Origin: Methanofollis fontis
GTDB lineage: Archaea > Halobacteriota > Methanomicrobia > Methanomicrobiales > Methanofollaceae
NCBI RefSeq assembly: GCF_004297185.1
Contig: NZ_PGCL01000002.1
Location: forward strand, 124,001-188,000
Direction: 5' to 3'
Length of the DNA: 64,000 nt
Both the position numbers and the translations under genes were made by a program. Below are positions 1 through 64,000 of the stretch, piece by piece. Position 1 is the first letter of the stretch, and each line of letters starts with the position of its first letter. The notes under the pieces were generated by a model, which saw only the letters and a program-made list of their open reading frames with translations, ran no database searches and was not told the origin of the DNA.

Positions 1-58
1 TCGTTCTCAATCAGTGCACATGGTTATTTCCGCCTGCCCGAACAATCAGGAGATCACC

Positions 59-163
59 ATGTCCGTTCCAGATTCCACGCCGCCGTCAGCCTGTACGTCT
101 GCACTCATCGTCATCCTCATCCTCATGGCGGTCACCTGCATCTTGCCGGGGATCCCCGCCTGA
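59..163 (+). CDS. possible small membrane protein (34 aa)
   Basis: A short open frame starts with ATG eight bases after AGGAGATC, a good archaeal ribosome binding site. It encodes 34 residues. The second half is a single hydrophobic stretch (residues about 14-31, including ALIVILILMAV) that would form one membrane helix. No family is recognised. An in-frame upstream ATG at position 20 would extend it by 13 residues, but the ribosome binding site favours the start given. It could equally be the C-terminal end of an unrelated decayed gene. Confidence 0.35.
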   Translation: MSVPDSTPPSACTSALIVILILMAVTCILPGIPA

Positions 164-518
164 GGGGTTCATCTCACCACCAGAACCCTCTCTCCGCTTC
201 ATCGATCTCACCGTCTGCGCTCTCTGTGCCAATGCTCTGTTCTCCGTTTTTATGATTGTTAGTAATTTGGATGTTTAATGCCGGATTCTTCAATATTTGA
301 GGCCGTATAATTCTGCTTTTCTCTTTATCGTCCATTAAAATTAACGGCGTTAAAATCGGGTCAATTTAATCCGATTAACAGGCGGATAAATAATAAATCA
401 TATATTCTGCGGGTCAGATCTAAATCTGTTATTTATTATTCGGCGGAGTTAAGTTGATCAGATTAACAATTTCTGTTACAGATCTCGCTTTTTCCCGAAA
501 TAGTAGGTGAATGCGTAC
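164..518 (+). promoter_or_regulatory. AT-rich leader and probable promoter of the giant surface protein gene
   Basis: About 350 bases hold no convincing gene. The stretch from 240 to 480 is much richer in A and T than its surroundings. It has several TATA-like runs, for example TAAATAATAAATCATATATT around 385-405 and TTATTTATTATTC around 429-441. The leader ends in AGGTGA (505-510), a perfect match to the 3' end of archaeal 16S rRNA, eight bases before ATG 519. Which TATA element is used cannot be told from sequence alone. Confidence 0.4.
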
Positions 519-3500
519 ATGACGACCAGATCATCCAGAACAGACGGAAGGTTCATGCGGTGGATCGCCGCAACGTTCCTCCTGCTTCTTCTCTTCAGTA
601 TCGCCCCGGCTTCGGCCGATCCCCTCGAACAAACACGCCACGTATTCGTCGAAGTCTCGAATGCCGACGGGGTGAAGTACGACCTTGACGGTGCGGCGTT
701 CGTCGGACCGAACAACACGTATTACATCAAGGCCGACGGTGGTGGCCTGAACGAGCTTCACATCACCGCCGATGCTGCCGATGCCCAAGGACAGGTGACG
801 ACGAGTAGCGACCAGTCCGGTGTCTTTTATGTTTCTAATACCGGCGGCCGCGGCTTTGACGACGAGATCGTCCTCCTTCTTGCGGTGAACGGCACGGTCC
901 CCGATGACTTCGCCGTGCACATCAAGACGAGCGGCTACACATGGACGCCCTCCGCTGTCACCAACCAGATCCCGACGAATTACACCTATGTCGAGGGTGC
1001 GGTGGACGAAACCTTCACGAAGGAGGACTTCCTGTACGGTCCGCAGACCTGGAAACCCGGTCCGGGCAACCCTGAGCCCTATCTTCCGCCCGGTCTGCCG
1101 CTCTACGAGTATCAGGACGTCGCCGACACGAGCGACAACTTCAGCCTGATGTTCATCGACCTCGATGTCGGGAACATGTATCCCTCGAAGTTCGGCACCA
1201 GTCTCACCGACAACGGCGCTGCAAAGGTGGAGTACTCCTTCGAGAACCTGGAGACCTTCGCCTCGTTCAACGCTTACGGCTGGTGTCTTGCCGCCAACCA
1301 GGGGCAGGGCATCTCATGGACCAACCGGGTGAATGCTGCAGGCGAGACTGCTGTCGGCGCGAGCAGTTATGCGGTCATCGGCATCCCGCCGGTGCTGACC
1401 TCGATTGCGGTCACCCCTGCGAGCGTTGACGCCGAGATCGGCGATTCGATACAGTTTACCGCCACCGCCTATGACGGCGACGACGAGGTAATGAGTGATA
1501 TCTCCTTTGCGTGGTCGAGTTCTGACGAGACGGTCGGCACGGTGAACGCCACCGGATACTTCAACGCTCTGACCGCCGGCACGACCACGCTCACCGCGGC
1601 GAACGGTATGGTCGAGGGTACGGCCGAGGTGACGGTCACCGCCGCGCCCTCGGGCCCGCAGCCCCTCCCCGACTACAACAACGTCTTCTTCAAAGTTGCC
1701 AACGACGGCGGCGTGAAGTACAACGCCTTCGGGAACAACACCTATAATTTCAGGTTCGAGGGCTACGACCGCGGCCTCAACGCCCTGCACATCTCTACCG
1801 ACCCGGTGAGCAACTTTGGTCAGGTGACGCTCTCTGAAAACCAGAGCGGCACCTTCTTCGCGACCGACTCCGGAGGCAAGGGCTATGAAGATGATATTAT
1901 TCTGATGGTCGCCGTGAACGGGACGATTTCGGACAATTTCATGCTCCACATCACAGCCGACGGCTACACCTGGACACCGAACCCGGTGAGCAACCAGGCC
2001 CCGCCCCTCGACACCGTGACCTACCAGCCCTTTACCCTCAACGAGACCTTCACCAAGGACGACTTCAGGTACGGGCCGCAGATCTGGAAACCGACCGGCA
2101 ACGGCTTCGACTACCCGATCTATTTCGGTCAGAACATGAGCGACGCGGAGAACACCTTCCAGATAATGTTCATTGATCTGAACGCCGGCGTGCTCAGACC
2201 AAATGCCGACCTGGAGAACCGGGGTGCGGTACGGATCAACTACACCTTCGAGAATCTGGAGACCTTTGCGGCCTTCAACGTCTACGCCTACTGCCAGAAT
2301 TCGAACAACGGCGACGACATGATCGCCTGGACCAACGCCGTGCTGGCGCCCAAGACGACCAGCGGCTACTCGGTTATCGGCGCCGGCACCGGTCCGGTCC
2401 CCTCCAGGATCGAGGTAGAACCGACGATTACCGAGATCGTCGTCGGTGACGTGCAGCAGTTCACCGCCACCGCCTATGATGCCCTGAACAACGTAATCTC
2501 CGGTCTCATCTTCTCATGGATGAGTTCGGATGAAACCGTGGGGATCATCGATGAGAACGGCAACTTCACCGCCCTCGCCGCTGGCACAACAAATGTGACG
2601 GCGAACCACCTCGGTATCGCAGGTACGTCTGCTATCACGGTCGTCTCCCCCGAACCGAGAACCTGGACCATCGGTGCATCTGGATGTGACTTCACGGATC
2701 TCGACTCCGCCTTTGTCAGCCCGTCGCTGAACGATGGAGACACCATCCTTGTTTCCGCCGGGTCGTATGCCCTGAGCACACCTCTTGCAAAGACGATCAC
2801 CCTCACCGGTGAGGGTGCGGACGTGGTGACGGTCACCCCGACCGGCGCTGCCTTCTCCGGTGCCGGCACGGTCATCGAGGGTATCGGGTTCACCAGTGGA
2901 TCATTCAGCGTCTCCGGTGCAGAGAGCACGGTAGCGCACTGTACCTTCACCGGTTTCTCCAGCCAGCACTCCATTGCTATTTCCGGCCAGAACGTCGCGG
3001 TTGAGGGCAATGTATTCGAGAACAACCCCACCCGGTTCATGCTGGTAACCGGCAGCGGCCATACGTTTACCAACAACACCTTCGAGGCGAACGGTGGAAC
3101 GCAGAATGCGGCAACCCGGTTCGACGGGTGCTCGGGTGTCACCATCGCCCGGAACACGTTTGCGAACAATACCGCGCCGGCAATTGGGCTGCGGTGTACG
3201 CTTGACAACAACAGTATCTTCCTCAATGACTTCATTGACAACAAGGCGGACCTGTTCCAGTTCCTGAACAATCCCAAACCCCTGGCTATGGCGTGGGAAA
3301 TTTCATCCATCGACTATACCTATCTTGGGACACAGTATACCGGCCCGCTCGGGAACTATCACAGCAGTTACACCGGCGATGACGCCGATGGCAACGGCGT
3401 AATCGATGCGGCGTATACCATTGGCACCAACCAGGTCGACAACGCACCGCTTGTCAACCGCTGGCAGACCTACTTCCCCGATGCACCGGCACCAAAGACC

Positions 3501-6500
3501 GTGACCGTCGGTGCGTCCGGATGTGACTTCACGGATCTCGACTCTGCCTTTGCCAGCCCGTCCCTGAACGACGGCGACACGATTCTGGTCTCCGCCGGGT
3601 CGTATGCCCTGAGCACACCTCTTGCAAAGACGGTCACCCTCACCGGTGAGGGTGCGGACGTGGTGACTGTCACCCCGACCGGCGCTGCCTTCTCCGGTGC
3701 CGGCACGGTCATCGAGGGTATCGGGTTCACCAGTGGATCATTCAGCGTCTCCGGTGCAGAGAGCACGGTAGCGCACTGTACCTTCACCGGTTTCTCCAGC
3801 CAGCACTCCATTGCTATTTCCGGCCAGAACGTCGCGGTTGAGGGCAATGTATTCGAGAACAACCCCACCCGGTTCATGCTGGTAACCGGCAGCGGCCATA
3901 CGTTTACCAACAACACCTTCGAGGCGAACGGTGGAACGCAGAATGCGGCAACCCGGTTCGACGGGTGCTCGGGTGTCACCATCGCCCGGAACACGTTTGC
4001 GAACAATACCGCGCCGGCAATTGGGCTGCGGTGTACGCTTGACGACAACCAGGTCTTCCTCAATGACTTCATTGACAACAAGGCGGACCTGTTCCAGTTC
4101 CTGAACAATCCCAAACCCCTGGCTATGGCGTGGGAAATTTCATCCATCGACTATACCTATCTGGGGACACAGTATACCGGCCCGCTCGGGAACTATCACA
4201 GCAGTTACACCGGCGATGACGCCGATGGCAACGGCGTCATCGATGCGGCGTATACCATTGGCACCAACCAGGTCGACAACGCACCGCTTGTCAACCGCTG
4301 GCAGACCTACTTCTCAGGGACAGGGCCGGAACCTGATGCACCAACTGCAGCCTTCACGGCGGATGTGACGAGCGGCGACGCTCCACTGTCAGTGCAGTTC
4401 ACCGATCTCTCGACCGGCAGCCCGATCTCGTGGACATGGGACTTTGAGAATGATGGTATCGTCGATTCAACCGAACAAAACCCGGCCCACGTCTACACTG
4501 CTGTCGGCACCTACACCGTGAACCTCACGGTCACGAACGCCGTCGGCAGCGATTCCGAGGTGAAGACAGACTACATCACCGTCCACCCCGACGGCCCGGT
4601 CACCCTGTACGTCGATGCCTCCGGTGGAGGAGATTTCACGACCATCCAGGCTGCGGTCAATGCGACGTTCGATGGCGACACCATTGTCGTCCGTGACGGC
4701 ACCTACGCGGAAAATATCGCAATCGACAGAACCCTTACGATCCGCTCAGAGAACGGCCCTGAAAATACCGTAGTCACAGCCGCCGATCCGGCAGCCGCTG
4801 TCATCAGTATCACTGTGGACCATGTTGTCCTCAGTGGATTGTCCGTGATGGGAACGCCGGAGGGAAGCGAAGGTCTGGCGACCTCTGGTATCTATCTGAA
4901 CTATGCAGACAACTGCACCATTGAGGAGAACGCAATATCGAAGACCGGAAGGGGTGTGTACGTCTACCGTGGAGACAACAACACCATTACCCGGAACACC
5001 ATGACCCGGAATGATTATGCCGTCTATCTGAACGGCTATGGTTCCAGTTCTACGTCTCCCCACCTTGCGCACAACAACACCGTCACCTATAATACCGTCA
5101 CCGGCAACAACGCCGGCTCCAATCTGGCCGCTCTCAGGATCTATGCTGTCGACGATACAATCGTCGCCAACAACACCGTCACCAACAACGGCGGGTATGG
5201 CATGATCCTGAACAGAGCCGATGAAGCAGACGTCGCTTACAACAACATCTCTTCAAACGGCGATGCAGGTATCTATCTCTGGTACAGCAATTACCATACC
5301 ACCATCCGCGAAAATATTGTCAGTGCAAATGCCGCCGGTTTCAAGATCACGAAGGGCGGCGGGACGAGCGACATCTATCTCAACGACATCACCGGCAATG
5401 CGGTCCCGGTTCTGGATGACAACGGTCATGCCCAGAACTGGCAGAGCCCGGAGGAGATCACCTATCTGTACAACAGTCAGAGGTACACCTCACTGGTAGG
5501 CAACTACTGGGGGTCGAACTATACCGGGACCGACGCAGACGGAAACGGCATCGGTGATGAAGCCTACACCATCGCAGGAGAGATAACCGACGCATACCCG
5601 CTCATCCAGACGCTCGACGCCTACACCGTCTATGGTCCGGTCCCTGTGGGCACGACCTACTATGTCGATGACGACGGAACCGCTGACTTCACCACCATCC
5701 AGGCGGCCCTCGACGCCGCCTCCGACGGCGACACGATCATCGTCCGTGACGGCACCTACAACGAGACCCTCACCATCGCAAAGTCGCTCACCCTCAGGTC
5801 GGAAAACGGACCCGAGACAACGAATGTGGTCTCGACCGAGAAGTACGCTGTCAGCATTTCGGCCAACAACACGATGGTATCCGGCTTCAGCCTCAGCGGG
5901 AGCGGTTCATACGGCATCTACTCTCGCTCTAATTCCATGTGCACCTTTGCCAACAACGTCATCACGGACAAAAAAATCGGCATTGATGTATTATTTGTGA
6001 GCGGCATGCGCATTGATGGCAATATCATTACTGACCTGCAGACATACGGTTCATGTATCATTTTGCAGAATACGATAGACAGTGTCATCAGCAACAATAC
6101 CTGCTCGGGCGGCGGCCAAAGGGGCATTTATACGACTACGGACTGCAGCAACAACGTCATTACCGGCAATTTTATCTCCGGGAACCAGTATGGCTTCCTT
6201 CTGATGGGTTGCAAAAACAGCCGTTTCGACCGGAACATTGTGATGGACAATGAATATGCCTTCTTTATGACGTTCGACTCGGTGACTGGCAACACGTTCT
6301 TTGCAAATTCGTTTGTCAATGATTCGGCCCTGTTTGCTACCTCTCTAAAAGTGGCGAACACCTGGAACTCTCCCGAGCCGGTAACCTACACCTACAACGG
6401 CGCTACCTATACCGGAATGATCGGCAACTACTGGGGAGCAGGGTTCCCGATTGACGATGTGGACGGCAACGGCATCGGCGACACCGGTGTGAGCCTTTTC

Positions 6501-8852
6501 ACTGACAACACCGATTCCTATCCTCTCGTATTGCCGGCTGAGGCCTACTTCGGCGAGCCCTACGGCGACATTCCGGTCCCGGCGACTGTCGAGATCGTCC
6601 CGTCTTCAGTCGTTCTCCCCGGCGAGACGACGCAGCAGTTCTCCGGCACGGTCTACGACCAGAACGGGAATGTCATGACGGGCGCCTCCTTCAGGTGGAC
6701 CAGCAGTGACGAACGGGTCGGCCCCATCTCGAGCGGCGGCTTGTTCAGTGCGGAATACGCCGGCACGACGACGATCACGGGACAGTCCTATCTTGTCCGG
6801 GGCACGGCCGAGGCGGTCGTGAACAAGACCGTTCTTGAGACGGTCTGGACCGACCCCTGCGAGTCGACTGACGGCTGGACTCTCTTCAATACCGCTCTCC
6901 AGGACGGTGTCGTCTACAAGGGATCATACAGCATCGGCACCCCGGCGATCGCCGGCGATGCCTATGCCGAGAGATCCATTGACTTCCCGGACGGCGTCGC
7001 CCAGTTCAGGTTCAGGGCGTATCAGGACTCTGCTACTAACGGTGTCGGGACATACTCGTGGCTCAAGGCGTTCATCGACAACGAGACTGTCGAGACCCTT
7101 CCGGTCGGCCAGTTTAAGGGCCCTTGGAACACCTACACTATCAACATCACCGGCTACGAGACCGGGAACCATACCTTCAGAATCGAGAGCCACTTCGACC
7201 CCGGCACCTACTCCGGCCGCGCCATCGGGTTCTACGTCGACCAGCTCGAGGTCAGGATCGATCCCAGCGCGGTCACGGCCGACATTTCCTCGATCACGGT
7301 CGAGCCCACCTCGGCGACGTTGACCCACGGCGAGACGCAAGCGTTCGTCGCCACCGCCTACGACGCCGATAACAACACCGTCCCCGGTGTCTCGTTCACC
7401 TGGACCAGTTCCGACGCCACCGTCGGCACGGTCGACGCCTCCGGCATATTCACCGCTCGCAAGGTCGGCACCACCACGGTCCGCGCCGCGGTCGGTGAGG
7501 TCTTCGGCACCGCCGCGGTGACGGTGACCCCGCCGCACGGCGACCAGACTGAAGACTCGCCCCTGAATGTTCCGGGCTGCAACATCACGGATAACGGCAA
7601 CGGCACGCGGCAGGTCCTGGTCAACACCACCGCCGTCAACGCCACCGTCTCCGGCAACACCATCCGGATAGAAGAGGATACATTCAGCCTCATCCTCGAG
7701 ACCGAGGGCGCTCCCAGCGTCGGCAACGGCACCGTGAACGGCACGGTCGCCGGCATCACCCTCAACACCACCCCGGTCACCACCCTCTTCGACACACTCG
7801 GCACGGTTACCGCCTCCCTTGAGGCGAACCTGACCGGTATCCCGGCAGGCGCCGCCGTCCAGACAACGGTCTCCGCCAACGTCTCGGCCGATGCCATGAG
7901 CGCCTTCCAGCTCGCCGCCACCGCGGACGGTCTGAACCTTGACGCCGTCGCCTACACGCTGAACATCGTCAAGACCAACCTCACAAACGGACAGGACATA
8001 TCCGACGCCACGATCCGCATGGCCGTGAGTCAGGCCTGGGTCGACTCCCACGGCGGCGTCGATGCGGTTGCGATCATCAGGTCCGCGGAGGACGGCACCA
8101 AGGAAGTGCTGGCGACAACCTACATCGGCCTCGACGCCGACGGCAACCTGATATTTGAAGGGTATTCGCCGAACGGCCTCTCGGTCTTCGGTCTGGCTGC
8201 GGCCTCCGCCTCCACGACCCCGAGCGGTTCCTCCTCGTCTTCGGGCGGTTCCTCGAACGTCGCCTCGTTCGCCGGTTCCGTCCCTGCCGGTGCGACCAGA
8301 ACCTTCACCGTGACTCAGACTGCGGTCAAGCAGATCGGCGTCACAGCAAAGGACGACATCGGCGATCTCCTGATCACCGTGAAGGCGGTGTCTCTGCCGT
8401 CCGAGATCGAGGCGCCCGTGCAGGCGACCTACCAGATCCAGGAGATCGCCCTGTACCGTGCCGACACTGCGGCGATCGGTTCGGCGGCGATTGAGTTCGC
8501 CGTCCCGACGTCCTGGCTCGATGCCCGCGGCCTCACAACCGACGACATCGTGCTGCTGCGGTACGTCGACGGCGCCTGGACGACTCTCCCCACCACCTTC
8601 GTGGAAGAGAAAAATGGGTTCGCGTATTATTCCGCCGAAACGCCGGGCTTCTCGTACTTCGCCATTGCGGTAGAGAAGAGTGTCCAGGCCGAGGCCGGAG
8701 AACCCGCGGCCGAAACGACCACCGCAGCAGTGTCGATGACGACGTCTGCAACCGGAACCACCGCTGCGGCGACCACGCCGCAGCCGTCGCCCCTCCCGTG
8801 GTTCGTTGCGGTTGTCGCTATTGGCGCCCTTTTCCTCCTGAGGAAACACTGA
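519..8852 (+). CDS. giant secreted surface protein with Big_2, beta-helix, PKD and PGF-pre-PGF domains (2777 aa)
   Basis: This is a secreted, cell-surface-anchored modular protein of unknown ligand. A signal peptide (about residues 1-35) precedes two copies of a ~240-residue surface domain (42-290 and 384-626; marker GQVT, then YGP then WKP), each followed by a Big_2 Ig-like domain. Next come two almost identical 279-residue right-handed beta-helix units (715-1266), a PKD domain (1273-1357), two further NosD-like beta-helix regions (1361-2018), Big_2 domains, a carbohydrate-binding-like jelly roll (~2105-2250), a PGF-pre-PGF domain ending PGFSYFAIAV, a Thr-rich linker and a terminal hydrophobic helix followed by RKH. 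The GTG at 507 is in frame, but AGGTGA at 505-510 is correctly spaced for ATG 519. Many NxT/NxS sequons suggest glycosylation. The beta-helices suggest polysaccharide binding or adhesion (inference). Confidence 0.85.
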   Translation: MTTRSSRTDGRFMRWIAATFLLLLLFSIAPASADPLEQTRHVFVEVSNADGVKYDLDGAAFVGPNNTYYIKADGGGLNELHITADAADAQGQVTTSSDQSGVFYVSNTGGRGFDDEIVLLLAVNGTVPDDFAVHIKTSGYTWTPSAVTNQIPTNYTYVEGAVDETFTKEDFLYGPQTWKPGPGNPEPYLPPGLPLYEYQDVADTSDNFSLMFIDLDVGNMYPSKFGTSLTDNGAAKVEYSFENLETFASFNAYGWCLAANQGQGISWTNRVNAAGETAVGASSYAVIGIPPVLTSIAVTPASVDAEIGDSIQFTATAYDGDDEVMSDISFAWSSSDETVGTVNATGYFNALTAGTTTLTAANGMVEGTAEVTVTAAPSGPQPLPDYNNVFFKVANDGGVKYNAFGNNTYNFRFEGYDRGLNALHISTDPVSNFGQVTLSENQSGTFFATDSGGKGYEDDIILMVAVNGTISDNFMLHITADGYTWTPNPVSNQAPPLDTVTYQPFTLNETFTKDDFRYGPQIWKPTGNGFDYPIYFGQNMSDAENTFQIMFIDLNAGVLRPNADLENRGAVRINYTFENLETFAAFNVYAYCQNSNNGDDMIAWTNAVLAPKTTSGYSVIGAGTGPVPSRIEVEPTITEIVVGDVQQFTATAYDALNNVISGLIFSWMSSDETVGIIDENGNFTALAAGTTNVTANHLGIAGTSAITVVSPEPRTWTIGASGCDFTDLDSAFVSPSLNDGDTILVSAGSYALSTPLAKTITLTGEGADVVTVTPTGAAFSGAGTVIEGIGFTSGSFSVSGAESTVAHCTFTGFSSQHSIAISGQNVAVEGNVFENNPTRFMLVTGSGHTFTNNTFEANGGTQNAATRFDGCSGVTIARNTFANNTAPAIGLRCTLDNNSIFLNDFIDNKADLFQFLNNPKPLAMAWEISSIDYTYLGTQYTGPLGNYHSSYTGDDADGNGVIDAAYTIGTNQVDNAPLVNRWQTYFPDAPAPKTVTVGASGCDFTDLDSAFASPSLNDGDTILVSAGSYALSTPLAKTVTLTGEGADVVTVTPTGAAFSGAGTVIEGIGFTSGSFSVSGAESTVAHCTFTGFSSQHSIAISGQNVAVEGNVFENNPTRFMLVTGSGHTFTNNTFEANGGTQNAATRFDGCSGVTIARNTFANNTAPAIGLRCTLDDNQVFLNDFIDNKADLFQFLNNPKPLAMAWEISSIDYTYLGTQYTGPLGNYHSSYTGDDADGNGVIDAAYTIGTNQVDNAPLVNRWQTYFSGTGPEPDAPTAAFTADVTSGDAPLSVQFTDLSTGSPISWTWDFENDGIVDSTEQNPAHVYTAVGTYTVNLTVTNAVGSDSEVKTDYITVHPDGPVTLYVDASGGGDFTTIQAAVNATFDGDTIVVRDGTYAENIAIDRTLTIRSENGPENTVVTAADPAAAVISITVDHVVLSGLSVMGTPEGSEGLATSGIYLNYADNCTIEENAISKTGRGVYVYRGDNNTITRNTMTRNDYAVYLNGYGSSSTSPHLAHNNTVTYNTVTGNNAGSNLAALRIYAVDDTIVANNTVTNNGGYGMILNRADEADVAYNNISSNGDAGIYLWYSNYHTTIRENIVSANAAGFKITKGGGTSDIYLNDITGNAVPVLDDNGHAQNWQSPEEITYLYNSQRYTSLVGNYWGSNYTGTDADGNGIGDEAYTIAGEITDAYPLIQTLDAYTVYGPVPVGTTYYVDDDGTADFTTIQAALDAASDGDTIIVRDGTYNETLTIAKSLTLRSENGPETTNVVSTEKYAVSISANNTMVSGFSLSGSGSYGIYSRSNSMCTFANNVITDKKIGIDVLFVSGMRIDGNIITDLQTYGSCIILQNTIDSVISNNTCSGGGQRGIYTTTDCSNNVITGNFISGNQYGFLLMGCKNSRFDRNIVMDNEYAFFMTFDSVTGNTFFANSFVNDSALFATSLKVANTWNSPEPVTYTYNGATYTGMIGNYWGAGFPIDDVDGNGIGDTGVSLFTDNTDSYPLVLPAEAYFGEPYGDIPVPATVEIVPSSVVLPGETTQQFSGTVYDQNGNVMTGASFRWTSSDERVGPISSGGLFSAEYAGTTTITGQSYLVRGTAEAVVNKTVLETVWTDPCESTDGWTLFNTALQDGVVYKGSYSIGTPAIAGDAYAERSIDFPDGVAQFRFRAYQDSATNGVGTYSWLKAFIDNETVETLPVGQFKGPWNTYTINITGYETGNHTFRIESHFDPGTYSGRAIGFYVDQLEVRIDPSAVTADISSITVEPTSATLTHGETQAFVATAYDADNNTVPGVSFTWTSSDATVGTVDASGIFTARKVGTTTVRAAVGEVFGTAAVTVTPPHGDQTEDSPLNVPGCNITDNGNGTRQVLVNTTAVNATVSGNTIRIEEDTFSLILETEGAPSVGNGTVNGTVAGITLNTTPVTTLFDTLGTVTASLEANLTGIPAGAAVQTTVSANVSADAMSAFQLAATADGLNLDAVAYTLNIVKTNLTNGQDISDATIRMAVSQAWVDSHGGVDAVAIIRSAEDGTKEVLATTYIGLDADGNLIFEGYSPNGLSVFGLAAASASTTPSGSSSSSGGSSNVASFAGSVPAGATRTFTVTQTAVKQIGVTAKDDIGDLLITVKAVSLPSEIEAPVQATYQIQEIALYRADTAAIGSAAIEFAVPTSWLDARGLTTDDIVLLRYVDGAWTTLPTTFVEEKNGFAYYSAETPGFSYFAIAVEKSVQAEAGEPAAETTTAAVSMTTSATGTTAAATTPQPSPLPWFVAVVAIGALFLLRKH
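2672..4313 (+). repeat. tandem 837-bp near-identical duplication inside the surface protein gene
   Basis: Two copies (about 2672-3476 and 3509-4313) lie exactly 837 bases apart, which is 279 codons, so the reading frame is kept. They are nearly identical at the DNA level, including third codon positions. Differences cluster at the ends (for example a short block near 3205-3220 versus 4042-4057). Each copy encodes one beta-helix unit plus a DADGNG-containing Asp-rich segment. Confidence 0.9.
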
Positions 8853-8981
8853 ATATTTTCTTTTTTTGCGGAACGTGTCAACAGGATCCGATGTACTATT
8901 CTCAAATGGCAATGCTGATATTGCATCCTGAGATATGAGGATCTGTTGATTACACCTTTTCTGATGAAAAAGGAGATTAAA
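8853..8981 (+). terminator. T-rich end of the first surface gene and leader of the next
   Basis: Immediately after the stop, a run of T (TTTTCTTTTTTT, about 8858-8869) is a plausible archaeal terminator. The rest of the 129-base gap is a leader ending in AGGAGAT (8971-8977), five to seven bases before ATG 8982. No obvious TATA box was found, so co-transcription with the gene upstream cannot be excluded. Confidence 0.4.
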
Positions 8982-11222
8982 ATGAAAATATTGAACAAAC
9001 GACCTCACATTGGATGGTGCACAATCGCCATTCTGGTCCTGATCATGGCGGCGTTCTGCATCGCTCCGGTAGCAGCGGACGATATCGGCGGGATCCAGAT
9101 GCCAGGCGCTAAGAACTTCGACCTGATCCTCTCCAATGGGCTGACGAAATACTTTAAGTTCGAGGGAGGGGGATTGAACGCCCTTCATATCACCACCGAC
9201 CCCGATGAACCCTACGGGCAGGTGACGACCACCGAGGAGCACTCCGGTGTTTTTTACCTGACCAACACCGGTGGCAGAGGTTTTGACGATGACATGATCC
9301 TGATGATTGCGGTCAACGGAACGATATCTGACGATTTTGCCGTACACATCAGGGCGAGCGGCTACCGCTGGACTCCGACGCCGGTCCTGAACCAGCCTCC
9401 AACAACCGATGAGATCGAATATATCGACGGGAGTTACGAAGGAACGATCACCAGGAGCGACTTTGCATACCGAGCGCAGACCTGGAAACCGGCAGGGGAC
9501 AACGCCCCGGGGAACTATCCTCTCTATTATGGACAGGACATGTCGGACACCTCCAATACGTTCCAGCTGGTGTTTGTGGACCTGAACACTGGCAACCTCG
9601 GTGCAAACGCCATGATCCCGGAGATGATCGACAACGGAGCGGTGAAGATCGAATACGAGATCGAAAACCTCCACGGGCTTGCATCCTTCAGCACCTATGG
9701 GTGGTGCAACCAGTCCAATCAGGGTCAGGGGATCTCCTGGACAAACCGTCTGTCCGGGGCGGGCAGCAGTGGTTATGCCGTGATGGGGGTTCCGGAATCC
9801 CCCGGGGATTTTTCCACCGGGGGTTCGGGCGGCACCACCGAGTCCGGATATCTCGGTCAGGAGAACAGTGCCGGATCGCCGTCGACCCTCAATGGCAGCG
9901 TCTCCCTGCTTCCGATCGCCGGGACGGTGGCCCCCCTCGAAGCCGGCAGTGCCGCACCCCTCCCTCTCCCGGCGACAGACGTGAACGGGACGGTGCGGGA
10001 GGCGACCCTCTACCTCTTTCTCTCCCATTCACAGCAGAAAGGGACCGGATATGGGACCGAACCATCTTTTTCGGTTTCAATCGGCGGCGTGGACCTTTCG
10101 CCCGAACGGACCCTGACCGACCGTGAGGGAGGGGACCATGCCCCGCTCTCCGCCACCCTTATCTATAAGACCGATCCGGCATCGATCGCAAGCGGCGGCA
10201 CCAACCTCATGGTCCGGAACACCGGGAGCGGCGATGCTGTCTTCACCTGTGATGGCGGCGCCCTTCTGCTCACTGTCGAAGACCCTGCGCTTCCGTCCAT
10301 CACCTATGCTGTTGCAGAATGCTGCGATGCCATCGGTGTGGACATCGCCGGAGGCGTCTTCGAGGGGGATGCAGTGACGCGGGTGTTCTTTGATGGTCCT
10401 GGCGATATGGACCGGATCAGTGACAGCCGCCTGCAGGTGATCAGCACCGCCGGGACAGATCACGATGCCTCCGCCGACACCATCGGCTTCAATGACCGCG
10501 AGTGGAGCGGCGTCTTCGTGCGACAGGGGGCGGTCATGAGTGCAGAACACCTGATCGCCGATGCCGTCTTCCCCACCTCGAACGCCGCATCGGCGGCTAC
10601 CGACGCCGGACCGGAGGCAGCGTTTGTCACCCGTCTCTTCCTCCTGGTCTATGCCGGCGGGGAGATGGACATATCTGAAACTGGTTCAGATTGGGGCGGA
10701 GAGGCAAGTGCACGTTCCTATCTCGTCGAAGACGCCGTGATCTCCAAGATCACGGTCCGATCCGCACCTGGTGGTGCACCGGCCAGCGTCAGTGTCGGGG
10801 GCACGGAACGTCCCGCGGGGGTGCCGGCGGCGGAAGGGACGGTGTATGCCTACAGGATGCTGAACCTGAATGGCGGATCCTCCGCCCCTCTGGATATGAC
10901 CGTCCGGTTTTATGTCCCCGCATCGTGGCTCTCGGAACAGGGGATCGATGCAGATGGAATATCCTTGCAGGAATACCGGGACGGGGCATGGCATTCCCTC
11001 AGGACAGAGCACCTCGGTCATGCGGACGGAGAGGAGGAGTATCTGGCCGACGCCGTCACCGCCTCCCTGCTGGCCATCGGTTCTGTCGCATCGGGGGGTT
11101 CGATCGGGGGGACAGCAACCGCAACGCCGCTCCCCGTAGATACGGACGTTCAGCAGTCTCCTATGGGTGTGATGGTGGCGCTCGGCGCCTGTGCTATCCT
11201 GATCCTGGCGAAACGACGCTGA
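8982..11222 (+). CDS. secreted surface protein with N-terminal surface domain and DUF3344-like region (746 aa)
   Basis: This is a cell-surface protein of unknown function. It has a signal peptide (about 1-35, ending PVAADD), one copy of the surface domain shared with its neighbours (about 40-275, with GGGLNALHITTDP and AVNGTI), and a DUF3344-like beta-rich region (about 320-560). A degenerate PGF-pre-PGF-like segment follows (about 575-715; VRFYVPASWLSEQG) and a terminal hydrophobic helix ending AKRR preceded by QQSP. The start at ATG 8982 rests on AGGAGAT just upstream; the in-frame TTG 8946 and ATG 8964 lack this spacing. Domain order resembles a shortened version of the two flanking giant proteins, so the three are probably paralogues by domain accretion (inference). 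Confidence 0.75.
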   Translation: MKILNKRPHIGWCTIAILVLIMAAFCIAPVAADDIGGIQMPGAKNFDLILSNGLTKYFKFEGGGLNALHITTDPDEPYGQVTTTEEHSGVFYLTNTGGRGFDDDMILMIAVNGTISDDFAVHIRASGYRWTPTPVLNQPPTTDEIEYIDGSYEGTITRSDFAYRAQTWKPAGDNAPGNYPLYYGQDMSDTSNTFQLVFVDLNTGNLGANAMIPEMIDNGAVKIEYEIENLHGLASFSTYGWCNQSNQGQGISWTNRLSGAGSSGYAVMGVPESPGDFSTGGSGGTTESGYLGQENSAGSPSTLNGSVSLLPIAGTVAPLEAGSAAPLPLPATDVNGTVREATLYLFLSHSQQKGTGYGTEPSFSVSIGGVDLSPERTLTDREGGDHAPLSATLIYKTDPASIASGGTNLMVRNTGSGDAVFTCDGGALLLTVEDPALPSITYAVAECCDAIGVDIAGGVFEGDAVTRVFFDGPGDMDRISDSRLQVISTAGTDHDASADTIGFNDREWSGVFVRQGAVMSAEHLIADAVFPTSNAASAATDAGPEAAFVTRLFLLVYAGGEMDISETGSDWGGEASARSYLVEDAVISKITVRSAPGGAPASVSVGGTERPAGVPAAEGTVYAYRMLNLNGGSSAPLDMTVRFYVPASWLSEQGIDADGISLQEYRDGAWHSLRTEHLGHADGEEEYLADAVTASLLAIGSVASGGSIGGTATATPLPVDTDVQQSPMGVMVALGACAILILAKRR

Positions 11223-11537
11223 TCGCTTTTTTCTGGATGCCATACCCGCGGATGGGTGGGGGTGGCAGACCTCATTTCTTCATTTTCTGTTGAAATTACC
11301 CTCCAGAATCCTCCGATTTCCCGGGTTGGCCAGAGTTCCTGTAAAATATTTATTATTAACTGCTCGACAAATGAGTAAATGTAAAATAAACTCGCTTACT
11401 TTTGTCGATTAACCAAACATTCTTATAGCGTCCTGAAGATAATACAATCCTGTTATCGATCGGGGCCAGTTTAACGGTGTTTATTGACTTTCTCGGTCCG
11501 GATCGTGCTTTTCAATCTCACTGACAGGTGACGCATG
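11223..11537 (+). promoter_or_regulatory. intergenic promoter region of the third surface protein
   Basis: No gene is seen here. The first part has a T-run after the stop (CGCTTTTTTCTGG). The 11340-11460 part is AT-rich with TATA-like elements (for example AAAATATTTATTATTA at about 11343-11358 and TTCTTATAGCG at about 11422). It ends in AGGTGA at 11526-11531, six bases before ATG 11538. This supports independent transcription of the next gene. Confidence 0.4.
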
Positions 11538-14500
11538 ATGAAAATAACCACACCCACCAGGGACGCCGGTGCAGGAGGGGTGGTGGCAGTTTTTGCCGCC
11601 CTTCTGCTGCTGATGGTCTGCACCATCGCACCGGTGTCTGCGGCGGAGCTTCCTGATGAAGATGTCATCTTCATCGAGGTCGCAAACCCGCCGGTACAGT
11701 ATGACTCCCCATTAAACGGCACATATATGATTTATTTTGCCGGGGGAGGCCTGAACGCACTCCATATCACCACCAACACCTCGGAATCTTTCGGGCAGGT
11801 CACCACCACGGATGAGCAGTCCGGCACCTTCTATGTCGCCGACACCGGCGGCAAGGGCGGGTCGCAGGACATCCTCCTGATGATCGCCGTGAACGGCACG
11901 ATTCCGGATGATTTCTCGGTGGAGATCAATGCAAGCGGTTACACCTGGGGCGAGATCATCGATTCCGATTATCACACCCTCACCGACGGTGACATCACCT
12001 ACGAAACCGGTGCGGTGGACCTGACCCTCACAAAGGACAACTTCACCTACGGTCCGCAGACCTGGAAGCCATACAAGGCCGGAGAACCCCTCCCTGTCCA
12101 TTATGGGCAGGACATGAGCGATGCCGACAACACCTTCCAGCTCCTGTTTGCCGACCTCCATGTGGGCGCTCTCAACCCGGCGAAGATCGATGCGATCGAC
12201 TCCCTGACCGATAATGGTCTGGCCAGAATCGAGTATTCGATCAGCAACCTGGGTGATGGCGAGATCGTTGCCTTCAATGCATACTCCTACCGTCTCTCCG
12301 CGGATTATACAGAGTTCCCGATCAAGGGCGGCAGCGGATGGACAAACGATGTTTCCGCCGCCAGCTCAAAGCCGAGCGGGTATGTCGTGAGTGCACCTGA
12401 GACCGACGTTCTCTTCAACGGCACGGTCAGTCTCGGTGAGGGGAATGTGACCGTGACCTCCTCACAGGGTAATGACTACTCGATCCCGGTGCGTACCCCT
12501 CTCGGAGCCCTTGACACGGTCGCGGATTGTGAAGGCTTCTCCTATGCGGTCTCCGACAAGAAATGGGACAGTATGGGCATCCTGCTCCTTGACGACATCG
12601 GTGCCTATCCCTATGTGAAGGGCGGGAACAGCTGGGTCTGCTACGTCAACGGCAACCTGCTCGACGACTACGGCAACCCGACCACGGAGGGCCTGAACGT
12701 CTATGCCCTTCAGGACGGGGATGTGGTTGACTACTACTATGGCGCCGACGGCGTGACGGCTGAGACGGCCGAAGCGGCGGTTCACATCGTCGTATCCACC
12801 AGTTCTGGACCCGATGTGCTCTACTCTGGAGTTCTCCCTCTCCCCGAAGGTAACGTGACCGTGACCTCCTCACAGGGTAATGACTACTCGATCCCGGTGC
12901 GTACCCCTCTCGGAGCCCTTGACGCCGCCGCACAGGCCGGCAATTTCACCTATGCGGTCACCGACAAGAAATGGGACAGCATGGGCATCCTGCTCCTTGA
13001 CGACATCGGTGCCTATCCCTATGTGAAGGGCGGGAACAGCTGGGTCTGCTACGTCAACGGCAACCTGCTCGACGACTACAGCAACCCGACCACCGAGGGC
13101 CTGAACGTCTATGCCCTTCAGGACGGAGATAAAATCGTCTATTGCTATGGTCCAGACGGCGTCACCGCCGAAACGGCCGAGGCGACCGTTGAGATCACCG
13201 CCAGTCTGACCGCTGCCGAGATCATCTACAGCGGCGAGCTCACTATCGGGGACGGCAATGTGACTGTGACCTCTACCGAGGGCAGCGACTATTCTATCCC
13301 GGTGCGCACGCCGCTCGGTGTTCTCGACACTGCCTCTACGGCAGGTAACTTCACCTATGCGGTCACCGACAAGAAGTGGGACAGCATGGGCATCCTGCTC
13401 CTCAACGACATCGGGGCATACCCCTATGTGAAGGGCGGGAACAGCTGGGTCTGCTACGTCAACGGCAACCTGCTCGACGACTACGGCAACCCGTCCACCG
13501 AGGGCCTGAACGTCTATGCCCTCGTAAACGGCGACAAGGTGGCCTATTATTACGGTGCTGACACTGCGAACGCCACCACTGCTGAGGCTGCCGTGCTGAT
13601 CACGGTCAAGACCGGAGCCGCACCCGGGGACTGGACCCTCGAGATGGGCGGGGCACAGAATGTCACGGTTACAAAGGCCTATTTCGAGAGTGGCATCACC
13701 TGCGGCCATGGCGCCTCATGGACCGACCCCGAAAATTCCGCGGTCTGGGAGGGCATGCCCCTCTGGTACCTCGTCGGCATGGTCGATGATGTCGAGTCCG
13801 GCGGCCATTACACCTTCAATGACGCCCTTGCAGCCGAGGGTTATTCGGTGAAGGTCACATCCAGCGACGGCTACTCGGTCAATATCCCGAGTGCCGAGAT
13901 GGCCCGCAACAATGGTTTCATTCTGGCAAACACCCTGAATGGATCGGTGCTGCCGGAGACGATCGGTGACAAGAACAAACCCTGCTGGCCGCTCCAGATC
14001 AAGGGGGCGAACGCCAGTGCCGGTCAGCTCGTCGGCGGCATCGCCTCGATCGAACTCGTCGGGCTGCCCGACCCCTCTGAGGGCTGGACCCTGAAGGTCT
14101 GCGGTGTGGTCAACGACACCATCACCCAGGAGGAGTTCGAGGAGTTCGGCTGCCACGGCGGCGTGAACTATACGGACAACCAGGGCATCGTCTGGACCGG
14201 TGTGCCCCTGTGGTACCTCGTGGGTGTCTCCGACAACCTGGAAACCACCGACCACTGGACCTTCGACGACGCGCTGGCCGCCACCAACTACACCATAAAG
14301 GTGATCGCAAGTGACGGATGGTCGCAGGAGTACGGCAGCGTTCAGGTCGCCGAGAGCAACGGCTACATCCTGGCGAACCTGATGGACGGTCAGCCGATCC
14401 CGGAGACCGACAGTTCGTACCCGCTCAAGCTCGTCGGTGACGACGTTCCCAAGAAGGTGAAGTCCGTCGCCGAGATCGACCTCGTCAACCTGATCCCGGC

Positions 14501-17078
14501 GCCCCCGGTAGAGGGCGAATGGAATCTCCAGCTGCTCGGGAAGATCGACTACACCTGCACCGAGGCCTTCTTCGAGGAGGCAGTCGCCTGTCCGCACCAC
14601 ACCGTGACCTGGACGAACCAGGAGACCGGTGAGACCTGGGGCGGCATTGCTCTCTGGGAACTCTGCGGCTTTGTGGACGACCGCATCCCCCATGGTTCGG
14701 ACGGATTCAATGATGGCGTAGCGACTGCGGGCTACACGGTGATCGTCACCGCCAGTGACGGCTACTCCAAGGAGTTCAGCAGCAAGGACCTCGCACGGAA
14801 CAACAACTATATCGTTGCAAACACGCTCAACGGAACCCCGCTCTCTCAGGAGGGCAGCAAGGCCCCCTGGCCATTGAGGCTGGTGGGATCGGATGTCTCC
14901 GGCAGCAACAGTGTCGGCGCCATCGCCTCGATCGAACTGACCGACTTCCAGAAGCCGACCGAGATCCCGACGATCCATGTCGTCAGCTATGATGCCGACG
15001 GCACCACGATCATCGACGAGATCACCGTCGACTACACCTGGATGGAGGAGAACCTCCCGGTCTACGGCGACGGCGAGACTGTCTATCACTTCCAGGGCCC
15101 GACCTTCGACCCCGATGACCTCTGGAACCCGGCTGAGGACAAAAACGCCATCCCGGGCAAGGTCTTCGGCGCCGTAATGGGCACCTCGATCAAGGACCTC
15201 TGTGACCTCGTCGGCGGCATGTCTGAGGGTACCGAGATTGTTCTCGAGGCGACCGACGGTTACAAGACAAAGATGAACTATACGAACATCTACTCGCCGC
15301 TCGATCGCCAGGGCACGGCCATCCTTGCCTGGTACAAGGCGGATGAGGGCTACATACCCGACTACGCAAACGGCTACCGCCTCTACTTCACCACACCCGA
15401 TACGATCTTTGGCAACGAGGACATGCGTCTCTGTCTCGATGAGGCCTACTGGCACTACTACTGGAACGAAGGCATCCAGTACCCCTCGGCGGCAGGCATC
15501 TCGGCCAGGAACGTTGCAACGGTGAAGATCTATCACCCCGAGAAGGACTGGAGCCTCTCCCTCGAAGGCACCATCTCCACCGATATGAGCAAACACTACT
15601 TCGAGGAGGGCATCGCCTGCGAGGCCAGTCACCGCGCCACCTACACGGACACCAAGGGTCGTGTGTGGGAGGGCATGCCCTTCTGGCGGATCATCGGATG
15701 GGTGGACGACGACAACGAACACTCCGGCGCCGCCTTCAACGACACCATGGCGGCGATGGGCTACACCATCCATGTGATTGCAGGCGACGGCTATGAGCAG
15801 ACCTTCACCAGTCAGGAGATCGCACGGAACAACAACTACATCCTTGCGAACAGCGTCGATGGTCACCACATCGATGCCGAAGACTCGGCATGGCCCCTGA
15901 AGCTGGTCGGCATCAATGTCTCCGGCAACGGTAAGGCGGTCAAGAACGTCGTCAGGATCGCCTTCATCCCGCCGAATGAAGGACAGGAAGAAGTCATCGA
16001 GACCGGAAACATCACGGCAGGGGACGAGAAGGACTTCCCGGTCAGCAACAGCACATTCTCGAACATCACCCTGAAGGCGGCGTCCGACATCAGTGGTGCC
16101 GAGTTCGCCGTCTCGACCGTGGCCAAACCGCCGGCATCGGAGGGCACACCCAACGCAACGGTCTACTCCTATGTGCACGTCGTCTATCCGTCGGCACAGG
16201 AGGCCATCGCTGAGGCGTTGATCACCTTCTCCATTCCGACCGACTGGCTCTCGGCCAACAACATCGGTGTTGGAGATGTGATCCTCTACCGCCGGCACAA
16301 CGATACCTGGACCGAACTCCAGACCACCTACGTCGAGACCCGTGACGGGGCGGCATGGTTCGAGGCAACAACGCCGGGCTTCTCCTACTTCGCCGTCGGC
16401 GGCGTGTCAATCCAGCCGACACCCACACCGACTCCCACTCCGACACCCGTCCCCTCATCGGGCGGCGGCGGCAGTTCCTCGGCCTCCGCAGTCTCGGGTT
16501 CGATCCCGGCAGGCGGATCGATGACCTTCAGCATTACGGACACTTCGATCGCCCGCATCACCGTCGATGCGAAGGACCAGATCTCCGGCATGCTCCTGAC
16601 GGTTCAGAAGGCCGGCCTTCCGACAGGCATGGCGATGCCGGACGGAGAGGTATATGAGATCGAGCAGATCACCGTATATCGTGCTGATTCTGCATCGATT
16701 GCCGGTGCTGAACTCACGTTCGCCGTCGAATCCTCATGGCTGACGGCACACGGTCTGACCACTGCGGACGTCGCACTCATGCATGAGGTCGACGGCGCCT
16801 GGCAGACACTTGAGACCACCTTTGTCGAGGAGCGGGACGGGAAGGCGTACTTCACCGCCAGAACTCCGGGCTTCTCGTACTTTGCCATCGTCGGCGTGAA
16901 GGGTGCCGCAATCCCGGCAGAAACCACCCCGGTTCCGGTGACCACGAGTGCCCCGGCAGCGGAGGCAACCACGGTGCCGGCGACCACGGCACCGGCCACC
17001 ACCCCGGCCCAGAGCCCGGTCTTCTGGGCTCTGCCCTTCATTGCCCTCGGGGCCCTCCTGATCCTCAGGAGAAAATGA
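11538..17078 (+). CDS. giant surface protein with three DUF4430-like and four molybdopterin-fold-like repeats (1846 aa)
   Basis: Domains in order: signal peptide (1-36); surface domain shared with the two genes upstream (~38-290); three tandem DUF4430/transcobalamin-C-like domains (~293-695; each with KKWDSMGILLL and GGNSWVCYVNG); three ~145-residue domains that look like the sulfite-oxidase molybdopterin-binding fold (~697-1140; WEGMPLWYLVG, DGYS, ARNN); one ~190-residue domain of the type in the downstream small proteins (~1143-1335; NLPVYGDG, DLCDLVGGM); a fourth molybdopterin-fold-like domain (~1338-1485); two PGF-pre-PGF domains; a PT-rich linker and a terminal hydrophobic anchor after AQSP. 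AGGTGA fits ATG 11538 better than ATG 11535. Each molybdopterin-like repeat keeps a Cys close to a His near its start. Whether it binds a cofactor is unknown. Confidence 0.8.
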   Translation: MKITTPTRDAGAGGVVAVFAALLLLMVCTIAPVSAAELPDEDVIFIEVANPPVQYDSPLNGTYMIYFAGGGLNALHITTNTSESFGQVTTTDEQSGTFYVADTGGKGGSQDILLMIAVNGTIPDDFSVEINASGYTWGEIIDSDYHTLTDGDITYETGAVDLTLTKDNFTYGPQTWKPYKAGEPLPVHYGQDMSDADNTFQLLFADLHVGALNPAKIDAIDSLTDNGLARIEYSISNLGDGEIVAFNAYSYRLSADYTEFPIKGGSGWTNDVSAASSKPSGYVVSAPETDVLFNGTVSLGEGNVTVTSSQGNDYSIPVRTPLGALDTVADCEGFSYAVSDKKWDSMGILLLDDIGAYPYVKGGNSWVCYVNGNLLDDYGNPTTEGLNVYALQDGDVVDYYYGADGVTAETAEAAVHIVVSTSSGPDVLYSGVLPLPEGNVTVTSSQGNDYSIPVRTPLGALDAAAQAGNFTYAVTDKKWDSMGILLLDDIGAYPYVKGGNSWVCYVNGNLLDDYSNPTTEGLNVYALQDGDKIVYCYGPDGVTAETAEATVEITASLTAAEIIYSGELTIGDGNVTVTSTEGSDYSIPVRTPLGVLDTASTAGNFTYAVTDKKWDSMGILLLNDIGAYPYVKGGNSWVCYVNGNLLDDYGNPSTEGLNVYALVNGDKVAYYYGADTANATTAEAAVLITVKTGAAPGDWTLEMGGAQNVTVTKAYFESGITCGHGASWTDPENSAVWEGMPLWYLVGMVDDVESGGHYTFNDALAAEGYSVKVTSSDGYSVNIPSAEMARNNGFILANTLNGSVLPETIGDKNKPCWPLQIKGANASAGQLVGGIASIELVGLPDPSEGWTLKVCGVVNDTITQEEFEEFGCHGGVNYTDNQGIVWTGVPLWYLVGVSDNLETTDHWTFDDALAATNYTIKVIASDGWSQEYGSVQVAESNGYILANLMDGQPIPETDSSYPLKLVGDDVPKKVKSVAEIDLVNLIPAPPVEGEWNLQLLGKIDYTCTEAFFEEAVACPHHTVTWTNQETGETWGGIALWELCGFVDDRIPHGSDGFNDGVATAGYTVIVTASDGYSKEFSSKDLARNNNYIVANTLNGTPLSQEGSKAPWPLRLVGSDVSGSNSVGAIASIELTDFQKPTEIPTIHVVSYDADGTTIIDEITVDYTWMEENLPVYGDGETVYHFQGPTFDPDDLWNPAEDKNAIPGKVFGAVMGTSIKDLCDLVGGMSEGTEIVLEATDGYKTKMNYTNIYSPLDRQGTAILAWYKADEGYIPDYANGYRLYFTTPDTIFGNEDMRLCLDEAYWHYYWNEGIQYPSAAGISARNVATVKIYHPEKDWSLSLEGTISTDMSKHYFEEGIACEASHRATYTDTKGRVWEGMPFWRIIGWVDDDNEHSGAAFNDTMAAMGYTIHVIAGDGYEQTFTSQEIARNNNYILANSVDGHHIDAEDSAWPLKLVGINVSGNGKAVKNVVRIAFIPPNEGQEEVIETGNITAGDEKDFPVSNSTFSNITLKAASDISGAEFAVSTVAKPPASEGTPNATVYSYVHVVYPSAQEAIAEALITFSIPTDWLSANNIGVGDVILYRRHNDTWTELQTTYVETRDGAAWFEATTPGFSYFAVGGVSIQPTPTPTPTPTPVPSSGGGGSSSASAVSGSIPAGGSMTFSITDTSIARITVDAKDQISGMLLTVQKAGLPTGMAMPDGEVYEIEQITVYRADSASIAGAELTFAVESSWLTAHGLTTADVALMHEVDGAWQTLETTFVEERDGKAYFTARTPGFSYFAIVGVKGAAIPAETTPVPVTTSAPAAEATTVPATTAPATTPAQSPVFWALPFIALGALLILRRK
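12409..13620 (+). repeat. three tandem DUF4430-like repeats, period 408 and 405 bp
   Basis: The motif GNDYSIPVRTPLG recurs at 408-base and then 405-base spacing (GSDYS in the third copy). Copies one and two are close to identical at DNA level over long stretches; copy three has diverged more. Each unit is about 136 codons and in frame, encoding one domain. Confidence 0.85.
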
Positions 17079-17111
17079 ACACACCATTTTTTTTGCTCTG
17101 AGCGTGACGCC

Positions 17112-17909
17112 ATGAGACAGGAACTCCTTTTTGTTGCGGTGATTGCTGCACTGGCTCTGGGTGTGATCATATCCCCCGCAGCAGCAACAACCACCGAGGT
17201 GCACATCGTCAGGTATGCACAGGACGGGACGACAATCCTGAACGAGACAACGGTGGACTACCGGTGGATGGAGACGAACCTCCCGGTCCTTGGTGACGGC
17301 ATGACACACTATTATCACCAGGGCCCCACCTTCAACGAATCTGATATCTGGGATGCGGGCGAGTATCAGAACGTGGAAACACGTGATTTCGGGGCGGTGC
17401 AGGGGACATCGCTGAGTGCCCTGTGTGATCTCGTCGGCGGGATGAACGCAGGTGACACCCTGCGCATCACGGCAGAAGACGGGTTCTACAAAAACATCTC
17501 GTACGAGACGGTGTATGGGACGGATCCGCGAAAGGGGACGCCAGGGCTTGCATGGTATGCGGGGGAGGAATCCTTTGAGGGCGATCCCCAGGGCACCGGA
17601 TATGTCCCGGCATATTACAACGGGCTACGCCTGATCTTCTTCGCCGACACCTCCTCCAACCCGTGGGGATGGCATGTCTTCGGCAACACCGATATGCGCG
17701 AGACGCTCCCTGAGGAGGAGTGGCACCTCTACAATGGCAAATGGCCCTCGACCAGCGGCCTATCCGTCAAGACGGTGAGCGACCTGGAGATCATCCCGTC
17801 ATCTGCAGGGAGTGCGGAGGCGCCTGCGACAACACCGGCACAGTCGGCACTCTCTCCAATCGTTATCATCACCGGACTCCTGGCGGTTGCCTGTTGTGCG
17901 AGGAGATGA
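17112..17909 (+). CDS. secreted, membrane-anchored protein with the NLPV-GDG domain (265 aa)
   Basis: First gene of a tight operon running to 24579. A signal peptide (1-25) is followed by one ~190-residue domain (30-225) with LNETTVDYRWME, NLPVLGDG, QGP, LCDLVGGM and FGNTDMR. The same domain occurs inside the giant protein just upstream and in two genes downstream. A Pro/Thr-containing linker and a terminal hydrophobic helix ending CCARR anchor it. The segment around LVGGMNAGD..AEDGF resembles the core of oxidoreductase molybdopterin-binding domains, so the whole domain is probably a distant relative (inference). No catalytic role can be assigned. The gap to the upstream gene contains a T8 run (about 17088-17096), a likely terminator. 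Confidence 0.75.
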   Translation: MRQELLFVAVIAALALGVIISPAAATTTEVHIVRYAQDGTTILNETTVDYRWMETNLPVLGDGMTHYYHQGPTFNESDIWDAGEYQNVETRDFGAVQGTSLSALCDLVGGMNAGDTLRITAEDGFYKNISYETVYGTDPRKGTPGLAWYAGEESFEGDPQGTGYVPAYYNGLRLIFFADTSSNPWGWHVFGNTDMRETLPEEEWHLYNGKWPSTSGLSVKTVSDLEIIPSSAGSAEAPATTPAQSALSPIVIITGLLAVACCARR

Positions 17910-17916
17910 AGCGGTG

Positions 17917-20900
17917 ATGTATCTGAGGTTTATCTGGGCTGTTCTGCTTGTTCTTCTGGTCTGTGGGGCTGCACCGGTAAGTGCGGCGACCACGTCGCTC
18001 ACCATCACCAAACTCGCCTCCGATGACACCACGGTGCTGAACGAGACGACTGTGACATGGACCTGGATGCGGGACAATCTCCCGGTCTATGGTGACGGGA
18101 TCACGGTCTACTACAACCAGGGTCCGGTCTTCGAGGGCGCATGGGATGACGTCCACCCGGACGAGCCCTACGACCCCTGGAACCCGACCGAGGACGTGAA
18201 CATCGAGTACAAGGATCACGGCGAGTTCAGGGGGACAAATGTCCTCGATCTCTGTGCTCTGGCTGGCGGGACATCAGGCGGCGACATGGTGACCATCCGG
18301 GCCACGGACGGCATGAGCAAGACCTGGCCCGCCGAATATGTCATTGATCCCGATCCCGGACAGGGACCGATGGTGATCGGATGGGACCACGGGAAGGATC
18401 TCGGCACGGTTGAGGAGGGTTTCACTCAGGGGATGCGCCTCTACTTCCTGGCCCAGACCACCAATGCGGCCGGTCAGCATGTCTGGGGCAACTGGGACAT
18501 GCATGAGGCATGGTCCGAGGACTACTGGTACTATTATAATGGCGAATATCCGTCGGCGTCAGGGAATTCGGTGTATTATGTCAGCGACATCGTCATCCAC
18601 AGCCAGATCGATCCCTCATCTGGTGACGGCGGTGGCGATGGTGACGGCGGATCACAGGGAGGGTTTATGGGATCGTCCCTGAATCAGGACCTGCACGGGA
18701 GCGTGAATGGCAGTATATACGTGATCAGGACGGAGGGTCCTGCATGCCGGATCGGCAGCGGGGAGTCCTGCACATTTTACCTGGACCTGACCGGGCTGAA
18801 CCGGACAGATGACGGGTATTTCTACCTCTTCGGGACGAACAACACGGACGCGAGAGGGGAAGAGGAGACAGGCATCGGTCTGCTCCTCGGCACGCAACCG
18901 GTGACGCCGTCGGCATATTATGCCGATGCCGGCGACACCTCTGCCGCTCCGGTGTCCGAGACCTGGCGGTACGACCTCGACGGAACGATTTCAGGCACAA
19001 ACCTATCGGTCATTGTCACAAACCGCGGCTCTCCGGGCAGTGCCGTGACGATGTATGGCGGCGTGCTCGTCGCACCGTCAGGGGGAGGAGAGAACCGGAC
19101 TGCATGGTGGATTGCAGAGGGTGCGGATACGGTGCAGGCCGACCCTGATCAGGGGGTATTTGAAGACGATGCCACGACGACTGCCACCTTCGCACAGATC
19201 ACCGGCATGGATGCGACTGCCCTCGGTGGGTTTGTTGCCGTCACGACCGGCGCCTCGGGGAATGATACACGGAGCAACAGGGTCACATTGAACAGCGGCG
19301 AATGGATCAACCTGCTCACCGCTGGCCCGGATGAGATCAGCATCGGGCGGGTCGATGTCACCCCCTACCTGCACACCGGGAAAAATACCGTTTCAATCTC
19401 GAGCATACCCTATAGCGAGCAGGGCGACTATCTGGAGAACAGGCTGGTCATCCTGACCGTGACCGAGACACCCCTGCCCCAGACCACTCCTTCCATGCCG
19501 ACCACCATGGCGGCGGAGAGCTTCGAACCCACGGAGGCGGCAACAGCAGCGCCCACCGGCGAGGCGCCATCAATCACACCGATAAAGAGTGGACCGGCGG
19601 AGAAGGGGGGAGGCATCTGGGATGGATTTTTCAGGCTGATCGGTCTTGAGAACGGCATATCTGATCTCCCCCTGATCGGACCCCTTTTAGGGGGCGGGGA
19701 TGAAGAGGAGAACAATGGGTCGGCCATTTCGGCACCGGTCGACTCTCATCCCGCAGCAGAGGCGACGATCATGCCTCCTTCCGGTACCGCTCCGGCGAAC
19801 GCCACCATCACGGTCATCACACACCCCGAGGGTGCGCAGGTGTTTCTGGATGGCGAGTATTCCGGCCGGATCACCCCCCTTCATCTGGAGGAGGTCCCGA
19901 CCGGTCATCACACTCTTGCCCTCCATCTGGCCGATTACGAGTCATATGAAACCTCATTTGAACTTGAGGAGGATACGACCGTGGCAGTTACACTCGATCC
20001 GCTCAACCCGAACCTTGACGAGGACGCCTTCAGCCTGAACCTGGCGGCGATGCAGGGTCCGGACAGGCGATCAGGGGGTATATTTGTTGAGGCAACGGAC
20101 GAGGGTGCGGAGATCTATATCGACGGGAAAAAGATCGATGGAACAACGCCTCAGGTGGTAAACGGCCTGAAAGAAGGGCTGCACCGTGTGAAGATCAAGA
20201 TGGGCTCCACGACCTATTCACCCTCCACACTGGAGGTCTGGGTCACGGCCGGAGCGATCACCCCGGTGTTCTTCAACCGCTTCGAGCGGGGGGCGTCCCG
20301 GACGATCACCATCGACGATCCCGGCTACAGTGGTGAGTATATCTCGGTGAATGGTGTCTATACCGGCAAGAAAGTGCCGGCAAAGGTGACTATCAATGGA
20401 ATTAATGCCTTTGCAGGGATTTTCCTTGAGGAAACATATCTCTCTGTCCCGATCTCGGACTTTGCCGAGGACGGGAGCACCACGACACTTGAGGACGGGA
20501 TCGAAACCGTGCAGTCGATCCGGATCGGATCTGATCCGCCGGGGGCGAGGATCTTCGTAGACGGGTTTGATACCGGCATTGCCACGCCCGGCGTCATCGA
20601 ACGGATCAGCCCCGGTTACCACAGGATCATGCTCAGCAAACCCGGTTTTTACCCGGAGGATACGGTGTTCCTCCTGCCCGAGCGGACGGATGAGCGGGAG
20701 ATCACCCTCATCCTGGAGCCCTATGCCCATGGATCCCTGTATGTGAACTCCACCCCACAGGGGGCGCGGATCTATCTCTATGGTCTGAACACGGGAGAGG
20801 TAACACCACACCTCTTCTGTGGCATGGCGCTCGGTGCCTATGATGTGAAGGTTGTTGGACGATCTGACTCACAGACGACCGAAGATGTGCTTGTCAGGCC

Positions 20901-20940
20901 CAATGAGGTAACGGTCTGTGAATGCAGGCTTGAGGAGTAG
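17917..20940 (+). CDS. secreted NLPV-GDG / DUF3344-like / PEGA-repeat protein (1007 aa)
   Basis: A signal peptide (1-23, ending PVSAA) precedes one NLPV-GDG domain (~25-225), a DUF3344-like beta-rich region (~250-510), a Pro/Thr linker, a hydrophobic Gly-rich segment (~575-600), and then PEGA domains at ~628-700, 710-780 and 868-1005 (HPEGAQVFLDG, DPPGARIFVDG, TPQGARIYLYG). PEGA domains are small surface beta-sandwiches of unknown ligand. There is no C-terminal anchor. ATG 17917 was chosen because GAGGAG lies about eleven bases upstream and a signal peptide begins there; frame is open further upstream inside the previous gene, whose stop is at 17907-17909. The next gene begins three bases after the stop, so they are co-transcribed. 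Confidence 0.75.
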   Translation: MYLRFIWAVLLVLLVCGAAPVSAATTSLTITKLASDDTTVLNETTVTWTWMRDNLPVYGDGITVYYNQGPVFEGAWDDVHPDEPYDPWNPTEDVNIEYKDHGEFRGTNVLDLCALAGGTSGGDMVTIRATDGMSKTWPAEYVIDPDPGQGPMVIGWDHGKDLGTVEEGFTQGMRLYFLAQTTNAAGQHVWGNWDMHEAWSEDYWYYYNGEYPSASGNSVYYVSDIVIHSQIDPSSGDGGGDGDGGSQGGFMGSSLNQDLHGSVNGSIYVIRTEGPACRIGSGESCTFYLDLTGLNRTDDGYFYLFGTNNTDARGEEETGIGLLLGTQPVTPSAYYADAGDTSAAPVSETWRYDLDGTISGTNLSVIVTNRGSPGSAVTMYGGVLVAPSGGGENRTAWWIAEGADTVQADPDQGVFEDDATTTATFAQITGMDATALGGFVAVTTGASGNDTRSNRVTLNSGEWINLLTAGPDEISIGRVDVTPYLHTGKNTVSISSIPYSEQGDYLENRLVILTVTETPLPQTTPSMPTTMAAESFEPTEAATAAPTGEAPSITPIKSGPAEKGGGIWDGFFRLIGLENGISDLPLIGPLLGGGDEEENNGSAISAPVDSHPAAEATIMPPSGTAPANATITVITHPEGAQVFLDGEYSGRITPLHLEEVPTGHHTLALHLADYESYETSFELEEDTTVAVTLDPLNPNLDEDAFSLNLAAMQGPDRRSGGIFVEATDEGAEIYIDGKKIDGTTPQVVNGLKEGLHRVKIKMGSTTYSPSTLEVWVTAGAITPVFFNRFERGASRTITIDDPGYSGEYISVNGVYTGKKVPAKVTINGINAFAGIFLEETYLSVPISDFAEDGSTTTLEDGIETVQSIRIGSDPPGARIFVDGFDTGIATPGVIERISPGYHRIMLSKPGFYPEDTVFLLPERTDEREITLILEPYAHGSLYVNSTPQGARIYLYGLNTGEVTPHLFCGMALGAYDVKVVGRSDSQTTEDVLVRPNEVTVCECRLEE

Positions 20941-20943
20941 CGT

Positions 20944-22170
20944 ATGAGCGGTTGTGCGAGGGTGACAGGTCTGGTTGTGTTCCTGCTGATCATACCGGTG
21001 GCGGTGATGGGTGCGGCAAACACCAGCGTCGTCTGGGGTCCGTATGTCACCGGCACTACCGGAACGGGGGCGATCGTCTCCTGGAAGACGGTGGACCCGA
21101 CGGTCGGGGCGGTGGAATATCTGCCGCCGGGGGTGAACGCCCCGCTGGTAGTGACGGATGGACGATGCACCGATCTCCACCATGTCAACCTGACCGATCT
21201 CACCCCCGGGACGTCGTATACCTATCAGGTCCGGGTGAACGATAGCCCGGGTCCGGATGGATCGTTTTCGACTTTCGGGAACGGACCGGTGAAATTTGTT
21301 GTCTATGCCGACACCCGCGCCCAGGTTCCCCTGTTTACCCAGATGGAACGCCACAGACTGGTTGCAGAACGGATTGCACAGGAGGATAACCTCTCTTTTG
21401 TGTTGCATTGCGGCGATTTTGTCACATTCGGGGACGATGAGGAGGAGTGGGACGATTTTTTTATGGCCGGCGCCCCGATGCTGGCCAGAACGACCATCAT
21501 GCCGGTTCTCGGCAACCATGAGGGTAACCGGTCCCTGTACTATGAGATCTTCTCGATGCCGGAGTGGTATTCCTTCACCGCCGGTGATGCGCATGTGGTC
21601 GTACTCGACTCAAATGACTGGGCGAGGGGACGCATGGATGAGCAGACGGACTGGATGATGCTGGACCTTGCGTCATCGAACGGCACACCGTTTGTTGCCT
21701 TCCACCACCCGCCCTTCTCGTCCAATGAACGGCTCTGGGGTGGGGACCGCTTCATCAGGGAGAACTGGGTGCCCATATTCGAAGAATTCGATGTTGGCAC
21801 TGTCTTTAATGGCCACACACATGCCTATGAACACTATTCCGTGAACGAAACCGACTATTTCGTAATACCGTGCGGCGGTGAGGAGTTCTTCAGCCTTTCC
21901 GAAAACAAGCCGGAGGGATTTGTGACGGCCCTCGAACACACCCTTGCATATCTGCGAGTCAGCGTGGACGACGAAAAGACACTGGTGGAGGTCGTTCCTG
22001 TTGCCTCGGTCTCTGAGGACAACACGGCAATCATCCACATGTATCCGCCGGGGGAGGTGTTTGAAACGGTCATGCTGCCATCCGAGAGATGCTGTATCGG
22101 ATCGTTTCCCCACCTGATACCTCCGCTCCCGCCGTTCTGGCTTCCTCTACTCCATGAGATGGTACCATGA
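20944..22170 (+). CDS. secreted purple-acid-phosphatase-like metallophosphoesterase (408 aa)
   Basis: A predicted extracellular two-metal phosphoesterase. A signal peptide (1-23) is followed by a fibronectin-III-like N-terminal domain (~25-110, with a Y-x-Y-Q-V strand near TSYTYQVRVN) and a calcineurin-type catalytic domain (~117-360). Visible metal-binding blocks are ADTR, CGDF, GNHEG, FHHPPF and GHTHAYEH, in the order known for purple acid phosphatases. The Tyr expected in the GDxxY block of iron-binding plant enzymes is not seen, so the metals are unknown. It starts 3 bases after the PEGA gene and overlaps the next gene by four bases (ATGA), so it belongs to the surface operon. The substrate (phosphate ester, glycan or teichoic-like phosphate) is unknown. 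Confidence 0.8.
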   Translation: MSGCARVTGLVVFLLIIPVAVMGAANTSVVWGPYVTGTTGTGAIVSWKTVDPTVGAVEYLPPGVNAPLVVTDGRCTDLHHVNLTDLTPGTSYTYQVRVNDSPGPDGSFSTFGNGPVKFVVYADTRAQVPLFTQMERHRLVAERIAQEDNLSFVLHCGDFVTFGDDEEEWDDFFMAGAPMLARTTIMPVLGNHEGNRSLYYEIFSMPEWYSFTAGDAHVVVLDSNDWARGRMDEQTDWMMLDLASSNGTPFVAFHHPPFSSNERLWGGDRFIRENWVPIFEEFDVGTVFNGHTHAYEHYSVNETDYFVIPCGGEEFFSLSENKPEGFVTALEHTLAYLRVSVDDEKTLVEVVPVASVSEDNTAIIHMYPPGEVFETVMLPSERCCIGSFPHLIPPLPPFWLPLLHEMVP

Positions 22171-23009
22171 CCCCGAACAGAGTCATTTTGATGCTGGCCC
22201 TGCTGTGCATGATTGCCGGTGGGGCCTGTGCGGCACCGACAACCTCGGTGCATGTGTCAGCGATTGCAGAGGACGGTACAACCGTCCTGAATGAGACGAC
22301 GGTCGATTATCATTGGATGGAGGAGAACCTCCCGGTGCTCGGGGATGGCGTGACGCATTATTACCACCAGGGTCCGGTGTTCACGGACGACAAGGAGGAG
22401 CAGTGGGACCGGAACGAGACCACGAACTTCAAGGACCACGGCGCAGTGAAGGCTACGGACCTTGCCGACATCTGTGATCTCGTCGGCGGGATGGCGCCCG
22501 GCGATGAGGTGATGGTCAAGGCAGGTGATGGCTACCATATCGAGTTCGATTATGCGAACGTGTATGGACCTGATCCGCGTCAGGGGCCGATCGGCATCTG
22601 CTGGTATAATGGCGAGGACGCAGCGGTCGGAGAGCGGCAGGGTGTCGGCTACCCGCCGGACTATCATGCAGGGATGCGTCTTGTCTTCTTTGCCGACACC
22701 TCGACCAATGCGGAGGGACTGCACGTCTTTGGCAACCAGGACATGCGCGAGTGCTTCCCTGCCGAGCGTCTCCATCTCTTCAACGACCTCTATCCCTCTA
22801 CCAATGGATATACGGTGAAGTGGATCGACGAGGTGCGGGTCTATAAGGGCGGCTACAGCGGTGCAAAGAATGTGCCGGTGAAGTCCCTCCAGGACCCTGC
22901 CGGGGCTGAACAACCGGTGAATGCAGAGAGCACACAGAGCGCAGGTCCGCTCTTCGGATTCCTGGTTGGACTGGGCGTTGCCGCTGGCGTATGGAGGACG
23001 AGGAGATGA
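22167..23009 (+). CDS. secreted, membrane-anchored protein with the NLPV-GDG domain (280 aa)
   Basis: A close paralogue of the gene at 17112: signal peptide (1-22), one NLPV-GDG domain (~26-225; LNETTVDYHWMEENLPV, YYHQGP, DICDLVGGM, FGNQDMRE), a linker and a terminal hydrophobic helix ending GVWRTRR. It overlaps both neighbours by four bases (ATGA), showing translational coupling. Presence of two near-copies in one operon suggests they act as partners or as alternative subunits of one surface complex (inference). The fold looks like a divergent molybdopterin-binding domain; no cofactor ligand can be proved. Confidence 0.75.
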   Translation: MTPNRVILMLALLCMIAGGACAAPTTSVHVSAIAEDGTTVLNETTVDYHWMEENLPVLGDGVTHYYHQGPVFTDDKEEQWDRNETTNFKDHGAVKATDLADICDLVGGMAPGDEVMVKAGDGYHIEFDYANVYGPDPRQGPIGICWYNGEDAAVGERQGVGYPPDYHAGMRLVFFADTSTNAEGLHVFGNQDMRECFPAERLHLFNDLYPSTNGYTVKWIDEVRVYKGGYSGAKNVPVKSLQDPAGAEQPVNAESTQSAGPLFGFLVGLGVAAGVWRTRR

Positions 23010-23581
23010 ACAGACGTTGTGCCCTGTTCCTGGCAGTATTTGCCCTCATCTGCGCGGCGGTCGCCTGCGGTTGTACCGGCACGCTCGATCCCGGGGTTCA
23101 GACCGGCGAGGAGGTGTCCTGGAACCTCACGATCTCTGACGGAACCACCGAGGAGATCCTCACCCTCTCAGAGATCAGAGAACTCCCTGCCTGGGAGGGA
23201 TACGGGCACGCGGTTTCCACGGTCGGGATCAAGTACGGTCCCTATACGGTCAGGGGCGTGGAACTGACGACGCTGCTCGATCGTATCGGCGGGTTTGACG
23301 AGGGTGATCAGGTCGGAATATCAGCACCTGACGGGTATTACTGGGTCTTTGACGACGAACAGATGGCCGGAAAGGGTTTTGTGACCTTTGATGCCGACCT
23401 CAAGGAGAAACCCTCGCCGCCCCTCGCGGTGGTGCTGGCCTATGAGTTTAACGGCACGGCAATTTCAGAAGAGGACGGCGGACCCCTCAGGATTGTTGTG
23501 GGCACCGATGAACCGGGCACCATCACCGAGGGGAGCGCCTGGGTGAAGTGGGTGGACCGGATCGAGGTGAAACGGTCATGA
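23006..23581 (+). CDS. lipoprotein with sulfite-oxidase/molybdopterin-binding-like domain (191 aa)
   Basis: The N-terminus MNRRCALFLAVFALICAAV is followed by ACGC, a lipobox-like cysteine, so the protein is probably lipid-anchored outside the cell. Residues ~40-190 form a short oxidoreductase molybdopterin-binding-like domain: LTLSEIRELPAW, YTVRGVELTTLLDRIGG, SAPDGYYWVF, GGPLRIVVG and VKWVDRIEV are the usual landmarks. The conserved cysteine that ligates molybdenum in catalytic members is not apparent, so a non-catalytic binding role is as likely as enzymatic activity. The start is the ATGA overlap at 23006 with GAGGACGAGGAG before it. It overlaps the solute-binding gene downstream in the same way. 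Confidence 0.75.
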   Translation: MNRRCALFLAVFALICAAVACGCTGTLDPGVQTGEEVSWNLTISDGTTEEILTLSEIRELPAWEGYGHAVSTVGIKYGPYTVRGVELTTLLDRIGGFDEGDQVGISAPDGYYWVFDDEQMAGKGFVTFDADLKEKPSPPLAVVLAYEFNGTAISEEDGGPLRIVVGTDEPGTITEGSAWVKWVDRIEVKRS

Positions 23582-24579
23582 GGGGCGCCTCTCTCCTTCT
23601 ACTCGCTCTTGCGGTTGTTTTCGTGCTTACAGCAGGGTGCACCGGCGAGGAGGAGCGAGTGGAGGTGAAGGTGATCCCTGCCGGAAGCCTTCTTCTCCCC
23701 CTGGAGAGCGTGGAGGCGGGATTCGAGGAGACCCATCCCGGTGTCGATATCCAGATCGAGGGGCATGGCAGCATCCAGTGCGTCAGGCAGGTGACCGATC
23801 TCCACCGCCCGGTTGATCTGGTGGTGGTCGCGGACGAGAACCTGATCCCTGACATGATGTACCGACCCCGGGAGGACGGGGGTGGCAACTACACTGATTC
23901 CTACACCTCCTTTGCCACCAACCGGATGGTGATCGCCTATACGGGGTCCAGTCGTTATGCCGACGAGATCACCACCGAAAACTGGTACGAGATCCTCTCC
24001 CGTCCTGATGTGGTCGTCGGCATCTCAAACCCGATGCTCGATGCTGCGGGATACCGCTCTTTGATGGTGACCACCCTTGCCGGCGACTATTATGGTGACG
24101 ACACGATCTTCGGGGACATTCTCGGCGATCATCTCCGCCCGAACGTGAGCGTGAGCATGGAGGGGAATGTCACCACCATCACGCTCCCAGAGGTGCTGAA
24201 ACCGGAAAGCGGGAAGGTCAGGATACGGGACGGGAGCATCTATCTCCTCTCGCTTCTTGATGCAGGCGGTGTGGACTATGCCCTTGAGTACCGGAGCGTG
24301 GCCGAAGGGCATGGTTTACAGTATATCCTGCTCCCGCCGGAGATTGATCTCTCATCTGCCGTCCATGCAGACAATTACCGGCGAGTCGTGGTCTCTCTCG
24401 GGTTCCAGAGGTTCAGTTCGATTGGGAGCGAACGCATCGGAGCACCGATCGTGTATGCGGCGACGGTCCCGAATGGTGCGCCGCACCCGGAGATCGCAAA
24501 TGAGTTTATGGGGTATATGATTGAAGAGTTCAGTAAGGGCTATGAGATGTGGCCCGATCCTGTAAAGGGGGGAAATTGA
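23578..24579 (+). CDS. wtpA: tungstate/molybdate-binding-like lipoprotein, WtpA family (333 aa)
   Basis: An extracellular solute-binding lipoprotein. The lipobox LTAGC is at residues ~17-21. The mature protein matches the WtpA/ModA-like oxyanion-binding family: PAGSLLLPLE, then a GHGSIQCVRQVTDL segment, LVVVADENLIPDMMY, then FATNRMVIAYT and AAGYRSLM. WtpA normally feeds tungstate to a WtpB permease and WtpC ATPase. Neither is next to it: the operon ends here with a T-rich region. It may use a distant transporter or act as an oxyanion store for the surface proteins upstream (inference). Known ligand residues could not be checked here. The start is the ATG of the ATGA overlap; an earlier in-frame ATG at 23548 would abolish the signal peptide. 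Confidence 0.75.
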   Translation: MRGASLLLLALAVVFVLTAGCTGEEERVEVKVIPAGSLLLPLESVEAGFEETHPGVDIQIEGHGSIQCVRQVTDLHRPVDLVVVADENLIPDMMYRPREDGGGNYTDSYTSFATNRMVIAYTGSSRYADEITTENWYEILSRPDVVVGISNPMLDAAGYRSLMVTTLAGDYYGDDTIFGDILGDHLRPNVSVSMEGNVTTITLPEVLKPESGKVRIRDGSIYLLSLLDAGGVDYALEYRSVAEGHGLQYILLPPEIDLSSAVHADNYRRVVVSLGFQRFSSIGSERIGAPIVYAATVPNGAPHPEIANEFMGYMIEEFSKGYEMWPDPVKGGN

Positions 24580-24716
24580 AATATTTTTATTATTTTTGAA
24601 ATAATCTCCCATTATTATGCCTTGTGTAAATAGATTCCATTTATTTGTTTGAAATGTAAAAAAAATATTGTTGTCCGGGTGTCATACCTTTCATTTACCC
24701 TTGAGGACCGGGTGTC
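24580..24716 (+). other. AT-rich gap: terminator of the surface operon and leader of the sensor gene
   Basis: T-rich runs directly after the stop (ATTTTTATTATTTTTG, about 24583-24598) make a plausible terminator. Further AT-rich sequence (about 24640-24670) may hold the promoter of the sensor gene. No gene is seen. Confidence 0.4.
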
Positions 24717-25913
24717 ATGAACAACGATATGCTCATCGCCGGAACGGAAAACCCCTCTGAATATTGTGGGGGTGCCCGTTATCTGAAAACCCTCCTTGAG
24801 AGTATCCATTCTATTTCCGGCATATCGTGCAGTTTTTTGACTGTTGAATGGGCTGTGTCTGTTGCTGCCGGGACTCCCTTCTTCTGCACTGAATGCTGTC
24901 AGTATCGTCAGGATACATCTGGTAGATCGTGCCGGAAACCTATGAAAAATACTGGTATGGCTGATGAACCTGTTATGTTCCGGTGCAGCGCCGGTTTCTG
25001 GCATGTCGCCGCTCCGGTGCTGTTTGATGGTTGTCATCGTGCGACGCTTCTGGCAGGGCCGTTTCTGTCTGCTGAGGGGGATGATATGCGCGGTTCGGCT
25101 TTGCCGCAGGCCGATTCCTCCGTTCCGGTGTCAGATCCGGTTGTCGATGTCGCTAAGGGCGTGCCGGTGCTGCGGCAGGAGGTGGCGAGAGGTGTTCTCG
25201 CCCTCATTTCGTCCAGTGCAGAACTCCTCTCGATGTATGCCACCAGCAATCTCCGACGTATGCGGGAGGCAGAGGAGAGGAGAACTACAGAGATCCGTCT
25301 TCATCAGTCCGAGAATCTCTATCGGACGATTTTTGAGCATAGCGGGACCGCCATGGCGATCGTTCGCGGTGACGGTTCGATCATCTGGGCGAATATCTGT
25401 TTTTCAAACCTCTTCATGATCGATCAGGACGCCCTCTGTGGGGTGTCGTGGACGATCTTCGCCTCTCCTGAAGAGCAGGTGAGGCTCGAACAGATTCTCA
25501 GGCAACAGGAGGATGAACCGACCTTTACGGTTCAGAACTATGAGACCACGCTCAGCAGTGTCGAAGGGCGGGAGATCCGGGCGATCCTGAATGTCGGGAT
25601 GATCCCGCAGAGCGATCGCTATGTCATCTCCCTCCTTGACGTAACAGAAAGGCGGCATCTTGAAGAGGTTCGTGCGTCGGCGTTCGATCAGATCGAGCGG
25701 AATTTTACGCAGCTAGCAGTTCTCAACGACCAGATCAGAAACCCGCTGGCTGCCATCGTTGGTCTGGCAGGGATGAGCGAGAGTGAGGATGCCGGGGATA
25801 TCCTCAGGCATGCGATGACCATCAACGCCATTGTCACACACCTCGATGAACGATGGCTTGAATCCGAGACTGTCCGAAAATACCTCCGCAAACACCATCA
25901 TATTGAGACGTGA
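24717..25913 (+). CDS. PocR-PAS sensor protein with a truncated kinase H-box region, no ATPase domain (398 aa)
   Basis: A cytoplasmic sensor. Residues ~18-185 form a PocR ligand-binding domain (FCTECCQYRQ and the later HVAAPVLFDG). Residues ~195-315 form a PAS domain (YRTIFEHSGTAMAIV to LLDVTERR). The C-terminus (~320-398) has a dimerisation-like segment with NPLAAIVGLA and ends WLESETVRKYLRKHH. The HATPase domain is missing and the place of the phospho-His is taken by NQIRNP-like sequence (DQIRNP). Such tail-only sensors recur in methanogens (family knowledge), probably passing a signal by protein contact. It stands alone between the surface operon and the decayed region, so its partner is unknown. 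Confidence 0.75.
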   Translation: MNNDMLIAGTENPSEYCGGARYLKTLLESIHSISGISCSFLTVEWAVSVAAGTPFFCTECCQYRQDTSGRSCRKPMKNTGMADEPVMFRCSAGFWHVAAPVLFDGCHRATLLAGPFLSAEGDDMRGSALPQADSSVPVSDPVVDVAKGVPVLRQEVARGVLALISSSAELLSMYATSNLRRMREAEERRTTEIRLHQSENLYRTIFEHSGTAMAIVRGDGSIIWANICFSNLFMIDQDALCGVSWTIFASPEEQVRLEQILRQQEDEPTFTVQNYETTLSSVEGREIRAILNVGMIPQSDRYVISLLDVTERRHLEEVRASAFDQIERNFTQLAVLNDQIRNPLAAIVGLAGMSESEDAGDILRHAMTINAIVTHLDERWLESETVRKYLRKHHHIET

Positions 25914-26049
25914 TCCCCGTTTGTGGTTTACGGATCTCAGGTTTATGGCAGGACCGCCCGTGGTGAGGTGGTCCAAAATGGATTTAGGCAGGCTGGTTTT
26001 CACGTTTTTTCATGTATGTGCGAATGTCCAGTTCACCTGTCTACCTCGA

Positions 26050-26155
26050 ATATCCTCTCTTTCACGCCGGTTTCCGCCTCATACCACATAAACCACACCG
26101 CGGCGAAGACGAGTGGCAGCCCCACCGGGACGGAAGAACCCGGCCTGACAGGATG
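26050..26155 (-). pseudogene. degraded fragment of the four-helix membrane protein gene (copy 1)
   Basis: On the minus strand, translation in two frames gives CQAGFF and then VPVGLPLVFAAVWFMW, which match GQAGFCVPVGLPIVIAVAWF at the C-terminus of the intact membrane protein encoded at 29010-29504. A frameshift separates the two pieces and the N-terminal three quarters are missing. The remaining bases of the 25914-26229 gap show nothing else apart from the promoter before 26230. Confidence 0.65.
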
Positions 26156-26195
26156 ACATCTGAGAACCTTCGTGCCATGCTTCTCCCCGGGTCAC

Positions 26196-26204
26196 ATTTA
26201 TTAT
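26196..26204 (+). promoter_or_regulatory. TATA-like box of the MNT-HEPN pair
   Basis: ATTTATTAT lies with its centre about 30 bases before ATG 26230. Archaeal transcription starts about 25 bases past the TATA centre, so the transcript would be nearly leaderless; no ribosome binding site is seen before the start, in agreement. Confidence 0.45.
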
Positions 26205-26229
26205 CTCGGACAGAAGAGTACCCGGAACG

Positions 26230-26703
26230 ATGACGATGGGCAGCCCTGGAGCAGATCTTTTCGGGCCGGAAACCGGCCGCCTCCATGTCCTCGACCGGGA
26301 GGAGAGGGCTCGCGTTCTCCGGGAGATCGGGGATGTCATGGGTCGGTTCCCCGTAGTCTCTCTGGGTTATGTCTTCCGTTCGTTTCTCCGGGGGCCGTTT
26401 CATGACCTCGATTGTGCAGTTCTTCTCTCTGGATCCCACTCGCCGTACGAGGCGATGAAGATCGCCCGGCGTATCGAGGGGGAGATCGAGCGGGCGATCG
26501 GCTACCTCTGCGTCGTCGAGTGCCGGGTCCTCAACGATGCCCCGGTTTCGTTTGCCTATGAGGTGATCAGGGCCGGGCGTGCGGTGTATGTGCGTGAGCC
26601 TGCTGTGCGGATCAGGTATGAAGCAGGTCTGATCTCGGCCTGGCAGGACTATCGAGAGACGCTGGTCTGGTTCAACCGGCGGTACCTGGGGGGATCGCCG
26701 TGA
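26230..26703 (+). CDS. MNT-type minimal nucleotidyltransferase, antitoxin-like (157 aa)
   Basis: A small nucleotidyltransferase-fold protein (family knowledge: MNT partners of HEPN toxins AMPylate the HEPN protein and neutralise it). The catalytic DxD is present as DLD (HDLDCAVLL, about residues 57-65), but the usual GSxxxG loop is changed to GYVFRSFLRG, so activity is doubtful. Residues 75-110 carry the helix and IERAIG region of the family. The stop codon overlaps the ATG of the HEPN gene by one base (TGATG), the usual arrangement. An alternative start is ATG 26236. Confidence 0.7.
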   Translation: MTMGSPGADLFGPETGRLHVLDREERARVLREIGDVMGRFPVVSLGYVFRSFLRGPFHDLDCAVLLSGSHSPYEAMKIARRIEGEIERAIGYLCVVECRVLNDAPVSFAYEVIRAGRAVYVREPAVRIRYEAGLISAWQDYRETLVWFNRRYLGGSP

Positions 26704-27126
26704 TGTTCCAGGATGAAGAGGGGATCATCGCTCATCTCAGGGAACTGGATGAGGCCCTTTCTGACTGGGAGCTACCAGACTGTTTCGCATCAGGGGTTTC
26801 TGGAGAACCGGGATACAAGAAATATGGTACTCCATGCTCTCCTGATCGCCATTCAGGCAACGATTGATATTGCCAATCACCTGATTGCAGGAGAGGATCT
26901 CAGGCGGCCTTCGACCTATCGGGAGAGTTTTGTCATTCTCTCGGAGCGGGGAGTTCTCACGCCCGAACTCGGGGAGGCGATGGGCGATCTGGCCGGGTTT
27001 CGGAATGTGCTCGTCCATATCTACTGGCGCCTCAACCTGGAGGAGGTATATCGGGTTCTGCAGGACGATCTCCCGGTGGTCCGTGAGTTTGAGGCTGTGG
27101 TGAAGGGGTACCTGAAGGAGCGTTGA
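26703..27126 (+). pseudogene. HEPN-domain (HepT/DUF86) toxin gene interrupted by a frameshift
   Basis: Reading from ATG 26703 gives DEEGIIAHLRELDEALSDWE, the normal HepT N-terminus, but the frame then leaves the family. From about 26773 the next frame continues YQTVSHQGFLENRDT and runs to 27126 with the full HEPN helix bundle and the catalytic motif RNVLVHIY (R-x4-H-x-Y). One extra base, or two missing, near 26772 explains this. Either the gene is inactivated, or a shorter protein starts at ATG 26713 or later, or the base is a sequencing error. A T-rich run follows the stop (27132-27150). Confidence 0.75.
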
Positions 27127-27147
27127 AGCGGGTTTTTATTGTTCTTT

Positions 27148-27360
27148 TTATGGTTCCAACGGGATGGGCATCCCCCTTCTCAGCCTGATCACGAGCCAGT
27201 CATCGATGACCTCGGCCAGACCTTCCCGGCACGCCTCGAGCGTTGTGCCGGTGGCCCGGACTCCGGGGAGTTTGGGGACCTCACCATAGTGGGGTTCGTC
27301 GTCCTCGATGATCTCGTAGCGGGCGTGATGCATCGCCGCTGTTATATATTCGATGATCAT
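27148..27360 (-). CDS. HicB-family antitoxin-like protein, orphan (70 aa)
   Basis: It matches the HicB partial RNase-H-like family: YGEVPKLPGVRATGTTLEACRE, then a helix with EVIDDWLVIRLRRG and a final IPLEP. HicB proteins normally bind and block a HicA mRNA interferase. No HicA-like frame lies on either side: the strand upstream is empty and the gene downstream is on the other strand. A TATA-like CCTTTATGAC (27391-27400) sits about 35 bases before the ATG, giving a leader of only about ten bases. It may be a solitary regulator or a remnant. Confidence 0.75.
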   Translation of the reverse strand: MIIEYITAAMHHARYEIIEDDEPHYGEVPKLPGVRATGTTLEACREGLAEVIDDWLVIRLRRGMPIPLEP

Positions 27361-27361
27361 G

Positions 27362-27845
27362 TGCGGTCAGGGGACGTTTGGTCCCGGATGGTCATAAAGG
27401 CTTTTTCAGGGGCACATGGAGAGGAGTCCCACGGAAGGGCGAAGGATCCGATACTCTGAACCGGTCAGTCCCTTCCTCTCAGGAAATGTCTGGAGGGTGT
27501 TTATCTGTCTCTGAGAAGGTGATCCAGAAGATCAACAGAGCATTCCCTGGTGTATTACGTCTCTGGTATGAAACAGCGAATTTATGAAGGCTCTCTCCCT
27601 CCGGATGGCAACCGGGGAGTGGAGGGCAGCTGATGATATACCCGCCGTCCGGGGGCCGGGGGTGACGACGACGTTGAAGATCATAATCAGATGATTCGTA
27701 TCAATGGTGTTGGATACTGGTCTGGGAGAAGTCGGTCGGGAGTTGCCCATCAGAACCCGGGGTGGAGATGGACGTTCTGGTGGGGCGCCATGTGGCGCAC
27801 TTCTTTGCATTCGGCTGTTTCGAACCGTCAACGAAGACGGGGATC
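27362..27845. other. 484-base gap between the HicB and RelE genes
   Basis: Apart from the HicB promoter near 27395 no gene is supported. Several short frames exist on both strands but lack ribosome binding sites and family features. The plus-strand frame from 27762 runs antisense into the RelE gene and is taken as its shadow. The base composition is mixed, consistent with decayed DNA. Confidence 0.4.
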
Positions 27846-28109
27846 TCACAGCCGATCATAGACATTTTTTCGGTGGTCGACATCGACTGCCATAATAACG
27901 AATTGTTGGTGCTCAAACGCCAGGATCACCCGGTACACTCCTACCCTCAGGGAGAATAACGGTGAATTGGTCAGGCGCTTCACCTTGAGATGAGGGTATT
28001 CTTCTTCCGCCAGCAGTTCGAGCGCCCCGATGATCCGGACGGCAGCCTCCTCCGGGAGGTGTCTGATCTTGCGCTGGACTCTTTTCGAGTAGATGAGCGA
28101 GTATCTCAC
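27846..28109 (-). CDS. RelE/ParE-superfamily toxin-like protein (87 aa)
   Basis: A small RelE-fold protein: SKRVQRKIRHLPEEAAVRI, then LKGx-type region VKRLTNSPLFSLRVGVYRVIL and VDVDHRKNVYDR at the end. The basic residues K/R at positions ~10-15, R~55 and R~60 and the terminal H-R-Y are those used by ribosome-dependent mRNases of the family (family knowledge). Its ATG overlaps the stop of the antitoxin gene by four bases, so the two form one operon. Activity cannot be judged from sequence alone. Confidence 0.8.
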   Translation of the reverse strand: MRYSLIYSKRVQRKIRHLPEEAAVRIIGALELLAEEEYPHLKVKRLTNSPLFSLRVGVYRVILAFEHQQFVIMAVDVDHRKNVYDRL

Positions 28110-28345
28110 TCGATCCCCAGATCCCGTTTCAGCGCTTCATGCGTCACAAACTCGCCTCGCTTGATCTCGTCGAGTGACGCCTGGATCTCGGCGATCGTCT
28201 CCGGGCTCAGCGGTTCGGTATCCTCGCTCTGTTCAAGCAGCCGGTGTACGATGGATCGATATGGTTCTCTGGGGTAGCGACGGAGGCGGTTCAACCGGTC
28301 CCGGTCGGATCTGGTGATTTCTATTGTGGTTGTCTCCTCTCGCAT
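28106..28345 (-). CDS. antitoxin-like protein of the RelE pair (79 aa)
   Basis: N-terminal residues (TTIEITRSDRDRLNRLRR) form a short strand-helix of the ribbon or VapB-like kind, and the acidic C-terminal half would wrap the toxin. It lies directly before the RelE gene with an ATGA overlap. The open frame extends upstream into the decayed fragment at 28490, but a TATA-like element at 28366-28380 points to transcription starting at about 28347, so ATG 28345 is the likely leaderless start. Confidence 0.7.
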   Translation of the reverse strand: MREETTTIEITRSDRDRLNRLRRYPREPYRSIVHRLLEQSEDTEPLSPETIAEIQASLDEIKRGEFVTHEALKRDLGIE

Positions 28346-28365
28346 AATGTCATATGGTCCGTTAT

Positions 28366-28380
28366 GGGGCATAAAAGCAT
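28366..28380 (-). promoter_or_regulatory. TATA-like promoter of the RelE-type toxin-antitoxin pair
   Basis: On the minus strand the sequence reads ATGCTTTTATGCCCC, with its centre about 26 bases before ATG 28345. The spacing predicts a leaderless mRNA. Confidence 0.45.
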
Positions 28381-28489
28381 GGCCATGGGTTCGGGCAGGA
28401 GAGGACCATGTCTCCATTTCGCTGCCGGCGTCACAGGGGCGATCCGTCGTCTCCGTTTGTATCGACCTGATGGTCTTCTTGCTGTCAGG

Positions 28490-28625
28490 GTCTGGAGGTT
28501 CGCTGTTCTCCCCCTGCCACACAAACCACGCCGTCGTGAAGATCAGCGGCAGCCCGGACTGGCACGTACATCCCCACGGGGCCGGGGGAGAGGGAGCCGT
28601 ACTGCACCACGCAAGGAAGGGGGAA
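28490..28625 (-). pseudogene. degraded fragment of the four-helix membrane protein gene (copy 2)
   Basis: Minus-strand translation gives VQYGSLSPGPVGMYVPV in one frame and SGLPLIFTTAWFVWQGENS in the next, matching HYGPLLHGQAGFCVPV and GLPIVIAVAWFVWRGEG of the intact protein at 29010-29504. A frameshift separates the two parts and upstream sequence is lost. The rest of 28626-29009 shows no supported gene. Confidence 0.7.
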
Positions 28626-29009
28626 AAACGTCGCGCTGGTGGACCGCACGGTCACGATGTCGCGGATATTTCCGGGCCGATCTATGCCTGAACGGCCCCG
28701 TGAATCCGGGGAGAAACACATCACAGCCCTGAAACGTCGGAGACCAATCCTATCGAATGAAGCCACACTATCCTTATCAAAGAGGGAATGTCGGTTCACT
28801 TTTCGGTCCCGGTCCATGCGGGCAGGGTTCTCGGGCCCGGGCTGCTGAGAAAAATTATTGCTGCGGCGGCGGATTTGTGGGGGCGCCGATTTCTTCTTTT
28901 ATTCTACCATTGCTCACGCGGTAGGCGCGATAGGCAGCGAAGGTATGGGGAACGCTCAGGAATAATCGCGCCTTCATGTCTGTTGGTTGAGATCGTCGTT
29001 GTGCAATTC

Positions 29010-29504
29010 TCAGGAAATATCCGGAGAAGTGTTTTCATCCTCTCCCTTCTCTTTCCCCTCCCCCCGCCACACAAACCAAGCAACCGCAATCACAATCGGC
29101 AGCCCCACCGGCACACAGAATCCGGCCTGACCGTGGAGGAGGGGGCCGTAGTGGGCGAATGCCGCCAGGAGGGAGCACGCCCCCGCCCCTGCCAGCAGGA
29201 GGGCGACCCCTCTTCGCTCGCCCTCGGGCCAGCGGGCGATCCACGCGGCGAATGCCGCAAGGACGAGGAGGGTGGCGAGCGCCCATACGAGGATGGCCAG
29301 CCCCGAACGCCCCCCAATGAGCCCGGTGGCGACGTAGTTGACCTCCTGCCAGATGGGTATCCAGGAGGTGCCGTAGATGGTGTGCTGGTAGAGGACGAGG
29401 GGGAAGCGGATGCCTGCCCCCATGAAATCACCGATCACGAAGATGTTGACGGGTGCGAGCAGGCAGGCGAGGAGGAGGACAGGGGTGTATCTGGATTCGC
29501 TCAT
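29010..29504 (-). CDS. four-helix integral membrane protein of unknown function (164 aa)
   Basis: Four hydrophobic helices can be seen (about residues 8-28, 68-92, 98-117, 130-149), joined by short loops; the C-terminal tail is charged (RGEGKEKGEDENTS). The segment GTSWIPIWQEVNY after the first helix looks extracellular. The ribosome binding site GAGATGATC precedes ATG 29504. It follows the pilin gene at 29539 with a 34-base gap on the same strand, so it may be co-transcribed and linked to surface filaments (inference). No family is recognised. Two partial, frameshifted copies of its 3' end lie at 26.1 kb and 28.5 kb. Confidence 0.7.
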   Translation of the reverse strand: MSESRYTPVLLLACLLAPVNIFVIGDFMGAGIRFPLVLYQHTIYGTSWIPIWQEVNYVATGLIGGRSGLAILVWALATLLVLAAFAAWIARWPEGERRGVALLLAGAGACSLLAAFAHYGPLLHGQAGFCVPVGLPIVIAVAWFVWRGEGKEKGEDENTSPDIS

Positions 29505-29538
29505 CTGATCATCTCAAGGGTTTTGGGGGGAAAAAGGG

Positions 29539-29922
29539 TTAGATTGTTGTGTCCAGGATGACCTGCCCCGCCCCGTTTGTGAACGTGGCGGCGACGGTCA
29601 CCCGGCACCGTGTCGACGGCACGGGCGTGGTGTTCTGTGCATTAGCACCCACCTCCGCATCGAGCCAGTCGGTCTGTTCAACCCCGTTGATCGTCCAGTT
29701 CAGGTGGTGGACCTTGTGGGCGTCCTGTCCGCCGTAATAGGCCACCGCGATCCCCCCGTTGATCCGCTCTGCCGTCGCCCCGACCGAATACGACTCGGGG
29801 AGGGGTTGCGTGGCGCTCAGGCAGAACGATGCCACGACCCCTGCGAGCAGGGCGGTAACGGCGACCATCAGGGCCACAGCCATAACCTGCGAGACTGCCT
29901 CTTCACTATGGAACAGGTTCAT
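29539..29922 (-). CDS. archaeal type IV pilin-like protein (127 aa)
   Basis: The N-terminus is short and polar (MNLFHSEEA), followed by VSQVMAVALMVAVTALLAGV, the class III signal and filament helix of the archaeal pilin N-terminal family (DUF1628). The usual VSPVIG is changed to VSQVMA. The remainder is a beta-rich head (~45-127; VTVAATFTNGAGQVILDT at the end). GAGAGGTAT before ATG 29922 sets the start; longer in-frame starts are less likely. Secreted pilin subunits are cleaved by an EppA/PibD-type peptidase (family knowledge). It is paralogous to the gene at 30477. Confidence 0.8.
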   Translation of the reverse strand: MNLFHSEEAVSQVMAVALMVAVTALLAGVVASFCLSATQPLPESYSVGATAERINGGIAVAYYGGQDAHKVHHLNWTINGVEQTDWLDAEVGANAQNTTPVPSTRCRVTVAATFTNGAGQVILDTTI

Positions 29923-29981
29923 TGGTATACCTCTCTTTCTGGACGGGAACATCGATGATCCGTCTTTAGATGGGGGTTGCA

Positions 29982-29995
29982 CATATCTAAAGATG
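29982..29995 (-). promoter_or_regulatory. TATA-like element of pilin gene 1
   Basis: The minus strand reads CATCTTTAGATATG. The pilin gene at 30477 has CATCTTTAAATATG in nearly the same place, which supports both as the promoters. A second AT-rich run (30015-30028) lies further upstream. Confidence 0.5.
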
Positions 29996-30084
29996 CCGAT
30001 TTGTGATATGGGTGGCATTTATAAAAATTTCGATTTCAATTTCTCATGTTTCCATGGTGTAGGCTAAAATTGGCTGCCCTATGT

Positions 30085-30470
30085 GGGAGATGTGGGTGAA
30101 GTCCCGCCCCGCGATGGTGCCGGGGCGGTTGGCTCTATTCTTTATATTGGCGAGGTGATGCACATCCGGTGCTGGGTGTGGCAGTGGTCATCAAGTGGTA
30201 CGGGCGCTGCCGCTGGCACTGCCATGGTGTTCTGTGAATATGAACTCCCCCCGCCTGGTATCGGTCGAACGTCAGGTATGGGTGGTTGGCGCTGTGGGGC
30301 GTTCTCCATTGGGGAAGGTCGCCAGCAATCCCCCATCGAAGATGTCTTTGAAGGGGCTGCATTGTGTTCAGGCGGAATGATGCGATTCAGTCCTGCGATC
30401 GGGGCAGTAATGGCGACCACTCAGATACAGTCACGACCTGCGAGACTGCATGCTCATGGTTCAAAAAAAG
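30085..30470 (-). pseudogene. decayed third pilin gene
   Basis: Minus-strand sequence between the two intact pilins aligns piecewise to pilin 1. AGTCTCGCAGGT (HAVSQVV) is followed, in another frame, by MVAITAPIAG. Shared DNA pieces include a TTCTGCCTGA-like block with CAGCCCCT, a GGGGGATTGC block, and GGTGTTCTGTG near the position of the same string in pilin 1. Several frameshifts destroy the frame. It probably arose from a tandem pilin array. Confidence 0.65.
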
Positions 30471-30476
30471 GGGGGG
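30463..30476 (-). terminator. terminator-like C-run and T-run after pilin gene 2
   Basis: On the minus strand, seven C are followed by seven T directly after the stop codon of the pilin gene. T-runs of this kind end transcription in archaea. Confidence 0.45.
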
Positions 30477-30884
30477 TTAGACGTAGGTGTCCAGGATGAC
30501 CTGAGAGCTGCCGTCGTTGAATGCTGCGGTAACAACGATATGTTGTTTCTCACCTGCTCCATCATCCACCCATACCTTTGCAGTTGCGCCGGGTATTGTA
30601 GATGGGAATGCTGCCGGTGTTCCTGAGTTAAGGGTATAGTTCAGGCCCGTTACATATGAATCATCTGCGCCGCCCTGATAGGTCACAAAAATGTCTTTGT
30701 CTGCAGGGGTTGAGTCGTTCACTTTTGCTGTGGCCGTGGCGGCAACACTCTTGGTGGTCTGCACGTTTCCGGCCATCCCGAACACGAACGCGGCAATGAC
30801 CGCGGCCAGGATCACCGTGATGGCGACCATGAGGATGACGCCGATGACCGGCGACACTGCTTCTTCATTTTCGAACTGTTTCAT
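30477..30884 (-). CDS. archaeal type IV pilin-like protein (135 aa)
   Basis: A textbook archaeal pilin N-terminus: MKQFENEEAVSPVIGVILMV, then AITVILAAVIAAFVFGM, which is cleaved near the acidic stretch and forms the filament core. The head domain (~45-135) is beta-rich and ends VVTAAFNDGSSQVILDTYV, parallel to pilin 1. GGAGGTGA lies five bases before ATG 30884. The TATA-like element at 30938-30951 predicts a leader of about 35 bases. It was probably the parent or sibling of the pilin at 29539 and of the pseudogene between them. Confidence 0.85.
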   Translation of the reverse strand: MKQFENEEAVSPVIGVILMVAITVILAAVIAAFVFGMAGNVQTTKSVAATATAKVNDSTPADKDIFVTYQGGADDSYVTGLNYTLNSGTPAAFPSTIPGATAKVWVDDGAGEKQHIVVTAAFNDGSSQVILDTYV

Positions 30885-30937
30885 CGGTTTCACCTCCACA
30901 CCCGGGGGGGCGTGGCTAGTATATGCTATCGCATTCT

Positions 30938-30951
30938 CATATTTAAAGATG
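30938..30951 (-). promoter_or_regulatory. TATA-like element of pilin gene 2
   Basis: The minus strand reads CATCTTTAAATATG, 54 to 67 bases before the ATG. The near-identical element of pilin gene 1 supports the call. Confidence 0.5.
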
Positions 30952-31012
30952 ATCGTTTCCTTTTGGCGGCTGAAATTTTATCTTAAATATATTTTCAGGG
31001 AATACTTCCGCT

Positions 31013-31242
31013 GATCCTGCTCATGTCGCCGATAATCGGTTATTCCGGGGGTGGGAATGGGGGGGTGGAGGCGGTGTTCTGCCCGGGCAGGATACAATCC
31101 GGGCGGATCAGGGCATTCGGGGCTGGATCCGTCCGCCCGTGCGGTCCCGCACTCCATGCCCCGACACCCGGGCGCCACCCTGCCGCTGTGCGCCGCCGCC
31201 GCAGGATCCGGGGGTTGTTCAGGCGGGAGGGCGAGGTTTTTT
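31013..31242 (+). ncRNA. candidate structured RNA: GC-rich island between AT-rich promoter and T-run
   Basis: A very GC-rich block of about 220 bases (31030-31235) is bounded by an AT-rich, TATA-like stretch (CTTAAATATATT near 30982-30993) and a T6 run at 31237-31242, the layout of a plus-strand RNA gene. It has strong inverted repeats: CTGCCCGGGCAG (31079-31090), CGGGCGGA (31100-31107) with TCCGCCCG (31132-31139), and GTGCGG with CCGCAC (31139-31152). GGGTGG near 31062 can pair with CCACCC near 31174. Landmarks of RNase P RNA, SRP RNA or rRNA were not found. The short frames in it look non-coding. Confidence 0.4.
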
Positions 31243-31315
31243 CAGAGTGATACAATAAAAAGAGATCGAATTGATATTGCCGTCATAAATTCTCTATTCT
31301 TGAAATATGTGGAAT

Positions 31316-32149
31316 TTATTGGGTAAATCGGCGTGCACCCGGTCCCTCCTCTCCGGTGCCCCGCCCCCACCCGCCGCACCAGAGGGGGCGGACCGAGCGC
31401 CGCCCGGCCAGGTCCGGGACGGCATGGCGGATCGCATCGGCGGTGAAGGCCTTCGCCACGGCGAACGCCTCCCGCAGGTCCATGCCGCGGGCAAGACCGG
31501 CGGTGAGGGATGCGGAGAAGCAGCACCCCGAGCCGTGGACCTGGTAGGGCGAGCGGGGGGCGGTGAGCACCAGCTCGCCCTCGTGGTCCAGCAGGAGGTC
31601 GGCGGGCTCCCCCTCCAGGTGCCCGCCCTTGACGATCACCGCCGCCGCACCCATCGCCAGGATCGCCTCGGCCGCCGCCCGCATATCTCCGGGGCTCTGG
31701 ATTTCGGTGAGGGCGAGCGCCTCCGCCTCAGGGATGTTCGGGGTCACCACCGCCGCACGCGGGATCAGGTCGGCGATGAGTGCGTCGGCCGCTTCCTCGG
31801 CCAGCAGGCGGGCGCCCGAGGTGGCCACCATCACCGGATCAACGACGAGCGGCACGCCTTCGGGAAGGGCCGCCGCCACCGCCCTGATGATCCCGGCCTC
31901 CGCGAGCATCCCGGTCTTCGCCGCTCCCACCGGGAAGGCCGCGAAGACCGCCTCCATCTGGGCCGCCACCGCCCCCGGAGGAAGGGGCCAGGCCCCGGCC
32001 ACGCCCCCGGGGTTCTGGGCGGTCACTGCCGTCACCGCCGCCGTCCCCCAGACACCGAGGGCGGCGAAGGCCGCAAGGTCGGCCTCGATCCCGGCCCCGC
32101 CGCCCGAGTCCGAACCCGCGATCGAGAGGGCACACGGAATGGAATACAT
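31316..32149 (-). CDS. thiD: hydroxymethylpyrimidine/phosphomethylpyrimidine kinase (277 aa)
   Basis: Phosphorylates HMP and HMP-phosphate in thiamine biosynthesis. Ribokinase-fold signatures are clear: AGSDSGGGAGIEADL (~11-25), TAVTAQN (~41-47), VVDPVMVATSGARLL (~101-115), and HGSGCCFSASLTAGLARG (~224-241), containing the anion hole and catalytic Cys loop. The length fits the family. The last 30 residues (SVRPLWCGGWGRG and on) are not typical and may be a diverged tail. No ribosome binding site is seen and no other thiamine genes are nearby, nor a TPP riboswitch. Confidence 0.9.
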   Translation of the reverse strand: MYSIPCALSIAGSDSGGGAGIEADLAAFAALGVWGTAAVTAVTAQNPGGVAGAWPLPPGAVAAQMEAVFAAFPVGAAKTGMLAEAGIIRAVAAALPEGVPLVVDPVMVATSGARLLAEEAADALIADLIPRAAVVTPNIPEAEALALTEIQSPGDMRAAAEAILAMGAAAVIVKGGHLEGEPADLLLDHEGELVLTAPRSPYQVHGSGCCFSASLTAGLARGMDLREAFAVAKAFTADAIRHAVPDLAGRRSVRPLWCGGWGRGTGEEGPGARRFTQ

Positions 32150-32297
32150 CTGCGAGAGGGTGGGCGCCGGGAGGTGAAGTAGGTGGCGCTTTTTGCCGTC
32201 TTCATGACTCTTCGTGAGAGGCGATGGCGGGCATGAATAACCCTCGCGTCCAGAAATGTGATGATTCTACAAAGCCGTTCTTGCGAAGATCCCGCCC

Positions 32298-32543
32298 TCA
32301 CACCGAGAGATCGACCTCCCCCGCTGCAAGGGGGCGGGCACAGATCCGGCCCTCGTGGACGTCTTTCATCACCGCATCGATCCGTCTGGAGATATCGGCG
32401 GTGTAATACGCCTCGCCGCAGTTGTCGCAGATGAAGGCGGGGACCTCTTTGATAACGATAATCTCGTCCCCGACGCGTGCGATGAACTCAGCCTTTCCTT
32501 CGTGCAGCCTTCCCCTGCAGAACGTGCATCTCTCCGGAATCAT
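32298..32543 (-). CDS. YgiT/MqsA-type zinc-finger protein, antitoxin-like (81 aa)
   Basis: Two CxxC pairs (CTFC near residue 5 and CDNC near residue 38) flank the strand IIVIKEVPAFI, and CGEAYYT follows, the signature of the YgiT-type zinc-binding domain found in MqsA antitoxins. The helix-turn-helix half of full MqsA is missing, as in most short homologues. GGAGGGGAGG stands just before ATG 32543; an in-frame start 54 bases upstream has no such signal. A toxin partner (MqsR or DUF4258) is not seen next to it; the genes upstream are the HicBA pair. Confidence 0.75.
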   Translation of the reverse strand: MIPERCTFCRGRLHEGKAEFIARVGDEIIVIKEVPAFICDNCGEAYYTADISRRIDAVMKDVHEGRICARPLAAGEVDLSV

Positions 32544-32683
32544 CGCCTCCCCTCCTCCGACGCCCGGGCCAGATCCTGGTGGGGCGGGCACACCCATGCG
32601 GTCCCGTCTTCTCCCGGCCTGTATCCTCCAGGATCAGCCGTTCCGGCAGGGGAGCGATGGCGGCAGGTGTGAGACTCAGTCAT

Positions 32684-32935
32684 TCAGGATCCCGTCTCCT
32701 CCAGGTGCCGGAGAAAGTCCTCCTTCGTCAGGTTCGCCTGCATCAGGATCGACCGCAGCATCCCCCGCGGCAGCTCATATGAGCGCGGCACCACCACCAG
32801 CACCCGCCGCCCCTCCTCGTCCGCATAATATACTGCCACGTGCCCGCCCCTGCTCCGCCTCGGGGCATACGTAAACCCCGCCTTCAGGAGGGCGGCGATC
32901 ACCCGCTCCGACGAGAGTGCCGGGAACCGCTTCAT
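32684..32935 (-). CDS. HicA-like toxin (83 aa)
   Basis: A dsRBD-fold mRNA interferase-like protein: SSERVIAALLKAGFTY, then SRGGHVAVYY with the conserved His of the active site, VVVPRSYELPRGMLRSILMQ, and the end LTKEDFLRHLE. HicA toxins cleave mRNA and are blocked by HicB (family knowledge). The family's second block usually reads VPxHxxxL; here the His is replaced by Ser-Tyr, typical of archaeal relatives. It overlaps the HicB stop by four bases. Confidence 0.8.
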   Translation of the reverse strand: MKRFPALSSERVIAALLKAGFTYAPRRSRGGHVAVYYADEEGRRVLVVVPRSYELPRGMLRSILMQANLTKEDFLRHLEETGS

Positions 32936-33168
32936 CCCTCCACCTCAAAGGTGGAGGCGAACTTCCGCCGCGCCAGGAGCGCCCCTTCCAGGTCGTCGGC
33001 AAAACCGAGTGCGCGTGCGTTCTCCATATAGAGGTCCACGGCGTCCTTCAGGTTCGACAGGGCGTCGGCTGGTGTCCTCCCGCAGGAGGCGACGCCGAGC
33101 TCCGGGCAGGCGGCCACATACCCGCCCCCCTCCTCCCAGAGGGCGGCCATCATGTTCCGGCTCTTCAT
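32932..33168 (-). CDS. HicB-like antitoxin (78 aa)
   Basis: A partial RNase-H-like HicB domain: ALWEEGGGYVAACPELGVAS, then GRTPADALSNLKDAVDLYME. It lacks a long DNA-binding tail, so repression of the operon is uncertain. GGAGGGGAGG runs up to ATG 33168, which is why that start is preferred over one 18 bases upstream. It is followed directly by the HicA-like gene. The order antitoxin-first is a known variant of HicAB loci. Confidence 0.8.
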   Translation of the reverse strand: MKSRNMMAALWEEGGGYVAACPELGVASCGRTPADALSNLKDAVDLYMENARALGFADDLEGALLARRKFASTFEVEG

Positions 33169-33232
33169 CCTCCCCTCCCTCGGCATCGCCGCAGATAGAG
33201 GTTGCGGGAGGGCCGCAGCCGGGAAGCCATCA

Positions 33233-33243
33233 CTGCCTTTAAC
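33233..33243 (+). promoter_or_regulatory. TATA-like box of the AIR-synthase-related gene
   Basis: GCCTTTAACAC lies with its centre about 27 bases before ATG 33267. No ribosome binding site is present, so a leaderless transcript is likely. Confidence 0.4.
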
Positions 33244-33266
33244 ACCCCTCCGGTCGACTCTCCTCT

Positions 33267-34586
33267 ATGGATATCGAGGGATTTGTCCGCAGGGCGGTTG
33301 CCGCGGGCAGGGGCGACGACGAGATCGTCGGTGCCCTCACCGACGAGATCACCACGATCAAGAGGCGGGTATCTCGGGAATATGCCGGGGAGTTCGCCCG
33401 TGCCGTCGTGCAGGAGGTCAGGAACACCACCGGCCTGACCGGCGACCTCTTCGCCTATGAACCCGCCGGGGTCGGCATGGGCGAGTTCGGCGTCGGTTCT
33501 CGGGGACGGGGCGACTTCTTCGCCCACCGCCAGTTCCCGCGGATCATCGGGAAGGCGGCCGCCGCTGTCGGTGTCGATGAGATGGACGACGCCGGGGCCG
33601 TAGAGGCGGGCGGGCAGTATATCATCACCACCGTCGACGGCATGCACTCCCGCCTCTCCGACTTCCCCTTCCTTGCAGGCTTCCACGTCACGCGGGCCAC
33701 CCTCCGCGACGTCTATGTGATGGGCGCCAGGCCCGTCGCCCTCCTCTCTGACATCCATCTTGCCGACGACGGCGACGTGGCCAAGATCTTCGATTACACC
33801 GCCGGCATCGCCGTCGTCGCCGAGGCGATGGGCGTCCCCCTGGTCACCGGTTCCACCCTGCGTATCGGCGGCGACATGGTCCTCGGCGACCGCATGACCG
33901 GGTGCGTCGGCGCTGTCGGGGTCGCCGACCACCTCACCGCCCGGACCCAGACCAGACCCGGCGACGTCCTGCTCATGACCGCCGGCGCGGGCGGGGGCAC
34001 CATCGCCACCACCGCCCTCTACTTCGGCTACCACGAGGTCGTCGAGGAGACGATCAACCTCCACTTCCTCCGGGCCGCCGAGGCGCTGCTCAAACACCCG
34101 GTGCTCACCCATATCCACACCATGACCGACGTCACCAACGGCGGACTCCGGGGTGACGTCTATGAGATGGCCGAGACCGCCGACTGCCGGATCGTCATCG
34201 ACGAGGAGAACCTCCGCTCCCTGGTGGAGCCGCGGGTGCTCGCCATGCTCGACGATCTGGAGATCGACTACCTCGGTGTCTCCCTGGACGCACTGCTCAT
34301 CGTCGTCCCGCCCGAGCATGCCGAGGCGGTGATGGCGGTCATCCGCGGCGCCGGTGTGCCCATCGAGCGGATCGGTCATGTGGAAGAGGGACCGGCGGCC
34401 TCCGTCCTCATCTCGGGCGGAGAGGAGCACGACTTCCAGCCGCGGTTCCGCGAATCGGCCTACACCCCTGTCAAGAAGGTCGTGGACACCGAGCCGCGGG
34501 ACTTCGATGAGATGAAGGAACGCGTGCGAAAGGCGGCGGACGCCGCCGCACAGAAAAAACGGCGGGTTCTTGCCCGCCTACAATAA
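33267..34586 (+). CDS. AIR-synthase-related (PurM/HypE superfamily) protein of methanogens (439 aa)
   Basis: A PurM-type ATP-binding protein. The N-terminal ~80 residues are an extra alpha-helical region. Then follow the AIRS N-domain (~95-235; TTVDGMHSRL, FPFLAGFHVTRATLRDVYVMGARPVALL shown in part by GFHVTRATLRD and MGARPVALLSDIHL) and the AIRS C-domain (~240-405; RPGDVLLMTAGAGGGTIA and MTDVTNGGLRGDVYEMAE). The order matches methanogen AIR-synthase-related proteins such as methanogenesis marker 2-like and HypE-like families. Phosphorylation or maturation of a methanogen-specific cofactor is the usual guess; the substrate is not known. It faces the methyltransferase gene, with its stop eight bases away. 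Confidence 0.8.
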   Translation: MDIEGFVRRAVAAGRGDDEIVGALTDEITTIKRRVSREYAGEFARAVVQEVRNTTGLTGDLFAYEPAGVGMGEFGVGSRGRGDFFAHRQFPRIIGKAAAAVGVDEMDDAGAVEAGGQYIITTVDGMHSRLSDFPFLAGFHVTRATLRDVYVMGARPVALLSDIHLADDGDVAKIFDYTAGIAVVAEAMGVPLVTGSTLRIGGDMVLGDRMTGCVGAVGVADHLTARTQTRPGDVLLMTAGAGGGTIATTALYFGYHEVVEETINLHFLRAAEALLKHPVLTHIHTMTDVTNGGLRGDVYEMAETADCRIVIDEENLRSLVEPRVLAMLDDLEIDYLGVSLDALLIVVPPEHAEAVMAVIRGAGVPIERIGHVEEGPAASVLISGGEEHDFQPRFRESAYTPVKKVVDTEPRDFDEMKERVRKAADAAAQKKRRVLARLQ

Positions 34587-34594
34587 AATCGATT

Positions 34595-35299
34595 TTATTT
34601 CTGTTTTGTTCCGCTTGCGCAGACATTGAAGGCGAGGTACGGGCACCGTCTCTCCACGAACGGTTCTGCCCGCCTGGCCAGGTCGAAAAACGGCTTTGAG
34701 AGGTTGACATGGGCAAACGAGCAGCGGTTCACTCGCACATCCACAAATCCGGCCGATGCGAAGAGTTCCTCCATCTCCTTTCCGGTATAGTAGTGCTCCC
34801 CGAAGTCGCCGACGCCGATCCGCCGCCAGTGCACCCGCTCTCCTAAGCGGTAGACCAGGGGCAGTGCCGCCGTGAACAGGTTGTGGCCCAGGGTGCAGAT
34901 CGCCACCCGTCCGCCGGGCCTGAGCACACGGTGGATCTCTCTGAGCATCACATCCGGGTTGGGCACATAGCTGAATGCCAGGATGCTTGAGACCGCATCG
35001 AAGGACGCCTCCTGAAAGGGGAGACGGTCCGCTGTTCCGGCCACCACATGCTCCATACCGTTTGCAAGGCGCGCTGCCCGCACCATCTCAGGGGAGAGGT
35101 CCAGGCCGACCGCCCGTCCCCCTTCCGCCATATAATGTGCCATAAACAGCCCGGTCCCGCAGCCAAGGTCGAGCAGGTCGCCCCCCTTCGGCAGGCACCG
35201 CATCACGTGGTCCCTGATATGGCCGTGGTAGCGGTCGCCGACCTCCCCGCCGTACCGGCGGTCATAGATCTCCGCCACCCCGTCGTAGTGCTCCCGCAC
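34595..35299 (-). CDS. class I SAM-dependent methyltransferase (234 aa)
   Basis: Motif I is clear (LLDLGCGTGLFMA, residues ~42-54), with motif post-I at VGLDLSP, motif II region AFSYVPNPD and LRPGGRVAI. This is the UbiE/Methyltransf_11 type. The substrate is unknown. It starts with GTG (VREHYDGVAEIYD), with GGAGAAG just upstream, 17 bases after the RFC-like gene, as the last gene of the eight-gene operon. The stop is eight bases from that of the convergent AIR-synthase-related gene. Confidence 0.85.
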   Translation of the reverse strand: MREHYDGVAEIYDRRYGGEVGDRYHGHIRDHVMRCLPKGGDLLDLGCGTGLFMAHYMAEGGRAVGLDLSPEMVRAARLANGMEHVVAGTADRLPFQEASFDAVSSILAFSYVPNPDVMLREIHRVLRPGGRVAICTLGHNLFTAALPLVYRLGERVHWRRIGVGDFGEHYYTGKEMEELFASAGFVDVRVNRCSFAHVNLSKPFFDLARRAEPFVERRCPYLAFNVCASGTKQK

Positions 35300-35316
35300 C
35301 TTCTCCCGCTCTCCCC

Positions 35317-36315
35317 TCAGGAGAACACCTCCCTGTTGATCCGGGCAAGCAGGGCGTTGATCTGGATATACTCGTTGCTGCCGCGCCGGATCACCTGATC
35401 GGCATCGGCAAGTGCGACGGCGATCCGGGGGTCATTGTAGAGGCGCTCGGCACCCCTCGCCAGCTCCCGGACCACCTCGGTCCCGGTCAGGCCGTAATCG
35501 ATGATCAGGGACTCGGCCCTGCTCTTTGCCCCGGAGAGGTCGCCGTTCATCAATGCCTCGATCACCGATGCCGCGATCGTCCCGGTCTCGGTGGACGCTG
35601 TCTCGGAGAGGTCCACCGGCCCTTCGGATTCGGCAACCACCTGGAGGAGGATCGTCGCCCGCCGGAGGTCGCCTCCGGCCAGGGGCACGATCAGGTCCAG
35701 GTCGTCTGCCGAGACCTTACCTGCCGGCACCCGCTCCGCCGCCAGGATCTCGCCGAGACGGCGCCGGACGATACCGTCCTCCAGCGGCACAAAGGTGAGG
35801 GGGAGGCAGCGCGAGGCGATTGCCGGTATGATCGCACTCCCGTTCGTGGTCAGGAAGACAAAGCGGCAGGTGCCAGAGTAGCGCTCCATGATCCGGCGCA
35901 GACCCTGCTGAGCCTCGCGGCTGAGCGCCGAGGCCCCCTCGAAGACCATCAGCCTGAAATCGGTGTCCAGGGGGCGGATGGCGGCGTGCCACCGCACGAT
36001 ATTCTTGAAGTTCGAGAGAAAACTCTCGTCTTTCCTGTAGATGTGGGCGAACCGCTCCTCGGCCTCGAGATACCGCTTCCCCCCCTCGAAGAGGTCGGCC
36101 GCCGGCAGGACAGTGGTGTTCTCCTGCCAGTGCGCCCTGTAGAGGGTGCGGGCGAGGGCGCCGACGGCGGCGCTCTTCCCGGTCCCGGTCGGACCGACGA
36201 TCAGCAGGTGCGGGACGTTCCCGCTCGCTGCAAACGAGGCCAGCGTCCGGACCGCCTCCTCCTGCCCCAGGATACCGGTGAAGTCCGCCGGCCGGTACTT
36301 CTCACTCCAGAGCAT
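35317..36315 (-). CDS. replication factor C small-subunit paralogue with degenerate Walker B (332 aa)
   Basis: A clamp-loader AAA+ protein: WSEKYRPADF at the N-terminus, Walker A GPTGTGKS (~41-48), sensor 1 LTTN, and an SRC motif (IASRC). The Walker B/DEAD box is lost: where RFC has LDEADAL this protein has FEGASAL. The C-terminal collar domain (~230-332) is present. Methanomicrobia and haloarchaea are known to have a three-subunit RFC with two small subunits, and this is likely the second, non-hydrolysing one. The canonical RFC small subunit is at 48056. It starts inside the 3' end of the CoA gene upstream (14-base overlap). Confidence 0.8.
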   Translation of the reverse strand: MLWSEKYRPADFTGILGQEEAVRTLASFAASGNVPHLLIVGPTGTGKSAAVGALARTLYRAHWQENTTVLPAADLFEGGKRYLEAEERFAHIYRKDESFLSNFKNIVRWHAAIRPLDTDFRLMVFEGASALSREAQQGLRRIMERYSGTCRFVFLTTNGSAIIPAIASRCLPLTFVPLEDGIVRRRLGEILAAERVPAGKVSADDLDLIVPLAGGDLRRATILLQVVAESEGPVDLSETASTETGTIAASVIEALMNGDLSGAKSRAESLIIDYGLTGTEVVRELARGAERLYNDPRIAVALADADQVIRRGSNEYIQINALLARINREVFS

Positions 36316-37042
36316 GCTCCACCTCCTGGAGCCTCCGGACGATCGAATCGATCGCCTGGTGCAGATACACCGATCCGTCCACTGAGGCGGCCAGCGCCTC
36401 TGCCTCCGCCGGCGTGAGGCTGGCGCATGCCGCCGTGATCGCCGGCAGCGCCCGCCGCACCTCGTCTATAATCGGCAGGGTGGCCGTTTGCGCCGTCCGA
36501 GAGAGCGGATTCAGGTCGACGGCGATCACCCTCTTGCCCATCTGGCGGAGGGCGGCGCAACGGTCCCCGTCCTCCAGCGGCACGAGCACCAGATCGGCGG
36601 CGCCGATCCCGTGCTGCAGGCAGAGCGCACGGTCATGGGAGAGGGGGATCAGCCGTTCTGGCTCGCCGGAGAGCACCTCCACCCCTGCCTCCGCCAGGAG
36701 AGCGGTGATCGCCCGCATCCGCTCCTCGGTGCGGTGGAAGAGGTTCACCTCCACGGCGGCACCGCTCGCCCGCTGGAGATCGGCGATGGCGGCGGCGCAG
36801 AGGGCTGCGGTGTTCCCGTTCACCGAGATCACCGGGTTCCGGGCGGAAAGAAGCATCGCCGCCGCCGTCCGTTCGGCCCGTGCAGCGCTCTCGGTCGTCT
36901 GCTCCCCGAGGAGATAGTCGAAGGCCTCGCCGCGCCCCTGCGCGATCAGCCCCTCCGGGGCAACGATCCCGCGCCGCATCGCATTGGCCAGGTGCTCCCT
37001 GACCACGAGGGCGGCATGGCGGGGGTGGTCCTCCGGGATCAT
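36302..37042 (-). CDS. 4-phosphopantoate--beta-alanine ligase (archaeal phosphopantothenate synthetase) (246 aa)
   Basis: Joins 4-phosphopantoate to beta-alanine with ATP, the second step of the archaeal route to CoA. The family marks are EDHPRHAALVVREHL at the N-terminus, EAFDYLLGEQTTESA (~40-54), NPVISVNGNTAAL, FHRTEER, and PLSRTAQTATLPI, where Asn/Thr residues bind the substrates. The start is the ATG of an ATGA overlap with the pantoate kinase gene, so the two steps are translated together. The length fits the family. Confidence 0.9.
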   Translation of the reverse strand: MIPEDHPRHAALVVREHLANAMRRGIVAPEGLIAQGRGEAFDYLLGEQTTESAARAERTAAAMLLSARNPVISVNGNTAALCAAAIADLQRASGAAVEVNLFHRTEERMRAITALLAEAGVEVLSGEPERLIPLSHDRALCLQHGIGAADLVLVPLEDGDRCAALRQMGKRVIAVDLNPLSRTAQTATLPIIDEVRRALPAITAACASLTPAEAEALAASVDGSVYLHQAIDSIVRRLQEVEHALE

Positions 37043-37899
37043 CCCCGCACCTCCAGCAGATGAAAACCACTCTCTGCCACGTTCAGCCGGATTGGTTCGG
37101 TGAAGGGTGCGAGGACCTCCCGCGCCCCATCGCCGGTGGCAAACACGCCCCGCCCGAGCATTGTCATGCTTGCCAGCACGCCGCCGGCGTCGCAGGCCTC
37201 GAGGGCCGAGCGCACGTCGGCGGTGACAAGCCCGCTCGCCTCGGCAAATGCGCGGGAACGGGAAAAAAAGCCCTCGAGGTCGGTCGGGCACCCTGTCGGG
37301 AAGGCCGCCGCCACCCGCTCGAGGTGCTCCGCCGATCCGATCACGTCCGGCGTCGGCAGGGGGCCGAACGAGACTGCCCAGATCTCCTGGTCTGAGGGGA
37401 TGCGGGTGATCCGTCCTCCGGGACCCGGCGTCTCCCGGCAGGCGATCCCGCCGCCCTGGCAGGCGGAAACATCCCCGAGTCCGGTGCTGTGCACCACCTC
37501 GGCCTCATGGGCCACGGCGGCAATCTCCGCCCTGGAAAGCCCGAGTTCGAGGAGTGCGTCGATGGCGGTGATCGATGCCAGAAGGGCCGCAGCGGACAGA
37601 CCGAAACCGGCGCCGATCGGCAGGCGGCAGGCGGTCTCCACATGCGCCCGCACGTTGAGACGCTCCATGGCGTACTCCAGCGGCGGCGATCCCTGTGATT
37701 CGGAGCGGACCCGCCCCCCGGCGTCCACCTCTCTCACGACGACCTCACGCCGTTCTGCCGCTGATGCCGTTGCCAGCACCCCCTCGTCGATGACGATGCC
37801 GGCGCCGATGCTCCCGGTCAGTGCCGGCGACTCTCCTGCGATCTTCCTGAAATATCCGGATATATGTCCGGGGGAGAAGGCTACAGCAGTGCGGACCAT
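37039..37899 (-). CDS. pantoate kinase, GHMP family (286 aa)
   Basis: Phosphorylates pantoate with ATP, the first archaea-specific step to CoA. GHMP features are seen: AFSPGHISGYF at the N-terminus, the phosphate loop PIGAGFGLSAAALLA (~93-107), and GLGDVSACQGGG (~140-151). The length agrees with archaeal PoK. It overlaps CoaBC by 19 bases and the next gene by four, and lies in the middle of the CoA genes, which supports the identity over other GHMP kinases. Confidence 0.9.
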   Translation of the reverse strand: MVRTAVAFSPGHISGYFRKIAGESPALTGSIGAGIVIDEGVLATASAAERREVVVREVDAGGRVRSESQGSPPLEYAMERLNVRAHVETACRLPIGAGFGLSAAALLASITAIDALLELGLSRAEIAAVAHEAEVVHSTGLGDVSACQGGGIACRETPGPGGRITRIPSDQEIWAVSFGPLPTPDVIGSAEHLERVAAAFPTGCPTDLEGFFSRSRAFAEASGLVTADVRSALEACDAGGVLASMTMLGRGVFATGDGAREVLAPFTEPIRLNVAESGFHLLEVRG

Positions 37900-39014
37900 A
37901 TCGCCGCCGCCACCTCCCCCTTGCTCCCGTTGATCCGTTCCCGTCCTCTCTCCGTCATGATCTCAAACTCGCCTGACTCCGCCCCCATCGCCGGGGGCGC
38001 GTTCATCACCACCATCGAGACACCGGAGGCCAGCATCTCCGCCGCCCGTCTCTCCTCGTCCCAGCCGAGTTTAAAGGCGACGAGCCGCGCACCGGACGCC
38101 GCCCGCACGGCGTCGATCACCTTCGGCAGCGGTCGGAGCTCGATGCTCAGCGGCGCCCCGCTCGGTATCTTTCCTTCTATCTGTTCAGGTGCGAAGTCGG
38201 AGATCGCCGCTGCCGAGATATAGATGTCGGCGTCTGCCGCCTCCCGCAGGGCCGCCTCCATCATCTCCCCTCCCGTCTCAGCGTGCACATTTGCAACGCA
38301 CGGGAAGAGATCGCGGTGGATCACCACCACCTCCGCCCCGAGCCTGAAGCCCTCGAGGGCGAGGGCGCGGCCCATCTGCCCGGTGGAGCGGGTGGTGAGC
38401 ACCCGCACGTCGTCCACCGCCTCGGCGCAGGGGCCGCTGGTGATCACCACCTTTTTTCCGGCGAGGGGCCGGCCTGAGAGCGCCCGTTCCGCATACAGCA
38501 CGATCTCCTCGATACCGGCGATCTTCGCCTTCTCCTCCTCGATCCTGGGCGGGACGACGTCGACCCCCCATCCCTGCAGCCGCTCCAGGTTGGCGGCGAC
38601 ACCCGGATGGCGGTACATGCTCTCATGCATCGCCGGCACCACCACCACCGGCATGCCGCGCCCGAGCGCCGTCGTCGCAAAGGTGGTCACGGTGGTATCG
38701 TCGATCCCGGCGGCGATCTTGCCGATGGTATTTGCCGTGCAGGGTGCGACCAGCAGCAGGTCGGCCTCACCTCCCTCCCCGCAGAAGAGCACGTGCTCCA
38801 CCAGTCCGGTGATCCGGGTGATCGCCTCCCTTCCTGTTGCATAGGTCAGTGCATCCGGGTGCACGATACCGCAGGCGGCATCAGTCATCACCGCCGTCAC
38901 CGCCGCACCCCGGCGCCGCAGTTCGTGGGCGAGTCGCACCGTCTCGACGGCAGCAATGCTGCCGGTGACGGCAAGGACGATTGTTTTTCCCCTGAGGATT
39001 CTGCCGCCGGTCAT
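37881..39014 (-). CDS. coaBC: bifunctional phosphopantothenoylcysteine decarboxylase / phosphopantothenate-cysteine ligase (377 aa)
   Basis: Makes 4'-phosphopantetheine from phosphopantothenate and cysteine. The CoaC flavoprotein half (~10-175) shows AVTGSIAAVE, LLVAPCTANTIGKIAAGI and PAMHESMY (the PXMNxxMW motif with His for Asn). The CoaB half (~185-377) shows VVITSGPCAEAVDDVR, TTRSTGQMG, AAAISDF and VAFKLGW. The start ATG 39014 overlaps the stop of the Taw2 gene (ATGA). Together with the next two genes it gives pantoate to phosphopantetheine in one operon. Confidence 0.93.
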   Translation of the reverse strand: MTGGRILRGKTIVLAVTGSIAAVETVRLAHELRRRGAAVTAVMTDAACGIVHPDALTYATGREAITRITGLVEHVLFCGEGGEADLLLVAPCTANTIGKIAAGIDDTTVTTFATTALGRGMPVVVVPAMHESMYRHPGVAANLERLQGWGVDVVPPRIEEEKAKIAGIEEIVLYAERALSGRPLAGKKVVITSGPCAEAVDDVRVLTTRSTGQMGRALALEGFRLGAEVVVIHRDLFPCVANVHAETGGEMMEAALREAADADIYISAAAISDFAPEQIEGKIPSGAPLSIELRPLPKVIDAVRAASGARLVAFKLGWDEERRAAEMLASGVSMVVMNAPPAMGAESGEFEIMTERGRERINGSKGEVAAAIWSALL

Positions 39015-39886
39015 AAGAGCTCCACGTCGTGTACGACATGCCATATATGCGGCCCATATTTCTTTACTTTACGGGTATCAACCGTTGCTGAATAATCGGT
39101 CGCCTCCAGGGCCTCCCAGATCGCCGCCGTCGCATCGCCGACGGCATGGAGGTGGATGACGGTGCCGGGGACGGCATGGCTCAGGGCATCGGGGAGAAAG
39201 GAGGGGGCATCGAAATGGCCCATCACGATCCGCTCATAAACACCAGTGAGATGACGGCGGCAATCGCCGCAAACCGCCTCTACCCGCTCTGAAAGCCTGT
39301 TTGCCCGGATATTCTCCTGGAGATACCCGAACGAAACCGGGTTGATCTCCGTCGCATGCACACGGGCGCCCGCCGCCGCCATCGGCAGCGTGAAGTAGCC
39401 AATGCCGGCGAACATATCGGCGACCCGTTCGCCGGGGCGGACGATTCGTCCCATATGGGCGCGCTCCTCCAGGTTCCCGGCGGCATACATCACCTCCACA
39501 GGATTGAGATGGTAGGTCAGTCCGTTCTCCCGGTGGCGGACCGGGTGCGCCTCGCCGTAGAGCACCTCCGCCTCCGGGATCCGGCGCACCCCGTCGATCG
39601 TGCGGAGGTGGAGCACGCATGCAGGCCGGCGCCAGGCGACGATCGCCGCCACCTCCTCTGCGGTCGGGCGTTCGCCGTGCAGAATCGCCGTATCTCCGAC
39701 CATCTGGAAGGGGCGGCCGCGATACGGGCGCCGCTCCGGGATCTCGGCATCACAGAAAAATCCCTCACGCACCGGCACATAGGCCGTCTCCCCATCGACA
39801 TAGGGGCGGCGGTCCGGGTCGACCCACTCCTCACCGACCGCTGCCGCAAGGTGCCGTTTCTCGACCCGTCTGACCCTCATGCTCAT
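39011..39886 (-). CDS. taw2: Trm5/Taw2-family tRNA-modifying enzyme, probably Taw2 (291 aa)
   Basis: A class I SAM enzyme of the Trm5/TYW2 family acting on G37 of tRNA-Phe. The SAM fold is seen at VADMFAGIGYFTLPMA (~153-168) and ATEINP (~178-183). The active-site block reads VMGHFDAPSFLPDAL followed by GTVIHLH, which fits the Taw2 pattern (MGY...FLPKAL...IIHYH), the aminocarboxypropyl transferase of wyosine synthesis, rather than the NPP/NLP of Trm5. A Trm5-type methylase is therefore the second choice. It overlaps the NMD3 gene upstream by four bases and CoaBC downstream by four. Confidence 0.7.
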   Translation of the reverse strand: MSMRVRRVEKRHLAAAVGEEWVDPDRRPYVDGETAYVPVREGFFCDAEIPERRPYRGRPFQMVGDTAILHGERPTAEEVAAIVAWRRPACVLHLRTIDGVRRIPEAEVLYGEAHPVRHRENGLTYHLNPVEVMYAAGNLEERAHMGRIVRPGERVADMFAGIGYFTLPMAAAGARVHATEINPVSFGYLQENIRANRLSERVEAVCGDCRRHLTGVYERIVMGHFDAPSFLPDALSHAVPGTVIHLHAVGDATAAIWEALEATDYSATVDTRKVKKYGPHIWHVVHDVELL

Positions 39887-40923
39887 CCGACGAGCACGAA
39901 CCGCCCGGTCTCGGTGTCCCTGACAACCCGGATCATGCCGCCCTCCTCAGGTCGGAGCCACCCGTAGGCCCGGCACTCCACTGCTTCCTGGGTCTTCGGG
40001 TCAAGGAGGCCGATGATGTCGTCATAGAGATAGGCGACCAGGGCGTCCTCGGCCTCGCCGACATTCCCGACCTGCCGCTCGATCTCGTCCTCCTTTATAA
40101 TGCGGCCGCTCCCCTCCTGGAGGTCGAAGCCATGGATCTGCCCCTGGGAGGTCGAGCGCACCTCCAGGTAGCGGTCGCGCACCACCACCACATCGCCCCT
40201 CTGGTAGCGGGGCAGGCGGACCAGGAAGGTGATGCGGTAGAGCCTTTTACCATCCTTCTCGCCGACGAGTTTGGGGTGGGTGGTCACCCGCCCGCCGAGC
40301 GCACCGGCGATCGCCCCCGAGATCACCTGCCCGATGTGGTTGGATCCGACGACGATGTCCAGCCCGTCCTTTTTCTCCTCGATCTGCGAGACGAACGACA
40401 GGCGTTCGCCCGCATCCTGCAGGGCGCTCTCGCTCTCCTCGGCGATCCGTGCGGCGGTTTCCGTCTCGTAAAGCGACGGTCTCCGCCCGGTTGCCCTGAC
40501 CTGGATGATCCCTTCGTAATACCCGCCGCTGATCCGGTTGCAGCGGTCGCACTGCTCCTTTCTCCAGATGATCAGGGTTCTGCACTCCCCGCTCACCGGC
40601 ACACCATAGAGCTTCCCGGAGACCGAGGCCGAGGCGATTGTCCGGTTCGGACTTGTGTCCCGGAACGTGAACGTGATCTCCGGACCACGAAGATCCGGGT
40701 GGAGATGGACGGCGGATGCGGCGATCTCCTGGAGGAGTGTCTCCCGGTCGACGGTCGTATCCGACCAGGTCTTGCCGCGTTTCTGCGACCCGCAGACCGG
40801 GCAATAGATGCTCTCCAGCCGCGGTTCGCAGGTGAGCCATTCTGTCTCCCCCGCCCGGCACTCCCTGCACAGCCCGACTGACGGGCGCCCGCAGCGCGGG
40901 CAGACGCTTGTAAGTATGTCCAT
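39883..40923 (-). CDS. NMD3-related zinc-ribbon protein (346 aa)
   Basis: The archaeal relative of the eukaryotic 60S export adapter NMD3. Four zinc-binding pairs are at the N-terminus (CPRCG, CRECR, CPVCG and CDRC, residues ~8-130). A body of mixed alpha/beta follows, including ERLSFVSQIEEKKDGLDIVVGS and an OB-like region with RYQRGDVVVVRDRYLEV. Its job in archaea, presumably in ribosome biogenesis or translation, is not settled. ATG 40923 lies two bases after the DUF424 stop. Confidence 0.85.
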   Translation of the reverse strand: MDILTSVCPRCGRPSVGLCRECRAGETEWLTCEPRLESIYCPVCGSQKRGKTWSDTTVDRETLLQEIAASAVHLHPDLRGPEITFTFRDTSPNRTIASASVSGKLYGVPVSGECRTLIIWRKEQCDRCNRISGGYYEGIIQVRATGRRPSLYETETAARIAEESESALQDAGERLSFVSQIEEKKDGLDIVVGSNHIGQVISGAIAGALGGRVTTHPKLVGEKDGKRLYRITFLVRLPRYQRGDVVVVRDRYLEVRSTSQGQIHGFDLQEGSGRIIKEDEIERQVGNVGEAEDALVAYLYDDIIGLLDPKTQEAVECRAYGWLRPEEGGMIRVVRDTETGRFVLVG

Positions 40924-40925
40924 AT

Positions 40926-41216
40926 TCAGATCGATATGATAAGGGCGTGCGGCACACCGCCGACCGAGATGCACCCTTCCTCGGTGATTAACCCCATGGC
41001 GATGGCGATCCCGACCGCTTTTTCCCCCATGAGGTTTGCGTTGCTGGCGTTTTTGAGGGCGGAGCGGACCTCCTCCTCGGTCGCCCGCTCGGTGCCGTAG
41101 AAGGCGCCGGTGATGCTGACCTGCACATCGCCATGGCTGAGGGTGGTGCCGAGCAGATCGGCGTCGCAGACCGCCACCACCTCGCCCTCCGGGCTCCGGT
41201 GAACCTTGAGATACAT
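40926..41216 (-). CDS. DUF424 family protein (96 aa)
   Basis: A small archaeal protein of unknown role found next to translation genes: MYLKVHRSPEGEVVAVCD, LLGTTL, NANLMGEKAVGIAI and GVPHALII cover the family. It is the first gene of the operon. A TATA-like CCCCTTTTTTACC (41238-41250) about 26 bases before the ATG predicts a leader of only a few bases. Confidence 0.85.
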   Translation of the reverse strand: MYLKVHRSPEGEVVAVCDADLLGTTLSHGDVQVSITGAFYGTERATEEEVRSALKNASNANLMGEKAVGIAIAMGLITEEGCISVGGVPHALIISI

Positions 41217-41237
41217 CAGTATTCAATTGGCGGGTGC

Positions 41238-41250
41238 GGTAAAAAAGGGG
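41238..41250 (-). promoter_or_regulatory. TATA-like promoter of the DUF424-NMD3-Taw2-CoA-RFC operon
   Basis: The minus strand reads CCCCTTTTTTACC, centred about 27 bases before ATG 41216. The eight following genes overlap or lie within 17 bases, so this is the only obvious promoter for the whole set. Confidence 0.45.
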
Positions 41251-41259
41251 TGGATCAGG

Positions 41260-42087
41260 TCAGAGCGTAATCTCCACACCATAGACCCGTGCAGGCGTTT
41301 CGGCGTGGATCCGCCATGCGTCCTCAAGATCGATCGACCCATCCGCCAGCATTGTGCGGGTGACGCGGGGTACGGACTTGGGCCCCATCACCGCGCCGGG
41401 CCTGCTGTTTTCGTCCATATAGTCGGTCTCCATCATAAACGCCCGCCCTTTTCGCGCCATCTCAGGAAGACCCTCCTGCCGGGCAAGAAATGACGGCACA
41501 AGCGGCGTGTCCGGGGTGGCGAAATGCTTCACCACCCGTCCGGGGTCCATCCCCGTCTCCCGCGCCAGGTCGACGATATCGGCGCAGGGGGCGCTCTCGG
41601 CATGGACCTGGAGGGCGCACCCGCAGTCGGCGGCACAGCCAAGCGCATGCAGGAGCACCCGTTCTGAGGCGGCGGCGACCTCGGGATCGACCGGAAAATG
41701 CGGGCGCCCGCTTTTCAGGGCGACCGCCCGCCCCTCTTCCACATAGTGGGCGGCCAGATCCAGTCCGGCGCAGACGATCTCCTCCGCGGCCATAAGCCCC
41801 ACCTCTTCGGCATACCTCAGGAGTTCGACCGGGTGGACGCCGAGCACCGGGAAGACCGTGATCCCGGTCTCCCGCACCTGGTGCGCCACCCGCAACGTCT
41901 CCTCGAATGCCTCCCGGTAGTCTTCGCCCCTTCGCGGCACCACCCCCAGGGAGTAGGCGGGGAGGGCGACCATGAAGAGGTGGGTGCCCCCCGCCCGGCG
42001 GAAGTCCTTTGCCGCCTCCACCCCGCGGCCCGTGCGTGGGTTGAAGTGGATATGATCGTCGGTGATCGGGATCTCAGGGTGCTTCAT
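41260..42087 (-). CDS. TatD-family metal-dependent hydrolase (275 aa)
   Basis: A TIM-barrel amidohydrolase. The metal-binding HxH is in ITDDHIHFNP (residues 7-16). Later ligand blocks are VFPVLGVHPVELL, LQVHAES, VVKHFA and METDYMDEN (the distal Asp). It is the archaeal TatD-like branch; nuclease activity is known for bacterial TatD, but the substrate here is unknown. It overlaps the mptD gene by 14 bases, so translation is coupled, and a role linked to pterin synthesis is possible but unproved. Confidence 0.85.
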   Translation of the reverse strand: MKHPEIPITDDHIHFNPRTGRGVEAAKDFRRAGGTHLFMVALPAYSLGVVPRRGEDYREAFEETLRVAHQVRETGITVFPVLGVHPVELLRYAEEVGLMAAEEIVCAGLDLAAHYVEEGRAVALKSGRPHFPVDPEVAAASERVLLHALGCAADCGCALQVHAESAPCADIVDLARETGMDPGRVVKHFATPDTPLVPSFLARQEGLPEMARKGRAFMMETDYMDENSRPGAVMGPKSVPRVTRTMLADGSIDLEDAWRIHAETPARVYGVEITL

Positions 42088-42412
42088 CGATCTGCCGGAT
42101 GCTCATCAGCGGATATTCACCGGTATCGTGCAGTTCTGCGGTGCATCGCGCTCCGCCGTATTCGGTCACGATCTCCACCGCAAACATCTTCCCCGAGAGT
42201 TCGGAGTAGCCGAACGGGTTCTCGGTCATCAGGTCGCGGTTCAGCCTCACCCTGATCTCCTGCACATAGGGCTGGAGCCCGACCGCCCCCTCGATCGCCT
42301 GTTCCACACTCTCCGCCGTCGCCCGTGAGATCGGGGTGCCGACCCACTGGTGGTAGAGGGCCCCGAGTTTGATACCGGCTTCGAACGCCGCCTGTTCTCC
42401 GTCTGAAACCAT
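42074..42412 (-). CDS. mptD: 7,8-dihydroneopterin aldolase, archaeal MptD type (112 aa)
   Basis: Cleaves dihydroneopterin to 6-hydroxymethyl-dihydropterin, a step in methanopterin synthesis in methanogens. The MptD marks are EQAAFEAGIKLGALYHQWVG (~6-25), then PISRATAESVEQAI, NPFGYSEL and CTAELHDTGEYPLM. The length (112) fits. A TATA-like CTATAAATTC is centred 26 bases before ATG 42412, predicting a leaderless mRNA. Confidence 0.92.
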   Translation of the reverse strand: MVSDGEQAAFEAGIKLGALYHQWVGTPISRATAESVEQAIEGAVGLQPYVQEIRVRLNRDLMTENPFGYSELSGKMFAVEIVTEYGGARCTAELHDTGEYPLMSIRQIDEAP

Positions 42413-42433
42413 GGATTGAGGTTTGAGATGAGT

Positions 42434-42443
42434 GAATTTATAG
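42434..42443 (-). promoter_or_regulatory. TATA box of the mptD-TatD operon
   Basis: The minus strand reads CTATAAATTC with its centre 26 bases before the ATG. This is a nearly ideal archaeal TATA box and position. Confidence 0.55.
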
Positions 42444-42808
42444 TGTCCGACCGCAGACCGTCCGCCGGCAGGTGCCTCCTCCGGTCTGGGGCGGTCTGGC
42501 GGCGGATGCGCGCCCTGTATCTGGAATGGCTCATGAATTGTGGCCTGATATGCCGTATGAATGTGCGAAAAGCCAGGGGTGCCGGTTCCTCTGATGATCG
42601 GGGTTTCTTCGGAAGTTGATATGCAGAAATATGCCTTAATAATTGATATGTCTCTGTATCTGTCGCTGTATCGCCGGCGGTGAACCTCTCTGATCTGTCC
42701 GGACTTTATTATTATTTATCTGTTGTGATATAAATTGATAAATATGATATGGAATCCATCTCTTTTACGTGAGTGACGGCCGTTCAGGCCGCCGCTACGG
42801 TGATTTCA
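42444..42808. other. intergenic region before the small Cys-rich gene
   Basis: No gene is supported. A 67-codon plus-strand frame (42416-42619) has no ribosome binding site or recognisable features. The end (42700-42760) is AT-rich, with TATA-like runs such as GATATAAATTGATAAATATG at 42729-42748, which may be the promoter of the next gene. Confidence 0.35.
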
Positions 42809-43000
42809 ATGACCGAACACGACTTCTGTGAACATGCCGTCCGCCTTTCGTCGGGCGGTTCGTATTGTGATGCGTTCTATCCAGACACCTGCCCCTATCC
42901 GGCCCGCTTCTGCTTTGTCAAGGACCGACGTGACGCGGCTTCCTCGGTCGGAAAACCGGTCGACACCCTCTGGGAGAGTCTCCAGAAGGGTCTGCTCTGA
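42809..43000 (+). CDS. small cysteine-containing protein, unknown (63 aa)
   Basis: Starts MTEHDFCEHAVRL and has four cysteines spaced C-x12-C-x7-C-x6-C, consistent with a small zinc or iron-sulfur site. GGTGAT (42799-42804) precedes the ATG by four bases. An upstream in-frame start at 42773 is less likely. The AT-rich sequence upstream could be a promoter. No family is recognised, and the gene is flanked by long empty regions on both sides. Confidence 0.5.
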   Translation: MTEHDFCEHAVRLSSGGSYCDAFYPDTCPYPARFCFVKDRRDAASSVGKPVDTLWESLQKGLL

Positions 43001-43593
43001 GGGGGAGAAAATGACGCCCGCCGGTGCGGCGCGCCGGTGCTCTATAGGGATCATAAAATCGTTATAAAATCCATATTTTCATGTAATGGCGCTGAATTTG
43101 GCGTTTCCTGTTCTGGTAGAATGAATCGGCTCCATCTGGTGAAAATATGGGCGAATTGTGGAAAATACGGCCGATCAATCTGCTCCAGGAAATGGGGGCC
43201 ATGTCGCTCCAATATGGATTATGTGGGCATATGGTGGATTTTTCAGGATTTTATCTCTGATCAAACATTTTTGATATTTAATGGGTATGATATAACCTAT
43301 TAAATACCGTGTGGGTATTACCTTATTCTGTGGCATATCTCGTGCCGATGCCGGGATTCGCGCCTCTGGCGGGTACATTGATGAATCAGCATTGCCCGAA
43401 TCGCTGCCATGAGGGCATACATCTCTGCAAAGGAGTACTGCAGAACGTCCTTTCACCCAGAGCGTTCCATAACACAGGCATTATCATCATACACCTCTCA
43501 AACCGTATCCTGTTCAGGGGCACAAAGACCGGCTCCCTGGGTGTGAACGGCATCGAGAGTGCCGCATTTTTTTGCTTTCCATGAATTCCTCCT
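43001..43593. other. intergenic region without a supported gene
   Basis: About 590 bases of moderately AT-rich sequence. Short frames on both strands (for example plus 43309-43584 and minus 43175-43456) lack ribosome binding sites and recognisable motifs. Nothing else is seen. Confidence 0.35.
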
Positions 43594-43630
43594 ATGAATG
43601 AATGAGCATCCCGATGCTCATTCTATTCAT
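43594..43630. repeat. near-perfect inverted repeat (hairpin) downstream of the MCM gene
   Basis: ATGAAT and AATGAGCATC pair with GATGCTCATT and ATTCAT across a two-base loop (CC), giving a 16-pair stem with a small internal bulge (G against CT). It may be an RNA hairpin or terminator of the MCM transcript, or a protein-binding palindrome. Confidence 0.5.
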
Positions 43631-43647
43631 CCTTACCTGTGCAATTC

Positions 43648-43668
43648 GCGGGGGATCTCATCCCCCGC
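43648..43668. repeat. second strong hairpin near the MCM 3' end
   Basis: GCGGGGGAT pairs perfectly with ATCCCCCGC around a three-base loop (CTC). It lies 18 bases from the previous hairpin and about 110 bases past the MCM stop codon. The pair could be a tandem terminator or part of a small structured RNA. Confidence 0.45.
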
Positions 43669-43776
43669 CACGCGGGAACCGGGAAAAAACAATTGCGGGC
43701 ATCCTGAGAGGAGGGGAGAGTTCCTGACACCATTCCTGGCATGACGAAAAAAAGGGATTAACCCGATGTACGACTT

Positions 43777-45867
43777 TCAGATCAGGCGCACGATCCCTCG
43801 CCTGGGCTGCATCGCCTCTCCAAAACGCATCATCTTCTCGATCTGCTCGCTCACTTCCTCCCGGTCGAAGCCCTCGGCGGCCATGCGTTCGACCACCTCG
43901 GCGATGCGGACGGTGCCATCCTCGCCACCGAGTTCACGGATCGTCTCCCTGATCATCCTGATACCGTCGCGCTTTTTCTTGGTGATCCCGGTCGTCCACT
44001 TGTCGATGTCCAGGGTGCCGGTGGCGGCATCATATGCCACCTGCCGCAGACAGGTGTCCACGATCCTGATCACCCGCTCTGCATCCGTCCTCTCCACCGT
44101 CTCCGAAAGCCGTATCCGCGCCGACGCCTCCCCGAGGCGGATCAGGGCTTCGAGCTGCCGGGCGGTCACCGGCACGGGCTTGTTCTCGTCGGCCAGCGTT
44201 CGGAGGCGGAGATAATAGGCGATGAGCATCTCACGGGCGTCGTCGGTGATCAAGGGGGTGACGTTCCGCTTTGCATAGGCCACATACTTGCGGAGCATGT
44301 CAGGTGCGATCGGGGGTTCCACCGCCACGCTCTCCGCCGCCAGCAGTCTGGTGTGCTCATCGGAGAGCGGTCCCGCCGACGAGCGCATGATCAGCTCCCC
44401 CACCCGGTGCGCCTTGATGATATGCTCGGCGATCGCCGTGTCCCGCCCCTGGTTTGGGGTATCGGTCATGACAAAGATCAGGTCGAATCGGGAGAGCAGG
44501 GATGGCGGCATATTGATCTGCTCGGCGATCGGCACAAAGGCGTCGAATCGCCCGAGTTTTGGGTTCGCCGCCCCGAGCAGGGCGCAGCGCGACCGCAGTG
44601 TCGCCGTGATCCCGGCCTTTGCCACCGAGACCGTCTGCTGCTCCATCGCCTCATGCAGGGCGGAACGGTCGTCCTTCGCCATCTTGTCCATCTCGTCCAC
44701 AGCGGCGATCCCCATGTCGGCGATCACGAGTGCGCCGGCCTCCAGCGTCCAGCTCCCGTCACCAAAATCGTCCTTCACCGCTGTCGCCGTCAGACCGGCT
44801 GAGGTGGAGGACTTGCCCGAGGTATAGACGCCCCGGGGCGAGAGCTGCACCACATAGCGGAGCATCTGGGACTTCGCAATCCCAGGATCGCCCACGAGCA
44901 GCATGTGGATGTCGCCGCGCAGCCGCGACCCGTCGGGGAGGTCCTTTGCCACGCCGCCGAAGAGCTGCATGGCGATCGCCTCCTTCACCTCCAAGTTGCC
45001 GTAGATCGAGGGGGCGATCGATCCGGTGATCCGCTCGTAGAGGTCCGGGTCCCTCGAGAGTGCCAGGATCGCCGCCTCGTCCTCCTCTGAGATGTTCACC
45101 TCCTCAAACTCACGCTCCGGCGACTCGGCCGAGGAAAGGTCGAGATAGATGTCGAAGAGCGTGGACTTCGTGCCGTAGGTCACCCGCTGTTTCGAGCGGA
45201 GGATGCCGTTGAGCACCACCCGGTCGCCGGGGGCGATCATCCCGGTGAGGTCGTCGGTCGCCTCCACGTCCAGGGTCTGTGGGCGTTCGCCGCCGCGCAG
45301 CCCTTCGGGAGACTCCTGGATCCGGATCTTCTGCGAGTCCACAAACCGGGATTTTACAGGGAGGAGTTTCAGCTTCCGCCGGTTGCACTCCGGGTTCGGG
45401 CAGTTCTCGGGCTCCTCGAACTGGCCGTAGCCCTGACGCAGCGTCACCGTCGTCCCGCACCCCGGACAGGCGAAGACCGCCTCGATGATCCGCGGCCGCA
45501 CTTCGGTCGTCTTCCTGATGATCCCGCTCACCGAGACAAAGCGGCCGATATGGAACGACCTGATATCGCGTATCGCCGTGATCCGGTCGATGGCATGGAC
45601 GCGGACATTGATTGCCCCGACGCGGTCCTCGCCGATGGCGGTAAGCTGGCGCAGGGCGTCCCTGATGTCGCCGATCGCCTTGCCGGGCCGGTCGATCACC
45701 TCGTCCGCAAGCCGCAGGCCCGATTTACCCGATGCCTGCAGCACCTGGTAGTCGATATACAGCGAACGCCTGAACGGGAACTCCCGCTCGATCTCGGCGA
45801 GCTGGCGCCGGCAGTAGCGGGAGAGGAAGGTCACCCATTCGCCGACCACATCGGTGACGCCCTCCAT
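43777..45867 (-). CDS. mcm: minichromosome maintenance helicase, second tandem copy (696 aa)
   Basis: A replicative AAA+ helicase. The N-terminal domain (~1-260) has the zinc ribbon CPGC...CPNPEC (~130-160) and the SPEGLRGGERPQTLDV block. The AAA+ core has Walker A GDPGIAKSQ (~335), Walker B VDEMDKM, sensor 1 GAANP, and the arginine finger SRFDLI. A C-terminal winged helix follows. All catalytic motifs are intact, so it should be active. It starts two bases after the stop of the other MCM gene. The zinc ribbon and the ~470-500 segment (HRVGELIMRSSAG) differ from the first copy, so it is an old duplicate. Confidence 0.92.
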   Translation of the reverse strand: MEGVTDVVGEWVTFLSRYCRRQLAEIEREFPFRRSLYIDYQVLQASGKSGLRLADEVIDRPGKAIGDIRDALRQLTAIGEDRVGAINVRVHAIDRITAIRDIRSFHIGRFVSVSGIIRKTTEVRPRIIEAVFACPGCGTTVTLRQGYGQFEEPENCPNPECNRRKLKLLPVKSRFVDSQKIRIQESPEGLRGGERPQTLDVEATDDLTGMIAPGDRVVLNGILRSKQRVTYGTKSTLFDIYLDLSSAESPEREFEEVNISEEDEAAILALSRDPDLYERITGSIAPSIYGNLEVKEAIAMQLFGGVAKDLPDGSRLRGDIHMLLVGDPGIAKSQMLRYVVQLSPRGVYTSGKSSTSAGLTATAVKDDFGDGSWTLEAGALVIADMGIAAVDEMDKMAKDDRSALHEAMEQQTVSVAKAGITATLRSRCALLGAANPKLGRFDAFVPIAEQINMPPSLLSRFDLIFVMTDTPNQGRDTAIAEHIIKAHRVGELIMRSSAGPLSDEHTRLLAAESVAVEPPIAPDMLRKYVAYAKRNVTPLITDDAREMLIAYYLRLRTLADENKPVPVTARQLEALIRLGEASARIRLSETVERTDAERVIRIVDTCLRQVAYDAATGTLDIDKWTTGITKKKRDGIRMIRETIRELGGEDGTVRIAEVVERMAAEGFDREEVSEQIEKMMRFGEAMQPRRGIVRLI

Positions 45868-45869
45868 CC

Positions 45870-47993
45870 CTAATACTCCCGCTCGAAGAGCCTGATGATC
45901 CCCGGCCGCGGCTCGATCACCTGCCCCTCGTTCTTCAGCATCTTCAGCGTACCGTCGATCTTGTCCTTTGCAAAGCCCTGCCGTCCCATCTCCTCGATCA
46001 CCTCTTCGAGGTTGGCGGATCCGTCGTCTCCACCGACGTCACGGATCACCTCCTTGATCGTGCGGATGATGTCGCGCTGCCGCTTGGAGACGCCGGTGGT
46101 CCACTTGTCGATGTCGAAGGTTCCGGATTCGGCGTCATAGGCCACCTGGCGCAGGCAGGTGTCCACGATCTTGATCACCCGGTCTGCGTCGGCGATCTCG
46201 ATCGTCGGCGAGAGGCGGATCCGCGCCGAGGCCTCGGCCAGGCGGACGAGCGCCTCGAGCTGACGGGCGGTGACCGGCACCGGTTTGTTGGTGTCGGCGA
46301 GATTCCTGAGGTTGAGGTAGTAGTCCCGCAGCTTCTCGCGCGCCTCCGGGGTGATCGTCGGAAAACAGTTCCGTTTTGCATAGGCGATATATTTCCTGAA
46401 GAGGAGGGGATCCACGTCCGGGGTGATCGGCCGCAGCTCGCGCTCGATATAGGCGTCGTCCACCCCCTCCACGTGCATCCGTTTCCTCTTCTCGATCAGT
46501 TCGCCGACCGAGTGGGACTTGAGAATGTGCTCGGCGATCGCCGTGTCCCGCGTCGATTCCGGCTTGTCGGTCATGATGAAGATCAGGTCGAAGCGGGAGA
46601 GAAGAGACGGGGGCATATTGATCTGCTCGGCGATCGGCGCATATTCGTCGAACCGGCCCATCTTCGGGTTCGCCGCCCCGAGCAGGGCGCAGCGGGACTT
46701 GAGGGTGGCGGTGATCCCGGCCTTTGCCACCGAGATCGACTGCTGCTCCATCGCCTCGTGGAGGGAGGAGCGGTCCTCCTTGTCCATCTTGTCCAGTTCG
46801 TCCACTGCGGCCATGCCCATATCGGCGAGCACGAGTGCGCCGGCCTCCAGGGTCCAGCGCCCGTCGCCGAAATCGTCCTTCACCGCCGTCGCTGTCAGAC
46901 CGGCCGAAGTGGAGGACTTGCCTGAGGTATAGATGCCGCGGGGGGAGAGCTGCACGATATACCTGAGCAGCTGGGACTTTGCAATACCCGGATCGCCCAC
47001 GAGCAGCACATGGATGTCGCCGCGAAGCCGTGAACCGTCCGGCATCTCCTTGGGGATGCCGCCGAAGAGCTGCAGGGCCACCGCCTCCTTCACGTCGTCG
47101 TTGCCGTAGATGGTCGGTGCGATCGAGCGGGGGATCTTGGAGTAGATCCTGGGGTCCTTCGAGAGCTCCAGGATCTCCGCCTCGTCCTCCTCTGAGATGT
47201 TCACCTCCTCAAACTCCTTCTCGGCCACCTCGATGGAGTTGCATTCGAGGTAGATGTCGAAGAGCGTGGACTTCGTGCCGGCGTTGATCCGCTGGAATGA
47301 GCGGAGGATGCCGTTGATCACCACGCGGTCACCGGGCGCCGATTCGCCGGTGAGGTCGTCGGTGACGTCCACGTCCAGGGTCTGGGGCTGTTCGCCGCCC
47401 CGCAACCCCTCCGGCGACTCCTGGATCCGGAGTTTCTGGGCGTCCACAAACGCCGATTTTTCGGGCACGAGTTCGAGGGGCGTCTTCTTCTGGCAGGTGG
47501 CGCAGAGGCGGAAGGGCTCCTGGAACCGCCCGTACTTCTGCGGGTAGGGCGGGGTCAGCTGCCCGCACTCCAGGCACTTGAAGACCGCCGTGGTGATCCG
47601 CGGCCGCACCTCGGTAGTCTTGCGCAGGATCCCCTCCACCGCCACAAAGGTGTTGATCTGGTTTGATCGGATCGCCCGGATCGCCGTTTTCCTGCTCAGG
47701 TCGGTGAACCGGATATGGACGGCGGGGCGGTCCTTCTCCTCGATGATCCCGAGGCGGACGAGGGCGTCCTTGACATCCCCCATCACCTTCTCCGGTTTTG
47801 CGATTAACTGATCGGCCAGGGCGAGGCCGCGCTTTCCAAAGGCCTCCAGGTTCCGGTAGTCGATGTAGAACGATCGCTTGTGCGGGAACTCCTTGGCGAG
47901 TTCGACCCGCTCCTTCTTGTTGTACTGCCGCCTGAGGAATGTCTCCCAGTCGCTGACGACGTCGGTCACCTCGGCTGTCTTTCGCTCTGCCAT
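45870..47993 (-). CDS. mcm: minichromosome maintenance helicase, first tandem copy (707 aa)
   Basis: The same architecture as the downstream copy: zinc ribbon CLEC...CATC (~135-170), SPEGLRGGEQPQTLDV, Walker A GDPGIAKSQ, Walker B VDELDKM, sensor 1 GAANP, the finger SRFDLI, and a C-terminal winged helix. The charged insert with EKRKRMHVEGVD (~500) is longer than in the other copy. It follows the RFC small subunit by 62 bases, so RFC and the two MCMs probably form one replication operon. Either copy or both could form the replicative hexamer. Confidence 0.92.
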   Translation of the reverse strand: MAERKTAEVTDVVSDWETFLRRQYNKKERVELAKEFPHKRSFYIDYRNLEAFGKRGLALADQLIAKPEKVMGDVKDALVRLGIIEEKDRPAVHIRFTDLSRKTAIRAIRSNQINTFVAVEGILRKTTEVRPRITTAVFKCLECGQLTPPYPQKYGRFQEPFRLCATCQKKTPLELVPEKSAFVDAQKLRIQESPEGLRGGEQPQTLDVDVTDDLTGESAPGDRVVINGILRSFQRINAGTKSTLFDIYLECNSIEVAEKEFEEVNISEEDEAEILELSKDPRIYSKIPRSIAPTIYGNDDVKEAVALQLFGGIPKEMPDGSRLRGDIHVLLVGDPGIAKSQLLRYIVQLSPRGIYTSGKSSTSAGLTATAVKDDFGDGRWTLEAGALVLADMGMAAVDELDKMDKEDRSSLHEAMEQQSISVAKAGITATLKSRCALLGAANPKMGRFDEYAPIAEQINMPPSLLSRFDLIFIMTDKPESTRDTAIAEHILKSHSVGELIEKRKRMHVEGVDDAYIERELRPITPDVDPLLFRKYIAYAKRNCFPTITPEAREKLRDYYLNLRNLADTNKPVPVTARQLEALVRLAEASARIRLSPTIEIADADRVIKIVDTCLRQVAYDAESGTFDIDKWTTGVSKRQRDIIRTIKEVIRDVGGDDGSANLEEVIEEMGRQGFAKDKIDGTLKMLKNEGQVIEPRPGIIRLFEREY

Positions 47994-48055
47994 TCCTGTT
48001 GCCTACCGTGTGTGCATACGTGTGATAATATCATGGGCGTGCGGGGTGAAGGTGT

Positions 48056-49024
48056 TCACGCCGCCTTCTGTGCCGAGAGGACGAAGAGGGCGATCATGGC
48101 CTCCATCTGGATTTCGGCGTCGGCACCCTCGGATATCCTGAAATCTGCCTCCCCGATGTGGTCGATATAGGCCACCTTCAGGGCGGTGTCCATCTCCGCC
48201 TTGGTGAGGGCGCGGAAGCACTGCCCGATCAGTTCGCCGGGGGCGATGCCGCGGTCCCGCAGCAGGGTGCGCAGCGCCCCCTGCGCCCCGGCAAAGTCTC
48301 CCCTCACCGAGAGGTCAAGAAGTTCGGCGATCTCCTCCGGGCGTGCGGTGGAGGTGGTCTCGTAGATCATGCCGGCGTCGATGCGGTCGGAGAGGATCGC
48401 CGCCCCCTGCAGGGCGTTGAGGGCCTTGCGCATATCCCCCTCGGCAATATAGGCGATCGCCTCCACGGCGTCGTCGGTGATGGAGAGCCCTTCGGCCTCC
48501 GCCACCCGATGCACCTGCTCGCCGACCGCCCCCTCGCCCAGTCTATTGAACCGGTAGATGGCGCACCTGCTCTGGATCGGGTCGATGATCTTGGAGGAAT
48601 AGTTGCAGGAGAGGATGAACCGGCAGGACTGGGCGTAGTTCTCCATCGTCCGGCGGAGGGCCGCCTGTGCGTCGGAGGTGAGGGCATCGGCCTCGTCGAG
48701 GAAGAGGATCTTGAAGGTCGCCCCGCCGAGGGGCGAGGTGCGGGCAAACTGTTTGATCTGGTTGCGCACGACGTCGATGCCGCGTTCGTCCGAGGCGTTC
48801 AGTTCCCGGAAGTTCATCTGCCAGGTCTCGCCGAAGAACTCCTTTGCCAGGGCCACCGCCGCCGTGGTCTTGCCCACCCCGGCGGGTCCGGTGAAGAGGA
48901 GATGGGGGAGACTCCCGCTGCGCACATAACTCGAAAGACGCTCGACGATCTGCCGCTGACCGACCATGTCCTCCAGGGAGCGGGGCCGGTACTTCTCGAT
49001 CCAGATGGTGCTGTTGCCCTCCAT
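48056..49024 (-). CDS. rfcS: replication factor C small subunit (322 aa)
   Basis: A canonical archaeal clamp-loader subunit: [11 protein letters not shown], Walker [25 protein letters not shown] box LDEADAL, sensor 1 CNYSSKI, and SRC (IQSRC). The C-terminal collar is complete. No intein is present. ATG 49024 is chosen because it starts the family sequence and the TATA-like element at 49069-49080 predicts transcription starting near 49048, which would exclude ATG 49063. Confidence 0.93.
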
Positions 49025-49068
49025 TACAGTGTGGTTGTCTCTCCGGACTTGAATATGTTCCATCCTGA

Positions 49069-49080
49069 TCTTTAATACCG
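49069..49080. promoter_or_regulatory. shared divergent TATA-like element between the RFC/MCM and OB-fold/Lhr operons
   Basis: CTTTAATA (49070-49077) reads TATTAAAG on the other strand, so a single element can serve both directions. It is centred 28 bases before ATG 49102, giving a leaderless transcript on the plus strand, and 50 bases before ATG 49024, giving a ~24-base leader on the minus strand. No other TATA-like stretch lies in the 77-base gap. Confidence 0.5.
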
Positions 49081-49101
49081 CCCCGGGTACACGCCTAGAC
49101 G

Positions 49102-49809
49102 ATGGAGACGCCGGACGGGGGAAGGGGCGCCCTTGCGGGCACCTCCCGCCTCTTTGCAGGGGAGATCGCCGGGCTGGATCGGTGTGCGGACGGGAGGTTC
49201 CGCTCGGTCACCGGCGATCCGGTCGAGCGCCTCTTTTTTGCCGGGGCCCTCACCCATGTCGGGACGAGGGGGGGGCGGGTCCATGCCCGTGTGGCCGACC
49301 CGACCGGCACGGTTCAGGTCGTCGCCGGGAGACGGGAACCCGGGCAGGCCGCCGCGCTGACGGCGATCGCCCCCCCCGCTTTTATTACGGTGACCGGCGT
49401 GCCGGGTCTTCTGGAGGGACGGGTGGCGATCATCCCCGAGGCGGTGGTGCGGACCGATCGCGCCGTCCGGGACCTCTGGGTGCTCAGGACGGCCGATCTC
49501 ACCCTGTTCAGGATCGAGCGGGCGGTCGATGCCGGTGAAAACGGCGATGCCCTGGTCGCTCTTGCCCGGATGGTCCACGAAGCCCTCAGGACGGTCTCCG
49601 ACTCCCCGGTCGCCCCGCCTCCAGACGTCCGTTCCCTGCTCATCTCAATTCTGGAGGACGCCCCGGGAAGACGGATTGCAGAGGAGGACCTCTTCGCCGC
49701 CGCGGCGGTGCGCGGGGTGGAGCGGGTGGCGGCCGAATCGGCGCTCGAGGAATTGATGGAGGAGGGGGAGTGTTATATGCCGTCGAGCGGGCAGGTGAGG
49801 CTGATATGA
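49102..49809 (+). CDS. OB-fold protein, RPA-associated (COG3390-like) (235 aa)
   Basis: The N-terminal half carries an OB fold (~15-135; [37 protein letters not shown]). The C-terminal half is helical and ends in a small winged-helix-like region ([25 protein letters not shown]). Its pattern fits the RPA-associated proteins of archaea that sit with single-strand DNA-binding genes. The role in repair or replication is inferred from neighbours: a phosphoesterase and an Lhr helicase in the same operon, replication genes in the divergent one. It overlaps the next gene by four bases. Confidence 0.65.
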
Positions 49810-50546
49810 GCGGTCCGGTCTTCCTGCCAGAATGCCCGGCGCTGCTGATGGAGAACGACCTCCGCGTACTCGTTATCGCGGACCTGCACTTCGGTATCGA
49901 GTCCGGGCTTGCACGCTCCGGCGTGCACGTGCAGAGCCAGAGCGCCGCCCGGGCCGAACGCGCCCTCGCCGCCGTCCGGGAGACCTCGCCCGACCTCGTC
50001 CTGCTGCTCGGCGACGTCAAGCACTCGGTCCCGCTCACCAGCCGGCAGGAGTACGCCGAACTTCCGGCCATCCTGGACCGGTTCAGGCGTCTCGCCCCCC
50101 TGAGGGTGGCTCCCGGCAACCATGACGGGGGGCTCGCCCGTTTTCTGCAGGAGGGTGAACTCCTGCCTGCCGCCGGGACGGTGATCGACGGGGTGGGCTA
50201 CCTCCACGGCCATACTCACCCCGGTCCGGCGCTTCTCGGCCGTCTCATTGTCTGCGGACACCTCCACCCGGTCGTCTCCCTCACCGACGAGGTGGGGTGT
50301 TCGCTCAGGGCCGAACCCGCCTACCTCTACTCCCCCCTGCTGGGCGAGTATGCGGGGACAGAGACGCGCCTGCTTGTCCTGCCCCCGGCCTGCGAGTTCT
50401 CTGGCGGGGTGGACGTGCTCGGGGTGGGGGAGAGCGGGCTCGGGCCGCTTGCACGGTGCATCGATCAGGAGCATGCCGAGGTATGGCTGCGTGACGGAAC
50501 CTATATCGGGAGACTCGGGGAGATCAGGGAGCAGCGGGGCGCGTGA
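49806..50546 (+). CDS. calcineurin-like metallophosphoesterase (COG1407 type) (246 aa)
   Basis: A cytoplasmic two-metal phosphoesterase. Metal-binding blocks are ADLHFG (~24-29), LLGDVKHS (~69-76), PGNHDGG (~105-111), GHTHPG (~139-144) and CGHLHPV (~156-162). The family is found next to Lhr-type helicases in many archaea (family knowledge), which suggests nucleic-acid processing, though the substrate is unknown. The start is the ATGA overlap with the OB-fold gene. Its last ~55 bases are overlapped by the helicase start. Confidence 0.85.
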   Translation: MSGPVFLPECPALLMENDLRVLVIADLHFGIESGLARSGVHVQSQSAARAERALAAVRETSPDLVLLLGDVKHSVPLTSRQEYAELPAILDRFRRLAPLRVAPGNHDGGLARFLQEGELLPAAGTVIDGVGYLHGHTHPGPALLGRLIVCGHLHPVVSLTDEVGCSLRAEPAYLYSPLLGEYAGTETRLLVLPPACEFSGGVDVLGVGESGLGPLARCIDQEHAEVWLRDGTYIGRLGEIREQRGA

Positions 50547-53235
50547 CCTCCTCGATCCTCGCGTCTGCGCCCTGATCGGCGAGCGGGGTTTTGCAGACCT
50601 TTCGGAGGCACAGGAACGGGCGATCCCGCCCCTGCTGAAGGGCGAGAACCTGGTGCTGATCGCCCCCACCGGCACCGGCAAGACCGAGAGCGCCATGTTC
50701 CCGGTCTTTGACTCCCTGCTGCGGGAGGGCGGTGAGGGTTTCAGGGCGCTCTACATCACCCCCCTCCGCGCCCTCAACCGCGATATCCTGGGGCGGCTGG
50801 CCTGGTGGTGCGGCCATCTCGGGCTGACGGTTGGGGTCCGCCATGGCGACACCCCGCAGAACGAGCGCCGGAAACAGGCTTTAAATCCGCCCAACCTCCT
50901 GATCACCACGCCAGAAACGGTGCAGGCCCTGTTCATGGGTAAACGCCTCAGGAAACACCTGGAGGGGATCCGCCATGTGGTGGTGGACGAGATCCATGAG
51001 CTCGCCGGGAGCAAGCGCGGGGCGCAGCTTGCCGTCGCCCTCGAGCGTCTCGAGGAATATGCCGGCAGGTTCCAGCGGATCGGGCTCTCTGCCACGGTCG
51101 GCAACCCGGAGGATATCGGCCGCTACCTCTGCGGGGACCGCCCCTTCCGTCTCGTCGAGGTGCCGGTGGCGGAGGGGCTCGATCTCTCGGTCCGCCTCTG
51201 CGACGGGGATTTCTCCCGGCAGGCCAGATGCGTCGGGGGCCTCATCGACGCCAGCCCCTCCTCCCTGGTCTTCGTGAACACCCGCGTCACCGCCGAGGCA
51301 CTCGGCCACGCCCTCCTCGAACGGGGCGATGTCGACGTCCACCACGGGTCGCTCTCGAAGGAGGTGCGGGTCGATGCCGAGGACCGCTTCCGGGACGGCG
51401 TCTTGCGCGCCCTCATCTGCACCTCCTCGATGGAGCTCGGCATCGACATCGGACACATTGCCCATGTGGTCCAGTTCGGAAGCCCGAGGGAGGTCGCCCG
51501 CCTTGTGCAGCGCATCGGGCGGGCCGGGCACCACCTCTTCGCCGTCTCCCGGGGCACCGTGCTGGCCACCGGTTTCGACGACCTTCTGGAGTCGCTGGTG
51601 ATCGTCAGGCGGGCGCGGGCATCGGCGGTGGAGGCGGTGACGCCCTATGTGAACGCCGCCGATGTGCTGGCCAATGTTGTCGCCGCCATGGCGGTGGAAT
51701 ACGGCGAGGTCCCCTGTTCGCGGCTGCTCTCCGTCGTGGAGCGCTCCGGGTGTTTCACCGATGCCGCCTCCCTCCTCGACCGGGTCTGCGAGCAGATGGC
51801 GGCGCACCGCCTCATCCGCATCGAGGGGGAGGGGCGGGAGCGCCGGATCATCACCACCTCCCGCGCCCGCCGCTATCTGGCCGCCAACCTCTCGATGATC
51901 CATGACGAGCGCAAGGTGCCGGTCTTCGACATCGTCACCCGGAGCACGGTCGGCACCCTGGACGAGTCCTTTGTGGTGGGTTTTGTCCATCCGGGCGCCG
52001 TCTTCATCACGCGGGGGAAGCTCTGGCGGGTGCTCGAGTTCGAGGAGGGGAGGCTGACGGTCGAACCGGCGCGGGAGGCGCGGGGCGAACTCCCCTCCTG
52101 GGAGGGTGAGCAGATCCCGGTGCCGTGGGCGGTGGCGCAGGAGGTCGGGGCGCTCAGGAGGGGGCGGGAGATCGGCGCCTATACCGACGACCCCGATGCC
52201 GCTCGCTATGTGGCGGCATACCTGGGCGAGATGGACAGAAACCGCACGCCGGTCCCGACCGACCGGCTGATCACCGTTGAGAACTCAGACGAGGGTGTGG
52301 TCTGCAATATCTGCGCCGGACACCGGGCGAACGAGACGATCGCCCGCGTCCTTTCCATCCTGATCTCCGCCCGTCACGGCACCTCAGTCGGGATCGAGGC
52401 CGGCGCCTACCGTGCCGTGCTCAGGCTGCCAAAGGGGATCCGGTCCGCGGAGGTGCGGGATCTGCTGCTCGAAACCGATCCGGCGCATATACCCGGCATC
52501 CTCCGCCTCGCCCTCCGCCGCACCGCCCTCTTCAAGTGGAAGCTCGTGCAGGTGGCAAAGAAGTTCGGGGCGATCGATGCCGACGCCGACTACGAGCGGA
52601 TCAGCATCCACCGCCTCCTGGAGACCTTCGACGGCACGGTGGTCCAGGAGGAGGCCTATAGCGAACTCTTCAGGGATTACCTGGATGCGGACACCGCCGC
52701 CGAGGTCTTCAGGTCGGTGCAGGGTGGCGATGTGGACCTCCACTGCGGCCCCCTATCGATCCTGGGGGCCGAGGGTCTGACCTCCTCGCGTGATATCATC
52801 CCGCCACCGACGGCCGATCAGGCGGTGATCACCAGCCTGAAACGGCGGATCGCCGGGGACGAGGTGATCCTCTTCTGCATGCACTGCAAGCGCTGGAAGA
52901 GCAGGACGCGGGTGGAGCGGGTGCCGGAACGCCCGACATGCCCGCAGTGTTCGGCCCGCCTCATCGCCGCTCTCAAGCCATGGGAGGAGGACGTGACCGC
53001 CGCAGTCAGGAAGAAGAAACGGACGACAGAGGAGGAGGCGGCAGCAGCACGCGCCCTGCGAAACGCCAATCTTGTGCTCACCTATGGAAAACCGGCGGTC
53101 GCCGCCCTTGCCGCACGGGGTGTCGGTCCGGAGACGGCGGCGCGGATCTGTGCACGTGCGACCGAAGGGGATGCATTCTACCGAGAGATCCAGAAGGCGG
53201 AGAGGAAGTATGTCCTTACCCGCCGATTCTGGTGA
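50491..53235 (+). CDS. Lhr-family DEAD/DEAH-box helicase (914 aa)
   Basis: A superfamily 2 helicase. Motif I is APTGTGKTESA (~57-67), Ia TPLRALNRD, II DEIH, III SATVGN, IV-V TSSMELGIDIG, VI QRIGRAGHH. The Lhr-core region follows, and the C-terminus has a zinc ribbon (CMHC...CPQC, ~795-825). Lhr proteins act in DNA repair. GTG 50491 has GAGGT eight bases upstream and is the best start; ATG 50473 is an alternative. Both overlap the phosphoesterase gene, while no usable start exists after its stop. Confidence 0.88.
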   Translation: MTEPISGDSGRSGSSGARDLLDPRVCALIGERGFADLSEAQERAIPPLLKGENLVLIAPTGTGKTESAMFPVFDSLLREGGEGFRALYITPLRALNRDILGRLAWWCGHLGLTVGVRHGDTPQNERRKQALNPPNLLITTPETVQALFMGKRLRKHLEGIRHVVVDEIHELAGSKRGAQLAVALERLEEYAGRFQRIGLSATVGNPEDIGRYLCGDRPFRLVEVPVAEGLDLSVRLCDGDFSRQARCVGGLIDASPSSLVFVNTRVTAEALGHALLERGDVDVHHGSLSKEVRVDAEDRFRDGVLRALICTSSMELGIDIGHIAHVVQFGSPREVARLVQRIGRAGHHLFAVSRGTVLATGFDDLLESLVIVRRARASAVEAVTPYVNAADVLANVVAAMAVEYGEVPCSRLLSVVERSGCFTDAASLLDRVCEQMAAHRLIRIEGEGRERRIITTSRARRYLAANLSMIHDERKVPVFDIVTRSTVGTLDESFVVGFVHPGAVFITRGKLWRVLEFEEGRLTVEPAREARGELPSWEGEQIPVPWAVAQEVGALRRGREIGAYTDDPDAARYVAAYLGEMDRNRTPVPTDRLITVENSDEGVVCNICAGHRANETIARVLSILISARHGTSVGIEAGAYRAVLRLPKGIRSAEVRDLLLETDPAHIPGILRLALRRTALFKWKLVQVAKKFGAIDADADYERISIHRLLETFDGTVVQEEAYSELFRDYLDADTAAEVFRSVQGGDVDLHCGPLSILGAEGLTSSRDIIPPPTADQAVITSLKRRIAGDEVILFCMHCKRWKSRTRVERVPERPTCPQCSARLIAALKPWEEDVTAAVRKKKRTTEEEAAAARALRNANLVLTYGKPAVAALAARGVGPETAARICARATEGDAFYREIQKAERKYVLTRRFW

Positions 53236-53238
53236 ACC

Positions 53239-53793
53239 TCACATGATGCTTTCGAGTTTCTGCTCGAGGAAGGAGAGGCCCCGCTTGATGTCCTCGAGGT
53301 TTTTGCCTCCGGTGAGGATGATCTTGCCGGAGGAGAAGAGAAGGGCGACGATCTTGGGGTCTTTGATGCGGTAGACCAGTCCGGGGAACTGTTCGGGTTC
53401 GTATTCAATATTTTCGAGGTTCAGGGTGATGACCACCTTGTTCAGGTTGATATAGCGCCCGATATCGTACGAGCAGACGATATTGGTGATCCCGACCTTC
53501 GGCACCTCATAGGTGTCGACACCGGCCTCTTTCAGGGAGGAAACAACAATATTGAGCCCTTCATACAGGGCGTCACGGTTCCTGAGCCCGGTGAGCACCA
53601 CCTTGCCCGAGGAGAAGATGAGGGTGGCCATCTTTGGCTTTTCGATTCGGTACACCGCACCCGGAAAACGTTTGGTATTGAGTTCGCAGTTCGGGATCTT
53701 CTTGGACACTTCGCCGAGGTCGATGGTGTCTGCGATCACCCCTGATGCGACGATATTCTCGATCTTCAGTGACTCGTACCTTGAACCTTCCAT
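53239..53793 (-). CDS. tbp: TATA-box-binding protein (184 aa)
   Basis: General transcription factor that binds TATA boxes. Two direct repeats of about 90 residues are visible (FPGAVYRIEKPKMATLIFSS and FPGLVYRIKDPKIVALLFSS, each followed by GKV/GKI and LTG). Phe and Leu/Val at the DNA-intercalating positions are present. The start MEGSRYESLK matches other archaeal TBPs; an upstream ATG at 53808 would add five residues. A TATA-like element is at 53834-53843. The stop lies three bases from the stop of the Lhr gene. Confidence 0.95.
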   Translation of the reverse strand: MEGSRYESLKIENIVASGVIADTIDLGEVSKKIPNCELNTKRFPGAVYRIEKPKMATLIFSSGKVVLTGLRNRDALYEGLNIVVSSLKEAGVDTYEVPKVGITNIVCSYDIGRYINLNKVVITLNLENIEYEPEQFPGLVYRIKDPKIVALLFSSGKIILTGGKNLEDIKRGLSFLEQKLESIM

Positions 53794-53833
53794 TATATAT
53801 GTCTGCATCCGCCCGCACCATAATACTAACTGG

Positions 53834-53843
53834 CAATATTTAT
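53834..53843 (-). promoter_or_regulatory. TATA-like box of the tbp gene
   Basis: The minus strand reads ATAAATATTG, with its centre 46 bases before ATG 53793. This gives a leader of about 20 bases and permits autoregulation by TBP (inference). Confidence 0.4.
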
Positions 53844-53987
53844 GATACGGTGGATCCTCCCCGCATTAGTCGAAATTTTGGGGTTTTTCCGGGTATTGGG
53901 GGTGTCTCGCTTCCGGGCATGCGCACGATCCGCCTGCCCGCTGTTTCCAGGCGGTTGGATGCGGCCATCCCGGTCCGGGGAGTGGAT

Positions 53988-53997
53988 ATCTTTATTT
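53988..53997 (+). promoter_or_regulatory. TATA-like box of tRNA-Leu
   Basis: ATCTTTATTT lies about 30 bases before the tRNA 5' end, the usual spacing for archaeal tRNA genes. Confidence 0.5.
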
Positions 53998-54022
53998 TGG
54001 GGGAGATGTAACAGTTATTGGC

Positions 54023-54107
54023 GCGAGGGTTGCCGAGCCAGGTCAAAGGCGATAGGTTCAGGGCCTATTCTGGTAGCAGTTCGCCGGTTCGAATCCGGTC
54101 CCTCGCA
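54023..54107 (+). tRNA. tRNA-Leu (anticodon CAG)
   Basis: A complete 85-base cloverleaf: acceptor GCGAGGG with CCCTCGC and discriminator A; D arm around GCCGAGCCAGGTCAAAGGC; anticodon stem ATAGG/CCTAT with loop TTCAGGG, giving anticodon CAG (54059-54061); a long type II variable arm; and T arm GCCGG-TTCGAAT-CCGGT. CCA is not encoded. No intron. Confidence 0.95.
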
Positions 54108-54216
54108 TCTCATTTTCACATTTCATTCTGTAGCAGCGCCGATGCCATGGATGACAATCCACTCCTGAAAAGAGATTTTGGAGGCGAATGTGGTTGTGTT
54201 TCGGGGTAATCGGGTT

Positions 54217-54630
54217 TTACTGTGCCATGTTTGAGGCAGCTGTGTGGATGATATGATGTTTCAGTTCGGCAAATGTGGCCATCGGGTTTCCGCCTTTCTG
54301 GATATAGTGATCGGCACCAGCATTCAGGATGTTCATTTCTATTTCCTCCCGTCTCCTGCCCGAGAAGATGATGAAGGGGATGGTGTTCCCTTCCGAGCGG
54401 AGAGCTAACAGAAATTCGATCCCATTCATCTCTGGCATCTCATAGTCGGAGACGATGACATCGTAGGGGGATAGGTGGAGTTTTCTCAAACCTTCCTGTG
54501 CAGAGATGGCGGTATCAATATCAAAATCGCTGTAATGCCTGAAATATGTCTCAATCAGGTCCAGCAATCCTGCTTCATCGTCCACATAGAGCACCCTGAG
54601 TTCATCCAACGGTAAGGTCAGTTCGATCAC
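54217..54630 (-). CDS. single-domain response regulator (137 aa)
   Basis: A CheY-like receiver. The acidic pair is at YVDDE (~15-19), the phospho-accepting Asp is in VSDYEMPEMNG (~61), the switch Ser/Thr in FIIFSGR, and the conserved Lys in YIQKGG. There is no output domain, so it acts through protein contacts. A TATA-like run is at 54657-54672. No kinase is adjacent; the closest is in the FIST operon. Confidence 0.88.
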   Translation of the reverse strand: MIELTLPLDELRVLYVDDEAGLLDLIETYFRHYSDFDIDTAISAQEGLRKLHLSPYDVIVSDYEMPEMNGIEFLLALRSEGNTIPFIIFSGRRREEIEMNILNAGADHYIQKGGNPMATFAELKHHIIHTAASNMAQ

Positions 54631-54656
54631 ACCCGTATGGTGCTCTAATATCTGGC

Positions 54657-54672
54657 CATATTATATAAATAT
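54657..54672 (-). promoter_or_regulatory. TATA-like box of the response regulator
   Basis: The minus strand reads ATATTTATATAATATG, centred about 35 bases before the ATG. A short leader is predicted. Confidence 0.4.
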
Positions 54673-54815
54673 TTTCCAATATTAAAAATTCAATGTTCTT
54701 TGAACTCATTTTTTCTGAATTTTTTGTGTCCAAATCTCCCAAAATGGGGATATTATATCCTCTTTCTGGTATGGGGGGAGGCGATCCATCCTATCAGAAT
54801 CCTGAGGGATCCCTT

Positions 54816-55155
54816 TCAACGCTTTCTCATAAGAAACGCCACCGCACCGACCGGTGCAGGGAAGGTGGTGATCGGCACCAGTATCATCTCAGTGGTCGGG
54901 GTGACGGTCCCGCCTTCACCGACACCCCTGCCGCCTCAACCTCAGGTCGCCCTGTTGCATCCGCCGCTCTGGAGAGGGGTTCGTCCTGTGCATGGTCGCA
55001 GATACCATCACCGTTTGTATCGGCGTACAGGAAACAGGTGCGCGGGACCAGTCGTCCTCGTAGCCGCGGGGGCAGTCATCCCGGCCCGCACAGGGTGTCG
55101 TGCAGGCAAGCACCAGCACCACACGCCCGAGCAGGACATTGTGTAACCGTCTCAT
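54816..55155 (-). pseudogene. frameshifted secreted/lipoprotein gene with Asp-rich calcium-like motif
   Basis: A well-placed GGAGTG precedes ATG 55155. The first frame encodes a signal-like start (LLGRVVLVLACTTPC) and CPRGYEDDW. The sequence continues in a second frame as CFLYADTNGDGICDHAQDEP, a Cys-rich, DxNxDG-type motif seen in secreted methanogen proteins, and in a third frame ends TTFPAPVGAVAFLMRKR. At least two frameshifts are needed, so the gene is probably dead. The 55156-55424 gap shows only a TATA-like element (55376-55383) for the next gene. Confidence 0.6.
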
Positions 55156-55375
55156 TCCCGGACACTCCTTTCATCTCTTCTCCCTGCCGGTATTTATCCC
55201 CGTAGAACCTGCCGGTTTTTTGATCGCCGCAGTGGGTGACGGACGAAGATCTCCGGCGACCCACACAAAGGGATGAAGAGTCGATCAAACTCTTTTTTCT
55301 CTCTATATGACATATGGTGGATAAATATGGCTCAATTTTCGTAATGTCTATCATTCTGCCCAGAATGAATGATCA

Positions 55376-55383
55376 TTTATATG
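55376..55383 (+). promoter_or_regulatory. TATA-like box of the agmatine deiminase gene
   Basis: TTTATATG is centred about 46 bases before ATG 55425, giving a short leader with GGTGG as ribosome binding site. Confidence 0.4.
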
Positions 55384-55424
55384 TGCCTCCCTCAAGTACC
55401 GTTAGATCCTGTTCCGGTGGTAGC

Positions 55425-56678
55425 ATGAAACACAGATTCGATTCCCGGGCACCCAATAAAAGTGCAACGTCTCCTTCCTGGAGGTTTCCTGGAGAGTTTG
55501 AGGAACAGAGCGCCGTCTGGCTGGGCTGGCTGACAAAGGAGTATATCCGGGGCTACCAGACCGACGATGTGATGCTCGAGATCGTAGAGGGCCTCTCCCC
55601 GCACGTCCACGTGCGTATCTGCGTGCCCGATACAGCGCAGAAGGAGCATGTACTCTCGGTGCTCAGGGAGCACGACGTCCCGACCGGCCACATCTCATTC
55701 TATGAAAAGAACTTCACCATGCTCTACTGGCGCGACTTCGGACCGATCTTCACCGTGAATGGGGAGGGAGAGAAACGCATCGTTGACTGTGCATTCAACT
55801 GCTGGGGCTACTTCCCGCAGAGCGACATCCAGTCCCGGATGATGGAGCGGATTGACCGCGATGTGGCGGCCGATATGGGGCTTGAAAGCGTCATGACGCG
55901 CCTGGTCAGCGAGGGCGGCGACCGCGAGTTCAATGGACGGGGGACGCTGATCACCACTGAGTCCTGCGAGTTCCAGCGCAACCCGAACATGGCCCGCGAG
56001 GAGATCGAGGAGGAGTTCAGGCGCCTCTTCGGCGTCACCGCGATCATCTGGCTGAAACAGGGCCTCGTCGAGGACGACCGCTATGACACCACCACCATCC
56101 CGGGTCCGGACGGTGTCGGCGTCGCCTACCGCACCGCCTCTGCAAACAACCATGTGGACGAGTACTGCCGGTTCGTCTCCCCTGACACTGTGCTGCTCGC
56201 CGAGGTGACCGCGGAGGAGGCGGCAAACGACCCGGTGGCCGCGGAAAACCGGCGCCGGATGGAGGAGAACTACGAGATCCTGAAGAACGCCGTCGACCAG
56301 GACGGCAACCCCCTGCGGATCGTCCGCATGCCGGTGCCGGACATGGTCTATTTCACCGCCACCCCTGAGGACGAGGCATATGCGAATCTGGTTGCCTATG
56401 CGCATTATGCCGACGGCACGGCCTTCCCGTACGGCCAGCCCGTCACCGTCGTGCCCGCACAGAGTTACTGCAACTTCCTCATCTCCAACGGGGTTGTCCT
56501 GGGTCAGAAATATTATATGCCAGGCATGGAGATGCCCGAATCACTGAAGGAGAAGGACATGGAGGCCGAACGTATCCTCCAGTCCCTCTTCCCTGACCGC
56601 ACCGTGGTCATGATCAACACCATCCCGATCAACTTCGGCGGCGGGGGGATCCACTGCTCCTCGCAGCAGGAACCCTGA
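55425..56678 (+). CDS. agmatine deiminase family protein (417 aa)
   Basis: Converts agmatine to N-carbamoylputrescine (polyamine synthesis) or acts on a related guanidine. The peptidyl-arginine-deiminase fold has YWRDFGPIF (~103-111), EGGDREFNG (~164-172), NNHVDEYCRF (~241-250) with the catalytic His, and GGGGIHCSSQQEP at the C-terminus with the catalytic Cys. The longer form (417 versus ~350-370 in bacteria) has extra insertions in the middle. ATG 55425 follows GGTGG. It stands alone with its own promoter. Confidence 0.85.
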   Translation: MKHRFDSRAPNKSATSPSWRFPGEFEEQSAVWLGWLTKEYIRGYQTDDVMLEIVEGLSPHVHVRICVPDTAQKEHVLSVLREHDVPTGHISFYEKNFTMLYWRDFGPIFTVNGEGEKRIVDCAFNCWGYFPQSDIQSRMMERIDRDVAADMGLESVMTRLVSEGGDREFNGRGTLITTESCEFQRNPNMAREEIEEEFRRLFGVTAIIWLKQGLVEDDRYDTTTIPGPDGVGVAYRTASANNHVDEYCRFVSPDTVLLAEVTAEEAANDPVAAENRRRMEENYEILKNAVDQDGNPLRIVRMPVPDMVYFTATPEDEAYANLVAYAHYADGTAFPYGQPVTVVPAQSYCNFLISNGVVLGQKYYMPGMEMPESLKEKDMEAERILQSLFPDRTVVMINTIPINFGGGGIHCSSQQEP

Positions 56679-56769
56679 GGGACGGTTCGCCCCCTGTCGC
56701 ATTGGGAGATCCCCTCCCCTTCTGTCGAGAGAGCGACCGATCTGATCCGCCGCCGGTCTTCAACAGATT

Positions 56770-58341
56770 TCAATCAGGAGAGAGGCGGCGGAAACCGTTT
56801 TCCGGGACCTCGATCTCGAACCGCGCTCCCTCTCCTGGCGTCCCGTTCTCCAGGATCGAAAGACCGGTGATGGAGAGGATCTCCCGTGCGAGAAACAGGC
56901 CGAAACCGGTTTTCCTTCCCACGCCCTTATCGAAGATGAGTTCTTTCTGGTCGGTTGGAATGCCGTCGCCATTGTCCTCGTAGACGATTGTCCCGCCGTT
57001 GTCTCCCTTCCGGGTTGAGAAGCGGATCCGTGTGCACACTCCTGCATGGGAGAGCGAGTTGTCGATCAGGTTGTAGAATACCTTCTCAAGGAGCGGGTCC
57101 GCATATACCCAGCACGAATCCGAACGATTTTCGACCTCTATAGTGCCGGTGTCGATCGTCCGGACAGTCCGTCCGACAACATCATGCACGTTCTGCCATG
57201 CCGGAGTGTAGGCGCCGATTTTCTGATACATGCTGGTAAAATTGATGCACTCGTGGATGGTCCCGGTCGCGGCCTTCATCCTGTTCAGCGTATCCGGATT
57301 CGAAAATCCGTCAGGGTCCATCTCGATCAGGTCGAGATATCCCTTCAGCACGGTGACCTGGTTGAGGACGTCATGGCGCGTGATGCTGCTCATCAGGTTC
57401 AGTTTTTTAACGACCTGTTTCAGTGCCTCCTCTGCCTGTTTCCGCCTTTGTTCCTGATCAAGACTGTCGATCGCATGGGCGAGATTTGCTGTAACCGTCT
57501 CAATCGTGCGTCGTTCTTCGTCGTCGAATATCTCTGTGTCCGGTGCATAGAGGAATAATGCCGTGACCGGCAGGTTGTGGGGGCGAACCGGGAAGATTCC
57601 GCAGGCGGTGCACCCATGCCCTGCTGCGTCCTCACTGAACGGGACCCGGTCCCTGCAGTGCCTGATCTCAGGGATGATGACGCCGGCGGGATCATCTCCC
57701 CTGATGAGGTCTGCAATTGTGTTCTTTTCCTCTGTTAAAATCTTCTTCTGGCCCCCTTTTTCGTGCAGCACTCTGTATGAAGCCTGATCCGTGTGGGCGG
57801 CGGCACCGCCCGCACATGCCAACCGGTACGGCCCCAGACTCACAAAAATCCTGCCTATGGCGGAGAGCAGTTCGTCCTGGTCGGTGGCGTGGACAATTGA
57901 ATGGTTCACATTGCTCAATATCAGAAAGTGTCTGGTCAATTTCTTGAGTCTCAACTCTGAACGCTGATGGGATACGGCATTTCTGATCCGAAACACCAGT
58001 TCTGCCATATATTTCCCGGTATCACCGACAGAGGGGATGCTGAACGTATCGCCGCTGTTCAGGGCGCTGACCACCGGTTCTTCGTCGTCCCGGTTTGAAA
58101 GGATAATCTGGGGAATGTCCGGATTTTTGCTCCGGGCCAGCTCCAGAACCTCCAACCACCGTGCATCCATGATCGAGGAGGGGAGGAGAAGGGCGTCATA
58201 GGGACCGTCACCGATCGTCTGCATCGCCTCCCGGTGCGATGCCACACACTCAACACTGACGCCGTCCGATCCCTCAAGGGCAGAACGGGCAGCAGAGATC
58301 AGCTCTGTCCTGTCGTCGATAATGAGCGCATGGATCTTCAT
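56770..58341 (-). CDS. hybrid-type histidine kinase with degenerate receiver and GAF domains (523 aa)
   Basis: Residues 1-125 are a receiver-like domain that lacks the phospho-accepting Asp (ALLLPSSIMD, where Asp is replaced by Pro) and the Lys, so it cannot be phosphorylated. A GAF-like domain (~145-300) follows, then a kinase core: H-box MSSITRHDVLNQVTVL (~323-338), N-box NLIDNSLSHA, G1 EDNGDGIP, and G2 GFGLFLARE. It overlaps the gene upstream by four bases and ends the three-gene operon. Confidence 0.85.
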   Translation of the reverse strand: MKIHALIIDDRTELISAARSALEGSDGVSVECVASHREAMQTIGDGPYDALLLPSSIMDARWLEVLELARSKNPDIPQIILSNRDDEEPVVSALNSGDTFSIPSVGDTGKYMAELVFRIRNAVSHQRSELRLKKLTRHFLILSNVNHSIVHATDQDELLSAIGRIFVSLGPYRLACAGGAAAHTDQASYRVLHEKGGQKKILTEEKNTIADLIRGDDPAGVIIPEIRHCRDRVPFSEDAAGHGCTACGIFPVRPHNLPVTALFLYAPDTEIFDDEERRTIETVTANLAHAIDSLDQEQRRKQAEEALKQVVKKLNLMSSITRHDVLNQVTVLKGYLDLIEMDPDGFSNPDTLNRMKAATGTIHECINFTSMYQKIGAYTPAWQNVHDVVGRTVRTIDTGTIEVENRSDSCWVYADPLLEKVFYNLIDNSLSHAGVCTRIRFSTRKGDNGGTIVYEDNGDGIPTDQKELIFDKGVGRKTGFGLFLAREILSITGLSILENGTPGEGARFEIEVPENGFRRLSPD

Positions 58342-59978
58342 CTCTCCAGCGCCTCGCAGCATCGGTCGTCCGGGTTTTGAACGCCGATCCCCTCCTCCAG
58401 CACATGCGGTATCAGCGTGATCTGATGTCTGGTCCCGCACCCCCCATCGATGGTGATACTGCCATGGAGCTGCTTCACCAGGATCGTGATCAGACGGATG
58501 CCAAGTGACTGGGACTTCTGGAAGAGAGCGGGATCGGGCATGCCGCAACCGTTATCAGAGATTATCATGGCCACATGCCTGTTTGGTGTGCTGTGTATCT
58601 TCAGTGAGATCGTCCCGTGGTCCTGCGAGTGGAAGGCATGTTTGATGCTGTTTATGACGATCTCATTGATGATGAGACCGATCGGGATCGCCGAGTCCAG
58701 GTCCACATGAATCGTTTCGATCTCGGTCTCCAGATCGATCATTGTATGGACGGCATGGGCCCGGATCAGTTCTTCAGCAAGGGTGCTGGCATAATCCTTG
58801 AGGTTCACGTATGCCATTGTTTCTGAGCGATAGAGTTTCTCGTGGACCAGCGCCATCGCCATGATCCTGCTTTCGGCATCCCTGAAATATCCGAGCGTTT
58901 TTTCGTCTTCTATCAATCGTGATTGGAGGCGAAGGAGACTTGAAACGATCTGCATGTTGTTTTTCACGCGATGATGGACCTCTTTGAGCAGGGCGGTTTT
59001 TTCATTCAATGACATCTGCAGACGGTCTTCATACTGCTTTCTCTCTGAAACGTCTCGTATTGATGCAAGTATCGCCATTTTTCCATGATATTCCATTTTT
59101 GTCCCGGCCACATTGATCCAGATCTCTTCTCCGTCAGGCCGGATGGTTCGGATGCTCTCTGCAAACTGGTCCTGTCCTGAAACCTGGATTGACTGGATGA
59201 GGGAGATGATGCGGTCCCGGTATTCGGGAGAGATGAATGCAAGGATATTGAACTCGATTTTCTCCCTTTCGATTTCAAAACCGTCTTTTGAAAAGGGGAG
59301 ACCATACATTCTCAACGACGCTGGATTCGCCAGCAGCACGATCATGGTTCGGGGATCAAATACAACAAGTCCGTCGAAGGCATGGTCAAAGATGGTATGG
59401 TAACGTTGTTCACTGAGATGAAGCATTCTTTCCGCTTTTTTCCGTTCTGCTATCTCCTGAAGCACCCGTTCATGTGCACAGCATCCAGCGAGTGAAGTGG
59501 CGAATTTTGCCATGACCATCCCCAGTTGTCTCAACTCCACCGCGCTGAACACCCCTGTGCTCTTCGTTGAGTGGAGTTTCAGAAATCCAATGGTCCCGAG
59601 GGGGAAGAGTGCATACGATCCATCTGTGATCCCGTTCTCCGTGCAGATCTCTGAGAAGAGGGGGTCTTTACTCCGGATCGTGACCGGCATATTATGTGAT
59701 ACCAGTGATGTGATCCGGCTATCTGCCGGCAGACTCCGCTCTTTTACCCTGAAATCCGGGTTTGCATATCGCAACGATGCGGAAATCTCTCCCTCTTCTG
59801 GCTTCTCACCGTCGAAAACCCAGACCGATGCAAACGAGTAGTTTTTTCGTGCAAGGAGTGCGCTCAGAAATATCCGGCAGTTCTCCTGCAGATCCAGGGA
59901 ATTTCCAACCGAGAGGGAGAGTTCATACAGCACCGATATGCTGTTGATGACGGCATCATGAGGGGTGTATTCAGTCAT
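58338..59978 (-). CDS. GAF-PAS histidine kinase of the HisKA_2 type (546 aa)
   Basis: GAF domain (~15-190), PAS domain (~205-340; YHTIFDHAFDGLVVFDP), and a HisKA_2 kinase core with EVHHRVKNNMQIVSSLLRLQ (~353-372), N-box NEIVINSIKHAF, G1 SDNGCGMP and G2 SLGIRLI. No membrane segment is seen, so it is a cytoplasmic sensor. It overlaps both neighbours: the FIST gene by eight bases and the next kinase by four. Its target regulator is not obvious; the nearest single receivers are at 54.2 and 61.5 kb. Confidence 0.88.
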   Translation of the reverse strand: MTEYTPHDAVINSISVLYELSLSVGNSLDLQENCRIFLSALLARKNYSFASVWVFDGEKPEEGEISASLRYANPDFRVKERSLPADSRITSLVSHNMPVTIRSKDPLFSEICTENGITDGSYALFPLGTIGFLKLHSTKSTGVFSAVELRQLGMVMAKFATSLAGCCAHERVLQEIAERKKAERMLHLSEQRYHTIFDHAFDGLVVFDPRTMIVLLANPASLRMYGLPFSKDGFEIEREKIEFNILAFISPEYRDRIISLIQSIQVSGQDQFAESIRTIRPDGEEIWINVAGTKMEYHGKMAILASIRDVSERKQYEDRLQMSLNEKTALLKEVHHRVKNNMQIVSSLLRLQSRLIEDEKTLGYFRDAESRIMAMALVHEKLYRSETMAYVNLKDYASTLAEELIRAHAVHTMIDLETEIETIHVDLDSAIPIGLIINEIVINSIKHAFHSQDHGTISLKIHSTPNRHVAMIISDNGCGMPDPALFQKSQSLGIRLITILVKQLHGSITIDGGCGTRHQITLIPHVLEEGIGVQNPDDRCCEALER

Positions 59979-61086
59979 ACAGCGATCCCACAACAACCGT
60001 TTTATTGAAGAATGCCGGGAGTCCGTCGGCATATGAGGCAATTTCACCGATGCTGAGCGCCCCTTCAGGCACTATCCCTCCACCCCGCGCACCCACTGTC
60101 CGATGCATCACCGCAAGTTCGTCGACGAACCGATCCTCCAGATACAGCACGCGGGAGATGCAGTCCATCACGAGGATATGCCGGATCGCAGCACCTGGAG
60201 GTGGGAGACTGTCGGCGGTTGCCCGACCCGCGGCCTCGATGAGGGAGGAATCCGACCCCTTGAGCAGGTGCAGGATGGCGTTTTCCGGTATTTCGCCGAC
60301 ACAGACCAGGTCGTCACCGTCCACCGCAAAGGGGTCCCTCACGATGTCCTCGTTTCCCTCGCTGTAAATCCCGAATGGATACCCCTTGGCCATATCGAAA
60401 AATCCCTCATGGGTGATCTCCTGATCTGAGTCAGAGTATATCGACTGTGAATAGACTTCAAATGGAGATGCCCAGTTCAGTTCCTTTATGCGGTTCTCTT
60501 CTGTTTTTGTGGCCACAAATGGGCCCTCCAGTCGTTCCCACCCATGCCTGACCCCGAGCGTGCTCTGGTGATCGATGATGGCGACAACGGCGGCGTTCTC
60601 GGCGATTCCTTCGTTGGTAAAAATACACGGGCGTTGTTGAAAATCTGAAAATCCCGCCCCTCCACCGATATAATGGACAGCATCGCCGATCCGGTTCAGG
60701 ACAGAGGAAAGAAAATCTGTCACATTTGATGCAAGACCATCAATCAGTATGCATGCCGTCCTTTTTTCCGGCATCCCGATCTCCGGTGGTCTCAGGCACG
60801 ATAGATCCCTTTCCGGACGGTTGATCTCCCGGATGAGGGATGGTCGTCCGATGGTGGGAAGCGGGATGATGATGGCGCCTCCACCATCTTTCCCGCTCCC
60901 GTGGACCAGTCCCGGAAACACCCCTCCAAAAAACGAAATGCCGTCGTATTTCAGTTCCGATATCATATTTTCGATATTCGTGGCGCTCTCTTCTCCAAGA
61001 AGGATCATGAAGGATGTATCATCTGTAGTGGGTTCATCCCTGCACCGCTCGGCAATCGAATCGATCTCAGTGTCATCAATATACAT
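59971..61086 (-). CDS. FIST domain protein, probable ligand sensor (371 aa)
   Basis: FIST N (~25-200; SFFGGVFPGLVHGSGKDGGGAI-like region with GGVFPG) and FIST C (~205-355; FEVYSQSI, GARGGGIVPEGALSIGEIAS at the end). FIST domains are proposed to bind small ligands such as amino acids and to work with two-component systems. It is the first gene of the operon with the two kinases. ATG 61086 has GGAGGTGGAGG just before it; a GTG 12 bases upstream is less likely. Confidence 0.85.
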   Translation of the reverse strand: MYIDDTEIDSIAERCRDEPTTDDTSFMILLGEESATNIENMISELKYDGISFFGGVFPGLVHGSGKDGGGAIIIPLPTIGRPSLIREINRPERDLSCLRPPEIGMPEKRTACILIDGLASNVTDFLSSVLNRIGDAVHYIGGGAGFSDFQQRPCIFTNEGIAENAAVVAIIDHQSTLGVRHGWERLEGPFVATKTEENRIKELNWASPFEVYSQSIYSDSDQEITHEGFFDMAKGYPFGIYSEGNEDIVRDPFAVDGDDLVCVGEIPENAILHLLKGSDSSLIEAAGRATADSLPPPGAAIRHILVMDCISRVLYLEDRFVDELAVMHRTVGARGGGIVPEGALSIGEIASYADGLPAFFNKTVVVGSLYD

Positions 61087-61496
61087 GGGGGCCTCCACCT
61101 CCGAAGATCCGCACTCCTGTCCGGTTTGTCTCGTTGAGCTGATCGGGGTCGTGGCGAACAGTTCCTTCTTGAGGCGATCACATATAATGATTTTGATATA
61201 TTTGCTTATTATTTATAATTATAATTATAAATGCGGTATTTGATGGGCGCGTGTACGGGATCTCCACGACAATCTGACGATTTTGCAATGATGGCGCCAT
61301 TCTCACACCCCTTTATCCGTAATCTCGGTTGCCTGCTGTGAAATGCCTGCCCCTCCTCTGATGCGGTCTGAAAATCTGTTCTTTCTGGATCAGGTCAATC
61401 CATGGGTCAATCAAATGACGAAAGAATTATAAATCGTAATGTATATTGTGGTATGTCGATGAATGGCACGTTGATCGATGGGAGAGCGGGAGGAGG
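61087..61496. promoter_or_regulatory. divergent promoter region between FIST operon and response regulator
   Basis: About 410 bases without a gene. A long AT-rich, near-palindromic run (ATTTATAATTATAATTATAAAT, ~61211-61232 on the plus strand) is a plausible promoter of the FIST operon. GAATTATAAATCG at about 61427-61438 is a good TATA box for the plus-strand regulator, 60-70 bases before its ATG. Confidence 0.45.
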
Positions 61497-61907
61497 ATGT
61501 CAGGCACAAACCAGATTTCGATAATGGTGGTGGAGGACGACGGGATTATCGCCTTTGATATCATGATACGGTTGCAGGAGCTGGGATATCCGGATATCGA
61601 ATATGCCATGAGCGGTGAGGATGCCCTGCACTACCTCTCCCTGCATCCGGTGGACCTGATATTCATGGATATCACCCTTGGCGGCAATATGGACGGGATA
61701 CAGACCGCTGCCGCCGTCAGGGGGCGTTATGGCATCCCTGTCGTCTTCCTCACCGCCCATTCAGACATCTCCATGCGAGAAAAGGCAATGGATGCCGGAC
61801 CTGCCGGGTATATCCTCAAGCCATTCGGCGATGAGGATCTCCAGACCGCCATTGAACGGGCACTCTCCTCTGTTCCGACACAAGACCATATTGCAACATG
61901 TGTGTAG
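61497..61907 (+). CDS. single-domain response regulator (136 aa)
   Basis: A receiver: VVEDDG with the acidic pair (~10-15), FMDITLGGNMDGI with the phospho-accepting Asp (~60), VVFLTAH with the Thr switch, and YILKPF with the Lys (~109). There is no output domain. GGGAGGAGG ends right before ATG 61497; upstream in-frame starts are less likely. It is divergent from the FIST-kinase operon, so it is a good candidate target of those kinases (inference). Confidence 0.9.
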   Translation: MSGTNQISIMVVEDDGIIAFDIMIRLQELGYPDIEYAMSGEDALHYLSLHPVDLIFMDITLGGNMDGIQTAAAVRGRYGIPVVFLTAHSDISMREKAMDAGPAGYILKPFGDEDLQTAIERALSSVPTQDHIATCV

Positions 61908-62016
61908 TTGGTCGACCCCCTTCTCCTGCTTCGAGGGCGGATGGTGGTCAGGATGGCATTCCGGGTGCCCGCCTCATTTCTCATCCCCTTATATCCTATG
62001 AAACCGATCTCTGTAT

Positions 62017-62469
62017 ATGGAACGGCTTCATCTCCTCATCCTTGCGGTCGGCGTCGTCATCGGCGGGGCACTTGCCATCACCGTGGATGTGTTTATGGGA
62101 GTGTCGGTGGCCATCATCTTCGGGACGATTGCCATGTCGCTCCACATCATGAACGACACAAAAAATTTGCCTGATATCTCCTGCCGACTCACCGAGGATG
62201 CAAAGGCGGTCCAGCTCAAGAACAGCGGCAACGCCCCGGCCGAGGGGATTCATGTCGCCCTCGTACCGTTGAACATCGAGTTCGACGTCCCTGTGCTCGG
62301 GGTGGAAGAGGAGTACACCCATGCCCTGCCCGAGATGGTGGAGCGGGTGAAGGTCGTTATCACCTACCGGAACACCGAAGGAGGGGGGTTCAACCGCACC
62401 CTCAAGCTCTCATCCATGGATGACGACGACCCGCTCAAACCTGCCTTCCCGATGTTCTCCTGGAAGTAA
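62017..62469 (+). CDS. membrane protein with extracytoplasmic beta domain, unknown (150 aa)
   Basis: Two hydrophobic helices at the N-terminus (~5-22 and 27-45) are followed by a beta-rich domain (~55-130; CRLTEDAKAVQLKNSGNAPA, VALVPLNIEFDVP) that resembles CARDB-type or Ig-like modules, and a short acidic tail. No family is recognised. The ribosome binding site is weak. The 110-base gap before it has no obvious promoter. Confidence 0.65.
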   Translation: MERLHLLILAVGVVIGGALAITVDVFMGVSVAIIFGTIAMSLHIMNDTKNLPDISCRLTEDAKAVQLKNSGNAPAEGIHVALVPLNIEFDVPVLGVEEEYTHALPEMVERVKVVITYRNTEGGGFNRTLKLSSMDDDDPLKPAFPMFSWK

Positions 62470-62519
62470 GAAAAATGTTGATGAATACTATGGTGAGGGG
62501 TTGAACCCCTGCTGCCGGT

Positions 62520-63062
62520 TCAGTCGCTCTTCTCTTCTTTTTTTCCGGTGATCAGGTCGAGGGTTCTTCCGAGGGCGGCAACCGTCTCCTCCTCTTCCTT
62601 GTAGTACTCTGAGAGCGCCCGGTAGAGCATCAGCATCACCTCGTCGCCATAGATCTCGATGGCATCTGCCGCTGAGAGTGGGCAGGCGTAGGAGTCCACC
62701 TCCATCCCCTCGGTGGAGTACATCAGTTCCATGAACTCCCCCTTCTCATTCAGGGTGCAGAACTGGTCGTTCACCCTCTTCTGCGCATCGTCCGGGCGAT
62801 AGGGGAGGGGGTCGGTCCGTCCGAGGACGATCATCCGCTCCCGGTAATATTCGGGATTGAAGATCTCCCCCTTTGTGTCCTTCCGCCCCTTCTTCAGGAG
62901 GTTCATTCCGATCCGCCCGACAATCGGGGCCGCCATCTCTCCCATCCGCGCCAGGAGTTCTGCCCTCTTCCCGGCGACTTCGGCGGTCATCTGTTCCTTT
63001 TCGGTTTCAGCCTCTTTGATCCGGCGGATCAGGGCGTTATATCCTGCTTCAATCTCGTCCAT
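62520..63062 (-). CDS. conserved-looking protein with N-terminal coiled coil, unknown (180 aa)
   Basis: The N-terminal ~40 residues are strongly helical and charged (RIKEAETEKEQMTAEVAGKR), likely a coiled coil. The rest mixes short strands and helices (FNPEYYRERMIVLGRTDP, DAIEIYGDEVMLML, and an acidic end EEEETVAALGRTLDLITG). No transmembrane segment. It lies 34 bases after the methylthiotransferase gene on the same strand. The function is unknown. Confidence 0.65.
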   Translation of the reverse strand: MDEIEAGYNALIRRIKEAETEKEQMTAEVAGKRAELLARMGEMAAPIVGRIGMNLLKKGRKDTKGEIFNPEYYRERMIVLGRTDPLPYRPDDAQKRVNDQFCTLNEKGEFMELMYSTEGMEVDSYACPLSAADAIEIYGDEVMLMLYRALSEYYKEEEETVAALGRTLDLITGKKEEKSD

Positions 63063-63096
63063 CGGTATTCTCCGTATATGGGTATTATCACCACCG

Positions 63097-64000
63097 CTAT
63101 TTTGATGCTGTGGCCCGCCCGGTGAGGTAGACCGTGCGGTTGCCGGTGATCTCCGCACAGAGGCGTTCGCCCGGTCTGAACTCCCCCTGAAGGATCACCT
63201 CCCGGTAGGCATCATCCCGCCCCACCACCGAACCGTTCCGCTTCCGGCAGGTGACCGTCACCTCACAGCGCCGCCCGACGAATTCTGCATTCTGCTCACG
63301 GTAGATCTCCTTTGCGGCGGCATCCAGCAGGCGCGATCGCTCCTTCGCGATCCGCTCGGGCCAGGGTTTCAACGCCGCCGCAGGCGTCCCGGGCCGCGGC
63401 GAGTAGCGGGTGACATTCACCTTTTCCGGGCGCACCCGTCTGAGCAGGTCCAGGCTTGCGGTGAAGTCCTCGTCGCTCTCGGTCGGAAAGCCCGTGATGA
63501 AATCGGTGGAGATGCGGATCCCGGGCACATCCCGGCGGAGGGTGGCGACCAGGGATTCAAACTCCCCCGCCGTATAGCCGCGGTTCATCGCCTCCAGAAC
63601 GGCGTCTGACCCTGACTGCACCGGCAGGTGGACGAAGGCATATACCTTCCCCTCCATGATGGCGCGGGAGAGATCCCCTGCAATCGGTATCGCCGTTGCC
63701 GGGTTCATCATCCCGAGCCTCAGGCGGAAATCACCCGGAACTGCTGAGATTGCATCGATAAGAGAGGGGAGTTCGTCGCCGGTGTCCCGGCCCCATGCGC
63801 TGACGTCCTGCCCGGTCACCTGCACCTCCACCACCCCGCCGGCGACCAGGGCCGTCACCTCCCGGCAGATCTCATCTGCCGCCCTGCTCCAGAGGGGCCC
63901 CCGCGCAAAACGGGTGATGCAGTAGGCGCACGATCCCGTGCACCCGGCGGCGACCTGGACGATCCCGATCCCCTCCCGAACGCCGGTGCAGGCTGCGGTG
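63097..64000 (-). CDS. tRNA methylthiotransferase (MiaB-like / CDKAL1 type), 3' part only
   Basis: The gene runs off the window edge, so the start and N-terminal UPF0004 domain are missing. The radical SAM cluster motif CxxxCxxC is seen as CTGSCAYC, after GIVQVAAG. Then come VQVTGQDVSAWG, FVHLPVQSGSDAVLEAM, ISTDFITGFPTES, and VTRYSPRPGTPA, all typical, and a C-terminal TRAM domain. In archaea this family (e-MtaB) makes ms2t6A at tRNA position 37. Confidence 0.9.
   Translation of the reverse strand, partial: TAACTGVREGIGIVQVAAGCTGSCAYCITRFARGPLWSRAADEICREVTALVAGGVVEVQVTGQDVSAWGRDTGDELPSLIDAISAVPGDFRLRLGMMNPATAIPIAGDLSRAIMEGKVYAFVHLPVQSGSDAVLEAMNRGYTAGEFESLVATLRRDVPGIRISTDFITGFPTESDEDFTASLDLLRRVRPEKVNVTRYSPRPGTPAAALKPWPERIAKERSRLLDAAAKEIYREQNAEFVGRRCEVTVTCRKRNGSVVGRDDAYREVILQGEFRPGERLCAEITGNRTVYLTGRATASK

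Follow-up and report, generated by a model that had tools for sequence, protein, structure and literature searches.

What is a run of seven genes for exported proteins, ending in a WtpA-family tungstate/molybdate-binding lipoprotein, doing at the surface of a methanogen? In hydrogenotrophic methanogens and ANME archaea, the reduction of CO2 depends on tungsten or molybdenum enzymes. The genes lie in a 64,000-nucleotide stretch of the Methanofollis fontis genome (here called the window; G000:C2:124001-188000), which is 2.36 Mb in size and carries two mcrA genes, the mark of an archaeon with methyl-coenzyme M reductase. The evidence assembled below suggests that they encode a previously undescribed module at the cell surface, with a role in capturing tungsten or molybdenum. 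Within the literature searched, nothing was found on extracellular molybdenum cofactor (Moco) scavenging or on this cluster, and no report of surface machinery that assists in acquiring tungsten or molybdenum.

Organization of the Locus

The reading frames of all seven genes between 11538 and 24579 are real. Their starts were refined to ATG 17917 for g3, ATG 23006 for g6 and ATG 23578 for g7. The genes are as follows:

11538-17078, + strand: g1, an exported giant of 1846 aa
17112-17909, + strand: g2, exported, a single g5-family domain and a C-terminal membrane segment
17917-20940, + strand: g3, exported, with a g5-family domain, DUF3344 and PEGA repeats
20944-22170, + strand: g4, an exported metallophosphoesterase that resembles purple acid phosphatases and recurs in the cluster
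22167-23009, + strand: g5, core gene 1, exported, with a C-terminal membrane anchor; unnamed domain family with a fold like that of sulfite oxidase (SUOX) and PruR
23006-23581, + strand: g6, core gene 2, a lipoprotein with an Oxidored_molyb (SUOX-type) domain
23578-24579, + strand: g7 (WtpA*), core gene 3, a tungstate/molybdate-binding lipoprotein of the WtpA family, from a separate clade

The first-pass annotation had described the genes from 17112 to 24579 as joined by short gaps or four-base overlaps, and this holds with the refined starts: g2 and g3 are 7 bp apart, g3 and g4 are 3 bp apart, and the g4/g5, g5/g6 and g6/g7 joints are 4-bp overlaps of the ATGA type. The same annotation had assigned secretion signals to the giant and to four of the six downstream genes. 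The giant is exported, but the downstream count was too low, as a hydrophobic N-terminal export segment is present in all six and thus in seven of seven proteins. The products of g1, g2 and g5 terminate in a membrane segment and then basic residues, while g6 and g7 carry a lipobox (LTAGC in g7).

The family scan placed Oxidored_molyb in g1 and g6, PEGA and DUF3344 in g3, a metallophosphoesterase in g4 and a solute-binding protein in g7. The giant g1 has four SUOX-type domains and one that is g5-like, and g6 also has a SUOX-type domain; domains of the g5 family make up g2 and g5 and the N-terminal part of g3. One or the other is therefore present in five of the seven genes (g1, g2, g3, g5 and g6).

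Several features flank the cluster. Upstream, at 507-11222, are genes for two exported proteins, a NosD/beta-helix/PKD/Big_2 giant and a DUF3344 protein. Both have the N-terminal GGGLNALHIT domain that is also found in g1, and within the genus both are found repeatedly ahead of the cluster. An 8-bp inverted repeat (TCGACAAA/TTTGTCGA) precedes g1 at 11364-11408. It was considered as a shared operator and rejected, being found neither at the corresponding site in relatives nor at wtpABC. Directly after g7, at 24717-25913, lies a PocR/PAS sensor-type gene, which four loci from this genus retain and which is a possible regulator of the cluster. A nucleotidyltransferase and HepT-like pair at 26230-27126 is a candidate toxin-antitoxin system of the MntA-HepT type. 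The GEGP diheme family was also considered and set aside, with weak matches and no paper found in the literature search.

Conservation of the Three-Gene Core

A tblastn comparison covered 20 loci from the order plus three in named genomes (Methanosarcinales UBA261, ANME-2c and a contig binned as Omnitrophota). The order g5-g6-g7 is identical in all of them. Of 120 genomes sampled from the order, 49 contain g6, and in 48 of these the gene immediately downstream, on the same strand, encodes a WtpA, far beyond chance. The neighborhood that had been proposed as a unit is thus conserved. Beyond the order, g6 is present in six genomes, each of which has it together with WtpA* and with g5, whole or in part; the trio is found in other families of the phylum, including ANME-2c. 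Genes of the g1, g2/g3 and phosphoesterase types recur around it. No Moco-synthesis genes stood out beside the trio when the open reading frames of seven loci were inspected by eye.

Some loci are irregular. A single TGA interrupts the g6 frame of locus L065 (G109:C65:10478-11029), and the WtpA* gene of L050 is split over two frames; each may reflect decay or sequencing error. The trio on the Omnitrophota-binned contig (L034, 3.3 kb) is probably on a misbinned archaeal contig, because its WtpA groups with that of ANME-2c.

Association with the WtpBC Importer

It had been noted that no permease or ATPase gene stands beside g7. This is true in the window, where a complete and separate wtpABC lies about 75 kb away (G000:C2:71-74 kb), but it is not general. 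In eleven relatives, wtpB is a same-strand neighbor of the trio, with wtpC seen in all but G264 and G268. The wtpB-wtpC pair directly follows WtpA* in G005, G008, G035, G039, G066 and G094, and the arrangement is identical or nearly so in two more genomes, G373 and G395, as well as in three from beyond the order, G195, G264 and G268. The best models for these trio-adjacent proteins are WtpB and WtpC, with scores below the NCBIfam equivalog cut-offs in the three loci tested. An orphan WtpA without a transporter was rejected as a general property of the cluster, given these wtpBC genes in relatives.

In four further genomes (G004, G010, G022 and G093), wtpBC has no adjacent wtpA, and WtpA* is the only WtpA above the cut-off. 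A possible wtpA remnant of 35 residues, a weak match, lies by wtpBC in G022. Across the 120 sampled genomes, wtpB is present in 46 of the 49 genomes with g6 versus 20 of the 71 without it (Fisher p = 1e-13, uncorrected for kinship). At two loci, a TupA-WtpA fusion, encoded as a single lipoprotein, lies just upstream of the trio (L055:10904-12838 and L131:9050-11008).

Taken together, the adjoining wtpBC genes, the genomes whose wtpBC lacks its own wtpA, the association of g6 with wtpB and the TupA-WtpA fusions make tungstate/molybdate import of the WtpBC type the best-supported context for the trio. The earlier suggestion of a surface capture role tied to tungsten or molybdenum is strongly reinforced by this linkage. 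The trio is not needed for import itself and is in that sense accessory, because several genomes of the order have WtpABC without it, among them G003 and G052 from this genus.

A Second WtpA

The WtpA-like identity proposed for g7 is genuine according to the curated model TIGR03730, against which g7 scores 325.9 bits (cut-off 242.75). Its best PDB matches are the WtpA/ModA proteins MA_0280 and AF_0094, with MJ1186 also among the closest solved relatives. In the tree, the WtpA* sequences form a group of their own (support 100/100), apart from the WtpAs that adjoin wtpBC.

WtpA* keeps S42, S70, D153, E235 and Y236 (AF_0094 pocket positions), as do the ABC-linked WtpAs of the order. The two carboxylates of the AF_0094 oxyanion pocket are presumably Asp153 and Glu218. 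The latter position is Ser in WtpA* and was considered as a sign of a changed ligand; this argument was dropped because the ABC-linked WtpAs of the order carry Ser there too, and Glu at 235 is common to both. Near the pocket, WtpA* has invariant residues that distinguish it from ABC-linked WtpA, namely GHGSIQ, MLDA in place of N-D-P and DGS in place of PKS. As the clade has its own invariant residues, its specificity, affinity or docking may have changed.

This raises the alternative that the module does work with WtpBC, or with a WtpBC-like importer, while WtpA* has shifted to another oxyanion that the SUOX-fold proteins bind as well. The separate clade and its invariant substitutions around the pocket are consistent with such a shift, and members of the genus keep a complete canonical wtpABC, so that another protein for tungstate would be redundant. 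Nonetheless, a score well above the WtpA cut-off, the retained pocket residues, the four genomes that offer wtpBC no WtpA but WtpA* and the TupA-WtpA fusions adjoining WtpA* loci all argue against this, and another oxyanion is regarded as rather unlikely.

Folds of g5 and g2

The products of g2 and g5 are 53% identical. No family could be assigned to either, and 60 relatives scanned singly gave none, anchor motifs aside. The g5 family has the invariant motif GDG..YY.QGP.F, which includes HQGP in g5 orthologues. An AlphaFold2 model of g5 built with 60 homologues reached a pLDDT of 88 and a pTM of 0.80. In Foldseek searches against the PDB, this model first matched PruR pterin-binding proteins (7kom, E 9e-4; 7rkb, a neopterin complex), followed by SorA and tungsten-containing YedY/MsrP structures. 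Profile comparison linked g5 to g6 with 97.7% probability over 41 columns. Searching the PDB with a profile of the g5 alignment gave no real match, and a viral fold library gave none. Together with the g1 fragment described below, the g5 model bears out the SUOX-like fold of the first-pass annotation, although whole-query TM-scores are modest (0.30-0.39). The NEAT-type fold, also raised there, found no counterpart, as no NEAT structure is among the matches listed for either model.

PruR proteins share the SUOX fold and are exported, lack the Mo-ligating cysteine, bind small reduced pterins and signal to membrane regulators; the site is considered too small for full Moco, and that of Agrobacterium tumefaciens PruR involves Trp160/Tyr104 (PMC13259868). 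With PruR heading the fold matches of g5, it could be argued that g5 and g6 are pterin receptors of a signaling system, with WtpA* as a sensor co-receptor and not part of a transporter. The PocR/PAS gene that follows g7 in the window and in the four loci of the genus would fit this role. However, its product shows no clear membrane-spanning or extracellular portion. No DcpA/DTB regulator is linked to the trio in the loci examined, and in those outside the genus there is no linked DcpA- or kinase-type gene; it is wtpBC that is linked instead. A signaling role is accordingly considered improbable.

g6, the Giant Protein g1 and the Question of Catalysis

The product of g6 matches PF00174 with 44 bits (cut-off 24), and all 29 of its relatives match Oxidored_molyb. 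The lipobox cysteine is the sole conserved cysteine, and the Mo-ligating cysteine is absent.

The giant g1 matches PF00174 (49 bits) and TIGR04213, and its N-terminal domain is shared with the upstream genes of the window. Its inner domains, all on the + strand, are arranged as follows:

about 12408-13607, + strand: three DUF4430-like repeats
13632-14084, 14085-14519, 14520-14963 and 15549-15977, + strand: four SUOX/OMPB domains
14964-15548, + strand: one g5-like domain

The protein ends in a PGF-pre-PGF region, then a C-terminal membrane segment plus RRK. The likeness of the repeats to DUF4430, a transcobalamin-like C-terminal domain, comes from weak Pfam hits, seen in 7 of the 20 relatives and not significant in the g1 of the window. 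A modeled fragment comprising one repeat and one OMPB domain (pLDDT 87) gave 35 PDB matches in Foldseek with E ≤ 0.001, every one a SUOX-family enzyme or PruR. Profile comparison of g6 with g1 gave 87% probability.

It had been suggested that these proteins perform extracellular redox chemistry, as molybdo- or tungstoenzymes. Membership in the Oxidored_molyb family and a cysteine near the expected Mo-ligand position in many g1 domains speak for this. Against it, g6 lacks such a cysteine, and that of g1 is missing in several relatives and so is not conserved. Folded Moco enzymes are normally exported via the Tat pathway, whereas the signals of the exported SUOX-fold proteins are of the Sec type, with no Tat-type signals found among them; two arginines with two hydrophobic residues one position on occur in none of 29 g6 and one of 29 g5 N-termini. 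Redox chemistry is thus unsupported and a catalytic identity was rejected as very unlikely; on these grounds, the SUOX-fold proteins of g1 and g6 are probably binders, whose ligand may be an oxyanion, a pterin or a metal-pterin cofactor.

Proposed Function of the Cluster

A chance neighborhood of surface or adhesion proteins and an orphan WtpA, which the nearby PGF-type anchoring, PKD/NosD giants and PEGA proteins might suggest, is largely contradicted by synteny, given the constant order of the trio across families and its linkage to wtpBC in eleven genomes, and is highly improbable.

The current proposal, which is held to be probable, is that the cluster forms a surface accessory module serving a tungstate/molybdate ABC importer of the WtpBC type, with SUOX/PruR-fold binders handing metal to WtpA*. 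The membrane-anchored g5 and the lipoprotein g6 would be exported SUOX/PruR folds that are no longer molybdoenzymes, and the giant g1 and the g2/g3 paralogues would probably share their role. The cofactor pocket of the fold would bind tungsten or molybdenum species outside the cell, either as free oxyanion or as pterin-bound metal. From family, fold and context, it appears that g5, g6 and g1 may capture these species and pass them to WtpA*, a second, lineage-specific substrate-binding lipoprotein. WtpA* would bind tungstate or molybdate and dock on WtpBC, encoded about 75 kb away in the genome of the window and directly after the trio in relatives. It may be speculated that the g4 phosphoesterase processes a phosphorylated ligand.

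A more specific version is cofactor salvage, whereby the SUOX/PruR folds take up molybdopterin, tungstopterin or pterin-bound metal that other cells have released, the phosphoesterase trims it, and tungsten or molybdenum enters via WtpA* and WtpBC. Such salvage would explain the folds, the phosphoesterase and the importer together. It is a tentative reading, less expected than not by a wide measure; if true, it would be the tungsten and molybdenum counterpart of heme or siderophore piracy for iron.

The general proposal of an accessory capture module provides a concrete, testable candidate in which cofactor-fold surface proteins are coupled to a second WtpA. It also gives a genomic context to the unnamed g5 domain family, none of whose 60 scanned members has a Pfam family. 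Beyond the signaling known from PruR, it suggests a further use for SUOX folds that have lost their enzymatic role.

Comparison with Known Systems

With the sulfite oxidase/MsrP family (PF00174), the cluster has in common the Pfam family of g6 and g1 and the fold of the g1 fragment and g5. It differs in lacking the conserved Mo cysteine, in Sec-type export and in the stringing of multiple domains on one giant surface protein. Like PruR of the PruA-PruR-DcpA pathway, g5 and g6 are small, exported proteins with a SUOX-type fold and no Mo-ligating cysteine, but they are archaeal and tied to WtpA and an importer. As in the WtpABC importer, g7 is a lipoprotein above the WtpA cut-off, with its pocket residues kept and with wtpB and wtpC adjoining in relatives. 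Unlike canonical WtpA, it belongs to a separate clade with its own invariant residues, has no adjoining wtpBC in the window, and is always coupled to g6 and nearly always to g5.
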